From a virus, in the IMG/VR virus record IMGVR_UViG_3300020166_001708, positions 1 to 46,371 of that record: a stretch of DNA of 46,371 bases, one strand, 5' to 3'. Of the stretch, positions 1 to 46,371 are shown piece after piece. The translations under genes were made by a program, and so were the position numbers. Below the pieces are notes generated by a model. That model saw nothing but the letters and a program-made list of their open reading frames with translations, made no database searches and was not told where the DNA came from. Each line of letters begins with the position of its first letter. Position 1 is the stretch's first letter.

Positions 1-322
1 CAACCAAAGCCTGCTCTTTTTCCATCGATGCAGAATGCTCAACATGGGAACGAGATAAAAATCCAAAAATGCCCATGCTTGTTATGATACTTAACACAAA
101 AACAGCAATAAGCAAATAATTTCTTATGAATTTAAATGCGCTGTGCCATTCTTTGTGTAGCCACACTGCTGCAACAAGCTTTCCGACCTCAAGAACTGCA
201 CCCATTATTATGATCGCTTCCCTTGACCCAGGGAACATAGTAGCAAGACCAACTATACTAAAATAAGCCGCAGTAAGAGAAATGCAGATTGCAGAAGCAA
301 AAATAATTAAAACCAAAAACAT
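1..322 (-). CDS. Partial multi-TM membrane protein (C-terminus beyond window)
   Basis: An open frame runs from an ATG at the right end to the window edge, so about 107 N-terminal residues are visible and the C-terminus is missing. Three hydrophobic stretches can be read (roughly residues 1-24, 33-52 and 62-82). Between the first two lies the segment GAVLEVGKLVAAVWLH; after the third the protein turns polar and charged (EHSASMEKEQ), which may begin a coiled coil. From memory, similar G-x-x-LE-x-GKL segments occur in long membrane-plus-coiled-coil proteins of marine phages, but I cannot confirm that here. The gene starts just after the stop of the upstream gene. Function unknown; a virion or membrane-remodelling protein is a guess. 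Confidence 0.6.
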   Translation of the reverse strand, partial: MFLVLIIFASAICISLTAAYFSIVGLATMFPGSREAIIIMGAVLEVGKLVAAVWLHKEWHSAFKFIRNYLLIAVFVLSIITSMGIFGFLSRSHVEHSASMEKEQALV

Positions 323-323
323 A

Positions 324-596
324 TTAATTTTCTTGATCTGTGTCTCTGTTTTCTTTTAACTCGTCGTAATGGCTTAAGTTAATTAATTCAAATCTAACTA
401 AAGAAAAATGTTTACCAGTATTCTTCCGAGAAGATATTTGGTATCCATAATTTTTTAAGAAGGAGGATAGCTCCTGTATGTATTTTACCTGAGTATAGCA
501 AATGATTAAGATCGGCGCTCCATCAAAAGAGTTTTCCTGAGAAAAAAGAACATCTTCTGAGTACTCGTAGCAAATATTTTCTATTGTATCTGTCAT
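324..596 (-). CDS. Hypothetical small protein
   Basis: A frame of about 90 residues beginning MTDTIENICYEY. The ATG at 596 is preferred; an in-frame TTG at 614 would add six residues and nearly touch the stop of the upstream nuclease gene. The protein is acidic at both ends (C-terminus ENRDTDQEN), with a hydrophobic core APILIICYTQVKYI and a basic patch near SSRKNTGKHFS, as expected of a small soluble alpha/beta protein. I see no recognisable domain. It lies between the replication block and the partial membrane gene and is probably co-transcribed with the nuclease. Confidence 0.55.
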   Translation of the reverse strand: MTDTIENICYEYSEDVLFSQENSFDGAPILIICYTQVKYIQELSSFLKNYGYQISSRKNTGKHFSLVRFELINLSHYDELKENRDTDQEN

Positions 597-618
597 CAAT
601 AACAGAGTACACAAAAAA

Positions 619-1680
619 TCAAAAGAAATCGTCTATATCGACTTTTGGTTTGTTCCAATAAGGGCAGCCTTTATACTCCATCATTTCTATGGTTTGCCCC
701 TCTTTGGCTTCGAGGGAGTCTTTGTTTTCTTTGAATGCTGATTTAATTATTTTGCCGTTTTCATCTTTTAAAACGTAATAATCTAGCGGCTTTCTATGAG
801 AACAAATATAAGCAACGATTGGTTGTCCGGATTTGTCTAGCACGGGTTGACCTTTGGATATTTTATAGCCATCCTTTCCGCACATTAATGGACCACCAAA
901 GGTTCCGTCAGAGGGATAACCCTGAGCTCCTGCAAAATTAGATTCTGCAGTCTCTTCGTCAAAGTTGTCAATGAATTTCTGTATCTCAGTTAGGTGAAAC
1001 TCGAGACCTTCAAGCTCCTCTTCTGATATATCTTTCATTTTGACTCGACCATTTGAATTTAAATCAAATTTTAGAAACAAGAACTCGACCTGCCTCTTCT
1101 TGAAGTGAGGAAATAGTTTTTTAACCGCAAGTGTGTACATGAGATCTTGGAGATTGTCCGTTAACTCTTTACCTTTGAAAATTTGTTTGCTACTCTTGAA
1201 GTCTCTAATGATTGCCGTGCCTTCTTCTTCGTAGAGAAAGAGCTTATCAATAAAACCCCTCATTCTATAAAGTTTCTCACCTTCGTCAACCGTTATATCG
1301 AAAGATTGTTCTGAGATTCCCTCGTCTGGACTATCCATTCCAGCCCCACCAAAGAAGTCAAAATGCAGGCCAGCCAAAGTCATGTTGTTTATCAACTCAA
1401 GGTTGTCTTTATCATTTACGTTTAACTTTTTAGCATGATAGGCTACAAGCCTTCTTATTGGCTCGCATAAATATATTGAATCTTTTAATATAATTTCATC
1501 ATAAATATGCTTATGTCGGGGCTCGCCAAGAAGCTCGAATATTAAGTGGCAAATCCAGCCCCTGCTCGAGCCATCGTTTCCGGCGTCAGGAACTTTCAGT
1601 TTATAGTTTGCCCAATATTTCCATGAACAACTTTGTGCAGTTTTGATTCTACTGGCTGATAGTGGAGTTATTTCTTTCAT
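619..1680 (-). CDS. RecB/Cas4-like PD-(D/E)XK exonuclease
   Basis: A 353-residue protein of the PD-(D/E)XK nuclease superfamily, RecB/Cas4/AddB-like branch. The order of motifs fits: N-terminal SASRIKTAQSCSWKYW (residues 8-23), His46 in the helical motif, GFIDKL with Asp145, IIRDFKSSK with Asp160 and Lys162, and the QDLMYTLA helix near Gln179. Cys18 plus Cys267, Cys293 and Cys339 sit where Cas4 and AddB family members place one N-terminal and three C-terminal cysteines for a 4Fe-4S cluster, so an iron-sulfur cluster is plausible (inference). It probably trims DNA ends during replication or recombination with UvsX. It starts with ATG and overlaps the primase stop by 4 nt. Confidence 0.85.
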   Translation of the reverse strand: MKEITPLSASRIKTAQSCSWKYWANYKLKVPDAGNDGSSRGWICHLIFELLGEPRHKHIYDEIILKDSIYLCEPIRRLVAYHAKKLNVNDKDNLELINNMTLAGLHFDFFGGAGMDSPDEGISEQSFDITVDEGEKLYRMRGFIDKLFLYEEEGTAIIRDFKSSKQIFKGKELTDNLQDLMYTLAVKKLFPHFKKRQVEFLFLKFDLNSNGRVKMKDISEEELEGLEFHLTEIQKFIDNFDEETAESNFAGAQGYPSDGTFGGPLMCGKDGYKISKGQPVLDKSGQPIVAYICSHRKPLDYYVLKDENGKIIKSAFKENKDSLEAKEGQTIEMMEYKGCPYWNKPKVDIDDFF

Positions 1681-2735
1681 GAGAAGTATTTGTTTTTATA
1701 TGATGAGGCAGATATGTCTTTGCTTTTCAAAAGATCAAGGATTTTTTTGTGATTGTTCTTGACCCCTTCTTTTATATCGAATTCGTTTAGTTTTTTGTTC
1801 CATGATAAAAAGTCTTCATCGTTCATGTCTCCGAAGTCGGAGGCCGCTGGTGGATGGATTATTAATTTATCCCTATCGAAGAAGTTTAGTAGCTTGAGGT
1901 AACTCTTAAGAGACCCTATCTCTCCCCTGTTCTTTTCTTTATCACTATCATTGTTTAGTGATATGATAATTTTTTTTAAACCTAGAGAAACAAGATGGCA
2001 ACACAAGGAGTTAGAGACTGAGGTTCCAAAAACAACTAGAACGTTCCTGAAACCCTTGTGATGCAGTCTCAATAGATCACCTATGCTCTCAACAAGTATA
2101 ACTTCTTGGCGGCTGCTTATTTCATCTCTAATTGGTAAGTCTCCTGAGCTATTTTTTAAATAAAATGGATACGCCCAAGTTGATTTCTTCCCCATGTGCT
2201 TCCATTTTGGCCTATCGTTTGGCTGTTTGGACATGTCTCTACCACTAAAGCCATGTATTTCGCCATTTGAATTGTATATGGGGAAAACGAACCGTTGGTA
2301 CATTGCCCCCTCTGTAGCTAAACCACACTTAAAAAAAGAGAGTGTTTCGTCACCAACACCGCGATCATTATAGAATTTATAATGAGGCAGCAGCTTCATT
2401 AGTATCGATTCTGGGTAAGTTTTTTCCATTTCAATTCTTTCTTTGGATGTGGGGGTTATGCTCTCAGAAGGTAGCGAATCAAAGTCATATCCATCCAAGA
2501 ATTTAGATAACTCCGACGAATCATTAGTTTGTAGGGTGGCCTCGACTAATGATTTTAGGGGGAGGTGCTGGCTGTTATTTACGTAGTCAACCCAAACTCC
2601 AGAGTTTTTATATATTTGCAAAGCGGTAGAGTTCTTGCCCCCTCTGTATAGCGCATTGGTTCTCCAGTGGTTGCCAAAGTCTGTTAACTTATACCCAAGC
2701 TTTTGTAAGACGTCTTTTATCTTTTCTGATGTCAA
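1677..2735 (-). CDS. DnaG-like DNA primase (TOPRIM)
   Basis: 352 residues. The middle carries the primase-type segment RFVFPIYNSNGEIHGFSGR, followed by a TOPRIM core: VESIGDLLRL (catalytic Glu), VVFGTSVS, and SLNNDSDKEKNRG (the metal-binding acidic pair). This primes DNA synthesis with the helicase encoded next door. The N-terminal region (about residues 20-52, HWRTNALYRG...SGVWVDY) resembles the zinc-ribbon segment of DnaG in layout but lacks its Cys/His ligands. The start is TTG at 2735, overlapping the helicase TGA; a strong purine run (GGAGGAGGG) lies 8 nt upstream, which decides this start. Confidence 0.85.
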   Translation of the reverse strand: MTSEKIKDVLQKLGYKLTDFGNHWRTNALYRGGKNSTALQIYKNSGVWVDYVNNSQHLPLKSLVEATLQTNDSSELSKFLDGYDFDSLPSESITPTSKERIEMEKTYPESILMKLLPHYKFYNDRGVGDETLSFFKCGLATEGAMYQRFVFPIYNSNGEIHGFSGRDMSKQPNDRPKWKHMGKKSTWAYPFYLKNSSGDLPIRDEISSRQEVILVESIGDLLRLHHKGFRNVLVVFGTSVSNSLCCHLVSLGLKKIIISLNNDSDKEKNRGEIGSLKSYLKLLNFFDRDKLIIHPPAASDFGDMNDEDFLSWNKKLNEFDIKEGVKNNHKKILDLLKSKDISASSYKNKYFS

Positions 2736-4231
2736 ATCTCTATCCCTCCTCCAAAAATATCGTTGTCATCTTCTAAGTTTACGTTAACTTGAGACTCAAT
2801 CATGTCTTGCAGGTCTCCGACTTCAGTTATATTGAAGTTTTCAAAGTTTAAGTTGATATAATTTTTCTTTAGATCTCCTGTCGGCATTCTTACTGGTTGC
2901 ACTGCGCGATGTATATTCTCCCCTAGGTGCCTAAATTTAAAACATGTTAATTTATGAGTGCCAAAGCCAGGCTCGGCGGCAAGCTCGTCAAGTGTTTTTT
3001 GTCGCAAACCAAACAAGTGGGAGCTAAATTGAGTAATTCTATCAGACAGGGATACTATGCTCTCATCTTCTACGATGTTCTCAGAGCTCCTATTGTTTGT
3101 TATGCCAGACCTATTACTTTGAACACTTGTCATCATTGAGATAGAAGGTAGTCCATCTGTGGTAATATCTCTTTGGATCAATTTCTTAAACTTATCAACC
3201 ATCTCTCCAACTATTTGCCATTCTGATTTGTTTTTAGAGTTTTCAGATGTAGTTTTAATGTAGTCAAAACTTAAAATCATAGGATTACCCCTACCAACGG
3301 AGCCGTAGTAAAAATGTTTTACAGCTTGAATCATTGAGTCTACAGGCATGCCACCTACGTTCTGGTAGTATAGCTTGTATTCTTTTATCTTTTTCCAAAC
3401 AGAACGAACTCTATTTACCACATCTTCTCCAGCCTGTCTCCATTGCCCAGTCTCAAGCAGATTCATAGGGACTTGAGCTAGAGATGCGCACTGTCTCATC
3501 ATTAATTCTTCTTTGCTCATTTCCCCATTATCCAAATGTAGGACAGGTATATTTTCTTTTGCGGAAACCTTAACGCAGAAATCCATAACAAACTGAGTTT
3601 TACCAACACCAGTTCTAGCCACTAATGTAGTTATGTTTCCTGGACGCAGAAGAGATCCGTAGAGTTCATGCAGTCTTTCATGAGGACCTTTGGGACCAAA
3701 CTCAGTCTGGGGGTTGTTTCCTTTGTCTTCTACGCATTGCTCCATTTCTTCAAAAATATTAGAAGCTTTATTGTCGCCAAGCTCATAAGAGCTGACTTGA
3801 TCGTTATATATAGAGTCGGCTAAGTCTATTATTTGAGTAAAGTTTTTAGAACTATCTAGGTTCTTCATTGAGCTGGTTAATTTAGCCCCAGTTTCACCAA
3901 TCCCCCTTCTTACTGTAAGCTTAGAGAGCTCTTTGGCTGAGTCAATTATCGATTCTGCTGAGCCTTTTCTTAGTTTAAGCGCTCGAGAGTATTCGGATAT
4001 ATTAATATTGTCTTCAAAAGATATTCCGGAGAGTTTAATTTTTTCAGCAAGAACAACTTCATCTATATAGTTCCCTTCTTCATAATCAAGCTTCAAAAAT
4101 GTAAACACAACTCCGTTTACATCTGATACAAAATCCTTGGAAGTAATAAATGAAGCTATCTCCATGTATTTCTCCGGATGATTTAGTAGGCCGCCCAAAA
4201 ACTGTTGTTCTAATTCGTAAGAATATACCAT
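2732..4231 (-). CDS. Replicative DNA helicase, DnaB/gp41 family
   Basis: 499 residues with the two-part DnaB layout. The N-terminal helical domain begins ELEQQFLGGLLNHPEKY. The C-terminal RecA-like motor has Walker A ARTGVGKT (205-212), the DNGEMS motif, a Walker B-like LSFDYIKT, the SVQSNRSG polar motif and a final RITQFSSHLFGLR arginine segment. It unwinds DNA at the phage fork as a hexamer and pairs with the primase directly downstream (4-nt overlap). ATG start; a sigma70-type promoter ends just 6 nt before it. The acidic C-terminus (EDDNDIFGGGIEI) may contact partners. Confidence 0.93.
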   Translation of the reverse strand: MVYSYELEQQFLGGLLNHPEKYMEIASFITSKDFVSDVNGVVFTFLKLDYEEGNYIDEVVLAEKIKLSGISFEDNINISEYSRALKLRKGSAESIIDSAKELSKLTVRRGIGETGAKLTSSMKNLDSSKNFTQIIDLADSIYNDQVSSYELGDNKASNIFEEMEQCVEDKGNNPQTEFGPKGPHERLHELYGSLLRPGNITTLVARTGVGKTQFVMDFCVKVSAKENIPVLHLDNGEMSKEELMMRQCASLAQVPMNLLETGQWRQAGEDVVNRVRSVWKKIKEYKLYYQNVGGMPVDSMIQAVKHFYYGSVGRGNPMILSFDYIKTTSENSKNKSEWQIVGEMVDKFKKLIQRDITTDGLPSISMMTSVQSNRSGITNNRSSENIVEDESIVSLSDRITQFSSHLFGLRQKTLDELAAEPGFGTHKLTCFKFRHLGENIHRAVQPVRMPTGDLKKNYINLNFENFNITEVGDLQDMIESQVNVNLEDDNDIFGGGIEI

Positions 4232-4237
4232 AGTGCT

Positions 4238-4266
4238 ATACTAGCAGAGAAGAATGAATTTGTAAA
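4238..4266 (-). promoter_or_regulatory. Sigma70-type promoter for the helicase gene
   Basis: On the minus strand: TTTACA (4266-4261), a 17-nt spacer, then TAGTAT (4243-4238). Only six bases (AGCACT) separate the -10 hexamer from the helicase ATG at 4231, so a transcript starting at the usual distance would begin at or within one base of the ATG, i.e. be leaderless. Called by eye. Confidence 0.6.
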
Positions 4267-4281
4267 GCTTTTTGTGAAAAA

Positions 4282-4560
4282 TTATTCGAGCCCAATATCT
4301 GGGTCTTCGTTTTCCATGTTATACATGCTCTCAGCTTCTTCAATATTTAATAAATATTTCTCCAAAGACTTTCTAAGGCCCATCTCTACGATTTGGTTCT
4401 GAGCTCTAGTATAAACTAGGGGTTTCCCATTCTGGTCTGCATAAGCTATAATGAAACCCTTGCTATGTTCTGCTCCACCTGTGAACTCGAAAATTTGTTC
4501 AAGCAGGTTTTCGGGCATTGAAAAAGTTTGCATGTTTTCTGGATCTATATTGTTGCTCAT
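4282..4560 (-). CDS. Hypothetical acidic small protein
   Basis: 92 residues, ATG start, no recognised domain. The protein is acidic (C-terminus ENEDPDIGLE) with predicted helices around PENLLEQIFEF and GLRKSLEKYLLNIEEAE and a short beta-like stretch GFIIAYADQNGKPLVYTR. It lies between the endonuclease and helicase genes in the replication block and may be an accessory replication factor; that is position-based inference only. A weak promoter with the AGTGTA element lies directly upstream. Confidence 0.6.
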   Translation of the reverse strand: MSNNIDPENMQTFSMPENLLEQIFEFTGGAEHSKGFIIAYADQNGKPLVYTRAQNQIVEMGLRKSLEKYLLNIEEAESMYNMENEDPDIGLE

Positions 4561-4566
4561 TTATAT

Positions 4567-4595
4567 AATATACACTTATTAAAGGATGACTCCAA
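4567..4595 (-). promoter_or_regulatory. Possible promoter with AGTGTA-type -10 element
   Basis: Minus strand: TTGGAG (4595-4590), 17-nt spacer, TATATT (4572-4567), then six bases to the ATG at 4560. The -10 is preceded by AAGTG, giving the recurring AGTGTATA pattern. The -35 match is weak and lies inside the upstream coding region. Confidence 0.4.
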
Positions 4596-4989
4596 AGGTT
4601 TTGAATAAATCTACAGATAATTTATCTTCTGGGTAAATCTCTACTAGTTTAATGTTGTTCAGTTTGCAGAATTCTTGCTTATCATTGTCTCTCCTTATCT
4701 GACTAAGGAAAGTTGTTTTTGATTTGCCGTGAAAAAATGGTGTGTATTTTAAATGCTGAGCGCCTTGAACTTCTATTGCGATGTTTTTATTGGCGTTGTA
4801 TAGGTCTAGGCTCATTCGGGTGCCAACGATAGGGAACTCTTCAAATACCACATCGTTAAACCAATAGTTCTTCACAAACTCTTTTACTCCAAATTGCATT
4901 TTGCTTCTGCTAGGCTTCTCCCATTTTACCATATAATTTTTTGGCTTTTTGACTCTTTTTGTTGAACCAACTAATGTTTTAAAAATCAT
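4579..4989 (-). CDS. Small PD-(D/E)XK (Vsr-like) endonuclease
   Basis: 136 residues. The core EFPIVGTRMSLDLY (about 51-64) followed by NIAIEVQGAQH (about 69-79) is the signature of a restriction-endonuclease fold: Asp62, then Glu73-x-Gln75 (an E-x-Q variant of D/E-x-K). The later RRDNDKQEFCKLNNIKLVEIYP (split here as RRDNDKQEFC and NNIKLVEIYP) is the usual conserved helix and strand. Such single-domain nucleases occur in many phages as homing-type or Vsr-like enzymes. It could be a repair or recombination nuclease, given its place just after uvsX, or a selfish free-standing endonuclease. Confidence 0.7.
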   Translation of the reverse strand: MIFKTLVGSTKRVKKPKNYMVKWEKPSRSKMQFGVKEFVKNYWFNDVVFEEFPIVGTRMSLDLYNANKNIAIEVQGAQHLKYTPFFHGKSKTTFLSQIRRDNDKQEFCKLNNIKLVEIYPEDKLSVDLFKTFGVIL

Positions 4990-4993
4990 TCTG

Positions 4994-6115
4994 CTAGGAC
5001 TGATAGATTATTTCTGAGAAATGTTTAATCAAAAACTGTATTAAGTCTGGATTAGCTTCGAGTAAGTCATTTAGTTTTGGCTCGCCGTGGAGTTTAGCAG
5101 GGAATTCATGACCTTCTTTTTTTAGCAGCTCCACGAAATCTTCTTCTACTGATATCCATGCGCCCTTCTTGTTTATATAGCCCCATAGGTATAGCATATC
5201 TATAAGCTCCTTCTCTACCCATATAGAAGTTCCATTCTTGCGCCCATATTTAATTGGATACTCAAGGACATAATTGGTTTTCTCATTAGGAGATTTCTTT
5301 ACGGTCATTTTTGCGACATGACCAATTATTTTATTCTTGTCATGGTCTAATGGCGCGCTAGGATTTTCTAGTATTAGGTCTTTTTTAAACCTAGGTTCGA
5401 ATTCAAGTATATAATTAGCGAAGTGGAGAAGCGCATTGCCACCTGTGGCAGTAGTTTGGCGGACAGGAGCCTTGCTATATGGGTCAAGCTTGATATCTGC
5501 ACGAACCTGAGATATAAATATAGCCATGTGGCCTCTTTTGGCGAGAGCAATACTCATCTTTTGCATAAACTTTGCGCCCAGCAGCGCCCCACCAGCAATC
5601 TTATGAGAGTCTTCAAAGTTTTTCTTGAGGTCATCCTTCATTATTAACCCATCCAGGGAGTCTAGCACGAAGCAATATTTTATGGCCTCAGGAGTTCTCG
5701 CAATAAGGACCCTCATTAAATCTAGTACAGTCTCATATATATTACTCTCAAAAACAAAACAACTACCTTGATCCCATTCATCTTCTTTAGATACGAACTT
5801 GATACCAGAACGTTCTCTTACCTCTGGAGATAATCTTCCCTCTGCTTTGATGTATACAGCCTTTGCTTTTGGCATTTTTAAGAAGTTCTTCGCAACCTCT
5901 AGAGCTTCAGAGGTCTTGCCTCCCTCGTTTATACCAACAAACCTATGAAGCCCAGGCCCAAGCCCCCCGCCTAGTTCAAAATCTACTTTAAGGCTGCCGC
6001 AAGATACCTTGTAGTCTATATCTTCTTCGTAGTTGTAGTGATGCTCTTCATTTTGTTTTAAAAAGCTCTTGAGTGAATCTATTGATCCTGTTTCTGTTTC
6101 TGTTTTTTTACTCAT
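4994..6115 (-). CDS. uvsX: UvsX/RecA-like recombinase
   Basis: 373 residues. Walker A is GINEGGKTS (61-69), Walker B FVLDSLDGL, and the loop region runs through FISQVRADIKLDPYSK and TATGGNALLHFANYILEF, all in RecA/UvsX order. It catalyses homologous strand exchange in recombination-dependent replication, with the nearby SSB and nuclease as likely partners. The length matches T4 UvsX and RecA. ATG start with an ATGA overlap to the gene upstream. It ends with TAG, one of the few real amber stops in the window. Confidence 0.93.
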   Translation of the reverse strand: MSKKTETETGSIDSLKSFLKQNEEHHYNYEEDIDYKVSCGSLKVDFELGGGLGPGLHRFVGINEGGKTSEALEVAKNFLKMPKAKAVYIKAEGRLSPEVRERSGIKFVSKEDEWDQGSCFVFESNIYETVLDLMRVLIARTPEAIKYCFVLDSLDGLIMKDDLKKNFEDSHKIAGGALLGAKFMQKMSIALAKRGHMAIFISQVRADIKLDPYSKAPVRQTTATGGNALLHFANYILEFEPRFKKDLILENPSAPLDHDKNKIIGHVAKMTVKKSPNEKTNYVLEYPIKYGRKNGTSIWVEKELIDMLYLWGYINKKGAWISVEEDFVELLKKEGHEFPAKLHGEPKLNDLLEANPDLIQFLIKHFSEIIYQS

Positions 6116-6444
6116 GATAGAAATTCTTTAATATTTTTTGGTTTATTTTGTTTTATGTAATCTTCTCCTGTTTTTTCTTTTATATCTATTTGTTTATTAG
6201 GAGGTATATTGTATGTGTATCTATTGTATTTCTTTTTGAGTTGATCTGCGTAGTAACCAGAGCGCAATACAATTATGCTGTCAAGCTTCTTTGGGAACGA
6301 TAAACCTTTCCAGAACCCATCAATAGGGTAGGATTCAATCAATATGTTTAGGGATTTTATTTCCCTTCCCCAAAACAATCTCTTTTGAGTCTTGGGTTGT
6401 TCTATTAACTTTTCGATTACTTTCTTCTTTTCAGTTTGAGTCAC
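6112..6444 (-). CDS. Hypothetical protein upstream of uvsX
   Basis: 110 residues, basic, starting with GTG at 6444; no ATG occurs in the frame that could replace it. Visible features are a hydrophobic/aromatic centre (IDGFWKGLSFPKKLDSIIVLRS, split as IDGFWKGLSF and PKKLDSIIVLRS), a Tyr-rich stretch YYADQLKKKYNRYTYNIP, and a Lys-rich tail. No family recognised. It is the first gene of the recombination operon, directly behind a near-consensus promoter, and overlaps uvsX by 4 nt, so an early DNA-binding or mediator role is possible but unproven. Confidence 0.6.
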   Translation of the reverse strand: MTQTEKKKVIEKLIEQPKTQKRLFWGREIKSLNILIESYPIDGFWKGLSFPKKLDSIIVLRSGYYADQLKKKYNRYTYNIPPNKQIDIKEKTGEDYIKQNKPKNIKEFLS

Positions 6445-6450
6445 CTATTA

Positions 6451-6479
6451 ATAATAGCACAAACAATAAAAAAAGTCAA
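6451..6479 (-). promoter_or_regulatory. Near-consensus sigma70 promoter for the uvsX operon
   Basis: Minus strand: TTGACT (6479-6474), 17-nt spacer, TATTAT (6456-6451). Six bases (TAATAG) separate the -10 hexamer from the GTG start codon at 6444. Transcription would start at the GTG itself, predicting a leaderless message. Confidence 0.75.
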
Positions 6480-6484
6480 GGGAA

Positions 6485-7330
6485 TTAAATGAAGTATCTT
6501 GGCTGGTATTTGTAGGGGTGTGACACTGGGAGATTATCTGAAGTACCCCACTTGTGGGCTAAATACCCTTCCATCTTTTGCCTAGTTGCTTCATCTGTAT
6601 TCTCCGCAAAAACGACTTCCGAAATAAACCCTGAGGGCTTTTCAGCGTCCGCCCTGTTAGCAAACACTCTAAAAGTTTTTGGACTGCCAAGTTTTGTGGT
6701 GTAAGCTATAGGCGTATTAGTAATATCTGCTCCGTCGGCATATATTAGACATTGCTGGGAAGAGGTAAAATCCATAGTCAACGCAAATATACGGTAAACT
6801 CCGCCAAGATTTCCGTGCGTTGAGACCCCTGTGTTCGAGCCCCCTATTCCGTTGGCTGCTAGTTGACCTCTAAATTCTGAGATGTTTCCGGCTGCAAACT
6901 GAAAACTGGTTGACCCGATGGCAGATAATATTGAATCAAGCGGTGAGTCTATGGCGTCTATTTTACAAACCATAAAAATAGATAGGTTGCCGCTACTTGG
7001 TAGGTTCATATTTTGAGTGAAATAATTGTCGTCTCCATCCATGGATATAACGTCTAATGAATTTTGCCCTCCAGGTATTAGTGTCTGATTCTTCACAGAA
7101 GATGAGCCTGCTAGTAGGCTGTTATTATTCAGGCTTTTGTCAGCTATAGCTTCCACTATACCAGAATTTATTGTTAGCGTTGAGTTATCGCTTGCATCGT
7201 ACCATGCAAATAGCGAACTTTCTTCTGGGGTCCAGCGATATTGAAAATTTTTGAGCTCAGTGTCGGGGTAAAATTTAGTCTGGTATGCGGAAGTTTTACC
7301 GATGAGCCTGAAGCTTGATATATCCCCCAT
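6485..7330 (-). CDS. LamG/concanavalin-like virion protein
   Basis: 281 residues. A laminin-G-like beta-sandwich is suggested by ESSLFAWYDASDNSTLTI, VISMDGDDNYFTQ, LSIFMVCKID and FRVFANRADAEKPSGFISEV. The C-terminal RQKMEGYLAHKWGTSDNLP plus HPYK is the usual end of LamG-type domains in phage tail-fibre and adhesin proteins. Probably a virion-exposed, glycan-binding structural protein. It starts at an ATG overlapping the stop of the preceding gene (TAATG), so the two are coupled and may form one structure. No signal peptide. Confidence 0.7.
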   Translation of the reverse strand: MGDISSFRLIGKTSAYQTKFYPDTELKNFQYRWTPEESSLFAWYDASDNSTLTINSGIVEAIADKSLNNNSLLAGSSSVKNQTLIPGGQNSLDVISMDGDDNYFTQNMNLPSSGNLSIFMVCKIDAIDSPLDSILSAIGSTSFQFAAGNISEFRGQLAANGIGGSNTGVSTHGNLGGVYRIFALTMDFTSSQQCLIYADGADITNTPIAYTTKLGSPKTFRVFANRADAEKPSGFISEVVFAENTDEATRQKMEGYLAHKWGTSDNLPVSHPYKYQPRYFI

Positions 7331-8046
7331 TACAAATCATGCTTTTCCTGCAACAAGCAAGTTCCTGTAAAATTAGCATCACCTGTGAAGGTAACCCTGC
7401 TGTATCTGAAGTTGAATTCATCGTAATAACTAAAAGTTGTATCGGTAGAGGACTCGATTGTCCTTGTTTCTATTGACACCCAGTTGGCCCCATCCATGCT
7501 AGCTTCAAATATAAAACTACCAGTAAAGGTATTGTTGGCGCCAGTATAGCAATGAGCTATGTAGCCATGCTTGCTATAAGAAGGGGATGCAGTCGGATGA
7601 AGGTCCGTCGAGGCGCTACTACTTCCAAGGTCCGCACTGTCAAAATTTGTAGAATCTGTAAGGCTGATATAAGTCTTTGGGTCAAAAGATGGAACCGGAT
7701 TAGTGTCAGATACATCTACGTCGCCCACCTGTAGGTTGGCGCTAACAAAATCTGTGTCGCTAGCCAAATCCCTAACATCTAAGTCTGTGGACTCGACGTT
7801 GATCGCTTGATTTTCACTGGTATAGATGTTTACGGAGTCTTCGTCTTTGTCTAAATTTACGTTGATCTGTGCATCTTCTATATTTACAGTCAGTAAATCT
7901 CCAGTATTTAAAGGTCTCCAGCCGCCAGCCTCAGAATTAATTCCTTGATCCCATATGTATTGTAAATTTACATCTGGAGAATGTGATGCTTGACTGCTTC
8001 CGCTAAAAAGAGGATTATCGTATGTTTGCGTAGGTATTGTACTCAT
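7330..8046 (-). CDS. Putative virion structural protein, beta-rich
   Basis: 238 residues. The N-terminus holds LQYIWDQGINSEAGGWRPL and a run of short alternating strands rich in Asp, Val and Asn (VNIEDAQINVNLDKDEDSV). The C-terminal half (SFIFEASMDGANWVSIETRT, then FNFRYSRVTFTGDANFTG) looks like a beta-sandwich of the kind found in tail or neck proteins. No signal peptide or membrane segment. It is coupled to the LamG-like gene by TAATG. I infer a tail or head decoration role. The AGTGTA motif lies upstream, although further from the ATG than elsewhere. Confidence 0.6.
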   Translation of the reverse strand: MSTIPTQTYDNPLFSGSSQASHSPDVNLQYIWDQGINSEAGGWRPLNTGDLLTVNIEDAQINVNLDKDEDSVNIYTSENQAINVESTDLDVRDLASDTDFVSANLQVGDVDVSDTNPVPSFDPKTYISLTDSTNFDSADLGSSSASTDLHPTASPSYSKHGYIAHCYTGANNTFTGSFIFEASMDGANWVSIETRTIESSTDTTFSYYDEFNFRYSRVTFTGDANFTGTCLLQEKHDL

Positions 8047-8065
8047 AATTTTATTATCTTATAAA

Positions 8066-8074
8066 AGTATACAC
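8066..8074 (-). promoter_or_regulatory. AGTGTA-type element upstream of virion gene
   Basis: AGTG followed by TATACT on the minus strand, 19 nt before the ATG at 8046. It is the outlier in spacing of the eight sites. A GATAAT sequence lies 6 nt before the same ATG and may be the functional -10 instead. Confidence 0.3.
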
Positions 8075-8078
8075 TTTT

Positions 8079-8513
8079 TTAGCGCCTTTTGCTGGGAATT
8101 GCATAAAATCCAACAACCATAAAGCATAAATCCATAAAGGACGAGAGCATCAAGCCTCCAGTCATTTGAACCAACTCCCAGTCTTTAGCTCCGAATATCC
8201 AACTAAAAAATCCCCATCTAGTTCCTTCTCCTTTTGGCACTATCAGATTATAGGTTATGTCTGGGTTGTGGGCATAGTAAATCATCAAGTAACACATAGT
8301 GAAGGTTATTGACATAAAAAGTATACGTCTTGAGATTTTCACGAAGGGGTCGCTGGCTTGAGCAGATTGGTTTTTGCAAATAGCATCAAACATAGCTGCA
8401 TCTTTGGCAGCTATAAAGAGTTGGTCTTGGCGTTTTTGCTCAAGCCAAGAATTAATTAAATTGCAGAGCAGCTTGATTCCTGCTCCAAGAATTGTATTTA
8501 ATATAGGCCCCAT
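8079..8513 (-). CDS. Holin-like membrane protein
   Basis: 144 residues with an N-terminal amphipathic region (LNTILGAGIKLLCNLINSW), a basic/charged linker (LEQKRQDQLFIAAKD), and two clear transmembrane segments: about 63-85 (ILFMSITFTMCYLMIYYAH) and about 116-138 (MTGGLMLSSFMDLCFMVVGF). It ends in a basic tail PSKRR. This layout resembles phage holins with an N-terminal amphipathic or third membrane helix. It probably forms lysis pores, but no endolysin is evident next to it. It overlaps the next small gene by 1 nt at ATGA-like spacing. Confidence 0.55.
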   Translation of the reverse strand: MGPILNTILGAGIKLLCNLINSWLEQKRQDQLFIAAKDAAMFDAICKNQSAQASDPFVKISRRILFMSITFTMCYLMIYYAHNPDITYNLIVPKGEGTRWGFFSWIFGAKDWELVQMTGGLMLSSFMDLCFMVVGFYAIPSKRR

Positions 8514-8707
8514 CAGTCCGGAAGCTTATCGTAGTCAGCCTTGCTGCAGAATTTAGTCAGCTTAGTGCCGTCTTCATCTACCGCTTTTAAGGCGTATCTT
8601 ATCGATTGCTTTCCGGTCTTGGTTGTTTTTTCGTAAGCGTGTTTGGAAACGCTAGACTCTTCAACTGAGACTTTCTTTTTCTTTTTTACGTTGTAGAATT
8701 CGATCAT
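8513..8707 (-). CDS. Conserved-looking small basic protein
   Basis: 64 residues: MIEFYNVKKKKKVSVEE, then a region KQSIRYALKAVDEDGTKLTK and the end FCSKADYDKLPD. The Lys-rich N-terminus and Y-x-L-K-A-V-D-x-DG-x-K strand pattern suggest a small beta-rich fold. I have an impression of similar proteins in marine myophages but cannot name a function. ATG start; the upstream AGTGTA element lies 8 nt before the ATG. Confidence 0.6.
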   Translation of the reverse strand: MIEFYNVKKKKKVSVEESSVSKHAYEKTTKTGKQSIRYALKAVDEDGTKLTKFCSKADYDKLPD

Positions 8708-8715
8708 AGTAAAAG

Positions 8716-8724
8716 TATTTACAC
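8716..8724 (-). promoter_or_regulatory. AGTGTA-type -10 element
   Basis: AAGTG plus TAAATA on the minus strand, ending 8 nt before the ATG at 8707. It lies immediately after the stop of the GDP-mannose epimerase gene. Confidence 0.4.
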
Positions 8725-9717
8725 TTAATACCCTGATGAGTCACTGCAATTTTGCATCTGATCGTAAATCCAGGCATAAGTTTTCTCGAGTCCGTCTTGT
8801 AGGGTGATTGATGGAGCCCATCCAAGCACCTCTTTGATCATTTCATTGTCGCTATTTCGACCACGAACTCCTTGCGGCGCATCAAGATTGTAGTTTCTTT
8901 TTAATTTAATCCCGCCAATACCTTCAGCTATATCAACCAGCTGATTGATTGAAACCATTTCGTCACTACCTAAATTCAATGGACGAGTGTCGCCTTTTTC
9001 CCACATCAAGTCCATTCCGGTTATACAATCGTCGATATACATAAAAGAACGAGTTTGCTCGCCATCACCCCAGATTTCAATTTCATGATTGCCGCTCATC
9101 TTAGCGTCAATAACCTTACGGCAAATAGCTGCTGGAGCTTTTTCGCGGCCTCCGCGCCATGTGCCATAAGGGCCATAAACGTTGTGGTATCGACAGACCC
9201 TAGAATCAATATTAAAGTCCTTGCCGTAGTAAGAAGTTAAAATCTCGCTAAAGAGTTTCTCCCAGCCATATCCATCTTCCGGATTTGCCGGGTATGCAGT
9301 GTGCTCTTTTAAGCCCTGTGAGGCAGCATCTTTAATGTCAGACTGAATCTCTTGAGGGTAAATGCAGGCAGAGGAGCTATAGAGTATTTCTTTGACCCCG
9401 TTGTCTCTGGCAGCCATAAGGATGTGCGCCTGGATTAAAACTGATTCCATGCAAAGAGCATGATTGTTTTGAATGAAACCCATGCCACCCATGTTACAAG
9501 CAAGATTGTAGATTCGCTCAACACCTTTTGATAGATTGTAACAATGGTGCTTTTCCCCAAGATCACAGTCAAAATGATTTTCAGCAGCATCAAAAGTTTG
9601 ATACCACTCTTCTGATGGTTTAATATCGGCAGCAATAACTTCGTGCCCTTGCGCTAATAAATCTTTAACTAAATAACCGGCAATAAAGCCGCCCGCTCCT
9701 CCAACTAATATTTTCAT
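8725..9717 (-). CDS. GDP-mannose 3,5-epimerase-like SDR enzyme
   Basis: 330 residues, extended SDR fold. The NAD site is GGAGGFIAGYL (6-16). Motifs close to those of plant GDP-mannose 3,5-epimerase are NMGGMGFIQNNH, SSSACIYP, DGYGWEKL (Tyr-x3-Lys catalytic pair), YGTWRGGREKAPAAICRK, WGDGEQTRSFMYIDDC and NLGSDEMVS. The predicted reaction is GDP-D-mannose to GDP-L-galactose (or GDP-L-gulose). It supplies a donor to the glycosyltransferases upstream in the same operon, of which it is the last gene. Other epimerases of the family are possible, but the GME-specific segments are unusually well kept. Confidence 0.8.
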   Translation of the reverse strand: MKILVGGAGGFIAGYLVKDLLAQGHEVIAADIKPSEEWYQTFDAAENHFDCDLGEKHHCYNLSKGVERIYNLACNMGGMGFIQNNHALCMESVLIQAHILMAARDNGVKEILYSSSACIYPQEIQSDIKDAASQGLKEHTAYPANPEDGYGWEKLFSEILTSYYGKDFNIDSRVCRYHNVYGPYGTWRGGREKAPAAICRKVIDAKMSGNHEIEIWGDGEQTRSFMYIDDCITGMDLMWEKGDTRPLNLGSDEMVSINQLVDIAEGIGGIKLKRNYNLDAPQGVRGRNSDNEMIKEVLGWAPSITLQDGLEKTYAWIYDQMQNCSDSSGY

Positions 9718-10280
9718 TTTTTTGTTAATACGAATTGATATTCTATGATTTCAAAATTTTCTATTTCGTCAAAAAAGTCTTCTAAGAATGAATCTACTGC
9801 AGGTATAACGCCAAAGTCAAGAAGCCTAATTTGAGCATCATCATCTTGGTAGGCGTTTCCGCACATTGTTCCGCCAGGCTTTAATTTTGTCCACCAATTT
9901 TCTAAATCCTGCTGAATGAAAGAATATGAATGATTCGCGTCAAGATAAATCCAGTCAAACGAGCCATCTTCGAAGTCATCAAGTGCATCAATTGAGTATT
10001 TTTCAATAATTTCCACACGATTGTCTGAAGAGAATTTATTAACGACGTTTTGCTTGATCAAATCTAATTCACCCTGATCAATTGCGTGCCATCTAGCTGG
10101 AATATCCATTATGCTAACCCATGAATCAACTAAATAAAGCTTACTTGGGTCCATCTTCAGCATGAATTCAGAAAAGTCGCCCCTGAATACACCTATTTCT
10201 GCGCAAACATCTCCTGGTTTAATCTTTTCCAGCAGAGAAAGCCTGGAATCATCTAGTTCGAATTCGTATGGTAATGGCAT
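9714..10280 (-). CDS. Class I SAM-dependent methyltransferase
   Basis: 188 residues. Motif I is CAEIGVFRGDFSEFM, followed by LYLVDSW (acidic residue for the SAM ribose), SFDWIYLDANHSYSF and GGTMCGNAYQDD. This matches the Methyltransf_24 type often found in glycan clusters, where it O-methylates sugars. It is a clear paralog of the methyltransferase at 10876-11418 (same order IGV-x-GD, WIYLDANHSY against WIYIDGNHSY). It overlaps the epimerase gene by 4 nt; the sulfotransferase between the two paralogs suggests local duplication. Confidence 0.75.
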   Translation of the reverse strand: MPLPYEFELDDSRLSLLEKIKPGDVCAEIGVFRGDFSEFMLKMDPSKLYLVDSWVSIMDIPARWHAIDQGELDLIKQNVVNKFSSDNRVEIIEKYSIDALDDFEDGSFDWIYLDANHSYSFIQQDLENWWTKLKPGGTMCGNAYQDDDAQIRLLDFGVIPAVDSFLEDFFDEIENFEIIEYQFVLTKK

Positions 10281-10285
10281 TTTAT

Positions 10286-10879
10286 TTAAAATTTGTAGTT
10301 ATATTTTTTTATGTCTTCTTTGTATGTATTATACACAATATTCTTGCTATCTTCTACGTATAATTCTCTATAGTCTTTATTGTTTGTTGAGTTTGTTTTT
10401 GGTAGGTTCTTTATTGGAAGGTTTAATTTGGATCTAATGCTGAAGTAATCATGCTGTATGTTCTCGTGTCGACCAATAAAATCAACAGGCTCATCTAGGA
10501 AATAAGAGAACGGTTGAAAGTGGATGCCGGACTCATAAGAGCCATCTTCTCTTTTCATTAGCTGCTTAAAGTCGTCTATGTGATTAACAAAACCACTGAA
10601 GTCTAGTTCGTTAGCTAGGTCAGCTATAATGCTATTTCTTTTGTACCATCTATGGCCCGGAACTAATTTTTGAAAATACCTATAAGCGGAAGCAACCCTA
10701 TCGTATGGATTTCGAATAAACGTAAAAGAAAAATAACCTTGGCCGATGTAATCAAAATGACAAGAAGCTGGACTATGCCCAGAAAAACCCACAGAAGTTA
10801 ATTTTAAGTCAAGATTAATTGAACTGCCGGCACACTTAGGAATATGCACGAAGACGCACTTCAACTTTTCTGAAATCAT
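10286..10879 (-). CDS. Sulfotransferase family protein (1)
   Basis: 197 residues. The PAPS-binding 5'-phosphosulfate loop is VFVHIPKCAGSS near the N-terminus and the 3'-phosphate motif FTFIRNPYDRVASAYR follows about 45 residues later, as in Sulfotransfer_2 family carbohydrate sulfotransferases. It should move sulfate from PAPS to a sugar hydroxyl in the host cytoplasm; PAPS must come from the host, as no PAPS synthesis gene is visible. Cytoplasmic, with no signal or TM segment. ATG start, with an ATGA overlap to the upstream methyltransferase. Confidence 0.8.
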   Translation of the reverse strand: MISEKLKCVFVHIPKCAGSSINLDLKLTSVGFSGHSPASCHFDYIGQGYFSFTFIRNPYDRVASAYRYFQKLVPGHRWYKRNSIIADLANELDFSGFVNHIDDFKQLMKREDGSYESGIHFQPFSYFLDEPVDFIGRHENIQHDYFSIRSKLNLPIKNLPKTNSTNNKDYRELYVEDSKNIVYNTYKEDIKKYNYKF

Positions 10880-11418
10880 TTCTTCTGGAAAACAAATTGA
10901 TCTTTAATTAATTCCGAATGATTAATTTCGGATTCGCGCTCTTGTCTGAACTCGTCAACAGCCTGCACGATGCCGAATTGCAATTCTTCAACTTGATATT
11001 TTCCTTCGATATAGTCATCGCCGCACAAATAGCCTCCGCTTTTAAGTTTTGGCCACCAGCCATTAAGGTCTTCTTTTACGAATTCATAGCTGTGATTGCC
11101 GTCAATATAAATCCAATCTACAGAACCGTCTTTAATGTCAGTCATTGCGTCAGCGGAAAATTTCCGTATCAATTTAACCTTTTTGTTAAAGAAGAACCTC
11201 CTCTTTACCGTGTTATAAATATCATCTAAGTTTTTTTGCTCAGTATTATGAAGACGGCCTTCTACATCGTTGATAGTTTGCCAAGGATCAATCAAGTAAA
11301 GCTCAGAAATTGGAAGCTGAGCGATATGCCTAGACAAATCACCCTTCCAAACTCCAACCTCCACACAAACTGCGTCGTTTTTAATAAATTGCAATACTCC
11401 TTTGTTTCCTAAGCTCAT
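10876..11418 (-). CDS. Class I SAM-dependent methyltransferase (paralog)
   Basis: 180 residues; same layout as the 9714-10280 protein: VCVEVGVWKGDLSRHIA, LYLIDPWQTI, VDWIYIDGNHSYEFV and LKSGGYLCGDDYIEG. Probably a sugar or small-molecule O-methyltransferase for the glycan. The C-terminal ends of the two paralogs also match (DQFVFQKK against YQFVLTKK), so they are full-length duplicates that have diverged rather than a fragment. ATG start. Confidence 0.75.
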   Translation of the reverse strand: MSLGNKGVLQFIKNDAVCVEVGVWKGDLSRHIAQLPISELYLIDPWQTINDVEGRLHNTEQKNLDDIYNTVKRRFFFNKKVKLIRKFSADAMTDIKDGSVDWIYIDGNHSYEFVKEDLNGWWPKLKSGGYLCGDDYIEGKYQVEELQFGIVQAVDEFRQERESEINHSELIKDQFVFQKK

Positions 11419-11420
11419 TT

Positions 11421-12125
11421 TTAATCCTTATATATCATTGTTTTTTCACATTCAGGTAGTTTTGGTATTTTAAAACCATCCTTACTCATATTATACACTA
11501 AATTTTTTGTCATTTTGCCGGCATCCAGAGATTCAGCCATGTTGATTTGATTACTACTGGTGGCGTATAGATCTTTGACTGGCTTGAAGTTCATTATCGG
11601 ATAAAGCTTTAATAGTGGGTAGTGCTCTTCTAATCTTTCGTTCAGGTACAAATATTCGATCACCTCTTTCTTGAGCAATTGTGGTTGGAATATCTGGTGA
11701 TGATTTTTCTTTTGTATTAATTCAAGCTCACCGAATTTTTTTTTGATATTTGTATATGAAGTTTCAGCGTCAGCGTTTTTTGTAAACATAAAGCCGCCAA
11801 TATTCGAGGCGTTAAATTGATAAAGGTCTTTTATTATTTGTTTGTTTTTAAAATCCAATATGTATTTGTCATCTTGCGCCCACCATATAAATTCATTAGG
11901 CTGAGCTATTGATAAAAGAGTGCGAATAGTTGGCTTAACTCTGCTATCAGTCTGCAATAGCTTGATTTTGTCGGAGCCGTATTTTTCTACTAAATGATCA
12001 GGTTTAGTATTATTCCATGGAACGTAAAAAACAAAAGGATTATCTGGCCAACATTTAAAGTATGTATATAAGACATATTCCAGGATCGGCATATTCCGAT
12101 CAAAAGTAAAACATAGCGCTTTCAT
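11421..12125 (-). CDS. Putative glycosyltransferase (GT-A-like)
   Basis: 234 residues, no close family recognised. The N-terminus MKALCFTFDRNMPILEYVLY looks like the first Rossmann strand of a GT-A enzyme, and WWAQDDKYILD offers an acidic D-D pair where the metal-binding DxD is expected. Length and operon position between sulfotransferase and methyltransferase genes fit a sugar transferase. No signal peptide or TM. It could also be an accessory protein without activity. Confidence 0.5.
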   Translation of the reverse strand: MKALCFTFDRNMPILEYVLYTYFKCWPDNPFVFYVPWNNTKPDHLVEKYGSDKIKLLQTDSRVKPTIRTLLSIAQPNEFIWWAQDDKYILDFKNKQIIKDLYQFNASNIGGFMFTKNADAETSYTNIKKKFGELELIQKKNHHQIFQPQLLKKEVIEYLYLNERLEEHYPLLKLYPIMNFKPVKDLYATSSNQINMAESLDAGKMTKNLVYNMSKDGFKIPKLPECEKTMIYKD

Positions 12126-12718
12126 TTATTAATAAACTCATAGCCAAAATAATCAATTTCTTCTTTGTACATCTCCCCTACTTTCTTTACAGAATATTCG
12201 TTATAATAATTACTATAATGATTGTGGCTGGATTGATTTAATTTCGGGAGCGATATATTATTAGTGACACCGATACTATCCAAAGCAAAAAATAAGTGCT
12301 CTTCTATATTTTCAAACCTTCCGATAAAGTTATAGAAAGAAGGGTTTTTTAATTGAAAAAATTGAGAACGCGCATGCCATAAAATATTTTTTTGGGGTAA
12401 TGGATACTTTCTTATAAAAGTATTGAAGTCATTAATGTTTGGAAATCTTCCCGAATCAGAAAAAGGAAGAGCATGCTTTTTCCAAACCGAAACTATTCGG
12501 TCCCAAGGATTTCGGACAAAAGAAAATTTATAATAATCATCAATATGATCAGCGTATTTTTTTTTGGCTTGGTCAAATAAACTAACAGAGTGTTGATTCT
12601 GGTAAAAAGCTTCTCTAGAACTCTTCTGAAAGCCGCAAGATGCTAAAACGCGCTCAATGGAAGTTCCCCCACATTTGGGCATATGAAAAAACAAGGCTTT
12701 ATGCTCGTGAGAAATCAT
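12122..12718 (-). CDS. Sulfotransferase family protein (2)
   Basis: 198 residues. 5'-PSB loop ALFFHMPKCGGTSIERVL and 3'-PB motif FSFVRNPWDRIVSVWKKH, the Sulfotransfer_2 signature. A later FIGRFENIEEHL segment is shared with the copies at 21405 and, in part, 10286. Predicted to sulfate a glycan using PAPS. It overlaps both neighbours by 4 nt, placing it inside the glycosyltransferase operon rather than as an insertion. Confidence 0.8.
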   Translation of the reverse strand: MISHEHKALFFHMPKCGGTSIERVLASCGFQKSSREAFYQNQHSVSLFDQAKKKYADHIDDYYKFSFVRNPWDRIVSVWKKHALPFSDSGRFPNINDFNTFIRKYPLPQKNILWHARSQFFQLKNPSFYNFIGRFENIEEHLFFALDSIGVTNNISLPKLNQSSHNHYSNYYNEYSVKKVGEMYKEEIDYFGYEFINK

Positions 12719-13491
12719 AATTCTGGCAAATAATAATCAGGGAACCAGTCTTGCTTGCACTTGCTGGTTCTGTACATTTTAATTTCAGGATTGATGATCT
12801 TTGCCCAACTCGAAAATGCGGATTGATTTTTAAGTACATACTTGCATCGAGAAAGAACGAGCATTTCTGCTACAGCATTTTTTGTTAATTCTAACTTGTT
12901 GTCAAGTGTTTTTTGAGATAAATGGAAAACTGGTTCAATGTTAGTGAAAAACACAGGGACATTAAGCATTTTTAAGATTTCATTTTTTAAAAATTCCTTT
13001 AGAGCAACTTCATCAGACAAAACAAAAACGCTTTCAAAATCATAGCGCTCAGCAAAAAGTTTTATTTTTTCAATGTAAGCATAATTATCTATAGGAACAT
13101 TCTCCTTGTCATTCTTTCTAGACTTATCATTGCCTCGAAAATGTATACCAAGACAATTATCGAAAGGTTTGCAAATTTCAAAAGACAAATCAATAATGCT
13201 TTGATTCAATTCAAAATAATGATTAAAGTAAAAGCTTGCCTCATTGAAGTCGGTATACTGATATCTTTCTATATCTAGCAGGTTTACAGTTTCACCTGGA
13301 TTTGCGTTTTGTTTTTTAGGCTCAATAATATGAGGGATAATCCTATCTTGGTCCGAAGGGTTTCCATGGTTTACGTTTCTAATATCCCAATGAGGGTATA
13401 TCTTATTTTTATATAAATAAGGCAGTCTTGCGTTAATCCAGTTCATCGAGGAACCAAAAAGCCCCTCTTTGCTTTTGTTGAAGATTTTCAT
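12715..13491 (-). CDS. Fucosyltransferase-like protein (NodZ/O-FucT type, GT-B)
   Basis: 258 residues. The segment NCLGIHFRGNDKSRKNDK matches the G-I/V-H-x-R-G-x-D motif that binds GDP-fucose in NodZ, FUT8 and O-fucosyltransferase families. It is followed by VFVLSDE and, further on, VAEMLVLSRCKYVLKNQSAFS, which corresponds to the conserved C-terminal S-x-F-S region. It likely transfers L-fucose (or L-galactose) from the GDP sugars made by gmd/fcl or the GME-like enzyme in this window. The N-terminal region is shorter than in eukaryotic relatives. Confidence 0.65.
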   Translation of the reverse strand: MKIFNKSKEGLFGSSMNWINARLPYLYKNKIYPHWDIRNVNHGNPSDQDRIIPHIIEPKKQNANPGETVNLLDIERYQYTDFNEASFYFNHYFELNQSIIDLSFEICKPFDNCLGIHFRGNDKSRKNDKENVPIDNYAYIEKIKLFAERYDFESVFVLSDEVALKEFLKNEILKMLNVPVFFTNIEPVFHLSQKTLDNKLELTKNAVAEMLVLSRCKYVLKNQSAFSSWAKIINPEIKMYRTSKCKQDWFPDYYLPEL

Positions 13492-14138
13492 TTATTAATA
13501 TTAAATTTTAGCACGGGTTTGTCTTGCCATGGGTTTATTTCTACTGGTAGTATGTTGCATTTTTCTAGATATTTAGCTACTGCAAGGTCTTCATATATAT
13601 CGTAATTTCTAATTTCTGAAAGTTTATAAAAATTTTTCCACTTGTTTAAGGCTTTAGAACTAAGGAAATATGTTGTGCCGCCATCCATCCAGTCGGGGTA
13701 TCTTCCATTATATCTTTTGTTGAACCAGGGCGAGTCTTCTCTTACTCTTCCGATATGCCAACCACGCTTACCTTCTCCACTTTTTAGTTTGAATCCAGCG
13801 TAGTTTAGGCCGTTGAGCGAGTTAACTAATGCTTCTTGGCGCCCTTCGTTCCAGCGCATGAAATCAACATCATCATCTATTTTCCAGAAGTAATCATAGC
13901 TGTTAGCGTATCCGTTATCTGCTAAATATCCATAGATAGCAAACATTTTTTCTGGCAGGTCTTCGTATAAATCACGGCATTTTAATTGAATAACATTTTC
14001 TTCTAACTGTTTTTCCTCTTCGCCGCCAACAAAAATTAAATAATCACCAAGATTCCATTTATTGACGCGAGCCTTTATATCTTCAACTCTATGAATATAT
14101 TTATGACAACAGACGAAAATTTTAAATATTTTTTTCAC
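13488..14138 (-). CDS. GT31-like galactosyltransferase
   Basis: 216 residues, GTG start overlapping the previous stop (GTGA). Motifs resemble beta-1,3-galactosyl/GlcNAc transferases: DYFWKIDDDVDF (the D-D-D metal site), DWMDGGTTYFLSSKAL, and the catalytic-type NYDIYEDLAVAKYLEK (E-D-x-x-V/A). Predicted GT-A fold sugar transferase acting in the cytoplasm. No membrane anchor, unlike the eukaryotic Golgi relatives. Confidence 0.65.
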   Translation of the reverse strand: MKKIFKIFVCCHKYIHRVEDIKARVNKWNLGDYLIFVGGEEEKQLEENVIQLKCRDLYEDLPEKMFAIYGYLADNGYANSYDYFWKIDDDVDFMRWNEGRQEALVNSLNGLNYAGFKLKSGEGKRGWHIGRVREDSPWFNKRYNGRYPDWMDGGTTYFLSSKALNKWKNFYKLSEIRNYDIYEDLAVAKYLEKCNILPVEINPWQDKPVLKFNINK

Positions 14139-14764
14139 ACTAGCCAGTGATTGAATTGTTTCATTTTGTCTATCTTTCCTTCTATAGAGTCTATGCTATT
14201 GTAATGAACAATAGATGGATTTAATCTTTTATTCCATTTATACCAGCGATATCCATTGGGGAAAGAGTCTTCATTAAGCTTGTGGACTTTTAGGCTAGAG
14301 TATTTGTCTGATTGTAATTTAGTATGGATATAATTTTGATCGCTTTGCTCACCATCTAAAACAAGTTTCTCGGTTGTGTCAAAAAGATCTACTGTTAAAT
14401 CAGAAGATTTGACCATATAAAAACCCGTGCAGAGCCTATCAAAATCATTTTGCCCAACAATATCGAAATTATCAAGTAATCCATGCATGTATTCTATGGG
14501 ATCTTTTAGGTAGAAAATATCTAAGTCGGTGCAAAAAACAGTGTGACCTTGTTTTAATAACTGATGGGTGTGATCTAATTTTTTGTATACGGTATCCAGG
14601 AAGCCTTGACTTTGCCAGTCCCCCGATTTTGTCTCAACATTTATAACCTCAACACTGGAAATAATTGAATCAAAAGAAGATGTGTTGGCTAAGAAATTAT
14701 CGCGAATAGATTTGTATCTATTGTCTCCCGAACTAATTACAGAAATTAATTTTAAATTAGTCAT
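14135..14764 (-). CDS. GT77-like nucleotide-sugar transferase
   Basis: 209 residues when started at the ATG of MTNLKLISVISSGDN, which overlaps the upstream stop by 8 nt; a longer open frame to 14905 has no supporting features and lies wholly within the upstream gene. Motifs: FCTDLDIFYLKDPIEYM (DxD), DRLCTGFYMVKSS and GEQSDQNYIHTKL, which is the order of the nucleotide-diphospho-sugar transferase (GT77) family. Similar in layout to the protein at 19805-20530. Confidence 0.7.
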   Translation of the reverse strand: MTNLKLISVISSGDNRYKSIRDNFLANTSSFDSIISSVEVINVETKSGDWQSQGFLDTVYKKLDHTHQLLKQGHTVFCTDLDIFYLKDPIEYMHGLLDNFDIVGQNDFDRLCTGFYMVKSSDLTVDLFDTTEKLVLDGEQSDQNYIHTKLQSDKYSSLKVHKLNEDSFPNGYRWYKWNKRLNPSIVHYNSIDSIEGKIDKMKQFNHWLV

Positions 14765-15554
14765 AGGTGATATAATTTTTAAAGACAGGATAATTTTTAT
14801 CGAATTTTTCTGATTGCTTTTCGCCTTGAATGTCAAGCCCTGATTTAATTCTAAACTTAACGATATCGATATTTTGTAACAATTCGTCAACCCATTCTTC
14901 TCCATTGTGGGCGAAGCTTTTTAATTTAACGATTAAATCTTCAGTTTTCATGAACCAAGACGCATGCCAGCCAGATAATTCCTGTTTCTTGATCGGCTGG
15001 GGGAATTTAGGATGATCCCATCGCCAACCGCATTGCATGCCCCTCCAGTGGGGCATTCTTTTTTGAAGCTCCCTCCAGTAGGAGAAAATAATACTGTGAT
15101 GTTGCCATGCTCCTAGGTAGCAATCCCAGGATACGTTAAACCAATGAGGCTGGACAAGCAAGACTGTGTCTTTGGGTAACTCGTTTTTGTAGTTAGTGAT
15201 TAATTCTGTGTCTATAATTTCATCTAGATCACAAAAAGAAACGATATCTTCGTCGTTTAAGTTTAGCAATGAGACTCCTTTCAGTAATACCTCATATCTT
15301 TGGGCATATTCCCTTTTCCAGTTGTCTTTTCCTCGAGTGTTACTTTTTATATGAACTATCTTGTCGGAAAATTTAGAAAACATTTGTTTGTTCTCCTCAA
15401 AGTAAAGTGGTTTTTTATTGCCGCTGAAAGTCCATGAGTTTTCATATATAACAAACTTATCTACATAATCGTTTAATTCATGTAGCCTGAAATTAAGTAT
15501 ATCAAGCTCATTATTAAACATGAAGGCATCTATTATCTTAGGCTTTATGACCAT
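14757..15554 (-). CDS. GT17-family glycosyltransferase
   Basis: 265 residues. The N-terminus IIDAFMFNNELDILNFRLHE followed by YVDKFVIYENSWTFSGNKKP is the diagnostic start of GT17 (beta-1,4-mannosyl-glycoprotein GlcNAc transferase, MGAT3-like), and IVSFCDLDEIID gives the metal-binding motif. GT17 enzymes use UDP-GlcNAc; the donor and acceptor here are unknown. The family is mostly known from eukaryotes, some bacteria and large viruses. It overlaps the GT2 gene by 10 nt. Confidence 0.75.
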   Translation of the reverse strand: MVIKPKIIDAFMFNNELDILNFRLHELNDYVDKFVIYENSWTFSGNKKPLYFEENKQMFSKFSDKIVHIKSNTRGKDNWKREYAQRYEVLLKGVSLLNLNDEDIVSFCDLDEIIDTELITNYKNELPKDTVLLVQPHWFNVSWDCYLGAWQHHSIIFSYWRELQKRMPHWRGMQCGWRWDHPKFPQPIKKQELSGWHASWFMKTEDLIVKLKSFAHNGEEWVDELLQNIDIVKFRIKSGLDIQGEKQSEKFDKNYPVFKNYITYD

Positions 15555-16276
15555 TTTTGGTTGAAATAACTTTTACCTATTGACCGAGTTTCGTCTCTAT
15601 TGATCGTCTCATGATCAAGATGATACCCAATACAATTAGTATTAAGGATGGTATCATGCCCATCTAGTTGAGCTCGTCGGGCAAAATCAAAATCCTCTCC
15701 ACCCCAACCTTTAAACTCTTCATCTAGACCTCCCAGTTTTTTAAAAATATCAGCAGGGCAAGACCAGTTGCCGCCATACATATATCGCGGAGGTATCTTT
15801 TTACCGTGATGTAATTGTGGTTTTTTGAGCCCAGAAATGTAATCCTTTCTTCTGTCCTCTGTCGCTATTAAATCTATCGACCAAAAGTTGTGCCGTATTT
15901 TTTCTTTTGTTATAGATTTTACATAATCAATTGGTATTGATGGATAACTGCCAGCGATTAAATAGTTATTAAATTTTGAATGCTCCTCTATTCTTTTGGG
16001 GTGAGATATAATATCTGAATTACCAAAAATTAATCTATCTCCAGTTGCTAGTTCTGCGCCTCGATTCCAGATATATGCAAGCCTGTAGCCTTCATTGGGG
16101 CGGCTAAAATATTGTATTCCTTCTTTTTCTAAATATTCTATTGTGCCATCTGTTGAGCCATCATCTGCTATAATAATCTCAAAGTCTTTTTCTGTTTGAT
16201 AGCGCAAGCTCTCAATACTTAACTCGAGTGCAGATAAGTTATTGTAGGACGATAATATTATGGAGGCTTTAGGCAT
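15545..16276 (-). CDS. GT2-family glycosyltransferase
   Basis: 243 residues. Classic GT2 start ASIILSSYNNLSALELSIES, then FEIIIADDGSTDGTIEYLE, GDRLIFGNSDII (acidic motif) and GGLDEEFKGWGGEDFDFARR (the ED motif of the catalytic base). Full-length catalytic domain with no membrane segment. Forms glycosidic bonds from UDP- or GDP-sugars in the glycan operon. Highest-confidence glycosyltransferase in the cluster. Confidence 0.85.
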   Translation of the reverse strand: MPKASIILSSYNNLSALELSIESLRYQTEKDFEIIIADDGSTDGTIEYLEKEGIQYFSRPNEGYRLAYIWNRGAELATGDRLIFGNSDIISHPKRIEEHSKFNNYLIAGSYPSIPIDYVKSITKEKIRHNFWSIDLIATEDRRKDYISGLKKPQLHHGKKIPPRYMYGGNWSCPADIFKKLGGLDEEFKGWGGEDFDFARRAQLDGHDTILNTNCIGYHLDHETINRDETRSIGKSYFNQKWS

Positions 16277-16931
16277 AACTAACGCTTCCTCCTGTTTTGT
16301 TTTTATTCCATTTTTTTAAATTATATTGTTCTCCCCATTTTCTGCCAGCATCTTCAAATACGCCGTTGAAGTTAATTCGGTTTACATCCTTTAGGTGGCT
16401 AGAATCTTCTGATCTAGTTTTTTTATGGTGATTGATTAATAGCTGCTCTGGATCAATTGAAGTCTCTGAAGTAGCAAAAGGTTCGTGTACATTTTTTACA
16501 AAAAAATCTTTGCTCCACATAGTTGGGTTAAATGAGAATTCAAAAAAGTGATGAAAGTGAAAGCCAATATATTCATAATCACTACCTATTAATTCGCGCA
16601 TGTTAAAGGGAATAAGTAAATCCCAGTCATCTTCAAGCCACATGACGTAACCATCAAGATTGTCTAGTTCATTATACGCAGAACTGATCACGTGTTTTGC
16701 CGCCGAATAAAAACAGGCTTTATCTGAAATATGCAAGTCTTGGGAGCCTCCATTGAAAGATTTTAAGTTATTTGTGGCTTCTTCTGTTTTTTTAAACGGA
16801 GAATCTAAGTTAATAAACCATTTATAATTGACACCCTGATCTTCCAGTATTTTAAAAAAGGGTGGCAGTGTTTGATTATGCAGGTCGGGCCTATCGATTG
16901 CAGTAGTTAATATGTAAAGGTCGTAATTCAT
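16269..16931 (-). CDS. Putative glycosyltransferase (GT-A fold)
   Basis: 220 residues. MNYDLYILTTAIDRPDLHNQ forms a first strand typical of GT-A enzymes, YKWFINLDSP fits a second strand, and DGYVMWLEDDWDLLIPF gives an E-D-D metal-binding candidate. The C-terminal part (FEDAGRKWGEQYNLKKW) is often the last helix of such enzymes. It overlaps the GT2 gene (8 nt) and shares TAATG with the upstream gene. Substrate unknown. Confidence 0.55.
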   Translation of the reverse strand: MNYDLYILTTAIDRPDLHNQTLPPFFKILEDQGVNYKWFINLDSPFKKTEEATNNLKSFNGGSQDLHISDKACFYSAAKHVISSAYNELDNLDGYVMWLEDDWDLLIPFNMRELIGSDYEYIGFHFHHFFEFSFNPTMWSKDFFVKNVHEPFATSETSIDPEQLLINHHKKTRSEDSSHLKDVNRINFNGVFEDAGRKWGEQYNLKKWNKNKTGGSVSYA

Positions 16932-17623
16932 TATTTAGCCAACCCTCTCATGTGGAGAATTATATTCTTATTGAAATCAAACCCCTCTGATAGAAGTTGT
17001 TTTTTTTCTGCAACACGAAGGTTCCATATTTTGCTGTCTAAAATTTTAATTGAGATCGGGTCGATAATTTTTTTTATATGGATTAAATTTTTAGGAGGAT
17101 TTTTATGCTTGAACTTAATGATATTATTAAAGCAGCCTTGGTCGCAAACTTTTTCATGGTTATTATCCATTGATTTATACCAAAAATCTATAAAAGCTTT
17201 AACCAAAGAAGACTTCTTGAAGGAAATAACTCCAGTATTGAAAGCAGAGGTAATGATAAACTCTTTTGCAAGGCAAAGATCATTACCATTAAGATATGAG
17301 AAAATAGGCTCTATCGAGCCTTTTACTTCGGTATCTGTATCTAAAAAAACTGTACGCTTATAGGGTGAATTTTTTATGCCAAAAACTTTAGGTTTAAGGC
17401 CGAAGTCATTTTTAATTTGATTTCGCTCAAAATCTAAAGAAGAGTCAAGAATTTCCTTGTAGTCAGTAAAAACTGTCGCAGAGAGAGATGGGTTAGTTAG
17501 CCTTAAGGAATTGAAAGAATGAAAAAATTCTTTGAGTATTTGTTTCTTGTCTGGGTTGTATTTTCTCTCTTGGGGGGCTGTGTTGGGGTCTACAGCAACG
17601 TAAATTACTCCCTTATCATTCAC
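16931..17623 (-). CDS. GT8/GT77-like glycosyltransferase
   Basis: 230 residues, GTG start overlapping the stop of the ATPase gene. Motifs: KRTVFLDTDTEVKGSIEPIF (DxD), ITSAFNTGVISFKKSSLV, KVCDQGCFNNII and the C-terminal NIILHMRGLAK (H-x-R-G, commonly the nucleotide-contacting end in such enzymes). A complete small GT-A domain. Donor sugar unknown. Confidence 0.65.
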   Translation of the reverse strand: MNDKGVIYVAVDPNTAPQERKYNPDKKQILKEFFHSFNSLRLTNPSLSATVFTDYKEILDSSLDFERNQIKNDFGLKPKVFGIKNSPYKRTVFLDTDTEVKGSIEPIFSYLNGNDLCLAKEFIITSAFNTGVISFKKSSLVKAFIDFWYKSMDNNHEKVCDQGCFNNIIKFKHKNPPKNLIHIKKIIDPISIKILDSKIWNLRVAEKKQLLSEGFDFNKNIILHMRGLAK

Positions 17624-19340
17624 TATTCTTCTTTATTTGGGTGTATTTATTGGAATAGAAATCACTAATAGCTTCGTCTAGATCAGTAGGCCTAGCTAAA
17701 GGATTCTTATACATTGATATCTCTCTAATAAGTAGTTCGGAAATATGAAGAGACAATAAGAATGGAGAATTCTCTTCGTAGAATCTTTTGAATTTAGGAT
17801 TGCCGTTGTTGATTAATATGGTGAAGTCAGATATGTCATCAACCTTAGACATTGATTTAGATTCTTCCTCTCCAAAATCAATAATTCTATACCTTAGCCT
17901 TTTTGATTGTTTTAATTTTTGGTTTTTGTATTTATTCCAGAGGGGAGGTATATTATTTTCAGGCTCTGGATCTTCCGGTTCTGGCTCTTCCGGTTCTGGC
18001 TCTTCCGGTTCTGGCTCAAAAACCCATTCTTTATCAATTGTGAGCTCTGCGAATTTTTCCAACTCTTTTCTTTCTTTCTCTTCTTTTTTCTCATCTTCTG
18101 TTAGTTCTTCTTCTTCGTCGTCCTCCTCTTCTTCAGTGTCCCATAAATCAGAAAAGTCTTCGTCTTCAAAATATTCAGCAAGCATGCTTGATACCTCGTT
18201 AGCAAGAGCGTCAAGGATGTTCATTTTTTCTTCGGAGTTCAATTTGATATATTCAACGATCCACTCGAGTAGAACTTTATAAACTCTTTCGTAAAAAGGG
18301 TTCGTTATGGGGTGGTCACTCCTTAACCCATGATGAGAAAGATCTTTGGCTGGCATTCCAGTACTATCCATAACTTCAGAGAGGTCATCGCAAGAAATAA
18401 AACCAATCAACTTATTAAACACATCATAAATTTTATCTTTATCTTTTATTTCTTCTTTGTTTTTTTCTTCCAACCATTCTAGTGTTGATTCTAGTAAGTC
18501 TTGGTCGGACAAGTTAAGCGAGCAGATTTTAACCTTTGATATTATTTCAATGTTTTTTAATGGATGGTTTTTAATTAAGCCGCGATTATAAATTAATGAT
18601 AATCTAAATTCGATATTGCTGGTGCGCTTTTCGCCGTAGTAGTCGTATTCAAATTCGCGCCTAATAATAGGAATATTAGAGCCAGGAAGTTTGTATGAAA
18701 AGTCTAAACTTTCCCCATTAAGGATTAGGTCGAATTTCTTACCTTCTTTTTCAAGCTGCGGCAAAAGGAAGCCAAAGAAAGTGCAAAGCTCATTTTTAAT
18801 TTGACCAGAAGGCCAGCCCTCTTTTTGTATATGGTCTTTTAGGGTTGCAATAGTTATCTTTGTTCCAGACTCTGTGAGTATAGAGCATTCTTCTGGGCTT
18901 ATTTCAGTAAGCTCAGGAGAATAATCGTTCAAAAATTCGACGCCAGAAGGCTTGTATTCAACAATAAAGCATTTGCCGTGGATATTCTTTGTTTCAATGA
19001 TCCAATGTATATCAATCTCGTTGGAGAGTTTGTCGTTTGCAAGTTTGCCACCTATTCCCATTTGACCAAGCTTCACGCCTTTACCGCCAGTCATATCGTA
19101 GGAATTTCCAAAGACAAAGTATTTCTCAAAACCACTCATGCCGTTTTCATCTTTTTCATGATCAAAGCCTTGGCCGTCGTCGATTATAGTTGCGCATGCA
19201 TCGTTAAAATCAATGCGGCAAAATGTAGAGAAATTTTGTATCGAGTTTTTTACAAGCTCAGTAAAGGCTTGAGGTATGTTTACTGTTGATTGAAGCAAGC
19301 GACTAAGGTTTGCTCCTGTTTGTATTTTTATTTGTTCCAT
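17616..19340 (-). CDS. GHKL (HSP90/MORC-like) ATPase
   Basis: 574 residues. Bergerat-fold ATP site near the N-terminus: N-box AFTELVKNSIQNF (Glu28, Asn32), G1 box IIDDGQGFD (54-60) and G2 box GQMGIGGKLA (92-101). This matches MORC/HSP90-type ATPases, not sensor kinases: no histidine phosphoacceptor or TM segment is visible. After the catalytic half comes a long acidic stretch (EEEEDDEEEE), then E-P-rich repeats (about 440-462), then a C-terminal alpha/beta domain with ISDFTILINNGNPKFKRFY. It lies inside the glycosyltransferase operon and overlaps its neighbour. Role unknown: chaperone, DNA-acting ATPase or defence/anti-defence factor. Confidence 0.75.
   Translation of the reverse strand: MEQIKIQTGANLSRLLQSTVNIPQAFTELVKNSIQNFSTFCRIDFNDACATIIDDGQGFDHEKDENGMSGFEKYFVFGNSYDMTGGKGVKLGQMGIGGKLANDKLSNEIDIHWIIETKNIHGKCFIVEYKPSGVEFLNDYSPELTEISPEECSILTESGTKITIATLKDHIQKEGWPSGQIKNELCTFFGFLLPQLEKEGKKFDLILNGESLDFSYKLPGSNIPIIRREFEYDYYGEKRTSNIEFRLSLIYNRGLIKNHPLKNIEIISKVKICSLNLSDQDLLESTLEWLEEKNKEEIKDKDKIYDVFNKLIGFISCDDLSEVMDSTGMPAKDLSHHGLRSDHPITNPFYERVYKVLLEWIVEYIKLNSEEKMNILDALANEVSSMLAEYFEDEDFSDLWDTEEEEDDEEEELTEDEKKEEKERKELEKFAELTIDKEWVFEPEPEEPEPEEPEPEDPEPENNIPPLWNKYKNQKLKQSKRLRYRIIDFGEEESKSMSKVDDISDFTILINNGNPKFKRFYEENSPFLLSLHISELLIREISMYKNPLARPTDLDEAISDFYSNKYTQIKKNSE
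17961..18018 (-). repeat. 15-nt coding repeat, E-E-P-E-P
   Basis: About three tandem 15-nt units (plus-strand form TCTTCCGGTTCTGGC) inside the GHKL ATPase gene encode an E-P-rich rigid linker. Such tandem repeats expand and shrink easily by slippage. Confidence 0.8.
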
Positions 19341-19345
19341 GATAT

Positions 19346-19354
19346 ATTATACAC
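19346..19354 (-). promoter_or_regulatory. AGTGTA-type -10 element before GHKL ATPase
   Basis: AGTG followed by a perfect TATAAT on the minus strand, ending 5 nt before the ATG at 19340. No convincing -35 at the right distance. Confidence 0.5.
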
Positions 19355-19817
19355 TATACAGAAGCTCTGTTCTGTTTTGTTTTATAAATTTAGCTTTATT
19401 CTTCATAAATAATTCTATGTCTTTTTTGTTTTGTTTAAAGTCTTTTGTTTTAACTGGGTTGATGGCTATACAGAAATGTTTAATTGTATACTTGGAGAAA
19501 TCGATAGACTCTAAAACTTCAAGTGAGATATCAGGGTCAAGTATTGATAAGAAGTCAATAGATGTTGGTGAATCGGATAGAGATTTGTAAACTTTATGCC
19601 CCAAATACTTTTTCCCGACAAATACGTTTGAGTCTTTTGTGTTTCTGAATGGGCTGATTTCGACACATGTCAAATGTTTTGCAAAGTTTGTTTCGCGCAA
19701 AAACCAACGATCACTTAACCATTTACTTGTTGAATTGACAACTTCGCCGCTATCAAGGTTTATTAAATTAATAATATGCTTATTTGGGCCTTCAAGATGT
19801 GAGATTAAATTTTCCAT
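19347..19817 (-). CDS. FkbM-like methyltransferase, N-terminally short
   Basis: 156 residues. The centre SIDFLSILDPDISLEVLESI followed by DFSKYTIKHFCIAI copies the FkbM family core (normally IDFLSIDxEGxExEVLxxxDF), and the C-terminus KFIKQNRTELLYSV fits the family end. The usual N-terminal half with the G-x-G SAM motif is missing, and the acidic D-x-E in the core has become L-D-P-D. It is therefore either a degenerate remnant or a protein that kept the fold without methylating. It overlaps the upstream GT77-like gene by 13 nt. Confidence 0.45.
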   Translation of the reverse strand: MENLISHLEGPNKHIINLINLDSGEVVNSTSKWLSDRWFLRETNFAKHLTCVEISPFRNTKDSNVFVGKKYLGHKVYKSLSDSPTSIDFLSILDPDISLEVLESIDFSKYTIKHFCIAINPVKTKDFKQNKKDIELFMKNKAKFIKQNRTELLYSV

Positions 19818-20530
19818 AGTCCTCTATCTATAAATGATTGTTTTTTATGCTCGGCTTCTTTTCTTGTGTTTGGATGCCAGACGTATGTTTCTTCTTCTAT
19901 TGGGCCGCGCTTGACTAGAGGCTTTGATAGCCCAAGCAATGAGACGTTTAAGTCATTGGTAATGATTAACTCATCTCCATTGTCGAGCGGGCTAATTGAT
20001 GGATTATTGCTCAATAAGAATTCATTGAAGTTTTTCTGATCTGAGCCCTTGACCTCTCTAGTGTTAAGGAATTTATCTAGATAGTTGATTGTGTTTTTAT
20101 TGCTTCGAAAAAATATCCAGCCCATGCAGCATGTAAATCCAAAAGCTTCGCGAACCTCTGGTGGGAATGCTCCTTTATGACTAACCGTTGATACAATAAT
20201 ATCTTGACTGTTTGATTCAATCAATTCAGGTATAGGGTTTTTGAGCCAAAGCGCATCAGTGTCTGAATGAATAATGTCACAACCTTCTTCTAAGTACTTT
20301 TTAAATATCAAGGTGCGGCGCATGGTATGCTTGCAGCCAGAAATCCAGTCACCATTAAATTCATCTAGAACTCTTGAGTGGCAGCCGTGGGATTTTAAAT
20401 ATTCGTCAGATTCAGAATCGAGACATAAAACTTCGTAATTATCTATGGACAAAGCTTCTAAGTGCTTGACCCAGTTTAAGGCTATTTCTCTGTAAGGATA
20501 GTTGCAGAATGATATAATTTTAAGGTTCAT
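19805..20530 (-). CDS. GT77-like nucleotide-sugar transferase (2)
   Basis: 241 residues from the ATG of MNLKIISFCNYPYREIA, which forms an ATGA overlap with the upstream stop; an upstream in-frame start would add only four residues. Motifs: DIIHSDTDALWLKNPIPELI (DxD), FTCCMGWIFFRSNKNT and GSDQKNFNEFLL, the GT77-type order. Related in layout to the 14135-14764 protein but clearly diverged, so probably with a different sugar or linkage. Confidence 0.7.
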   Translation of the reverse strand: MNLKIISFCNYPYREIALNWVKHLEALSIDNYEVLCLDSESDEYLKSHGCHSRVLDEFNGDWISGCKHTMRRTLIFKKYLEEGCDIIHSDTDALWLKNPIPELIESNSQDIIVSTVSHKGAFPPEVREAFGFTCCMGWIFFRSNKNTINYLDKFLNTREVKGSDQKNFNEFLLSNNPSISPLDNGDELIITNDLNVSLLGLSKPLVKRGPIEEETYVWHPNTRKEAEHKKQSFIDRGLWKI

Positions 20531-21408
20531 CTTTGGTCCCATGTAAATAAATCTAAACCTAATATGTCTTCTTCTGAATCGATGAAGTTTTGTTTTGTTT
20601 GCGGCTTTGCTATAAAATTATAATCTTGTAAATACTGGGCTTTTTTAGCCATTGATTTATCTTCTGCGTATTTCATTTTTTGTTTGCCGTGGTGTTCTAT
20701 TGAAATTTTTGCATTTTTATTAACTTTATAATGATAGAAGCAAAGTTCTTCTTGACTTATATTTACACTAGTTCTGTTTTTACTGGGAGGGAAGTGGGGC
20801 GAGTTTTTGTATATCAAGTTTGCGTTTTGAGCATTGAATATATATTTAGGGCCAACTCTTGAGAATTTATCTAAGCATTTTGTCTTCTGCGCTACCAAGT
20901 CGCCGACATGAACAAACACAGATTCAAAAAACTTACAACCTAATAACGAAATATCTTGTTTGTTTTTATCTAAAAAACTTGTAATGTTGTCATGTTTGTC
21001 GCTATAATAAAATTCATCGCAATCTATAGTTGATACTCTGTCGTGTTTTTTGGCATAATTTTTATAGAAATGATTAAAAGCCGTGGCTTGTTCGTAAGCA
21101 TGAATTTGATGGTGCTCTAGGTAGTTACCGTTTTTATCCTTTGGTAACCATTTGATAAAAGTGCAGTAATCTTTATACCTTTCCCTAATTTCATCGTAGT
21201 ATTTATAAATACGACTGTACGGAATATCGCCAACTAAGGGTATATCTATTTGCCTTTTTGTATCTTTTGCTAGGCAAGGTATTCCCGAATGAGAACTTTC
21301 GTAAAAGTAAAAGTGGTCTACTCCAAAATCAATATGATACTTCAACCATTCCTCAAAATGAAAAAGATTGGGCCTGAAGAACAAATGAGTGAATATGCAA
21401 AATTTCAT
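20527..21408 (-). CDS. GT92/DUF23-like glycosyltransferase
   Basis: 293 residues. The N-terminus FHFEEWLKYHIDFGVDHFYF followed by YESSHSG is typical of the GT92 (DUF23) family, and DRVSTIDCDEFYY supplies the D-x-D-E-F metal site. A late H-Y motif (LCFYHYKVN) also matches. GT92 members include galactosyltransferases in animals; bacterial and phage members are mostly uncharacterised. 4-nt overlaps with both neighbours. Confidence 0.7.
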   Translation of the reverse strand: MKFCIFTHLFFRPNLFHFEEWLKYHIDFGVDHFYFYESSHSGIPCLAKDTKRQIDIPLVGDIPYSRIYKYYDEIRERYKDYCTFIKWLPKDKNGNYLEHHQIHAYEQATAFNHFYKNYAKKHDRVSTIDCDEFYYSDKHDNITSFLDKNKQDISLLGCKFFESVFVHVGDLVAQKTKCLDKFSRVGPKYIFNAQNANLIYKNSPHFPPSKNRTSVNISQEELCFYHYKVNKNAKISIEHHGKQKMKYAEDKSMAKKAQYLQDYNFIAKPQTKQNFIDSEEDILGLDLFTWDQR

Positions 21409-22043
21409 TTGTCGTAATTAAATAATTCAAAATCTTTTTTGTAATAATTATACATCTTATCTTTTAACTCACTCAACCATATGGCTTCTTTTTTGAACGT
21501 CTTTGAATTATATGCATGGGGTAGGTCGAACTGATTTATGCCAATACTAGACCAGGCCTCATTGAGATCTTCGTGGAGGTTTTCAAAGCGACCAATAAAA
21601 TCACAAGTAAATTCAGGCTTTATTGTGTCTGTAAAATAATGACCGCCATTTAAATGAGGGAAGAATTCAAACTGTGGCAGCGTATGGTATTCGTCGTATT
21701 CGCTCCATAAGTTTTTATTGTTTTTGCGGTAATCGATGTCAGTAGTTAGTAGAACATATTCCTCGAACGATACTGATCTTTCTTTATTATAGAATGGTAG
21801 GCCGCCTTCTTTTTCGAATTTTAACTCGCCCCATTTCCATGCAGATACGAAGCGGTCATATGGATTACGAACAACAGAGAAGACATAATAGTCCAAGTGC
21901 TCGTTTAAAAAATGAGAAAAGCCACGTTTTCTTGAAACTTTTTGGGGTATATCTATGTCGGCTCCAGATAAAAGCCGCTCAATTGAAGTGCCGGCAGCTT
22001 TAGGGATATGAAGGAAGATGCATTTATACCTGTGACTAATCAT
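21405..22043 (-). CDS. Sulfotransferase family protein (3)
   Basis: 212 residues. PAPS loop CIFLHIPKAAGTSIERLL, 3'-phosphate motif FSVVRNPYDRFVSAWKW and later FIGRFENLHEDLNEAW, the same three-part pattern as the copy at 12122-12718. Predicted carbohydrate sulfotransferase. It sits between a GT92-like and a fucosyltransferase-like gene. Confidence 0.8.
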   Translation of the reverse strand: MISHRYKCIFLHIPKAAGTSIERLLSGADIDIPQKVSRKRGFSHFLNEHLDYYVFSVVRNPYDRFVSAWKWGELKFEKEGGLPFYNKERSVSFEEYVLLTTDIDYRKNNKNLWSEYDEYHTLPQFEFFPHLNGGHYFTDTIKPEFTCDFIGRFENLHEDLNEAWSSIGINQFDLPHAYNSKTFKKEAIWLSELKDKMYNYYKKDFELFNYDK

Positions 22044-22907
22044 TTAATAACACTTCTCCTGGAAATTTATATGAAAATTTGGCACGCCTTTGTATAAGCA
22101 GAACTCATTAAATCGACTAAAGTTCTTGAATAGAAAATTAGTCTCCTGTAGTAAATAGAAATCAACAAGAGCTTCTTTGGCTATTTTTGTCTTGCCGTAA
22201 ACTTCTTCTAATTTTAACTGCTCCTCTGTTGAGCCTTCACCTATTTCGTGACCGGTGCCGCAACCTGGAGGGGCAAAATACCTATCTATTGAAACGGTAT
22301 TTGGGAACTGATCCTTGAATATGTCTACGAATTTGCTCGAGTCAGAAGCTATAAAAAATTTATAATCCTTGCAGGATTTCAAAAAAGCACGAGGAGCGTT
22401 AAAGAGTATATCGTCGATCTTTTCTTTATAAAACAATACAGCGTCTTTCATTGGGCGAGCCCCTTCAAATCGACTCTTAACTTCTCCATTCGACATTCTA
22501 GCGTGAACTCCGACCATGTAATTACCTTTGAATTTTTCGCGCACTATATCTTTGACGGTGTTAGTCACCGATTCACTGGGCTTAATGCGAGAAAAGGTGT
22601 TGTAGAATAACTCGGTGCCTTCTTTTGATTTTAAGGGGTTTTTAATTTTTACAGTTTTATTTGTATGTTTTTCTGAATCTTTTTTTAATTGGTCTATAGA
22701 TTCTTCATTAGTTATAATGTTTATATCGGTATCTATGGAGCAGAAGTATTCATTGAATAGGTTTTTTTCACCTTTGCTAGACCAGTGGCCGCGCAAATCT
22801 ATAAGCATATCTTGCTTTGAATTCTCGCAATGAATTAATGCATTAGTTAAGTGCCATATGGTGTCGCCCCAGCCAGCATCCCAGGAGAAATAATAATACT
22901 TGCTCAT
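22044..22907 (-). CDS. Fucosyltransferase-like protein (NodZ type, 2)
   Basis: 287 residues. The start YYFSWDAGWGDTIWHLTNAL is typical of NodZ-like enzymes; the donor-binding motif is GNYMVGVHARMSNGE (H-x-R), followed by YKFFIASDSSKFVDIFK. The C-terminal DFYLLQETNFLFKNFSRF corresponds to the conserved S-x-F region. Likely uses GDP-L-fucose. It differs from the 12715-13491 enzyme enough that a second fucose-type linkage is plausible. Confidence 0.6.
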   Translation of the reverse strand: MSKYYYFSWDAGWGDTIWHLTNALIHCENSKQDMLIDLRGHWSSKGEKNLFNEYFCSIDTDINIITNEESIDQLKKDSEKHTNKTVKIKNPLKSKEGTELFYNTFSRIKPSESVTNTVKDIVREKFKGNYMVGVHARMSNGEVKSRFEGARPMKDAVLFYKEKIDDILFNAPRAFLKSCKDYKFFIASDSSKFVDIFKDQFPNTVSIDRYFAPPGCGTGHEIGEGSTEEQLKLEEVYGKTKIAKEALVDFYLLQETNFLFKNFSRFNEFCLYKGVPNFHINFQEKCY

Positions 22908-23704
22908 AATATGATTTTCTCACGGCCATATTTATCAAACATTTCTTGATAATTTGGTATTTTATTATAGGCTTTTTTGCCGAATACTCTTCTGTCTGTG
23001 CCCAAGAAGTTTTCTACATTATTTTCATCTATCTCGATGTCTAGGTAGTCTACTATCGAGTTGAATTTCTCTAGCCTTTCTTGGTATGTTTCTAGTCCGT
23101 ATAGGTCTTCATATTTAGAGACAAGACTGTTTGGCGGAAGTAGGGAGTGGTAGTGAGGGATGTATTTTTTGTACCAGGCGGTTCTTCTTTTTATGGGGGG
23201 CTCTTCTAATTCTTGATAATCAAAAGAATCCACTGTAGACTTATGCTCTTTGTTTTCTCCTAGCTGCCAAATTTGCACTTGGTTGGCGAGTTGCCATGAA
23301 ACGGCAGGGTCAAAAGCACTTTCTCGATATTGGAAAATTATTTTTATACCATGCGCTTGACAGTAGGAGAGGAAGTTTTCATTTCCTTCTTCTGAGGATG
23401 TACACCATACATGTTTTACCCCGTCAAAGGTATTAAACAGAGAGTCTAGGAAACTCCAGAGTCTTTCATAATCTTCAGCTATATTGTTAAATTTATTAAA
23501 GTATGGAATGTTTTTAGATTCAGGTAAGTTATTAGGATCCATCTTGTGATCCTTAATTATTTGGGAATACCTAGGGTTGTGCTCAAGATCTCCTGTGAGT
23601 GAAGATAATGGCTCGTGCACTATTCTGTCATTTTTATTCAACGCAGAAATTAAACTGGTTGTTCCAGCCCGCTCCTGACCAAATATAACAAATTTAGAAT
23701 CCAT
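22904..23704 (-). CDS. Sulfotransferase family protein (4), Sulfotransfer_1/3-like
   Basis: 266 residues from ATG at 23704 (MDSKFVIFGQERAGTTSLI); the TTG two codons upstream is less likely. The PAPS loop is F-G-Q-E-R-A-G-T-T-S rather than the H-I-P-K type of the other copies. IIFQYRESAFDPAVSWQLA stands at the 3'-phosphate site and SLVSKYEDLYG is the usual K-Y-E-D-L motif of sulfotransferases. It is therefore a separate lineage from the other four. It overlaps the next sulfotransferase by 11 nt. Confidence 0.75.
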   Translation of the reverse strand: MDSKFVIFGQERAGTTSLISALNKNDRIVHEPLSSLTGDLEHNPRYSQIIKDHKMDPNNLPESKNIPYFNKFNNIAEDYERLWSFLDSLFNTFDGVKHVWCTSSEEGNENFLSYCQAHGIKIIFQYRESAFDPAVSWQLANQVQIWQLGENKEHKSTVDSFDYQELEEPPIKRRTAWYKKYIPHYHSLLPPNSLVSKYEDLYGLETYQERLEKFNSIVDYLDIEIDENNVENFLGTDRRVFGKKAYNKIPNYQEMFDKYGREKIIL

Positions 23705-24380
23705 AACCAAAGTAATCTAAATCACGAATGAAGTGATCTTCTATATATTCACGACTGTAATCAGAGTAGTAATCTCTGTAACTATTTTTCTTTTTGTATT
23801 CGGAGCTGCTATTCTTTCGCCAGTCATCGAACCCAGAGGAGCTACTGAAGCCAAAAACATCTTTTAATGCATCAAGACATCCTTCTATGTTTTCCATTTT
23901 ATAAAACTTATCAATAGCAATATCTCCATTAATTTTTATGCGGTCAACATAGTTTTCATAGTATCCAGCGTGAAATTTTAAAATAGCTTTTTCTTCGTAG
24001 GCGTATTTAATGAAACCATCAAAATCATCAGACATGTAATACTGGTGAAATTTCTGAACATAAGGCATCATTGGTGATTCTATATTGTTTTCAACAAAAT
24101 AATCGAACTTCCATCCGCCAAGATAAGAAAACATTGATACGACTCTATCAAATGGATTACGAACAACTGTGAACTTGAAGTAATCTTCGTAATCTGGCAC
24201 GTCTTGCGCGATAGCATTAAGGGCTCTTTCGCAGGTCACGTGATATTTGTCGTCATAATCCTGCTGGTTTTGATTCTTTGCATAATCTGACTCTATATTG
24301 GAAAGCAAATAATGCTTTACAAAAGTTCCTGCAGACTTGGGTATGTGAACGTATATAAATTTATGTTCGTGACTATACAT
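23694..24380 (-). CDS. Sulfotransferase family protein (5)
   Basis: 228 residues from the ATG at 24380, which overlaps the upstream TAG stop. PAPS loop FIYVHIPKSAGTFVKHYLL, 3'-phosphate motif FTVVRNPFDRVVSMFSYLGG, and KMENIEGCLDALKDVFG near the C-terminus, matching the F-E-N-I/L segment of its relatives. Predicted carbohydrate sulfotransferase. Confidence 0.8.
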   Translation of the reverse strand: MYSHEHKFIYVHIPKSAGTFVKHYLLSNIESDYAKNQNQQDYDDKYHVTCERALNAIAQDVPDYEDYFKFTVVRNPFDRVVSMFSYLGGWKFDYFVENNIESPMMPYVQKFHQYYMSDDFDGFIKYAYEEKAILKFHAGYYENYVDRIKINGDIAIDKFYKMENIEGCLDALKDVFGFSSSSGFDDWRKNSSSEYKKKNSYRDYYSDYSREYIEDHFIRDLDYFGYGF

Positions 24381-25224
24381 CAATTCTATCCATTACTTCT
24401 CGGTTGCTTAGGTTGTCCAAGAGGAATTGCTTTCCGTCCTCTCCGCATAAATGGCACAGATTAAAAGATTTATTGTCTTCTCCTTTTTGAAAACAAGCTT
24501 GGTAATTTGCGTTCCACACCCAATCTAATGGTTTGTGCTCTTTAAGTATATCTGTTTTTGTGTATGCGTATGCATATAAATCTTGATCAATAAAATCTTT
24601 TCTCTCTCCTAGTACTTCTAGAACTGGATTATCTATCAACCCATGATGCTTTAAGAAGTCAACAAAGCTGTATTGGTCAGGCAGTACCTTTGTCATTTTC
24701 CGTACAACTTCTCGCCCCATAACGTAACATCCTAAATTTAAATTGTATTTTGGTATATCCCTGTTGGTTTTTTCATTATGCCAGTATACATTTTCATCTT
24801 CTGGTATGCTTTTTAGGTATTTCTTAAGGAAGATTTCATTCTTCTGAACAACTGCTGGGTGAAATCCATAACCCATGACGAAATCGTTTTCTTCGTAAGT
24901 TTCAAAAATGTCCGTAGCGTCTTTGCTAACGACCATATCTAGATCAAGAAGCGCAAACTTATCATAGCTAGTCTTCATGAATTCATGCAAGAATAAAATC
25001 TTAATGAAGGTGCTCTTCTGGTAGAAGCTGAAGTTGTAATCATCTATTTCTTTGAATGCAGGGAAGTCATTCATTGAGATAATCTTAAGATCACAGTTTA
25101 TCTTTGATGCGTATCTTTCTAGCGACTTTAAACAGTGCGGTACCCAAGCGACATCTTGATAGCCTGGATTTGCGAAATCCGTATCAGACGGTAGGTTGTT
25201 GATAATATATATTACGTTACTCAT
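24373..25224 (-). CDS. GT8-like glycosyltransferase
   Basis: 283 residues. Motifs: STFIKILFLHEFMKTSYDKF, then ALLDLDMVVSKDATDIF (DxD), KYNLNLGCYVMGREVV, ERKDFIDQDLYAYAY and NLCHLCGEDGK (H-x-x-G, the C-terminal nucleotide contact). This is the GT8/GT-A pattern for retaining transferases. It ends with TAG. Substrate unknown; it may also modify a peptide or glycogenin-like acceptor. Confidence 0.65.
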   Translation of the reverse strand: MSNVIYIINNLPSDTDFANPGYQDVAWVPHCLKSLERYASKINCDLKIISMNDFPAFKEIDDYNFSFYQKSTFIKILFLHEFMKTSYDKFALLDLDMVVSKDATDIFETYEENDFVMGYGFHPAVVQKNEIFLKKYLKSIPEDENVYWHNEKTNRDIPKYNLNLGCYVMGREVVRKMTKVLPDQYSFVDFLKHHGLIDNPVLEVLGERKDFIDQDLYAYAYTKTDILKEHKPLDWVWNANYQACFQKGEDNKSFNLCHLCGEDGKQFLLDNLSNREVMDRIDV

Positions 25225-26150
25225 ACTATGGTTATTTCTAAATCTTCGTCAAGCAAGCCCCAGTTGTCTGGGTTTGGGTTATCTATCATTTTATTTCTGA
25301 TATCCAGGTCATTGGTCTTGCGCTCCCCTTCTTGTTGTGCGTGAGGCTGCGTGGTATCGTTGGATGCTCCTTCGGATCTGTCATGATTTTGATGGTAAAA
25401 ATCAGCATCTATTGATAAACATAAATTATATATATCTTCTTTCGCCGCAATACGATTAAGGAACTCTGTATCCATGCTATTCATGTAAACCAGCTTTTCA
25501 TTAAAGCCTTTGTGTTCAAGGTAGCATTCCCTGTCAACCATCATAACACCAACTGCACCGCCATAAAAAGGAAAAACTTTTCCGTTTGGCATTAATCGGC
25601 TATAGTGGTTATGCTCGTGACAAATATCAACCTTCATGGATAATTGTTGATCGTATATATAATCCCTAAAAACAGAATGATGAGATTGGTCTTCACTTAA
25701 ATTTCTACGACTACAAAACGCCGCTCTTGGCCAACTCCAACCATAATCTTTAACTTCATACTCATGGTAAAACCAATTCATGAACCTTTGACCTATTAAA
25801 GTGTCTTGGTCAATTCTCGCAAAATGTTTACCCTCCATGTTTCTGAATCCAACATTCATTGCGTGAACCTCTGAGAATGGAGAGTCTCCCTGGTGCCTGT
25901 CAGCTATCTCAGGTGACACGGTAACTATTTTAAGTAGACCTTTAGCTTCTGGGACTAATCTAGAAGATATAGACTCCCTTAAAGAGCCGCTACGAGAGCA
26001 CCAATCAACCAGTACGACTTCGGATTGATCAACAACATTATTCTTTGCAATGATTTCGCAGGCATGATTAACTGTGTTAACACAACGGCCAACCGAATCA
26101 CCATTATAATTATCATTTCTAGAAACTAATACGTAAGATATTCTTTTCAT
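25221..26150 (-). CDS. GT2/GT27-like glycosyltransferase
   Basis: 309 residues. First strand ISYVLVSRNDNY, SEVVLVDWCSRSGSLRESIS, FSEVHAMNVGFRNMEGKHFA and RIDQDTLIG (DxD) form the GT-A half; FPFYGGAVGVMMVDRECYLE and NSMDTEFLNRIA form the acceptor/base half. The pattern recalls polypeptide GalNAc- and chondroitin-type transferases more than ordinary GT2. Second large transferase of the operon. Confidence 0.65.
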   Translation of the reverse strand: MKRISYVLVSRNDNYNGDSVGRCVNTVNHACEIIAKNNVVDQSEVVLVDWCSRSGSLRESISSRLVPEAKGLLKIVTVSPEIADRHQGDSPFSEVHAMNVGFRNMEGKHFARIDQDTLIGQRFMNWFYHEYEVKDYGWSWPRAAFCSRRNLSEDQSHHSVFRDYIYDQQLSMKVDICHEHNHYSRLMPNGKVFPFYGGAVGVMMVDRECYLEHKGFNEKLVYMNSMDTEFLNRIAAKEDIYNLCLSIDADFYHQNHDRSEGASNDTTQPHAQQEGERKTNDLDIRNKMIDNPNPDNWGLLDEDLEITIV

Positions 26151-26788
26151 GATCCTGGGACTAATCTTTTAGAGTTAAAACAGAAAACGCGATTTTGATT
26201 AGGCACTGTAACTTGTATGCCTCCAATTTCTTTTAACATGTTCATGTGCACAGATTCTGGAGTGGATACGTGCTTTTCAAGATGCTTTAAGCAGTGAAAA
26301 TTTATACTATTTCTGTATTGTTTATCTATGTTGTGATTGTATGTATTTGGAACTATGTAAAAAATCTTATTCATCCAGTTAAACACATCATTTAATTTTA
26401 AAAGAATATCTTCTGAGTCGGTAACCACAAAGAAATTAGCTTTTCTCGCATTGATTTGAACTTTATTCATTTGCGCGATATAAACATTAATATCACTAAC
26501 TTTGTCAGCCTCGAGAATAACCCCCCAAGTATGCTCGGTAATTCTTTTATTGATTCTTATTATTTCTTCAATAGCTGTTTCTGGCATAGAGCTAAGGCTA
26601 TGAATTTCGTTTTCAAATTTGTAAGATTTGTATTCCATTGTTAGTTTTTTTATTTTGTCTTGTTCAGTATAGTATTTAAGTGATTGTTCGTAGTTTAATT
26701 CTCTATCTAGGTATTTTAATATTTGAAGGCTTTTATTTTCATATGCTGTTTTGGCTTTATTTAGTTTTTTTTTAAAATAAGATATCAT
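26147..26788 (-). CDS. Unknown protein heading the glycan operon
   Basis: 213 residues, not recognised. The N-terminal 65 residues are Lys/Glu-rich and likely coiled coil (SYFKKKLNKAKTAYENKSLQ). The rest has alternating strands and helices (WGVILEADKVSDINVYIAQM, NFFVVTDSEDILLKLND, FYIVPNTY), which could be a Rossmann-like fold. Start ATG overlaps the stop of a 33-residue upstream frame (TAATG), so the two may be translationally coupled. It ends in an ATGA overlap with the transferase at 25221-26150. Confidence 0.6.
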   Translation of the reverse strand: MISYFKKKLNKAKTAYENKSLQILKYLDRELNYEQSLKYYTEQDKIKKLTMEYKSYKFENEIHSLSSMPETAIEEIIRINKRITEHTWGVILEADKVSDINVYIAQMNKVQINARKANFFVVTDSEDILLKLNDVFNWMNKIFYIVPNTYNHNIDKQYRNSINFHCLKHLEKHVSTPESVHMNMLKEIGGIQVTVPNQNRVFCFNSKRLVPGS

Positions 26789-26889
26789 TAAGTTGATGGA
26801 GCTGGAGGGTCAACGACCCGATTAACTACCATTTTTGATAGTTTTCTGACTATTAATTTGGCGGTTTTTTTTATAATTAATAAGGCCAT
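26788..26889 (-). CDS. Possible 33-residue leader peptide
   Basis: Short ATG frame (GCC as second codon) ending VNRVVDPPAPST. It begins with a hydrophobic-then-basic stretch (MALLIIKKTAKLIVRKLSK), so it could insert weakly in a membrane or be a DNA/RNA-binding peptide. Its TAA overlaps the ATG of the next gene as TAATG, the same junction as elsewhere in this genome, which is the main support. No clear ribosome-binding site. The 118 bases further upstream (26890-27007) hold no gene I can see. Confidence 0.35.
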   Translation of the reverse strand: MALLIIKKTAKLIVRKLSKMVVNRVVDPPAPST

Positions 26890-27007
26890 TGTGATCCATA
26901 AAGTAAGTTAAGCACAGTAAATTATGAATTATTAATTAATTTAAAATCCGAAAAAAACAGAGAAAAATAAAAAATAGTTAAAATCATACAGAGCATCGTT
27001 AGTTAGA

Positions 27008-27544
27008 TTACACATTATTGAGTATAAATTTTACTATAATATCTCCCCTTTCTTTTTTAGAAGAGAAGGCCCACAGCCATACGTAACTATTCCTGATGTC
27101 AGATATAGTCTTTTCAGTTTTGATTATGCTCTCTTCTATATGTTTAATGTCTGAGAACTTCATTTTATTCAAGTCTATTTTTAAATCTTTAGCTATTGAG
27201 ACTAGTTTGTCTATCTTGTTTTCTTTTTTTGCCTCTGTTGCTTCTTGGTATGCGTCTAGTTTTTTATCATTATTGGCGACTTTATCTGGGTGAGTTTCGA
27301 TTGCTATCTTTCTGTATAAGGATTTAAACTCGGGAGCAACTTCAGGCTCACCCTTCTTTTCTTTATCTTCTTTGAGTTTTTCTAGTGGGTTTTGTAGGTC
27401 GTTTCTACTGCAATAATCACAAACCTCAGAACAAAATATGGGAACTGACTCTTCGTATATAGAGTTAACTTCCGATAACTCGTTATTGAGTTCAGAGCAT
27501 TTAGCCTTTAGCTTTCTTAGTAGTTTTGATTTATAATCGTCCAA
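27008..27544 (-). CDS. DnaJ-like protein with J-domain motif
   Basis: 178 residues, TTG start at 27544 (no ATG near the N-terminus). FKSLYRKIAIETHPDKVANN (about 73-92) holds the H-P-D motif (85-87) of J domains, followed by a helix DAYQEATEAKKENKIDKL. Upstream is a coiled-coil-like N-terminus and a C-x3-C-x2-C segment SEVCDYCSRN (Cys38, Cys42, Cys45). Probably recruits the host DnaK/Hsp70 for assembly or replication; J-like proteins of this type occur in marine myophages. Confidence 0.7.
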   Translation of the reverse strand: MDDYKSKLLRKLKAKCSELNNELSEVNSIYEESVPIFCSEVCDYCSRNDLQNPLEKLKEDKEKKGEPEVAPEFKSLYRKIAIETHPDKVANNDKKLDAYQEATEAKKENKIDKLVSIAKDLKIDLNKMKFSDIKHIEESIIKTEKTISDIRNSYVWLWAFSSKKERGDIIVKFILNNV

Positions 27545-27573
27545 TATACAATATTATAAAATAATATTGATAT

Positions 27574-27825
27574 TTACCCACTACTAATTTTTAAGAAATC
27601 AGAGCCATCTCTCCATACGGCCCCCTTGATTAAGGGATCAACGGTAGGAATATTATCATAGTCAAGAATTAAATACCCCAAGCTGGCAGAACTTGAGGAA
27701 ATGCTTGAGCTAGAAATAGATGATGCGGAAACCTGACCCAGGTCAGACACATCACTGTCTAGGTTCTGGAAGATTCCGCTTTCGCCGCTAGTATTGCTTA
27801 GTGTGTATAATGGAACTTTTGCCAT
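27574..27825 (-). CDS. Small Ser-rich virion-like protein
   Basis: 83 residues. The middle is Ser-rich (VSASSISSSSISSSSASLGY). The end (IPTVDPLIKGAVWRDGSDFLKISSG, shown here as IPTVDPLIKGAVW and RDGSDFLKISSG) resembles the conserved D-P-x-x-x-G-x-x-W-x-x-x-x-x-L-K-V-S-x-G end of many phage fibre or head-decoration proteins. It lies just downstream of the structured element after nrdB and has its own AGTGTA-type element, so it may be expressed separately from the RNR genes. Confidence 0.55.
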   Translation of the reverse strand: MAKVPLYTLSNTSGESGIFQNLDSDVSDLGQVSASSISSSSISSSSASLGYLILDYDNIPTVDPLIKGAVWRDGSDFLKISSG

Positions 27826-27830
27826 AATAT

Positions 27831-27839
27831 ATATTACAC
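27831..27839 (-). promoter_or_regulatory. AGTGTA-type -10 element (CGTG variant)
   Basis: CGTG followed by TAATAT on the minus strand, 5 nt before the ATG at 27825. It lies just 3' of the structured element on the minus strand. Confidence 0.4.
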
Positions 27840-27848
27840 GTAAGAATT

Positions 27849-27916
27849 AAACGCCTTAAAGATGAATATCAGAATCTTGATCAAACAAGATGATAGGGTG
27901 AATCCCTAAGACGCTT
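27849..27916 (-). ncRNA. Structured repeat element E1 (3' of nrdB)
   Basis: 68 nt beginning 8 nt after the nrdB stop. On the minus strand the outer stem AAGCGTCTTA/TAAGGCGTTT pairs fully, counting two G-U pairs; on the plus strand those two become A-C mismatches, favouring the minus strand as the RNA. Inside are a TAGGG/CCCTA hairpin and a perfect hairpin ATCTTG/CAAGAT with a 6-nt loop. A 50-nt core matches E2 (33925-34008) at all but six positions by eye, while the outer stems differ in sequence but both pair. Known riboswitch and ribozyme signatures were not recognised. The plus strand also carries a 15-codon frame (27862-27909). Confidence 0.6.
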
Positions 27917-27924
27917 TTTAGAAT

Positions 27925-28938
27925 TTAAAAGTCGTCTTCTAAAGAGCCGCTTTGTTGATACTCGCGAACTCTTCTTTCGAAGAAATTACCCATCGCCTGC
28001 ACGTCAACAACCTCTCCTAGCCAAGGGAATGGGTTCTTATCACTAGGGAACCTGTAATCTAATCCTATGGCCTCTAAGCGTCTATTGCCGATATAATGCA
28101 TATAGTCTACGAACATGTCTGCATTCAACCCAAGTATTCCAGTGGGAAGAACATCTTTTGCGTAAGCAATTTCAAGGTCAACTGCTTTTTTAATGTGTTC
28201 AATGAATTCCTCTTGAATTTCTTTAGTCCAAATAGAGGGGTTTTGATCAATTAAAGTATTGATGAGATAAGTTCCAAATGCAATGTGAGAACTTTCGTCC
28301 CTCAAAGTATATTTAATCTGATCAGAAACGCCCTGTAATTTATTTTGACGACCAAGCGCAAGAAGCATAGCAAAGCCGCTAAAGAAAAAAGTACCTTCGC
28401 ATATAATCCAATAGGTTAAGAAGTTTCTTAGTATGGCTTGCTTGCCCTCAATGCTAGTTGAGTTAAAGTCATTAGAACTAATATCATCAGTAATCTGCAT
28501 TAAGAAGTCATCCTTAGCTTTAATGCTTGGAACATTTTGATATGCCGCATAAACCTCATCAATTTCTAAATCAAGACTATCGCATATGTACACAACAGTT
28601 AGGTTGTGAAGACTTTCTTCAAAAGCTTGACGCAATATATACTGGCGACACTCAGCGTCTGTAATATAACGAAAAGCGGACAAAAGCAAATTATTGCCAA
28701 CCAGAGACTCACTTCCAGCAAAAAATCCAAGACATCGTTTAACAAGTAATTTCTCATCTTCTGTAATTTCATTGTTCTTCCATTGCGCTATATCATTTTG
28801 CATAGATATTTCAGTGGGCATCCAGTTGTTCGCACAACTCTTAAGGAATAGGTCCCATGCGTATTTATGTTTGTGGGGTAAAATTCTGTTTACTCCGGCG
28901 ATGTTGTCTGTTAAAAGTTCTCCTGTTTTATCTTTCAT
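27925..28938 (-). CDS. nrdB: Ribonucleotide reductase beta subunit, R2c type
   Basis: 337 residues, complete class I R2. Metal ligands in order: Glu77 (GSESLVGNN, where most R2 have Asp), Glu108 and His111 (FEESLHN), Glu181 (IICEGTF), Glu215 and His218 (RDESSH). The radical-tyrosine position, four residues after His111, is Val115. Glu at the first ligand plus a non-Tyr residue there is the rule for class Ic (R2c) proteins such as Chlamydia trachomatis R2, which use a Mn/Fe cofactor. The C-terminal YQQSGSLEDDF is the tail that docks to NrdA. Start ATG, with a strong promoter upstream. It is separated from nrdA by four genes. Confidence 0.93.
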   Translation of the reverse strand: MKDKTGELLTDNIAGVNRILPHKHKYAWDLFLKSCANNWMPTEISMQNDIAQWKNNEITEDEKLLVKRCLGFFAGSESLVGNNLLLSAFRYITDAECRQYILRQAFEESLHNLTVVYICDSLDLEIDEVYAAYQNVPSIKAKDDFLMQITDDISSNDFNSTSIEGKQAILRNFLTYWIICEGTFFFSGFAMLLALGRQNKLQGVSDQIKYTLRDESSHIAFGTYLINTLIDQNPSIWTKEIQEEFIEHIKKAVDLEIAYAKDVLPTGILGLNADMFVDYMHYIGNRRLEAIGLDYRFPSDKNPFPWLGEVVDVQAMGNFFERRVREYQQSGSLEDDF

Positions 28939-28977
28939 GTATAGTATAACGAATGCGATTAATAATTAGATCACATA

Positions 28978-29006
28978 ACTATACAACAAAAAACAAGAAA
29001 GGTCAA
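28978..29006 (-). promoter_or_regulatory. Sigma70 promoter for nrdB
   Basis: Minus strand: TTGACC (29006-29001), 17-nt spacer, TATAGT (28983-28978). The leader to the ATG at 28938 is roughly 32 nt. This would let nrdB be transcribed apart from the genes upstream, together with whatever the element after it allows. Confidence 0.7.
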
Positions 29007-29014
29007 GTAAAAAA

Positions 29015-29338
29015 TCAAGAACGATTCTTGAATCTTTTAATTAACGACGTTAAATAAGAATAAACTATCGGCCAAAAACAAATAACCATAACAATGGTTG
29101 ACAGTATAGAGAAAACTGCAAAAGGAGTATTGTAGTCTATTGAATTGTTTTTATTAAAAAATTTAATTGATTCATTTTTATCTATTACATTGTCTTTGTT
29201 TGTGTCGGCTTTATTGAAATCATTAATACTTGGTATAACTTGCTGTATACTTGTCGAGTTATTGGTGTTTTTACCTTTTTTAAATGTAGAGCAATTAAGC
29301 AAGAAGGGGATGATTAAAATTAATATATATTTTTTCAT
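29015..29338 (-). CDS. Lipoprotein with EF-hand and C-terminal TM
   Basis: 107 residues. Signal-peptide-like start MKKYILILIIPFLLNC with a lipobox-like L-L-N-C (Cys16; Asn before Cys is atypical). Then a single canonical EF-hand loop DTNKDNVIDKNE (45-56: Asp1, Asn3, Asp5, Asp9, Glu12), and a TM segment about 73-95 followed by a basic tail KRFKNRS. The topology is an outer or inner leaflet lipid anchor, a calcium-binding periplasmic part and an inner-membrane anchor, which could suit a spanin-like lysis protein or a calcium-sensing membrane protein; that is inference. It overlaps nothing and ends just before the nrdB promoter. Confidence 0.65.
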   Translation of the reverse strand: MKKYILILIIPFLLNCSTFKKGKNTNNSTSIQQVIPSINDFNKADTNKDNVIDKNESIKFFNKNNSIDYNTPFAVFSILSTIVMVICFWPIVYSYLTSLIKRFKNRS

Positions 29339-29656
29339 TTATAGATTTTCTGATATTCTTTTGAGCCTGGTTATTATGTAGTTTAAGTTGAGCGCGTTTA
29401 TTCTATCTACAACTATATCTCCTTTTTCTGGATGCATTAATGCGCCAGATTCCAACTCTCCCTCGTGGAGAACATAAGAGATGAAATCATGAGCGCCGTT
29501 ATTCTTTAACCAGTTCCAGTACATAGATCTTGTGCCCATCTTGCAGGAAAGTAGTACGTTTTCAAAATGAAACACTTTACTATACATAGTTACGTCCCTG
29601 AAGCAGGATATCTCGCTGGGAGGTTCGGATAGGGTTGAGTCTATGATCAGATTCAT
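29339..29656 (-). CDS. Hypothetical protein between lipoprotein and C1 peptidase
   Basis: 105 residues, ATG start sharing TAATG with the peptidase stop, and a stop that abuts the lipoprotein start. Mixed alpha/beta composition: ISCFRDVTMYSKVFHFENVL, then MGTRSMYWNWLKNNGAHDFI and GDIVVDRINALNLNYIITRL. No recognised family, signal peptide or TM. Tight coupling to a membrane-anchored peptidase and a lipoprotein suggests the three act in one pathway, perhaps late in infection. Confidence 0.55.
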   Translation of the reverse strand: MNLIIDSTLSEPPSEISCFRDVTMYSKVFHFENVLLSCKMGTRSMYWNWLKNNGAHDFISYVLHEGELESGALMHPEKGDIVVDRINALNLNYIITRLKRISENL

Positions 29657-30921
29657 TACTCTGCTTGCTGTTTTTTCTTAAAATCGCGCAAGTATGAGTC
29701 TCTATCTATGCCTTTCTCTTTAAACTCTTTTTCTAATTTTTCATCCCAGTTCATTGGTAATGCTTCGGGGTCAGAGGAGTTGGAGAATATAATTAATGCT
29801 AGAATCACAACTATTGCGCAAATTATCAATGGTATGTTTTTGCTTTTCTTGGGTTCTGGTTCGACAGGCTCTGGTTCGGGTTCGACAGGCTCTGGTTCGG
29901 GTTCGACAGGCTCTGGTTCGGGTTCGACAGGCTCTGGTTCTGGTTCGACAGGCTCTGGTTCTGGTTCGACAGGCTCTGGTTCGGGTTCGACAGGCTCTGG
30001 TTCGGGTTCGACAGGTTCTGGTTCTGGTTCTACAGGCTCTGGTTCGACAGGTTCTGGGTCAGGGTCAATTGGTTTTGGATTAATGAACCCATCAGAAAGC
30101 TCTACATAATAGGGCCCAATAGAGTTCATAATGGAAGACCTAAATAAGGAGTCCTCCATAAAAAAGTAGCCAGAGTTTCCAAAAAACAAACCCCAACTGT
30201 TTTGGAATTCCCAGTAAAGCTTGTCGTTTATATACTTCCAACCAATAAGACATACTGCGTGGCCGCCCGCAACCTCTGATGCTAAGTATTTTTCTGTATC
30301 AACAATGCCGTCATAACCAATAGAGAAAAAGTAATCCCTGACCTTGAATGCATACCAAAGTGGCCGGTCAATTACCATCCTTTTGATCTCTTCTGTTTCA
30401 GAGCAGGGTATAACGTGGTAGGAGCTAATCTTCTTGAGTCTAGCGTCTTCTTTTGCTCCTTCTTTAGGGTTGCTGGATTCCCTATCTATATATGGCCAAA
30501 AGCTTTCAAAACAGCAACCTTCGTTTATCAATGCGTTCGCAGCTCCCCTGATTGATGTTCCCGAGTAATCTTCACCTGCCCATGGGTCATATTTTTTGGC
30601 AGTCTTGTATATCCACATAGGACTTGGTTCTTCGGCCTTGAATGCATTAGCCGAACCAAGTACAACCCTTCCGCTGTGGCCCACGCATGAACCTATTGAG
30701 CCTTGATTAGCGACACTCACGCATAGTGATCTTCTAGAGAATTCCTTACCACTAATACTTTCAGATTTTAAATACTGAGAGACGTGAACCCAATCTCTTT
30801 CATCAGCAGGATGCTCAGAAACATTTAATTTTTTTTCTGAAAATTTATTCTTTTTGACGTATTTAGATACTGGATTGTCTAGTAGTAAGGACGCTATCGA
30901 TTGTATTAGTTTTTTTCTCAT
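29656..30921 (-). CDS. Membrane-anchored C1 (papain-like) cysteine peptidase
   Basis: 421 residues. Papain-family catalytic set: Gln73 and Cys79 in VANQGSIGSCVGHSGR, His221 in AGGHAVCLIGW and Asn241 in FQNSWGLFFGNSGYF. The N-terminal about 70 residues may act as a propeptide. After the catalytic domain comes a stalk of eight P-E-P-E-P-V-E repeats, then one TM helix (about 363-379) and a charged C-terminal tail ending KKKQQAE. The topology is an enzyme held away from a membrane by a stiff acidic rod. It could cut host surface proteins, process virion proteins or aid lysis. ATG start with an AGTGTA element 5 nt upstream. Confidence 0.85.
   Translation of the reverse strand: MRKKLIQSIASLLLDNPVSKYVKKNKFSEKKLNVSEHPADERDWVHVSQYLKSESISGKEFSRRSLCVSVANQGSIGSCVGHSGRVVLGSANAFKAEEPSPMWIYKTAKKYDPWAGEDYSGTSIRGAANALINEGCCFESFWPYIDRESSNPKEGAKEDARLKKISSYHVIPCSETEEIKRMVIDRPLWYAFKVRDYFFSIGYDGIVDTEKYLASEVAGGHAVCLIGWKYINDKLYWEFQNSWGLFFGNSGYFFMEDSLFRSSIMNSIGPYYVELSDGFINPKPIDPDPEPVEPEPVEPEPEPVEPEPEPVEPEPEPVEPEPEPVEPEPEPVEPEPEPVEPEPEPVEPEPEPVEPEPKKSKNIPLIICAIVVILALIIFSNSSDPEALPMNWDEKLEKEFKEKGIDRDSYLRDFKKKQQAE
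29852..30065 (-). repeat. 21-nt coding minisatellite, P-E-P-E-P-V-E stalk
   Basis: Ten V-E-containing tandem units, eight of them full 21-nt copies (plus-strand form GGTTCGGGTTCGACAGGCT and so on), inside the C1 peptidase gene. The copies differ only at a few third positions, so the array is young or kept uniform by recombination. Confidence 0.9.
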
Positions 30922-30926
30922 GTATA

Positions 30927-30935
30927 TAAATACAC
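30927..30935 (-). promoter_or_regulatory. AGTGTA-type -10 element (TGTG variant)
   Basis: TGTG followed by TATTTA on the minus strand, 5 nt before the ATG at 30921 of the C1 peptidase gene. The intergenic gap is only 26 nt. Confidence 0.4.
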
Positions 30936-30947
30936 ATTAAAGTGCAA

Positions 30948-31358
30948 TTATATACTATCTAGCAGCTGAACTATATTCGGATCTATTAAGTCTTGAAAGT
31001 TGACTAGCTCATCAATTTTAAACCAACCGAACTCACTATGCTCTTCGCACAGCTGTGGGAATAGCATCTTGTCAGACCTATATATGTGGAAGTAAAAATC
31101 ACAAAACTCATCACTTATTATGTCAATAAACTCAATAAACTTAAAGTCTACAAATATTTTGGATTCTTCTAGTAATTCTCTTCCGGCGCATTCAATTGGA
31201 GTTTCGCCTTCGTCTATCGAACCCCCAAACACGGACCAATAACCTCCGTATGGATATTTGTTCCCTGTTATGTGGCATTTATCTGATCTTTTGGCTAGGA
31301 GTACTGAATTTTCAAAAAGCACTGCAACCCCAGAGGCTCTTCTATTGGCAGCTTTCAC
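30948..31358 (-). CDS. Nudix hydrolase
   Basis: 136 residues, GTG start inside the 3' end of nrdA (17-nt overlap). The full Nudix box is present: GGSIDEGETPIECAGRELLE followed by ES (G-x5-E-x7-R-E-x2-E-E). The preceding YPYGGYWSVF is the usual lead-in strand. Nudix enzymes hydrolyse NDP-linked substrates; next to nrdA, a house-cleaning dNTPase (MutT-like) or a nucleotide-sugar hydrolase are both possible. Confidence 0.85.
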   Translation of the reverse strand: MKAANRRASGVAVLFENSVLLAKRSDKCHITGNKYPYGGYWSVFGGSIDEGETPIECAGRELLEESKIFVDFKFIEFIDIISDEFCDFYFHIYRSDKMLFPQLCEEHSEFGWFKIDELVNFQDLIDPNIVQLLDSI

Positions 31359-33810
31359 ATTCCCCGCCGTTTTTCATTGCCTCAATGCTGCAGGCAGTTT
31401 GGGAGCTAGAAGAATTAGGCTCTTCAGAAGTTGACTTCTCTACCTTGCTGGCCGCCCTATTCCTTAAATAATAAGTTGTCTTCAACCCTGACTTCCAGCA
31501 TTCCATATAAATGTCGTTTAAATATTTTAAGGATGTTGAGTTATTATACAAATTAAAGCTGATAGCTTGGTCTAGCCATTTTTGCCTAGACGCATTGCAC
31601 TCTATTAATTTAAACATATTCCTGTCAAAGGCGGTTTTGTATTTTTCCTTTATCCACTGTGGGATATCGCCATCAAGTAAAGAAAGATCTCCGTCGACAT
31701 CCTTGACTAGCTTTGCCACCTCGGGGCTCCATAAGCCTTCGTTTTTCATGTCATCAATAAAATGCTGGTTGGTAATAAAGAAGTTGCCGCTTTTATTTTC
31801 ATAAACAAAGAGTACGGAAAAGTTAGGCTCAATACTCTGCTCTACTCCGTTGATGTAACCTATGGTTGCAGTTGGCGCAATAGCCATAACATTAGAGTTT
31901 CTCATGCCGAATTCAGAAACATGTCGTCTTGATGTTTCCCACTCGTCTTTCATGGTTTCACCATTGCCAGATGGCGACTGACCCTTGTAGGACATTAGGT
32001 TGTTGTAGGAATCAATTGGGAAAATATTTTGACTCCATAATGAGCCTTCATAAGTTTCATAGGATCCTCTTTCCTTGGCTAGTATAGAACTAGCATATAT
32101 AGATTGGCAGGAATAAAACTCGAACAATTTGTCGTTGAATTTAATAGATTCATCGCTATCAATATTAATATTTAATTTATGAAGCACGTCATGTATAGCC
32201 ATCATGCCTAAACCTATGGGGCGATTCTTCAGATTTGAGTTGGCAGCCTCTTTGGTTGGGTAAAAGTTAATGTCGATAACGTTATCAAGCATTCTTACGG
32301 CAGTGTGTATTGTTGATTTTAGTTTATCGTAATTAATAAAATAACCAGACTTACCGTGCGTGGACTTCTCCTCTACATGGTTTAGTAGATTTATTGATCC
32401 TAGGTTACATACAGCGGTCTCACCAATTTCAGTCTTCTCGCCAGATTTATACTTGGAGGCTTTAGTGTGGAGCGTTATTTCCGTGCATAGATTGCTGCTA
32501 TGGACAACTCCTTCGTGCTGGTTGGTATATCTTATATTGCACGGATCTTTGAAGGTGCACCAAGGATGCGATGTCTCGAACAATACCTTGAGCATTTTTT
32601 TCCACAAATCTTTTGCGGGGGTTTTTCTAAAGTTTTTAACATTTCCGTCTTCTGCTGATTGGCACATTGCGTTATACCTATTGTCAAAATCTTCACCAAA
32701 TGAATCGTGCAGACTTGCGTCGGTATCAATAAGCTTTTCGTTCGGGTCAAAGAAGTACCAATCTTCATTAGCTTCAACTTTTCTCATGAAGATATCTGGA
32801 ATCCATGAGGCGGTATTCATATCGTGACATCTAAGCCTGTCGTCGCCAGTGTTTCTTCTTAAGTTTAAGAAATCTTCAAAATCTAAATGCCAAGGCTCTA
32901 GGTATGCACACCCTGCTCCTGGGCGCTTTCCGCCTTGGTTTACAGCAACCAGCAAGTCGTTGTAAATTTTCAACCATGGAATTAAACCTCCAGAAGTTCC
33001 ATTTGTTCCCTTAATGTGGGAGCCCGAAGACCTAAATGGAGTTACGTCAAAACCTAAACCACCCGCAAACTTAGATTTCCTAGCTTCCTGCCAAGCTCCA
33101 TCAAATATCCCATCAATACTATCATCAAAAGTATTGAGGTAACAAGAGCTAAGTTGTGAGTGGGTTGTGCCGCTGTTGAATAGTGTGGGTGTAGAAGCTG
33201 TGTATAAAAATTGACTAAACAGATTGTAGAACTCTATTGCTTTTTCGTTTTTATTTTCTTCGTTAATGGCTAGACCCATTGCAACTCTCATCCAAAAAGC
33301 TTGAGGAGTTTCCATTATTTTCTTGTCACTCCTTATAAAGTAACGATCAAATAATATCTGGATGCCTAGGTATTTAAACTTCTTGTCTCTGTCTATCTTT
33401 AGCGCCTCTGAGAGTTTGGTGAAATCAAAGCCAAGTAATCTTTCGTCCAGCATCTCTTGCTTTACTAATTTTTTAATGTTCTGTATGAAGCTTTTTCTGT
33501 ACTGCAATTCAAAAGCTTCTGAGTCGACCCCTTCTTTGAATACTTCTTTGTATAAGCAGTTTAATAGTAACCCTGCAGCAGCGTAAGAGTAGTTTGGCTC
33601 TTTTTCTATTTTTTCCCTGGCAGATAAAACTAAAGCTTTGTCTATTTCGATAGTAGTTATTTTGTCGAATAACTGTAATTGGGCATCTAGAACTATTTCG
33701 CTTGGAGAAACGTTGTCTATTTCACTGCACGCTCTTAATGCGCTTTTTTTTATTTTATCTACTTCAAATTCTTCTAGGCGGCCGTTTCTTTTCTTAACTT
33801 TAATATTCAT
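31342..33810 (-). CDS. nrdA: Ribonucleotide reductase alpha subunit, class I
   Basis: 822 residues. An N-terminal ATP-cone (KKRNGRLEEFEVDKIKKSAL) carries the allosteric activity site. Catalytic motifs: LSSCYLNTFDDS (redox Cys), SSNLCTEITL (Asn, Cys and Glu of the active site) and ETAVCNLGSINLLN (second redox Cys). The C-terminal GGECESCQ is the C-x-x-C tail reduced by glutaredoxin or thioredoxin. It reduces ribonucleoside diphosphates for phage DNA synthesis with NrdB. The gene ends in TAG right after that canonical tail, which argues that TAG is a real stop in this genome. Confidence 0.95.
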   Translation of the reverse strand: MNIKVKKRNGRLEEFEVDKIKKSALRACSEIDNVSPSEIVLDAQLQLFDKITTIEIDKALVLSAREKIEKEPNYSYAAAGLLLNCLYKEVFKEGVDSEAFELQYRKSFIQNIKKLVKQEMLDERLLGFDFTKLSEALKIDRDKKFKYLGIQILFDRYFIRSDKKIMETPQAFWMRVAMGLAINEENKNEKAIEFYNLFSQFLYTASTPTLFNSGTTHSQLSSCYLNTFDDSIDGIFDGAWQEARKSKFAGGLGFDVTPFRSSGSHIKGTNGTSGGLIPWLKIYNDLLVAVNQGGKRPGAGCAYLEPWHLDFEDFLNLRRNTGDDRLRCHDMNTASWIPDIFMRKVEANEDWYFFDPNEKLIDTDASLHDSFGEDFDNRYNAMCQSAEDGNVKNFRKTPAKDLWKKMLKVLFETSHPWCTFKDPCNIRYTNQHEGVVHSSNLCTEITLHTKASKYKSGEKTEIGETAVCNLGSINLLNHVEEKSTHGKSGYFINYDKLKSTIHTAVRMLDNVIDINFYPTKEAANSNLKNRPIGLGMMAIHDVLHKLNINIDSDESIKFNDKLFEFYSCQSIYASSILAKERGSYETYEGSLWSQNIFPIDSYNNLMSYKGQSPSGNGETMKDEWETSRRHVSEFGMRNSNVMAIAPTATIGYINGVEQSIEPNFSVLFVYENKSGNFFITNQHFIDDMKNEGLWSPEVAKLVKDVDGDLSLLDGDIPQWIKEKYKTAFDRNMFKLIECNASRQKWLDQAISFNLYNNSTSLKYLNDIYMECWKSGLKTTYYLRNRAASKVEKSTSEEPNSSSSQTACSIEAMKNGGECESCQ

Positions 33811-33817
33811 GAAATTG

Positions 33818-33826
33818 TTTTTACAC
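33818..33826 (-). promoter_or_regulatory. AGTGTA-type element before nrdA
   Basis: AGTG followed by TAAAAA on the minus strand, 7 nt before the nrdA ATG. A better sigma70 promoter lies about 60 nt upstream, so nrdA may have both an early and a later start. Confidence 0.35.
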
Positions 33827-33875
33827 TAAGGGGTTGTGTTGTTTTATAAAAAATGTAAGTTTTGTTAAAGAAAGC

Positions 33876-33904
33876 ATACTAACATAAAAAAACGTGTAGA
33901 TCAA
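33876..33904 (-). promoter_or_regulatory. Sigma70 promoter for nrdA
   Basis: Minus strand: TTGATC (33904-33899), 17-nt spacer, TAGTAT (33881-33876). The leader to the ATG at 33810 is about 55 nt. It stands directly downstream of element E2, so the two could insulate nrdA from the sugar genes. Confidence 0.7.
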
Positions 33905-33924
33905 GTAAAAACGAAAATAATTTA

Positions 33925-34008
33925 TTAACAATAAGAGAACCAAGGATGAATATGAGAATCTTGAACAAACAAGATGATAGACAGAATCCCTAGTGTGCTT
34001 ATTGTTAA
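33925..34008 (-). ncRNA. Structured repeat element E2 (3' of UDP-sugar dehydrogenase)
   Basis: 84 nt beginning two bases after the dehydrogenase stop. Outer stem TTAACAATAAG/CTTATTGTTAA is a perfect 11-bp inverted repeat. The inner hairpin ATCTTG/CAAGAT is identical to E1. The TAGG/UCUA hairpin survives on the minus strand through a G-U pair, which would be an A-C mismatch on the plus strand. Its 50-nt core is nearly the same as E1 (27849-27916). After the stem the minus strand is U-rich, so a terminator or 3'-end stabiliser is possible. The plus strand also has a 15-codon frame (33946-33993). Confidence 0.6.
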
Positions 34009-34010
34009 AT

Positions 34011-34868
34011 TTATGAATCGCTATTGTCTACGGCAGAAGTTGAGTTTGCCCAGTCCAGGTCTTTCCTTACGTCTAGATTAACTGACCATGCTGATTTTAA
34101 AAGTTTCGCATCTAGCCCATTTTTCTCAAAGGTGGATATTAATGCATTAATGTCTTTTGGGAAGCATGTGCCACCAAAACCTTTGTCTCCGTCGTGACCG
34201 GGAACTTGATAGTGGGACTCACCTATTCTTTTGTCACTAATAACTCCATTAATAATAGAGTTCCAATCTAATCCAAGTTTATCAATCAGCAAGTGTATCT
34301 CATTGAAAAAACTAACCTTGGTAGCAAAGAAACAATTAGCGATATACTTTACAGATTCAGACTCAACGCTTTTCATTATAAGACATGGCACATCAGGAAA
34401 ATTGTATTTAAATAAGCTGGCAGCTTCCTGTGCGACGTGCTGGTATTTGGTATAGCCTATTATGTGCCTATCTGCATTAATGAAATCTTCTTTTGCGAAT
34501 TTAGCGGTAAGAAATTCTGGGGAATGGATGATATGTAATTCCGGATGCGCTTCCTGTAGGCTTTCGGTTGTCCCAATTGGAACCGTTGATTTTATTATGA
34601 AGGTGGCGTTCGATCCGATGGATTTAATTTCGCTAAAGCAGGACTCTATAATTGATAGATTGCAGTCATCTCCCATAACATCCCTCATTGGCGTTGGGAC
34701 GCATATGAAAACAAAATCCTGAAGTATTACATCTCTAAGTGGGTGAGTTGACGAGTCTGGATTTTTATCATATACCTTTACTTCCTCGGACGAAAATCCG
34801 TTGGCAACTGCGGAACCAACGAAGCCATTCCCTATGACTCCAATTTTAATTTGGTCTGTTCTTTTCAA
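34011..34868 (-). CDS. UDP-glucose/GDP-mannose dehydrogenase, C-terminally short
   Basis: 285 residues; TTG start, overlapping the epimerase gene by 23 nt. NAD site GVIGNGFVGSA (10-20), KSTVPIGTT, IHSPEFLTA, VKYIANCFFATKVSFFNE and the catalytic-Cys motif DKGFGGTCFPKD (Cys235) are all present, so the first two domains and active site are intact. The usual C-terminal UDP-binding domain (roughly the last 120 residues of full-length enzymes) is missing. It may oxidise a UDP-hexose to the uronate with altered substrate binding, or work as a partial enzyme. Confidence 0.75.
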   Translation of the reverse strand: MKRTDQIKIGVIGNGFVGSAVANGFSSEEVKVYDKNPDSSTHPLRDVILQDFVFICVPTPMRDVMGDDCNLSIIESCFSEIKSIGSNATFIIKSTVPIGTTESLQEAHPELHIIHSPEFLTAKFAKEDFINADRHIIGYTKYQHVAQEAASLFKYNFPDVPCLIMKSVESESVKYIANCFFATKVSFFNEIHLLIDKLGLDWNSIINGVISDKRIGESHYQVPGHDGDKGFGGTCFPKDINALISTFEKNGLDAKLLKSAWSVNLDVRKDLDWANSTSAVDNSDS

Positions 34869-35757
34869 TCCAATCTTCTATTTTGCGGGATGGGTTCCAT
34901 CCAAGCATAGTTTTAGCCTTAGTGTTGTCCGCAAGAGTTTCTCTTGACTCTCCTGGTCTTGCTGGGATATGAACGTGTTCACCTCCAGTTAATTTAACCA
35001 AATCTAAGACTGAATGATTTGTGCCAGTTCCGAGATTAAAAAGCTCTCCTACGATTTTCTTATCATCCGACTCTCCAGCAAGAAACATTGCCTCGACTAT
35101 GTCTTTAACGTGAGTGTAGTCTCTGGTTTGAAGGCCATCTCCAACAACAGTCATTGCTTCGCCTGATTCTTTTTGCCTAAAGAATAAGCCGACAACTGGC
35201 GCGTAATCTCCAGCTAAAGGCTGACGCTCCCCGTAGACGTTAAAGAATCTAAATAGAACAGTTTCTAGGCCAAAAAGTTTTGTATACATTTTGCAAAGCT
35301 CTTCACAATTAGACTTGCTTACAGAATATGGGTTCAAGCAATCATTCGGCATATCCTCCTTTAAGGGAATTGGGTTTTTAAGCCCATAGCAAGAGGATGT
35401 CCCTGCGAACATTACTTTTTTGCAGTTATTTAATCGCGCGGCCTGAAGAACGTTGCAAGTTCCTAGTGAGTTGTTCTTGACAGCATCAGCTGGATCCTGT
35501 ACGCAAATTTGTATCCTGGACCTGGCGGCTAAATGAAAAACTAAGTCAACACCCTTGAAGAGTGGATTGAGTTTCTCGAAATCGCAAATATCTACTTTGT
35601 GGTTTTCGCAATCATCTCTCCATGTAAAATTAGAATTTGCAGTGGAGGATTCATCATCAACTACGACGACATCGTGTCCGGCTTTAAGTAATCTTTCAAC
35701 AAGATGACCGCCAATAAACCCGGCGCCACCTGTAACTAAACATTTTTTCTTTGACAT
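34846..35757 (-). CDS. NAD-dependent epimerase (UDP-glucose 4-epimerase-like)
   Basis: 303 residues, extended SDR. NAD site TGGAGFIGGHLVERL, AGTSSCYG, catalytic NPYSVSKSNCEELC (Tyr-x3-Lys), RFFNVYGERQ, TRDYTHVKDIVEAM and ARPGESRETLADNTKAK. This is the pattern of UDP-Glc/GlcNAc 4-epimerases and UDP-xylose synthases. Gene order with a UDP-sugar dehydrogenase suggests UDP-galacturonate-, UDP-GalNAc- or uronate-type donors for the glycan; the exact substrate cannot be told. Confidence 0.75.
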   Translation of the reverse strand: MSKKKCLVTGGAGFIGGHLVERLLKAGHDVVVVDDESSTANSNFTWRDDCENHKVDICDFEKLNPLFKGVDLVFHLAARSRIQICVQDPADAVKNNSLGTCNVLQAARLNNCKKVMFAGTSSCYGLKNPIPLKEDMPNDCLNPYSVSKSNCEELCKMYTKLFGLETVLFRFFNVYGERQPLAGDYAPVVGLFFRQKESGEAMTVVGDGLQTRDYTHVKDIVEAMFLAGESDDKKIVGELFNLGTGTNHSVLDLVKLTGGEHVHIPARPGESRETLADNTKAKTMLGWNPSRKIEDWIEKNRPN

Positions 35758-35762
35758 AATTA

Positions 35763-35771
35763 GTGTTACAC
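35763..35771 (-). promoter_or_regulatory. AGTGTA-type element before epimerase
   Basis: AAGTG followed by TAACAC on the minus strand, overlapping the fcl stop codon and ending 5 nt before the ATG at 35757. Confidence 0.35.
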
Positions 35772-36731
35772 TTGATCACAGTCAATATTTAAATTTTTAA
35801 TATACCATTTGTATGTTTTAACTATCCCGTCATTTAGTGCGACTTTCGGCGAGAACCCTTTTGACTTGATTCTTGTGTTATCCATTTTTTTTCTAAAAGT
35901 TCCGTCTGGCTTGGAGCTGTCAAATACTATTTGACCGTCATAACCAACTGCGTCTTTAATTAAATGCACTAATTCTAATATACTAACTTCATACTCTGAG
36001 CCACAATTTATATGAGAAATGCCGTCGCTATATATGTCTTTTGCATTTATGTTTTCCATGCAATGAATAACTCCATCGGCCAGATCTTCTACATATAAAA
36101 ATTCACGCATAGGTTTTCCAGACCCCCATACTTCTATTGATCTGTCACCTTTTTCTTTTGCGCAATGTATTTTGTTTATTAAGGCAGGTAAGACGTGCGA
36201 ACTCTTAAGATCAAAATTATCCCTAGGGCCATATAGGTTGCACGGCATTACCGAGTAAAAGTTGCAACCATATTGATCGTAAAAGCTTTCGCACATTTTG
36301 AGCGCGGCTATTTTAGCTATAGCGTAAGGCTCGTTAGTATGTTCAAGCGGGCCGGTAAGTAAGTATTCTTCCTTGATTGGTATGTCTGCATGCTTTGGAT
36401 ATATGCATGAAGAACCTAAGTTGATTAACTTCTTGACTCCAAATTTTTGCGCAGCCTTTATTATTGTTGATGAAATTTGTAAATTATCATAAAGGAAGTC
36501 TGCCCTGTATGTATTGTTGGCTAGAATTCCACCAACTTTAGCTGCACAAAGAATTACCGTGTCAATTTTTTCATCACTAAAGAAGTCCATGACCTTATGT
36601 TTGTTCATGAGGTTCATTTCCTGCCTAGTCCTAGTTATGATATTAGAATAGTTTAGGGACTCAAGCTTCTCAAGTATAGAAGAGCCGACCATTCCTCGAT
36701 GGCCAGCTATGAATATTTTTTCTTGCTTCAC
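35766..36731 (-). CDS. fcl: GDP-L-fucose synthase
   Basis: 321 residues, GTG start coupled to gmd by GTGA. Diagnostic motifs: IFIAGHRGMVGSSI, AAKVGGILANNTY, NLGSSCIYPKHADIPIKEE, NEPYAIAKIAALKMCES (Tyr-x3-Lys) and YGPRDNFDLKSSHVLPALI. It converts GDP-4-keto-6-deoxymannose to GDP-L-fucose by epimerisation and reduction. It works directly after gmd and feeds the fucosyltransferase-like genes at 12715 and 22044. Confidence 0.93.
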   Translation of the reverse strand: MKQEKIFIAGHRGMVGSSILEKLESLNYSNIITRTRQEMNLMNKHKVMDFFSDEKIDTVILCAAKVGGILANNTYRADFLYDNLQISSTIIKAAQKFGVKKLINLGSSCIYPKHADIPIKEEYLLTGPLEHTNEPYAIAKIAALKMCESFYDQYGCNFYSVMPCNLYGPRDNFDLKSSHVLPALINKIHCAKEKGDRSIEVWGSGKPMREFLYVEDLADGVIHCMENINAKDIYSDGISHINCGSEYEVSILELVHLIKDAVGYDGQIVFDSSKPDGTFRKKMDNTRIKSKGFSPKVALNDGIVKTYKWYIKNLNIDCDQV

Positions 36732-37759
36732 TTAGATAATAACGAATAATCGTTATGGTACATCTTAGAAACGAGCCCAAAAAAGTCTACCTTCCTGACC
36801 CAACCAAGTTCCTTTTCAGCAAGAGAGCAGTCTCCGCAAAGCTTGTGGACTTCAGCTGGCCTATAGTATTTGGGACTAACCTCAAAGAATAATTTGCCTT
36901 TTTTTGTGTAAAATTTTTCATTATCATCTTGACCTTCAGAGTAGAAATCTATTTCTGCGAACTCTAAAGTCTTGGTTAGGAATTCTCTTACGGTGTGCAT
37001 TTCCCCGCTACCCAATACGTAATTCTTAGGCTTGTCTTGATTCAGCATGATCCATACGCCAGACATGAAATCTTCGGCATCACTCCAGTCTCTCTTAGCA
37101 TCAAGGTTTCCTAATTGAAGAATAGGTATATCTTTTCCATCTTCTAAGGCGATTTTAATTTTCGCTATACTGTGGCTAATTTTTCTGGTTACAAAATCAA
37201 GACCTCGCCGAGTACCTTCATGATTAAATAGCCAACCCTGTACTGCATATAAATTGTAGGACTCCCTGTAGACCCTGACAATATGCCTAGCTGCGCACTT
37301 AGCAGCACCATAGGGAGATTGTGGTCTCAGTGGGTGATTCTCATCTTGAGGAACGCAAACCACATCTCCGAATTCTTCAGATGATCCAGCATTATAAAAT
37401 CTACATTCCGGAGCAAATCTTCTTATCGATTCCATAATATGTAGAACCGCGTCAGCGTCAGTATCCCATGTCTGGATTGGATAATCCCAGCTTCCAGCCA
37501 CAAAAGATTGAGCTGCAAAATTAATAAAATAATCTGGCTTAATATCTAGTATTACGTCCCGAATACTGTGCGCATCATTTAAGTCCATGTTGATTAACTC
37601 GAATCTAGGATTGCCTTCTAGATGCAGGATATTCTCGTGGTTTTTAACGCTCAACCTGCGTACCGAGCCATAAATTTTATGATCAGTGTTCTTTAATAAA
37701 TAGTCGACCATGTGACTTCCGTCTTGACCGGTGACTCCTGTTATAATTATTTTTTTCAT
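36728..37759 (-). CDS. gmd: GDP-mannose 4,6-dehydratase
   Basis: 343 residues, ATG. Motifs ITGVTGQDGSHMVDYLL, GSVRRLS, AAQSFVAGSWDYPIQTW, NAGSSEEFGDV, PQSPYGAAKCAARHIVR (Tyr-x3-Lys), NHEGTRRGLDFVTRKI and the downstream KYYRPAEVHKLCGD are those of GMD. Makes GDP-4-keto-6-deoxy-D-mannose, the precursor of GDP-fucose (and of GDP-rhamnose or GDP-perosamine). GDP-mannose must come from the host, as no guanylyltransferase is seen. Confidence 0.95.
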   Translation of the reverse strand: MKKIIITGVTGQDGSHMVDYLLKNTDHKIYGSVRRLSVKNHENILHLEGNPRFELINMDLNDAHSIRDVILDIKPDYFINFAAQSFVAGSWDYPIQTWDTDADAVLHIMESIRRFAPECRFYNAGSSEEFGDVVCVPQDENHPLRPQSPYGAAKCAARHIVRVYRESYNLYAVQGWLFNHEGTRRGLDFVTRKISHSIAKIKIALEDGKDIPILQLGNLDAKRDWSDAEDFMSGVWIMLNQDKPKNYVLGSGEMHTVREFLTKTLEFAEIDFYSEGQDDNEKFYTKKGKLFFEVSPKYYRPAEVHKLCGDCSLAEKELGWVRKVDFFGLVSKMYHNDYSLLSK

Positions 37760-37796
37760 TTATAAATTGTAAGATTTTCAGATTGGAATTCAATTT

Positions 37797-38591
37797 TTAA
37801 TTGTTGTGTAGTATTTTTTTAAGATCATGGAAGTGGCTATCATGATCAATCGAGACGTGTATCTTTGGTGGGAATTCTATGCTTCTATAAAGGTAAACTA
37901 TCTTGTCGTATGCCTGTTTGTATTTTTTGTAGCTACTTGTGTCTCCTCCTTTATATCTTTGTTGGTTAAAAAGACCAAAACCCTTTAGGTCTAAGTTTTT
38001 TATAGATTTAAACCAATAGAAAACCATCGGAAGAAGGAAATATGTTAATTTATCTATCTCTCCCCTGCCATTGGTAAACCTATAAAGGTTATCCTGGAAG
38101 CATATATTTTGCTTTATTGCTGACTTTTCATTATTTAAAATGAACGTAGGATTTTGAGCGAAGCAGTTTTTATAAGTTTCGATTATTGGGTTTGTTTTAT
38201 ACAAAGATAAATATGATTTGTTTTTTATAAAATCATTTATTCCAAATTTAGGATTTCCGTTTATTTTTTTATTAACATTTAATATTGATTCGTAATTAAA
38301 CATTTCGTAGCCCAGGAAGTTTACATCAGCAAGAAAATCTGGATTGATCTCAGATAGTACATGACAATAAGATTGCGGGTCGATAAAAATGTGAAAGTCA
38401 GGGGATAGGGATATGTCTTTAAGGAAAAACATAGAAGATGAAGAAAAGGATATAATTACATATCCGTCTTGACGTTTTGATTCTATGTATTTTTTGGTTG
38501 TTTTTTTATCCAAAGCTGGCCCCAGTAATAAAACTTTACTTGAAGAAAATAAATCATTAATACTATCTGACTGGGAGCTTTTTGCCTTCAC
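37797..38591 (-). CDS. Maf/DUF115-like candidate nonulosonate transferase
   Basis: 264 residues; GTG start 9 nt after the TAG of the cytidylyltransferase gene and in the same frame. The N-terminal KVLLLGPALDKKTTKKYIES followed by YVIISFSSSS and SPDFHIFIDPQSYCHVL looks like the Rossmann half of Maf/DUF115 proteins (a P-D-F-x-x-x-x-D-P signature). Maf proteins transfer pseudaminic or legionaminic acid to flagellin in several bacteria. Next to the CMP-sugar genes, a transferase role is plausible but unproven. It differs from the other candidate at 42951. Confidence 0.45.
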   Translation of the reverse strand: MKAKSSQSDSINDLFSSSKVLLLGPALDKKTTKKYIESKRQDGYVIISFSSSSMFFLKDISLSPDFHIFIDPQSYCHVLSEINPDFLADVNFLGYEMFNYESILNVNKKINGNPKFGINDFIKNKSYLSLYKTNPIIETYKNCFAQNPTFILNNEKSAIKQNICFQDNLYRFTNGRGEIDKLTYFLLPMVFYWFKSIKNLDLKGFGLFNQQRYKGGDTSSYKKYKQAYDKIVYLYRSIEFPPKIHVSIDHDSHFHDLKKILHNN

Positions 38592-38600
38592 GAGATAAGT

Positions 38601-39368
38601 CTAAGCTTGTCGGCCTTTGTGTGACTTGTTTTTTGACTTTTGTTTTGAGAAATTACCATAAAGAACCTCGCCGACATCAAACTGCCATTGAAAGTCTATG
38701 TCAAAACACTCCAGTTCGTCTAAGCAGAAAAGTAGTGGTTTAGCTGGGCTTTTTGTGTCCATGAAGTATCCGTCTTCAATGATGTCAAGTCTGGTTGCGT
38801 AAAGACAATGGGCACCTTCGTACACGGGGTCAACAATTTTTGTATTCATGATGGGCAGATCCTTCCAGTCTGTAATACTGTTGTTGTCGGAATCCCAAAA
38901 GTAATTCCTTTTCTCGAACACCGAAAATGCACCCTCTTTTTCTGATTCTATAAATCTTGATACAAAATCATCTATGCTAGTTATACTTAAAAGGGGGTTG
39001 CATGCGCTAATTAAAATTGCATATTTATATTTTTTACTGAAATTTAAATTAATTTTGTTGTGCCATTCAAAGATTATTTTCATATCTTTTTCTTCGTTGG
39101 CGGAGGATTTAGATCTATTGTATATGTTTATGTTGTGTTTCTCGCCTATTTCTTTTATTTCCGTTTCATAGCATGAAAGATATATGTTATCTTTTGGTAT
39201 GATTGAAGAGTTCGAGAGTTTCGATAAGCAGATATCTAATAGCGTCGAACCAGCAAAAGGTCTTGTCATCTTTTTTGGAACACGCTCGGAGTTTAACCTA
39301 GCTTGTACAATGAAGCAGATATCGTTTATGCTTCTTGGTGGTTCGGCTGTAATTTTATTGGTCGCCAT
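38601..39368 (-). CDS. CMP-nonulosonate cytidylyltransferase (PseF/NeuA family)
   Basis: 255 residues. CTP-binding start FIVQARLNSERVPKKMTRPF, then LLDICLSKLSN, ILISACNPLLSITSIDDFV and a C-terminal DIDFQWQFDVGEVLYG with the metal-binding D-I-D. It activates a nonulosonic acid (pseudaminic, legionaminic or sialic type) with CTP. A poly-basic tail KQKSKNKSHKGRQA ends in TAG. Overlaps the 66-residue gene upstream by 14 nt. Pathway context (PseB, PseC, PseI) suggests pseudaminic acid or a close relative. Confidence 0.8.
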   Translation of the reverse strand: MATNKITAEPPRSINDICFIVQARLNSERVPKKMTRPFAGSTLLDICLSKLSNSSIIPKDNIYLSCYETEIKEIGEKHNINIYNRSKSSANEEKDMKIIFEWHNKINLNFSKKYKYAILISACNPLLSITSIDDFVSRFIESEKEGAFSVFEKRNYFWDSDNNSITDWKDLPIMNTKIVDPVYEGAHCLYATRLDIIEDGYFMDTKSPAKPLLFCLDELECFDIDFQWQFDVGEVLYGNFSKQKSKNKSHKGRQA

Positions 39369-39555
39369 GTGTTTTGTTATTTGCTAATTTATCTAATAGC
39401 ATGCTGATTTTTCCGTCACTCTTATTTATTTCCGCTAGTATTGGCCTTGCTTCTTCTGGAGCATGCTTGAAGGCGACCCTCAGGATATCCATCCAGTTCT
39501 TATTATTTTTACTCCTAACTTCTTCGACTGCATCTATTATTTCTAAATCTTTCAT
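39355..39555 (-). CDS. Small helical protein of the nonulosonate cluster
   Basis: 66 residues: EVRSKNNKNWMDILRVAFKH, APEEARPILAEINKSDGK and a helical end LLDKLANNKTHGDQ. All-helical, acidic/basic alternating. I have an impression of similar small proteins next to NeuA/PseF-type genes, but no function comes with it. 4-nt ATGA overlap with the acetyltransferase; likely co-produced with the pathway enzymes. Confidence 0.6.
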   Translation of the reverse strand: MKDLEIIDAVEEVRSKNNKNWMDILRVAFKHAPEEARPILAEINKSDGKISMLLDKLANNKTHGDQ

Positions 39556-39974
39556 ATTGTTTTTTCGTATAACTGTGGGGATTTGTACGTAAAGCCGTTT
39601 CGTTCCGCCATCTTTATGGAACTGATATTTTCTTTTTTAATTTCAGCAAGAAAATAACCTTTAGCGCTACCAAGAAATAAGGATAGCATTAAGCTGCCAA
39701 ACCCCTTGCCTCTATGCTTCGCGTCTATACTCCACGAGAGAAATTTCTCGTTTTGATTATTTGTGTCACATCTTATCGTACCAATGGATTCGCTATTAGG
39801 ATCTTCCATTATTAAAATATCCCTACTAGAATTGGATAAGCTGCGACTAAACCATTCCTTGTGTTGTTTTTCTGTAATAGCTGCCTGGTCAAATGAATTT
39901 AATCTAGTCGTGGGATCGTTTCTGCAGTTTAGTAAGAAACTCCAATCTTCAAAAACAGCAGGTCTTAAGTACAT
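39552..39974 (-). CDS. GNAT N-acetyltransferase (PseH-like)
   Basis: 140 residues, full GNAT fold: start LRPAVFEDWSFLLNCRNDPT, acetyl-CoA binding AKHRGKGFGSLMLSLFL (R-x-G-K-G-x-G), and ISSIKMAERNGFTYKSPQ at the end. In pseudaminic acid synthesis PseH acetylates the 4-amino group of the UDP-linked sugar; the size, the R-N-D start and the position between PseI- and PseF-like genes match that role. Overlaps the synthase by 10 nt. Confidence 0.75.
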   Translation of the reverse strand: MYLRPAVFEDWSFLLNCRNDPTTRLNSFDQAAITEKQHKEWFSRSLSNSSRDILIMEDPNSESIGTIRCDTNNQNEKFLSWSIDAKHRGKGFGSLMLSLFLGSAKGYFLAEIKKENISSIKMAERNGFTYKSPQLYEKTI

Positions 39975-40945
39975 ATAAAATCATCTTTATTGTAAAGTTT
40001 ATCAGAAACCCTGCCAATTGTCAAGTCAAAATTTCTTGCAGGCACGTTTCCAGTCAGGAAGGGTCTTTTTGTTGTGATATTCTCAGTGGTGAATGCTTCG
40101 CCTTTTCTTATCTCCGTCTTTGCTACCACGGACCTCATTGCATTTTTGAATTTAATTTCCGAATTAGATAATTCGTTTGATTTCTTTAACTCTAATGATT
40201 TTTCTGAAAATTTTATATATTCAATCATTTGGTTTAATTCGCTTGGTTCTAGTGCGAACGAGTGGTCTGGTCCAGGCAAGTTCTTGCTTAATGTAAAATG
40301 TTTTTCTATAATTTTTGCGCCAGCAGCAACAGCTAGAGCTGGAGTAAGTGGACTCTCTGTATGGTCAGATAGCCCCCACTTGTGGCGACTGTCTTGAGAT
40401 AAACGCCTTACGATGCCAATACCTGCGTCTTCTATTGGGGTTGGGTATGCGTTGTTACAGTGCATGAAGCTCAAGCAATTACCATATTTATTGGAAATGT
40501 CAAAAATTCTATCGATAAAACTCATTTCAAAACCTATACCTAAGGAAATAATAATTGGCAGTCCGGACGAGGCTACCATATCTATAAATCTAAAATCCGT
40601 GCATTCAAATCCTGATATTTTTAATCGACTTACGCCTAGATTAACCAACTCTTCTACAGCTTTTTCGTCAAAAGGAGTTGACATGAATTCAATTCCAATA
40701 TCATCGCAATACTTTTTAAGTTCTTTTTGCCATTCACGCGGAAGCTCTACATCCCTGATGAGTTTATTTATGTCTTTATATCCTGCGAAGTCTGGAGTGT
40801 TTTTACTGTATAGAGTTTCCGAGGAGTATGTTTGGAATTTACAGGCAGAAGCGCCTGCCTTAAACGCGACATCGATCAGGGACTTAGCTTGATCAAAATT
40901 TCTATTGTGATTTGACCCAGCCTCAGCTATCACAAAAGTGTTCAT
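39965..40945 (-). CDS. neuB: NeuB-family nonulosonate synthase (PseI/NeuB)
   Basis: 326 residues. NeuB barrel: FVIAEAGSNHNRNFDQAKSL, AGASACKFQTYSSETLY, FMSTPFDEKAVEELV, LKISGFECTDFRFIDMV, KWGLSDHTESPLTPALA, IIEKHFTL and GPDHSFALEPSEL. A C-terminal SAF (antifreeze-like) domain (about 265-326) follows. It condenses phosphoenolpyruvate with a 6-deoxy amino sugar to make a nonulosonic acid. Whether the product is pseudaminate or legionaminate cannot be told, but PseB and PseC homologs favour pseudaminate. Confidence 0.88.
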   Translation of the reverse strand: MNTFVIAEAGSNHNRNFDQAKSLIDVAFKAGASACKFQTYSSETLYSKNTPDFAGYKDINKLIRDVELPREWQKELKKYCDDIGIEFMSTPFDEKAVEELVNLGVSRLKISGFECTDFRFIDMVASSGLPIIISLGIGFEMSFIDRIFDISNKYGNCLSFMHCNNAYPTPIEDAGIGIVRRLSQDSRHKWGLSDHTESPLTPALAVAAGAKIIEKHFTLSKNLPGPDHSFALEPSELNQMIEYIKFSEKSLELKKSNELSNSEIKFKNAMRSVVAKTEIRKGEAFTTENITTKRPFLTGNVPARNFDLTIGRVSDKLYNKDDFICT

Positions 40946-40946
40946 T

Positions 40947-41987
40947 CTAATTGATCATTATGGAGTCCGCCCACATTTCGATAATGGGTGGTTCTTCGAT
41001 TTTGTATAATGGAAGGTTTATTATATTTTTATGTATACTTTCTGAGTTTTTAAGTTTAGCCTTAGAGTTGAAGTATTTAGTTTTGTGGAGTAGTGGATAA
41101 TGCGTTGACGTTGGGTACAGTTTTTTGATTTTATTTCTATTATTATCGTCAGCTATTATTGTAGAGAAGTAGTAAGAGCTATTTTCGTCGTGATCAATTA
41201 GTCTTGAGTTAAACAATATGTCGTCAAAAACCGCAGTCCTTGACTTGATTAAATTAAAATTATGTTTTCTTGTTTTTAATCTATCTGCGTGTGTCTTTAG
41301 ACTTTCGATAGCTAGACAAGAGTTCAAATCGTTCATGTAAAATTTAAAGCCAGACTGAACTATGTCGTAAGAATTTTTAGTGTTTTTCCTTCCGAAGTTT
41401 CTGTAGCAATTAAAGAAGTCTCTAGCTTTTTTGCAGTCGGTACTAATCATACCACCGTCACTTGAGCAGATTGGCTTATACGGATGAAACGAAAAGAAAG
41501 TAAAGTCAGATTTTATTTTTGGAGTAACACAATGAGCGGAATCAACAACTAACGTTTCGTCACCTTTTAATTTTAGGTTAGGTATTTGGCTGACACCGCC
41601 ATATAAAACTGGCATTACAACCGAATGATTCTGGCTATTGTTTGATCTTTTGTATAGATAATCATCAAAATCAAAAAGCAAATTATCATCAACATCCACG
41701 AATATTATATTGTGACCTAGGTGTTGGGCAGCCCAAGCTGGCGAGACGAAGCCGATAGATGGAGTATATACATCGCAGGGTCCGTGGATAGATTTTAGAT
41801 ATTCGAAAATCATAAATGCAGCGGAACTCGCAGAGCTTGTTGATACGTTATATTGTTTGCCAGATTTATTCTTGAAGAGTTTCTCTAGTTTAGACGATAG
41901 CGGACCAAAACCTATGTCCCCACTCTCTATTAACTTAGAGGCTAGCATGGTTTCTTTAGCGGAGAAGTTGCTGTTGAATAGTTTCAT
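40947..41987 (-). CDS. DegT/DnrJ aminotransferase (PseC-like)
   Basis: 346 residues from the ATG at 41987, which forms ATGA with the PseB stop; the longer frame to 42041 lies inside pseB. PLP-enzyme motifs: VSTSSASSAAFMIFEYL, CDVYTPSIGFVSPAWAA, VVDSAHCVTPKI and the PLP-lysine motif FSFHPYKPICSSDGGMIS, then CYRNFGRKNTKNSYDIVQSG. Predicted to transaminate the keto-sugar made by PseB, as PseC does. Ends in TAG. Confidence 0.8.
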   Translation of the reverse strand: MKLFNSNFSAKETMLASKLIESGDIGFGPLSSKLEKLFKNKSGKQYNVSTSSASSAAFMIFEYLKSIHGPCDVYTPSIGFVSPAWAAQHLGHNIIFVDVDDNLLFDFDDYLYKRSNNSQNHSVVMPVLYGGVSQIPNLKLKGDETLVVDSAHCVTPKIKSDFTFFSFHPYKPICSSDGGMISTDCKKARDFFNCYRNFGRKNTKNSYDIVQSGFKFYMNDLNSCLAIESLKTHADRLKTRKHNFNLIKSRTAVFDDILFNSRLIDHDENSSYYFSTIIADDNNRNKIKKLYPTSTHYPLLHKTKYFNSKAKLKNSESIHKNIINLPLYKIEEPPIIEMWADSIMIN

Positions 41988-42964
41988 GAGATTCCCGATT
42001 TTATTAAGGATATTAATGTTTCGGTGTTGCTTTCGACCCACAGTTTTGAGTTAAAGTGAGGGCCGGTGTATTTCTCGAAATCTTGGTGTTTTTTGTTTGT
42101 GTACTGTGGTCGTATTTGTAGTAAATTTATGTTTGGAACCCTGTAGGTAAAGGGGATCTCCGTGATTGAAAGCATATCTTCATGCAATTTCTCTCCAGGC
42201 CTTAAGCCTGATATTTTTGTAATAGACTTCTTTTGTAGTATTTCTTCTAGGGCAGAAATGCAGAGAGGCAGTGTGTAAGAGTTTATTTCTGGTACAAAAA
42301 CTTCACCACCAAAAGAGTTAACCAACGCATCAATGACTGTATTTACGGCATCATTAAGTGTGAACAGAAATCTAGTCATATCGTTCGAGGTGACGTTAAT
42401 TGGTTTGTTGTTTTTTATTTTATCAATAAACAAAGGTATGAATGAACCTCGTGAGGCAATTACGTTACCGTATCTAACTGAGGAAAAAATAGTCTTAGAG
42501 CCTTGGTTGTGAAAGTCAAAGTTAGTGAAGATTCTCTCTGCTATGAATTTACTACAACCATAGACGTTTACTGGTTCACAGGCCTTATCTGTAGAAATTA
42601 AGATGCACTTGCTGACGTTATTAAGTAGTGCCGCTTTCGCCACATTTCTTGAGCCTTCTATGTTTGTTTTTACGCATTCATCTGGAAATATTTCCATGTC
42701 ATCAATGCGCTTTAAAGCGGCAGCGTGAATTACGTAATCTGGCTTATGGGAAAAGAAAGTTTGGTTGACTTTCTCGAAGTCTCTTATGTCACCAATAACG
42801 GTTTCCACCTCTGGGAGTGAGTCTTTGATTGCGGCATGCTTCCCTTCGTCTCTACTGAACACTATTACTCTACAGTTTAATGATTTGAGTTTTTCGCATA
42901 AAGCCGACCCCAGAGATCCTGCGCCGCCTGTTATCAGTATAGTTTTATTTTTAAGCGATGTCAT
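41984..42964 (-). CDS. pseB: UDP-GlcNAc 4,6-dehydratase (inverting), PseB
   Basis: 326 residues. NAD site ILITGGAGSLGSALCEKL, PDYVIHAAALKRIDDMEIFP, ILISTDKACEPVNVYGCSKF (with the Tyr-x3-Lys pair), VRYGNVIASRGSFIPLF, NDMTRFLFTLNDAVNTV and SGLRPGEKLHEDMLS. These are the hallmarks of FlaA1/PseB. It starts pseudaminic acid synthesis from UDP-GlcNAc; the order PseB, PseC, PseI, PseH, PseF in the operon is that of a working pathway. ATG start. Confidence 0.88.
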   Translation of the reverse strand: MTSLKNKTILITGGAGSLGSALCEKLKSLNCRVIVFSRDEGKHAAIKDSLPEVETVIGDIRDFEKVNQTFFSHKPDYVIHAAALKRIDDMEIFPDECVKTNIEGSRNVAKAALLNNVSKCILISTDKACEPVNVYGCSKFIAERIFTNFDFHNQGSKTIFSSVRYGNVIASRGSFIPLFIDKIKNNKPINVTSNDMTRFLFTLNDAVNTVIDALVNSFGGEVFVPEINSYTLPLCISALEEILQKKSITKISGLRPGEKLHEDMLSITEIPFTYRVPNINLLQIRPQYTNKKHQDFEKYTGPHFNSKLWVESNTETLISLIKSGIS

Positions 42965-43739
42965 TTATTTTTATTTTTTTTATTGATTCTGGGTAGTTGT
43001 TGAATTTAGAAACCAATTCTAGTGATACGCCCTTGTTTGAAAACCATTCATTCCATGAGTTCATTAATCTTAAGTGCATATTTTTCTCTTCGTTGAAGTT
43101 GATCCATGGGGCGCTAGAATGCGGGTCGTTTGATATTTTATTGCATTTATTGTTTTCATCCCTGTAGAAATGAGTCTTATTCCCGGATGATTCATTATCG
43201 CAACCTATTAGTATGATTCTGGAGAAACCTAAATGCTCACACATATAAAATATTAACTCAGACATGATTCCCGGACCGTATGGTCTTAGATGGATATCAC
43301 AACCGTTCCAAGCAGACTTTATAAAATTTCCCTCTGATAATACCCATTTGTCTAACTCCCTGTGAGTGCCTTCGTTGGCGCATAATGCTGATAAGCTTCT
43401 ACCCTTATCCCTCTCCTTGATGTGAAAATATAAATCAAATGGATTAGTGGATGGCGCCAAACTTGAAGCTTCAACTATCATTGGTTTTTTTTCTCCATAA
43501 GCATAACTTTCCATATTACAACAGTTATATGCGTGAATGTCAACAAAATTCTTAAACAAATTATAAGACTGCTTGATTGCTATAACCCTGTGGGCGCTCA
43601 ATAACTCCATCATCAAGCCATCGTCATAATCACTAAGGAATGGCGAGCACCCAAGCACGATAGCAGTCTCGCCCTTAAACTTATTACATACGGATTCAAT
43701 TAGGGTCGATTGATTTTTTAAAACTTTTTCACTTGACAT
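42951..43739 (-). CDS. Maf/DUF115-like candidate nonulosonate transferase (2)
   Basis: 262 residues. ETAIVLGCSPFLSDYDDGLM, HRVIAIKQSYNLFKNFVDIH, then GPGIMSELIFYMCEHLGF and RIILIGCDNESSG follow the layout of DUF115/Maf and GT42 sialyltransferases: two Rossmann-like strands with a G-P-G/S motif and a final I-x-L-I-G-x-D. It is the first gene of the nonulosonate operon, which also suits a transferase of the finished CMP-sugar. Its start codon lies inside the divergent control region. Confidence 0.5.
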   Translation of the reverse strand: MSSEKVLKNQSTLIESVCNKFKGETAIVLGCSPFLSDYDDGLMMELLSAHRVIAIKQSYNLFKNFVDIHAYNCCNMESYAYGEKKPMIVEASSLAPSTNPFDLYFHIKERDKGRSLSALCANEGTHRELDKWVLSEGNFIKSAWNGCDIHLRPYGPGIMSELIFYMCEHLGFSRIILIGCDNESSGNKTHFYRDENNKCNKISNDPHSSAPWINFNEEKNMHLRLMNSWNEWFSNKGVSLELVSKFNNYPESIKKIKINDIA

Positions 43740-43760
43740 TTTCTTAATTTATGTTATAAT
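43733..43760 (+). promoter_or_regulatory. Consensus sigma70 promoter P1 for sigma/ssb operon
   Basis: Plus strand: perfect TTGACA (43733-43738), 16-nt spacer, perfect TATAAT (43755-43760). The -35 overlaps the start codon region of the divergent gene at 43739. Leader to the ATG at 43949 is about 180 nt and begins inside an inverted repeat. Confidence 0.85.
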
Positions 43761-43786
43761 GCTTCAAAAGCTTTAGCTATTGAAGC
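43761..43786. repeat. Inverted repeat at P1 start site
   Basis: GCTTCAA (43761-43767) and TTGAAGC (43780-43786) form a perfect 7-bp inverted repeat with a 12-nt loop, directly after the -10 of P1. It could be an operator or a 5' hairpin in the message. Confidence 0.5.
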
Positions 43787-43835
43787 TATTCTCATGTTAA
43801 TCTTATTTGTCTAACGTTAGTCTAATCAATCAGTA

Positions 43836-43867
43836 ATCTTACGGAGACCTCATATCTTACGAAGACC
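43836..43867. repeat. Direct repeat pair in the control region
   Basis: ATCTTACGGAGACC (43836-43849) and ATCTTACGAAGACC (43854-43867) are 14-nt repeats with one mismatch and an 18-nt period, inside the leader between the two plus-strand promoters. The spacing suggests tandem regulator sites. A perfect palindrome CTAACGTTAG lies at 43811-43820. Confidence 0.5.
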
Positions 43868-43898
43868 AAGCGCGCGAGATTTTCTTCTTTCTTTTTGC

Positions 43899-43927
43899 TT
43901 GACATTACTATGATTATATGTTAGTCT
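43899..43927 (+). promoter_or_regulatory. Second plus-strand promoter P2
   Basis: TTGACA (43899-43904), 17-nt spacer, TAGTCT (43922-43927) on the plus strand, about 21 nt before the sigma gene ATG. GTTAGTCT at the -10 also occurs at 43816-43823 in the palindrome upstream. Confidence 0.55.
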
Positions 43928-43941
43928 CTTATTTATTCTAA
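43913..43941 (-). promoter_or_regulatory. Divergent minus-strand promoter for the nonulosonate operon
   Basis: Minus strand: TTAGAA (43941-43936), 17-nt spacer, TATAAT (43918-43913), overlapping P2. It would give a long leader (about 170 nt) to the ATG at 43739, running through the direct repeats and the inverted repeat. Confidence 0.4.
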
Positions 43942-43948
43942 ATAAAAA

Positions 43949-44458
43949 ATGGAAATAAACTCCTTATCCGATAATGAGCTAGTCTGCAATTTGCAGGTTG
44001 GCGTAGAACCCGAGCAAAGCTTGGGCGAATTGGTTCAACGTCATAGTGGTATATTCATAACGATGGTGAATAATTACTCTCCTACTAGCACGTCCGGGAT
44101 AGTCTCAGACAGGGTAGATCTACTGAAGGATAGAAATTACTATATTTATAAAGCGGCGCTAAAATACGATGACTCTAGAAATACTAAATTTTCAACCCAT
44201 CTTGGCAACGAGACTAGATGGTTATGCTTGAACTTATATAATAAAAATAAGAACTCAAAGGAAGTTCATATGGATTATGCTGATATCGGCAAGAGGTCAG
44301 AGGATAAGCCTGAAGATAAAAAAGTAGACCTAGAAGTTTTAAGTAAAATCATGAACCTAATAAATAAAGATCCTGACACCAGGGTTTCAAAGATATTCAA
44401 AATGAGATACATAGAAGGGCAGAGGAACAACGTAATGCCATGGAATAAAATATTTTAG
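43949..44458 (+). CDS. gp55-like sigma factor, cut short by an amber codon
   Basis: 169 residues to the TAG. Sigma region 2 is seen in LVQRHSGIFITMVNNYS, KDRNYYIYKAALKYDDSRNT and KFSTHLGNETRWLCLNLYNK (the K-F-S-T core and the helix that contacts -10 DNA). The linker then leads to KIFKMRYIEGQRNNVMPWNK, the start of region 4. The TAG falls in the middle of region 4; the same frame continues for 28 codons (see 44459-44545). It probably directs RNA polymerase to phage late promoters. Regions 2 and 4 alone are the gp55 design. Confidence 0.75.
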   Translation: MEINSLSDNELVCNLQVGVEPEQSLGELVQRHSGIFITMVNNYSPTSTSGIVSDRVDLLKDRNYYIYKAALKYDDSRNTKFSTHLGNETRWLCLNLYNKNKNSKEVHMDYADIGKRSEDKPEDKKVDLEVLSKIMNLINKDPDTRVSKIFKMRYIEGQRNNVMPWNKIF

Positions 44459-44545
44459 CCACTAAAGCTTAGCATACAGGGGTGCATAAACATCCACGAC
44501 AAAGCAATCACTAAAATAAAAAGAGAACTAAAAAACGAATTATGA
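44459..44545 (+). pseudogene. In-frame region 4 continuation after the amber codon
   Basis: The frame stays open after TAG (44456-44458): PLKLSIQGCINIHDKAITKI followed by KRELKNEL, then TGA. This is the expected helix-turn-helix end of sigma region 4. The TGA overlaps the ssb ATG as ATGA at 44542-44545, the junction used elsewhere in this genome. So the full gene ended here, and the amber is a late change, a read-through site or a sequencing error. Confidence 0.8.
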
Positions 44546-44931
44546 TAAATAAATTTATAGGAATAGGTCACCTAACAAAAGACCCAGAAACTAAATCATT
44601 TGAAAGCAGCAACACTAAGTGTTCATTCTCACTAGCCATTAACAATTCTAAAGATGAAGTCCTTTTCTTAGACACAGAATGCTGGAACAAAACGGCAGAC
44701 AACTGTAAGAAGTTCCTATCTAAAGGTTCTTGCGTTTACGTTGAGGGTAAAATAAAAGTCAGCAAATGGGAAGACAAGAATGGAAACTCAAGGCAAAAGT
44801 TTTACCTTGGCGCTGACCTAGTTAGATTTCTGCCAAGCGGAAAGAAAGAACCAACTAATGTTGCTATTGAAAATCCACAACCTAGTCCTACTATACAATC
44901 AATAGTAGAAGAAGAAGAAATGCCATTCTAA
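44542..44931 (+). CDS. ssb: Single-stranded DNA-binding protein
   Basis: 129 residues. OB-fold start NKFIGIGHLTKDPETKSFES, then CSFSLAINNSKDEVLFLDTE and FLSKGSCVYVEGKIKVSKWE. A short Pro/Gln-rich linker and the acidic tip VEEEEMPF follow; the tip is the partner-binding tail of bacterial SSBs (D-D-D-I-P-F type). It coats single-stranded DNA for the UvsX and helicase systems at the other end of the window. Bacterial-type SSB rather than T4 gp32. Confidence 0.88.
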   Translation: MINKFIGIGHLTKDPETKSFESSNTKCSFSLAINNSKDEVLFLDTECWNKTADNCKKFLSKGSCVYVEGKIKVSKWEDKNGNSRQKFYLGADLVRFLPSGKKEPTNVAIENPQPSPTIQSIVEEEEMPF

Positions 44932-44934
44932 GAC

Positions 44935-46020
44935 ATGAAGAAAATAAATTTCAGTGGACCAATAAATTCATTAAGTTTCGGTAACGTCACTTACAACATG
45001 CTAAAGTCTCTACATGGAAAAGGTGTAGACATATCCTTCTTCCCAATGGGGAGTTCTTTGGATTTTAGCGCTTACGATAAAGTTAATGCAGACTTCAAAT
45101 CCTGGATAGATAGTTCCTATAATAATAGATTCTCCAACTTATCAAAAGAATCCGTGTCTCTAAAGATGTGGCACATAAATGGCGCAGAGTCAAGAGTTGG
45201 GGCAACTCAATATTTATATACTTTTTATGAGACTGACGAGCCAACAGATACCGAAACAAACATCTGCAAAATACAAGATAAATGTATATTCAGTAGTTCT
45301 CACGCTAGAGATTGCTTCGAGAAATCTGGAGTAGATGATCCCGAATATATACCAATCGGGTTTGATACCGATTTCTTTGAAACAAATAAAACATACCTTG
45401 AGGGAAGAATTAATTTCGGAATTGTTGGCAAGTTCGAAAAAAGAAAACACACCGAAAGAATAATTAAACTCTGGGCAGACAGGTACGGCAATAATAATGA
45501 TTATCAGCTAACATGCTGTATCAATAACCCATTCTTCAAGCCTGAACAGATGGGTCAAGTTTTAACAAAAGCCACTAATGGTAAAAGGTTCCGCAACATA
45601 AACTTCCTGCCCCACCTGAAGACTAACTCTGAAATGAATGAGCTTTATAACTCTATTGACATTAATCTAAGCGGCCTAAGCGGAGCAGAAGGTTGGAATT
45701 TACCCGCATTCAATTCTACTTGTCTAGGTAAATGGAGTGTCGTATTGAACGCCACCTCGCATAAAGATTGGGCCACCAAAGATAACTCGATATTGGTCGA
45801 GCCAGAAGGCCAGGAAGAAATTTATGACGGAGCATTCTTTCAAAAAGGTCAACCATTTAATCAAGGCAACTTAAATACATTCTCCGATCAATCATTTTAT
45901 AAGGCGCTAGACAAAGCTATAGATAAATACGACAAAAGAAACGAAAAAGGTGTTGAAATAAAAGAAGTATTTACTTACGATAATACAGTTGAAAAAATCT
46001 TAAACCTAATAAACAAATGA
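44935..46020 (+). CDS. GT-B fold glycosyltransferase (GT4-like)
   Basis: 361 residues. N-terminal domain with the loop GPINSLSFGNVTYNMLKSL; the middle strand INFGIVGKFEKRKHTERIIK starts the C-terminal donor-binding domain, and LSGLSGAEGWNLPAFNSTCL gives the G/S-x-x-E-G-x-x-L-P motif of GT4. No signal or TM. It follows ssb with a 3-nt gap and overlaps the next gene by 4 nt, so a glycosyltransferase sits in an otherwise replication/sigma operon; a DNA-modifying glucosyltransferase is worth considering. Confidence 0.75.
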   Translation: MKKINFSGPINSLSFGNVTYNMLKSLHGKGVDISFFPMGSSLDFSAYDKVNADFKSWIDSSYNNRFSNLSKESVSLKMWHINGAESRVGATQYLYTFYETDEPTDTETNICKIQDKCIFSSSHARDCFEKSGVDDPEYIPIGFDTDFFETNKTYLEGRINFGIVGKFEKRKHTERIIKLWADRYGNNNDYQLTCCINNPFFKPEQMGQVLTKATNGKRFRNINFLPHLKTNSEMNELYNSIDINLSGLSGAEGWNLPAFNSTCLGKWSVVLNATSHKDWATKDNSILVEPEGQEEIYDGAFFQKGQPFNQGNLNTFSDQSFYKALDKAIDKYDKRNEKGVEIKEVFTYDNTVEKILNLINK

Positions 46021-46205
46021 ACATTAAGAAACAAGGCGAAGGTGTTCTCCTCTGCTGTGGCAAAGGAAGATGTCCGGTATTAAAAAAATCTAAAGAAAAA
46101 ACAGACCATTACACGCTCACTGATGATTTTGGTGGGGAAGTATCTTTGACTCAAGAGCAGCTTCTAGTTATCAAGGAAGCGCTAGAGTCTCTCAATGGTA
46201 ATTGA
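46017..46205 (+). CDS. Small Cys-rich protein
   Basis: 62 residues. LLCCGKGRCPVLKKS near the N-terminus (C-C-x3-x-C cluster) may bind a metal or be a redox site; the rest, HYTLTDDFGGEVSLTQEQLL, is a short beta-hairpin and helix. Similar small proteins with a C-C-G-K-x-x-C-P motif seem familiar from marine phages, but I cannot assign a function. ATGA overlap with the glycosyltransferase. Confidence 0.6.
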   Translation: MNIKKQGEGVLLCCGKGRCPVLKKSKEKTDHYTLTDDFGGEVSLTQEQLLVIKEALESLNGN

Positions 46206-46371
46206 ATTGATCTCCTGTGTCGGCTTAATGTGGATCCTTAGGTATGGGTCCATATTAGGCCGTCTGAGGGATTTTATTTTTAAACATTCTAATTTATTAA
46301 AAGAATTATTTAATTGTAGTTTATGTTTAGGCTTTTGGTGTGGTTTCTTTATTGGTTTATTAATGTATAAT
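46195..46371 (+). CDS. Partial membrane protein (DUF1360-like)
   Basis: 59 residues to the window edge, incomplete at the C-terminus. The ATG lies 11 nt before the upstream stop. Segment MVIELISCVGLMWILRYGS, a basic middle (KHSNLLKELF) and NCSLCLGFWCGFFIGLLMYN: the C-x-x-C-x-G-F-W-x-G motif and hydrophobic flanks resemble DUF1360-type phage membrane proteins. Function unknown. Confidence 0.55.
   Translation, partial: MVIELISCVGLMWILRYGSILGRLRDFIFKHSNLLKELFNCSLCLGFWCGFFIGLLMYN

Follow-up and report, generated by a model that had tools for sequence, protein, structure and literature searches.

In the textbook pathway to pseudaminic acid, the PseG step is needed. The bacterial PseB-C-H-G-I-F system is represented by the Flm proteins of Caulobacter, where flagellin modification requires FlmD, the PseG equivalent (PMC7591256). 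SpsE/SpsF/SpsG-type clusters of B. subtilis form a second point of comparison. Maf enzymes carry out flagellin glycosylation, and their central domain (pfam01973) has been described as Cst-II-like (PMC11339370).

We analysed an IMG/VR virus record of 46,371 bases from a marine phage (the whole stretch is referred to as the window) that carries an operon alike in the order of its chemistry to the bacterial Pse pathway. The two have in common a Tyr-containing inverting dehydratase, a DegT aminotransferase, a GNAT enzyme, a NeuB synthase and a cytidylyltransferase. In contrast to the bacterial pathway, the phage operon has no PseG/FlmD, its NeuB falls outside the PseI clade, it contains an extra small gene (sm66), and its proteins score under the equivalog cut-offs. 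Compared with the Sps-type clusters, the phage NeuB is nearest to SpsE (1vli, its best PDB match) and the cytidylyltransferase is SpsF/PseF-like, whereas the PseG/SpsG family was never found in the viral loci. No phage-encoded pseudaminate pathway was found in the literature searched. The operon is a real and recurrent viral version of a pathway already known from bacteria; this version is apparently undescribed and systematically lacks one enzyme.

Organization of the nonulosonate operon

The preliminary description had placed relatives of PseB, PseC, PseH, NeuB/PseI and PseF on one strand, and these genes are present at the positions given, with Pfam matches far above chance. All genes lie on the minus strand. 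Reading down from 43739, the operon encodes a 262-aa protein of predicted MptE/Maf/sialyltransferase fold (42951..43739); a PseB-like UDP-GlcNAc 4,6-dehydratase of the inverting type (41984..42964; PF02719, Polysacc_synt_2, 5e-82); a PseC-like DegT/DnrJ aminotransferase (40947..41987; PF01041, 3e-35); a NeuB-family nonulosonate synthase (39965..40945; PF03102, 1e-64, plus a SAF domain); a short PseH-like GNAT N-acetyltransferase (39552..39974; PF13302, Acetyltransf_3, 2e-12); the conserved 66-aa protein sm66 (39355..39555); a PseF/SpsF-like CMP-nonulosonate cytidylyltransferase (38601..39368; PF02348, CTP_transf_3, 1e-14); and a 264-aa protein of predicted MptE/sialyltransferase fold (37797..38591). 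At every junction from 43739 to 37797, neighbouring genes overlap at start and stop, in nearly all cases by a few bases, or are separated by no more than about 10 bases. The earlier picture of consecutive, overlapping genes thus held for the overlaps, but sm66 had been missed. All frames are open. The PseC-like reading frame reaches a GTG at 42041, and the ATG at 41987 is probably the true start.

The same gene run goes on past 37797, down to 34011, with a GDP-mannose 4,6-dehydratase (36728..37759; PF16363, 3e-102), a GDP-L-fucose synthase-like protein (35766..36731; NF047922, 436 bits of 500), and a UDP-glucose/GDP-mannose dehydrogenase-like protein together with a GalE-like epimerase (34011..35757; PF00984/PF03721 and PF16363/PF01370).

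Enzyme families and proposed pathway

Against the NCBIfam equivalog models, the operon proteins scored 260 bits of a cut-off of 408 for PseB (TIGR03589), 94 of 424 for PseC (TIGR03588), 231 of 340 for PseI, 37 of 206 for PseF (TIGR03584) and 38 of 93 for PseH (TIGR03585); the synthase scored 278 bits with NnaB, also under the cut-off. Because every equivalog score is under its cut-off, the Pse names used here denote membership of a family and a fold and do not imply proven orthology. Among PDB structures, the PseB-like protein matched H. pylori FlaA1 (2gn4) best, and the active-site motif of the phage protein, STDKACEPVNVYG, keeps the Tyr (YG) where CapE has Met. Since this Tyr of inverting dehydratases is kept in the phage and in 45 of 45 viral PseB proteins, the first step is likely to be inverting and of pseudaminate type. 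The aminotransferase has a candidate PLP lysine in SFHPYKPICSSDGG (SFHPYKP motif) within its DegT domain. That the pathway is of pseudaminic type, as first proposed, is therefore likely for its first step; for the final product the name is unproven, because the synthase does not group with PseI in the tree.

We consider it reasonably probable that the product of the operon is a CMP-activated nonulosonate of pseudaminate type, which is then moved onto a phage-built glycan. During infection, the PseB-like enzyme would carry out the inverting dehydration of UDP-GlcNAc, the PseC-like enzyme would add the 4-amino group, and the GNAT enzyme would N-acetylate the product with sm66 as an accessory part. 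UDP would then be removed, by a hydrolase of host origin or an enzyme other than PseG, ahead of the NeuB step, in which the sugar would be condensed with PEP. The PseF-like enzyme would activate the resulting nonulosonic acid with CMP, and the two flanking proteins would transfer it. The acceptor would be a cytoplasmic glycan, made by the phage glycosyltransferase array with fucose from the Gmd/Fcl proteins and carried on a virion protein.

The flanking proteins as probable nonulosonyltransferases

Both flanking proteins were compared with known folds. The 42951 protein matched PF01973 with 21.2 bits and the 37797 protein with 26.4 bits, both under the gathering score of 34.6; the former also had a weak match to the sialyltransferase family phrog_4603. 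AF2 models were obtained with pLDDT 84 and pTM 0.87 for the 42951 protein and with pLDDT 81 and pTM 0.85 for the 37797 protein. In Foldseek searches, archaeal HPPK/MptE (8sd5) was the top match of both (prob 1.00 and 0.97, respectively), followed by Maf 5mu5 (0.93, TM 0.46) and ST8SiaIII (0.84) for the 42951 protein and by ST6GALNAC2 (0.77) and CstII (0.57) for the 37797 protein; these matches are remote, with TM-scores of 0.36-0.46 and E of about 1e-3 or worse. PDB sequence searches with the two proteins gave chance matches only. By family-profile comparison, the 42951 and 37797 proteins matched a third viral, GT42-like family with probabilities of 95% and 100%, respectively, and are linked to each other through it. 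In several relatives the 42951 domain sits C-terminally within a longer, GT4-like protein.

The predicted folds thus resemble those of Maf, MptE and sialyltransferases, rather than those of unrelated enzymes, which agrees with the earlier recognition of two Maf-like proteins. With Maf they share the nonulosonate neighbourhood, and a remotely related core fold is predicted, the Maf match being that of the 42951 protein. However, they are single domains of about 262 aa instead of the Maf three-domain architecture, score under the PF01973 cut-off and have no flagellin nearby. Unlike MptE/HPPK, they stand in a nonulosonate context with no pterin genes. Their likeness to the GT42/GT29 sialyltransferases (CstII, ST8SiaIII, ST6GALNAC2) is one of predicted fold alone, with no significant PDB sequence match, and a CMP-sugar donor would be expected. 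On these models, the flanking proteins are probable nonulosonyltransferases. It had also been suggested that one of them might act in place of PseG. Profile comparison by hhalign gave probabilities of 0.2% and 0.9% with PseG, and no PseG was among the Foldseek matches listed for either model; on this comparison both proteins were rejected for this role.

PseG is absent from the window and from related viral records

No match to the PseG model (TIGR03590) was found in the window at E<=10. As the window is a 46 kb fragment, this alone proves little. We therefore also consider 53 related IMG/VR records, made up of seven first relatives and 46 further records, several of the latter longer than 100 kb; one of the 53 is a sibling phage 99% identical to the window. 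None of the 53 had a PseG match at E<=10. These records are fragments, so that each single absence is weak evidence and the joint pattern strong. In control searches, the same model detected PseG in Caulobacter and B. subtilis; a PseG-family gene was present in 11 of 11 Pseudomonadota genomes with a PseI over the cut-off, mostly near PseI, and within 6 kb in 33 of 42 wide-flank bacterial loci with a phage-related NeuB. NeuC was rejected as a substitute hydrolase, with no credible match in the 53 records and one match at chance level. A divergent PseG was sought among the viral neighbour families, where only family 73 matched (96 columns, 77% probability); it was dismissed because it reads as GT4-type and the similarity is of the generic GT-B kind. 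These results confirm the earlier observation that the pathway lacks only PseG and extend it to the related records. Lacking a recognised UDP hydrolase, the pathway as written does not close, and the consistent absence of PseG poses a testable question: is PseG truly required, or does another enzyme do its work?

Supply by the host is a serious candidate answer, to which we give somewhat less than an even chance: the viruses would have lost PseG, or never taken it up, because the bacteria they infect produce pseudaminate themselves and provide this enzyme. In its favour, PseG is soluble, stands alone as a protein and is normal in bacteria with PseI, as the 11 of 11 genomes above illustrate. 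Against this, all 53 related records are without PseG although they carry the rest of the pathway. The only bacterial bins that held the phage were two of Flavobacteriaceae, and this co-binning, though no proof, hints at a Flavobacteriaceae host; PseG scored over the cut-off in just 14 of 300 genomes of that family and in neither of the two bins. The early suggestion that PseG comes from the host is therefore possible but weak for Flavobacteriaceae.

The absence of PseG throughout the viral group speaks instead for a PseG-independent route, in which UDP would be freed either by some cluster protein, be it sm66, its accompanying acyltransferase or a different one, or by an unrelated hydrolase of NDP-sugars. 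We regard this explanation as possible and hold it tentatively. Its other support comes from bacteria. In two alphaproteobacterial genomes, sm66 is fused to a GNAT domain and lies in a Pse cluster at flagellin genes, and no PseG was detected genome-wide in either, although the genomes may be incomplete; two contigs of one of them are 931 and 487 kb long. When one of these genomes (G277) was scored against NCBIfam, PseB and PseI were over the cut-off and PseC and PseF just under, and both loci contain a TPR protein that, by reading, resembles FlmG. These two genomes are the best lead for PseG being dispensable, which is a live possibility. Such cases are few: sm66 was found in 0 of 398 among Pseudomonadota, in 1 of 385 in the alphaproteobacterial class and in 2 of 28 in one order. 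Against this route, no viral neighbour family resembled PseG beyond the generic GT-B similarity noted above.

Distribution of sm66

We examined sm66 across the viral loci. It is present in 26 of 48, either as a standalone protein or as the C-terminal domain of a formyltransferase or GNAT protein, with invariant residues R14, N17, N18, W21, D23 and R26. As a universal substitute for PseG it was rejected, since the 22 loci without sm66 are also without PseG. A longer PseH-like GNAT occurs in 18 of these 22 loci and in 2 of the 26 with sm66 (Fisher p 1.6e-7), and in two example loci it scored 82-89 bits of the 93 required for PseH. Because the loci without sm66 mostly carry this longer enzyme, sm66 appears tied to N-acylation, which argues against a role in UDP release. 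It is accordingly improbable, in our estimate, that sm66 or an acyltransferase fused to it helps to release UDP independently of PseG in marine viruses and a few alphaproteobacteria. The formyltransferases at some loci suggest that in some relatives the sugar is N-formylated rather than N-acetylated.

Host, glycan and acceptor

The window contains an array of soluble putative glycosyltransferases, a sulfotransferase and a methyltransferase (9714..26788, minus strand; PF03567, PF13578, PF03407, PF00535 and PF01697 in part of the ORFs). These roughly 17 kb of soluble glycosyltransferase-type genes share the phage with the GDP-fucose genes, and the array is likely to be the glycan-building partner of the operon. 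No membrane segment was predicted within the array, so it holds no Wzx/Wzy-like export partner. The soluble array, the GDP-fucose genes and the lack of a Wzx/Wzy-like protein in the array together speak for an acceptor located in the cytoplasm, for which a virion protein would be the likeliest candidate, in preference to flagellin.

The sugar might alternatively be placed on the host, either on its surface (LPS core or another glycan, with a block of superinfection) or on its flagellin, a destination that we rate as possible but less likely. LPS can be altered by phage glycosyltransferases, which counts in its favour, as does the glycosylation of flagellin by Maf enzymes (PMC11339370). The array, without a Wzx/Wzy-like membrane protein, argues indirectly against export to the surface. 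For flagellin, which had been named as a candidate acceptor, the case is weakened further: the window showed no flagellar gene, and the bins point to Flavobacteriaceae. Members of this family, the hinted hosts, are generally non-flagellated. Finally, the missing step and low equivalog scores might be taken as signs of a decaying or non-functional acquisition, a reading that is very improbable given the open frames, the motifs kept over about 50 diverse viruses, and a 99% sibling that retains all operon genes at 98-100% protein identity.

The preferred reading, in which phages add a nonulosonate to a glycan on their own virions, would have consequences if the operon is active: phages would build their own sialic-acid-like coats, with a bearing on receptor use, superinfection and host defence.

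Recurrence in viruses and the source phage

The gene set recurs in 48 viral loci, with NeuB in 48, PseB in 45, PseF in 45 and a PseC-like enzyme in 34; 13 of the 48 carry another aminotransferase family. In a NeuB tree, 49 viral sequences and two orphan alphaproteobacterial genes form one supported clade, separate from PseI and from SpsE/NnaB-like bacterial sequences, and a second, divergent viral NeuB forms a clade of its own. Only two bacterial NeuB matches exceeded 50% identity once the phage itself, in the two Flavobacteriaceae bins, was set aside. Judged by this sampling of sequences, the NeuB clade is largely viral. Near-complete nonulosonate pathways thus occur on about 50 uncultivated viral contigs, yet they are almost absent among 50,697 deposited phage records, where the NeuB query gave three matches, every one under 35% identity. 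Among the deposited phages, sm66 gave no match by protein search and positions 1-25000 of the window gave none by megablast; a DNA search returned two 63-base matches, in records labelled Staphylococcus phage.

The window, an incomplete genome, carries genes for a primase, DnaB helicase, UvsX and ribonucleotide reductase. The 75 kb record of the sibling adds a DNA polymerase, a tail sheath and other tail proteins. From the replication genes of the window and the tail genes of the sibling, the window is a piece of a tailed phage genome, probably of contractile-tail (myovirus) type. Two glycan genes differ between the window phage and its sibling, which suggests a changing glycan.

Genes accompanying NeuB in viral and bacterial loci

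A divergent second NeuB paralogue was present in 20–22 of the viral loci compared (for example, L008:1993-2826), and this second NeuB formed a clade of its own. Thirteen viral loci (L004, L007 and 11 more) had, in place of the PseC-like DegT aminotransferase gene, a glutamate-1-semialdehyde-aminotransferase-like gene and a Gfo/Idh-type oxidoreductase gene, both names being assigned by reading the sequences; the replacement suggests that a different nonulosonate may be produced. A metallo-beta-lactamase-fold protein of ~444 aa, possibly a nonulosonate-modifying enzyme, was encoded near NeuB in L130 (L130:11231-12562), and similar proteins were found in 6 viral loci.

The flagellin loci L241 and L247 of two alphaproteobacterial genomes (G277 and G514) carried a Pse cluster and a fusion of GNAT to sm66, the conserved 66-aa domain, together with a TPR protein resembling the Caulobacter flagellin-modification protein FlmG. 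No PseG, the UDP-sugar hydrolase of the pseudaminate pathway, was detected genome-wide in G277 and G514.

Differences between the window and its sibling phage

The window and G001, its 75 kb sibling phage, are 99% identical, yet the products of window 6485-7330 and G001 18534-19370 shared only 47% identity overall; the middle was exchanged and both the N- and C-terminal ends were retained. By the appearance of its sequence, the window protein is a putative lectin-like binding protein. The number of EPEPEPV repeats in the tail preceding the membrane segment of a peptidase-family protein also differed (window 29656-30921, 421 aa; G001 43079-44533, 484 aa). The G001 glycosyltransferase array contained two additional genes (204 and 240 aa), missing from the window at 10880 and 19354; phages that are almost identical thus differ through gain and loss of genes in this array.
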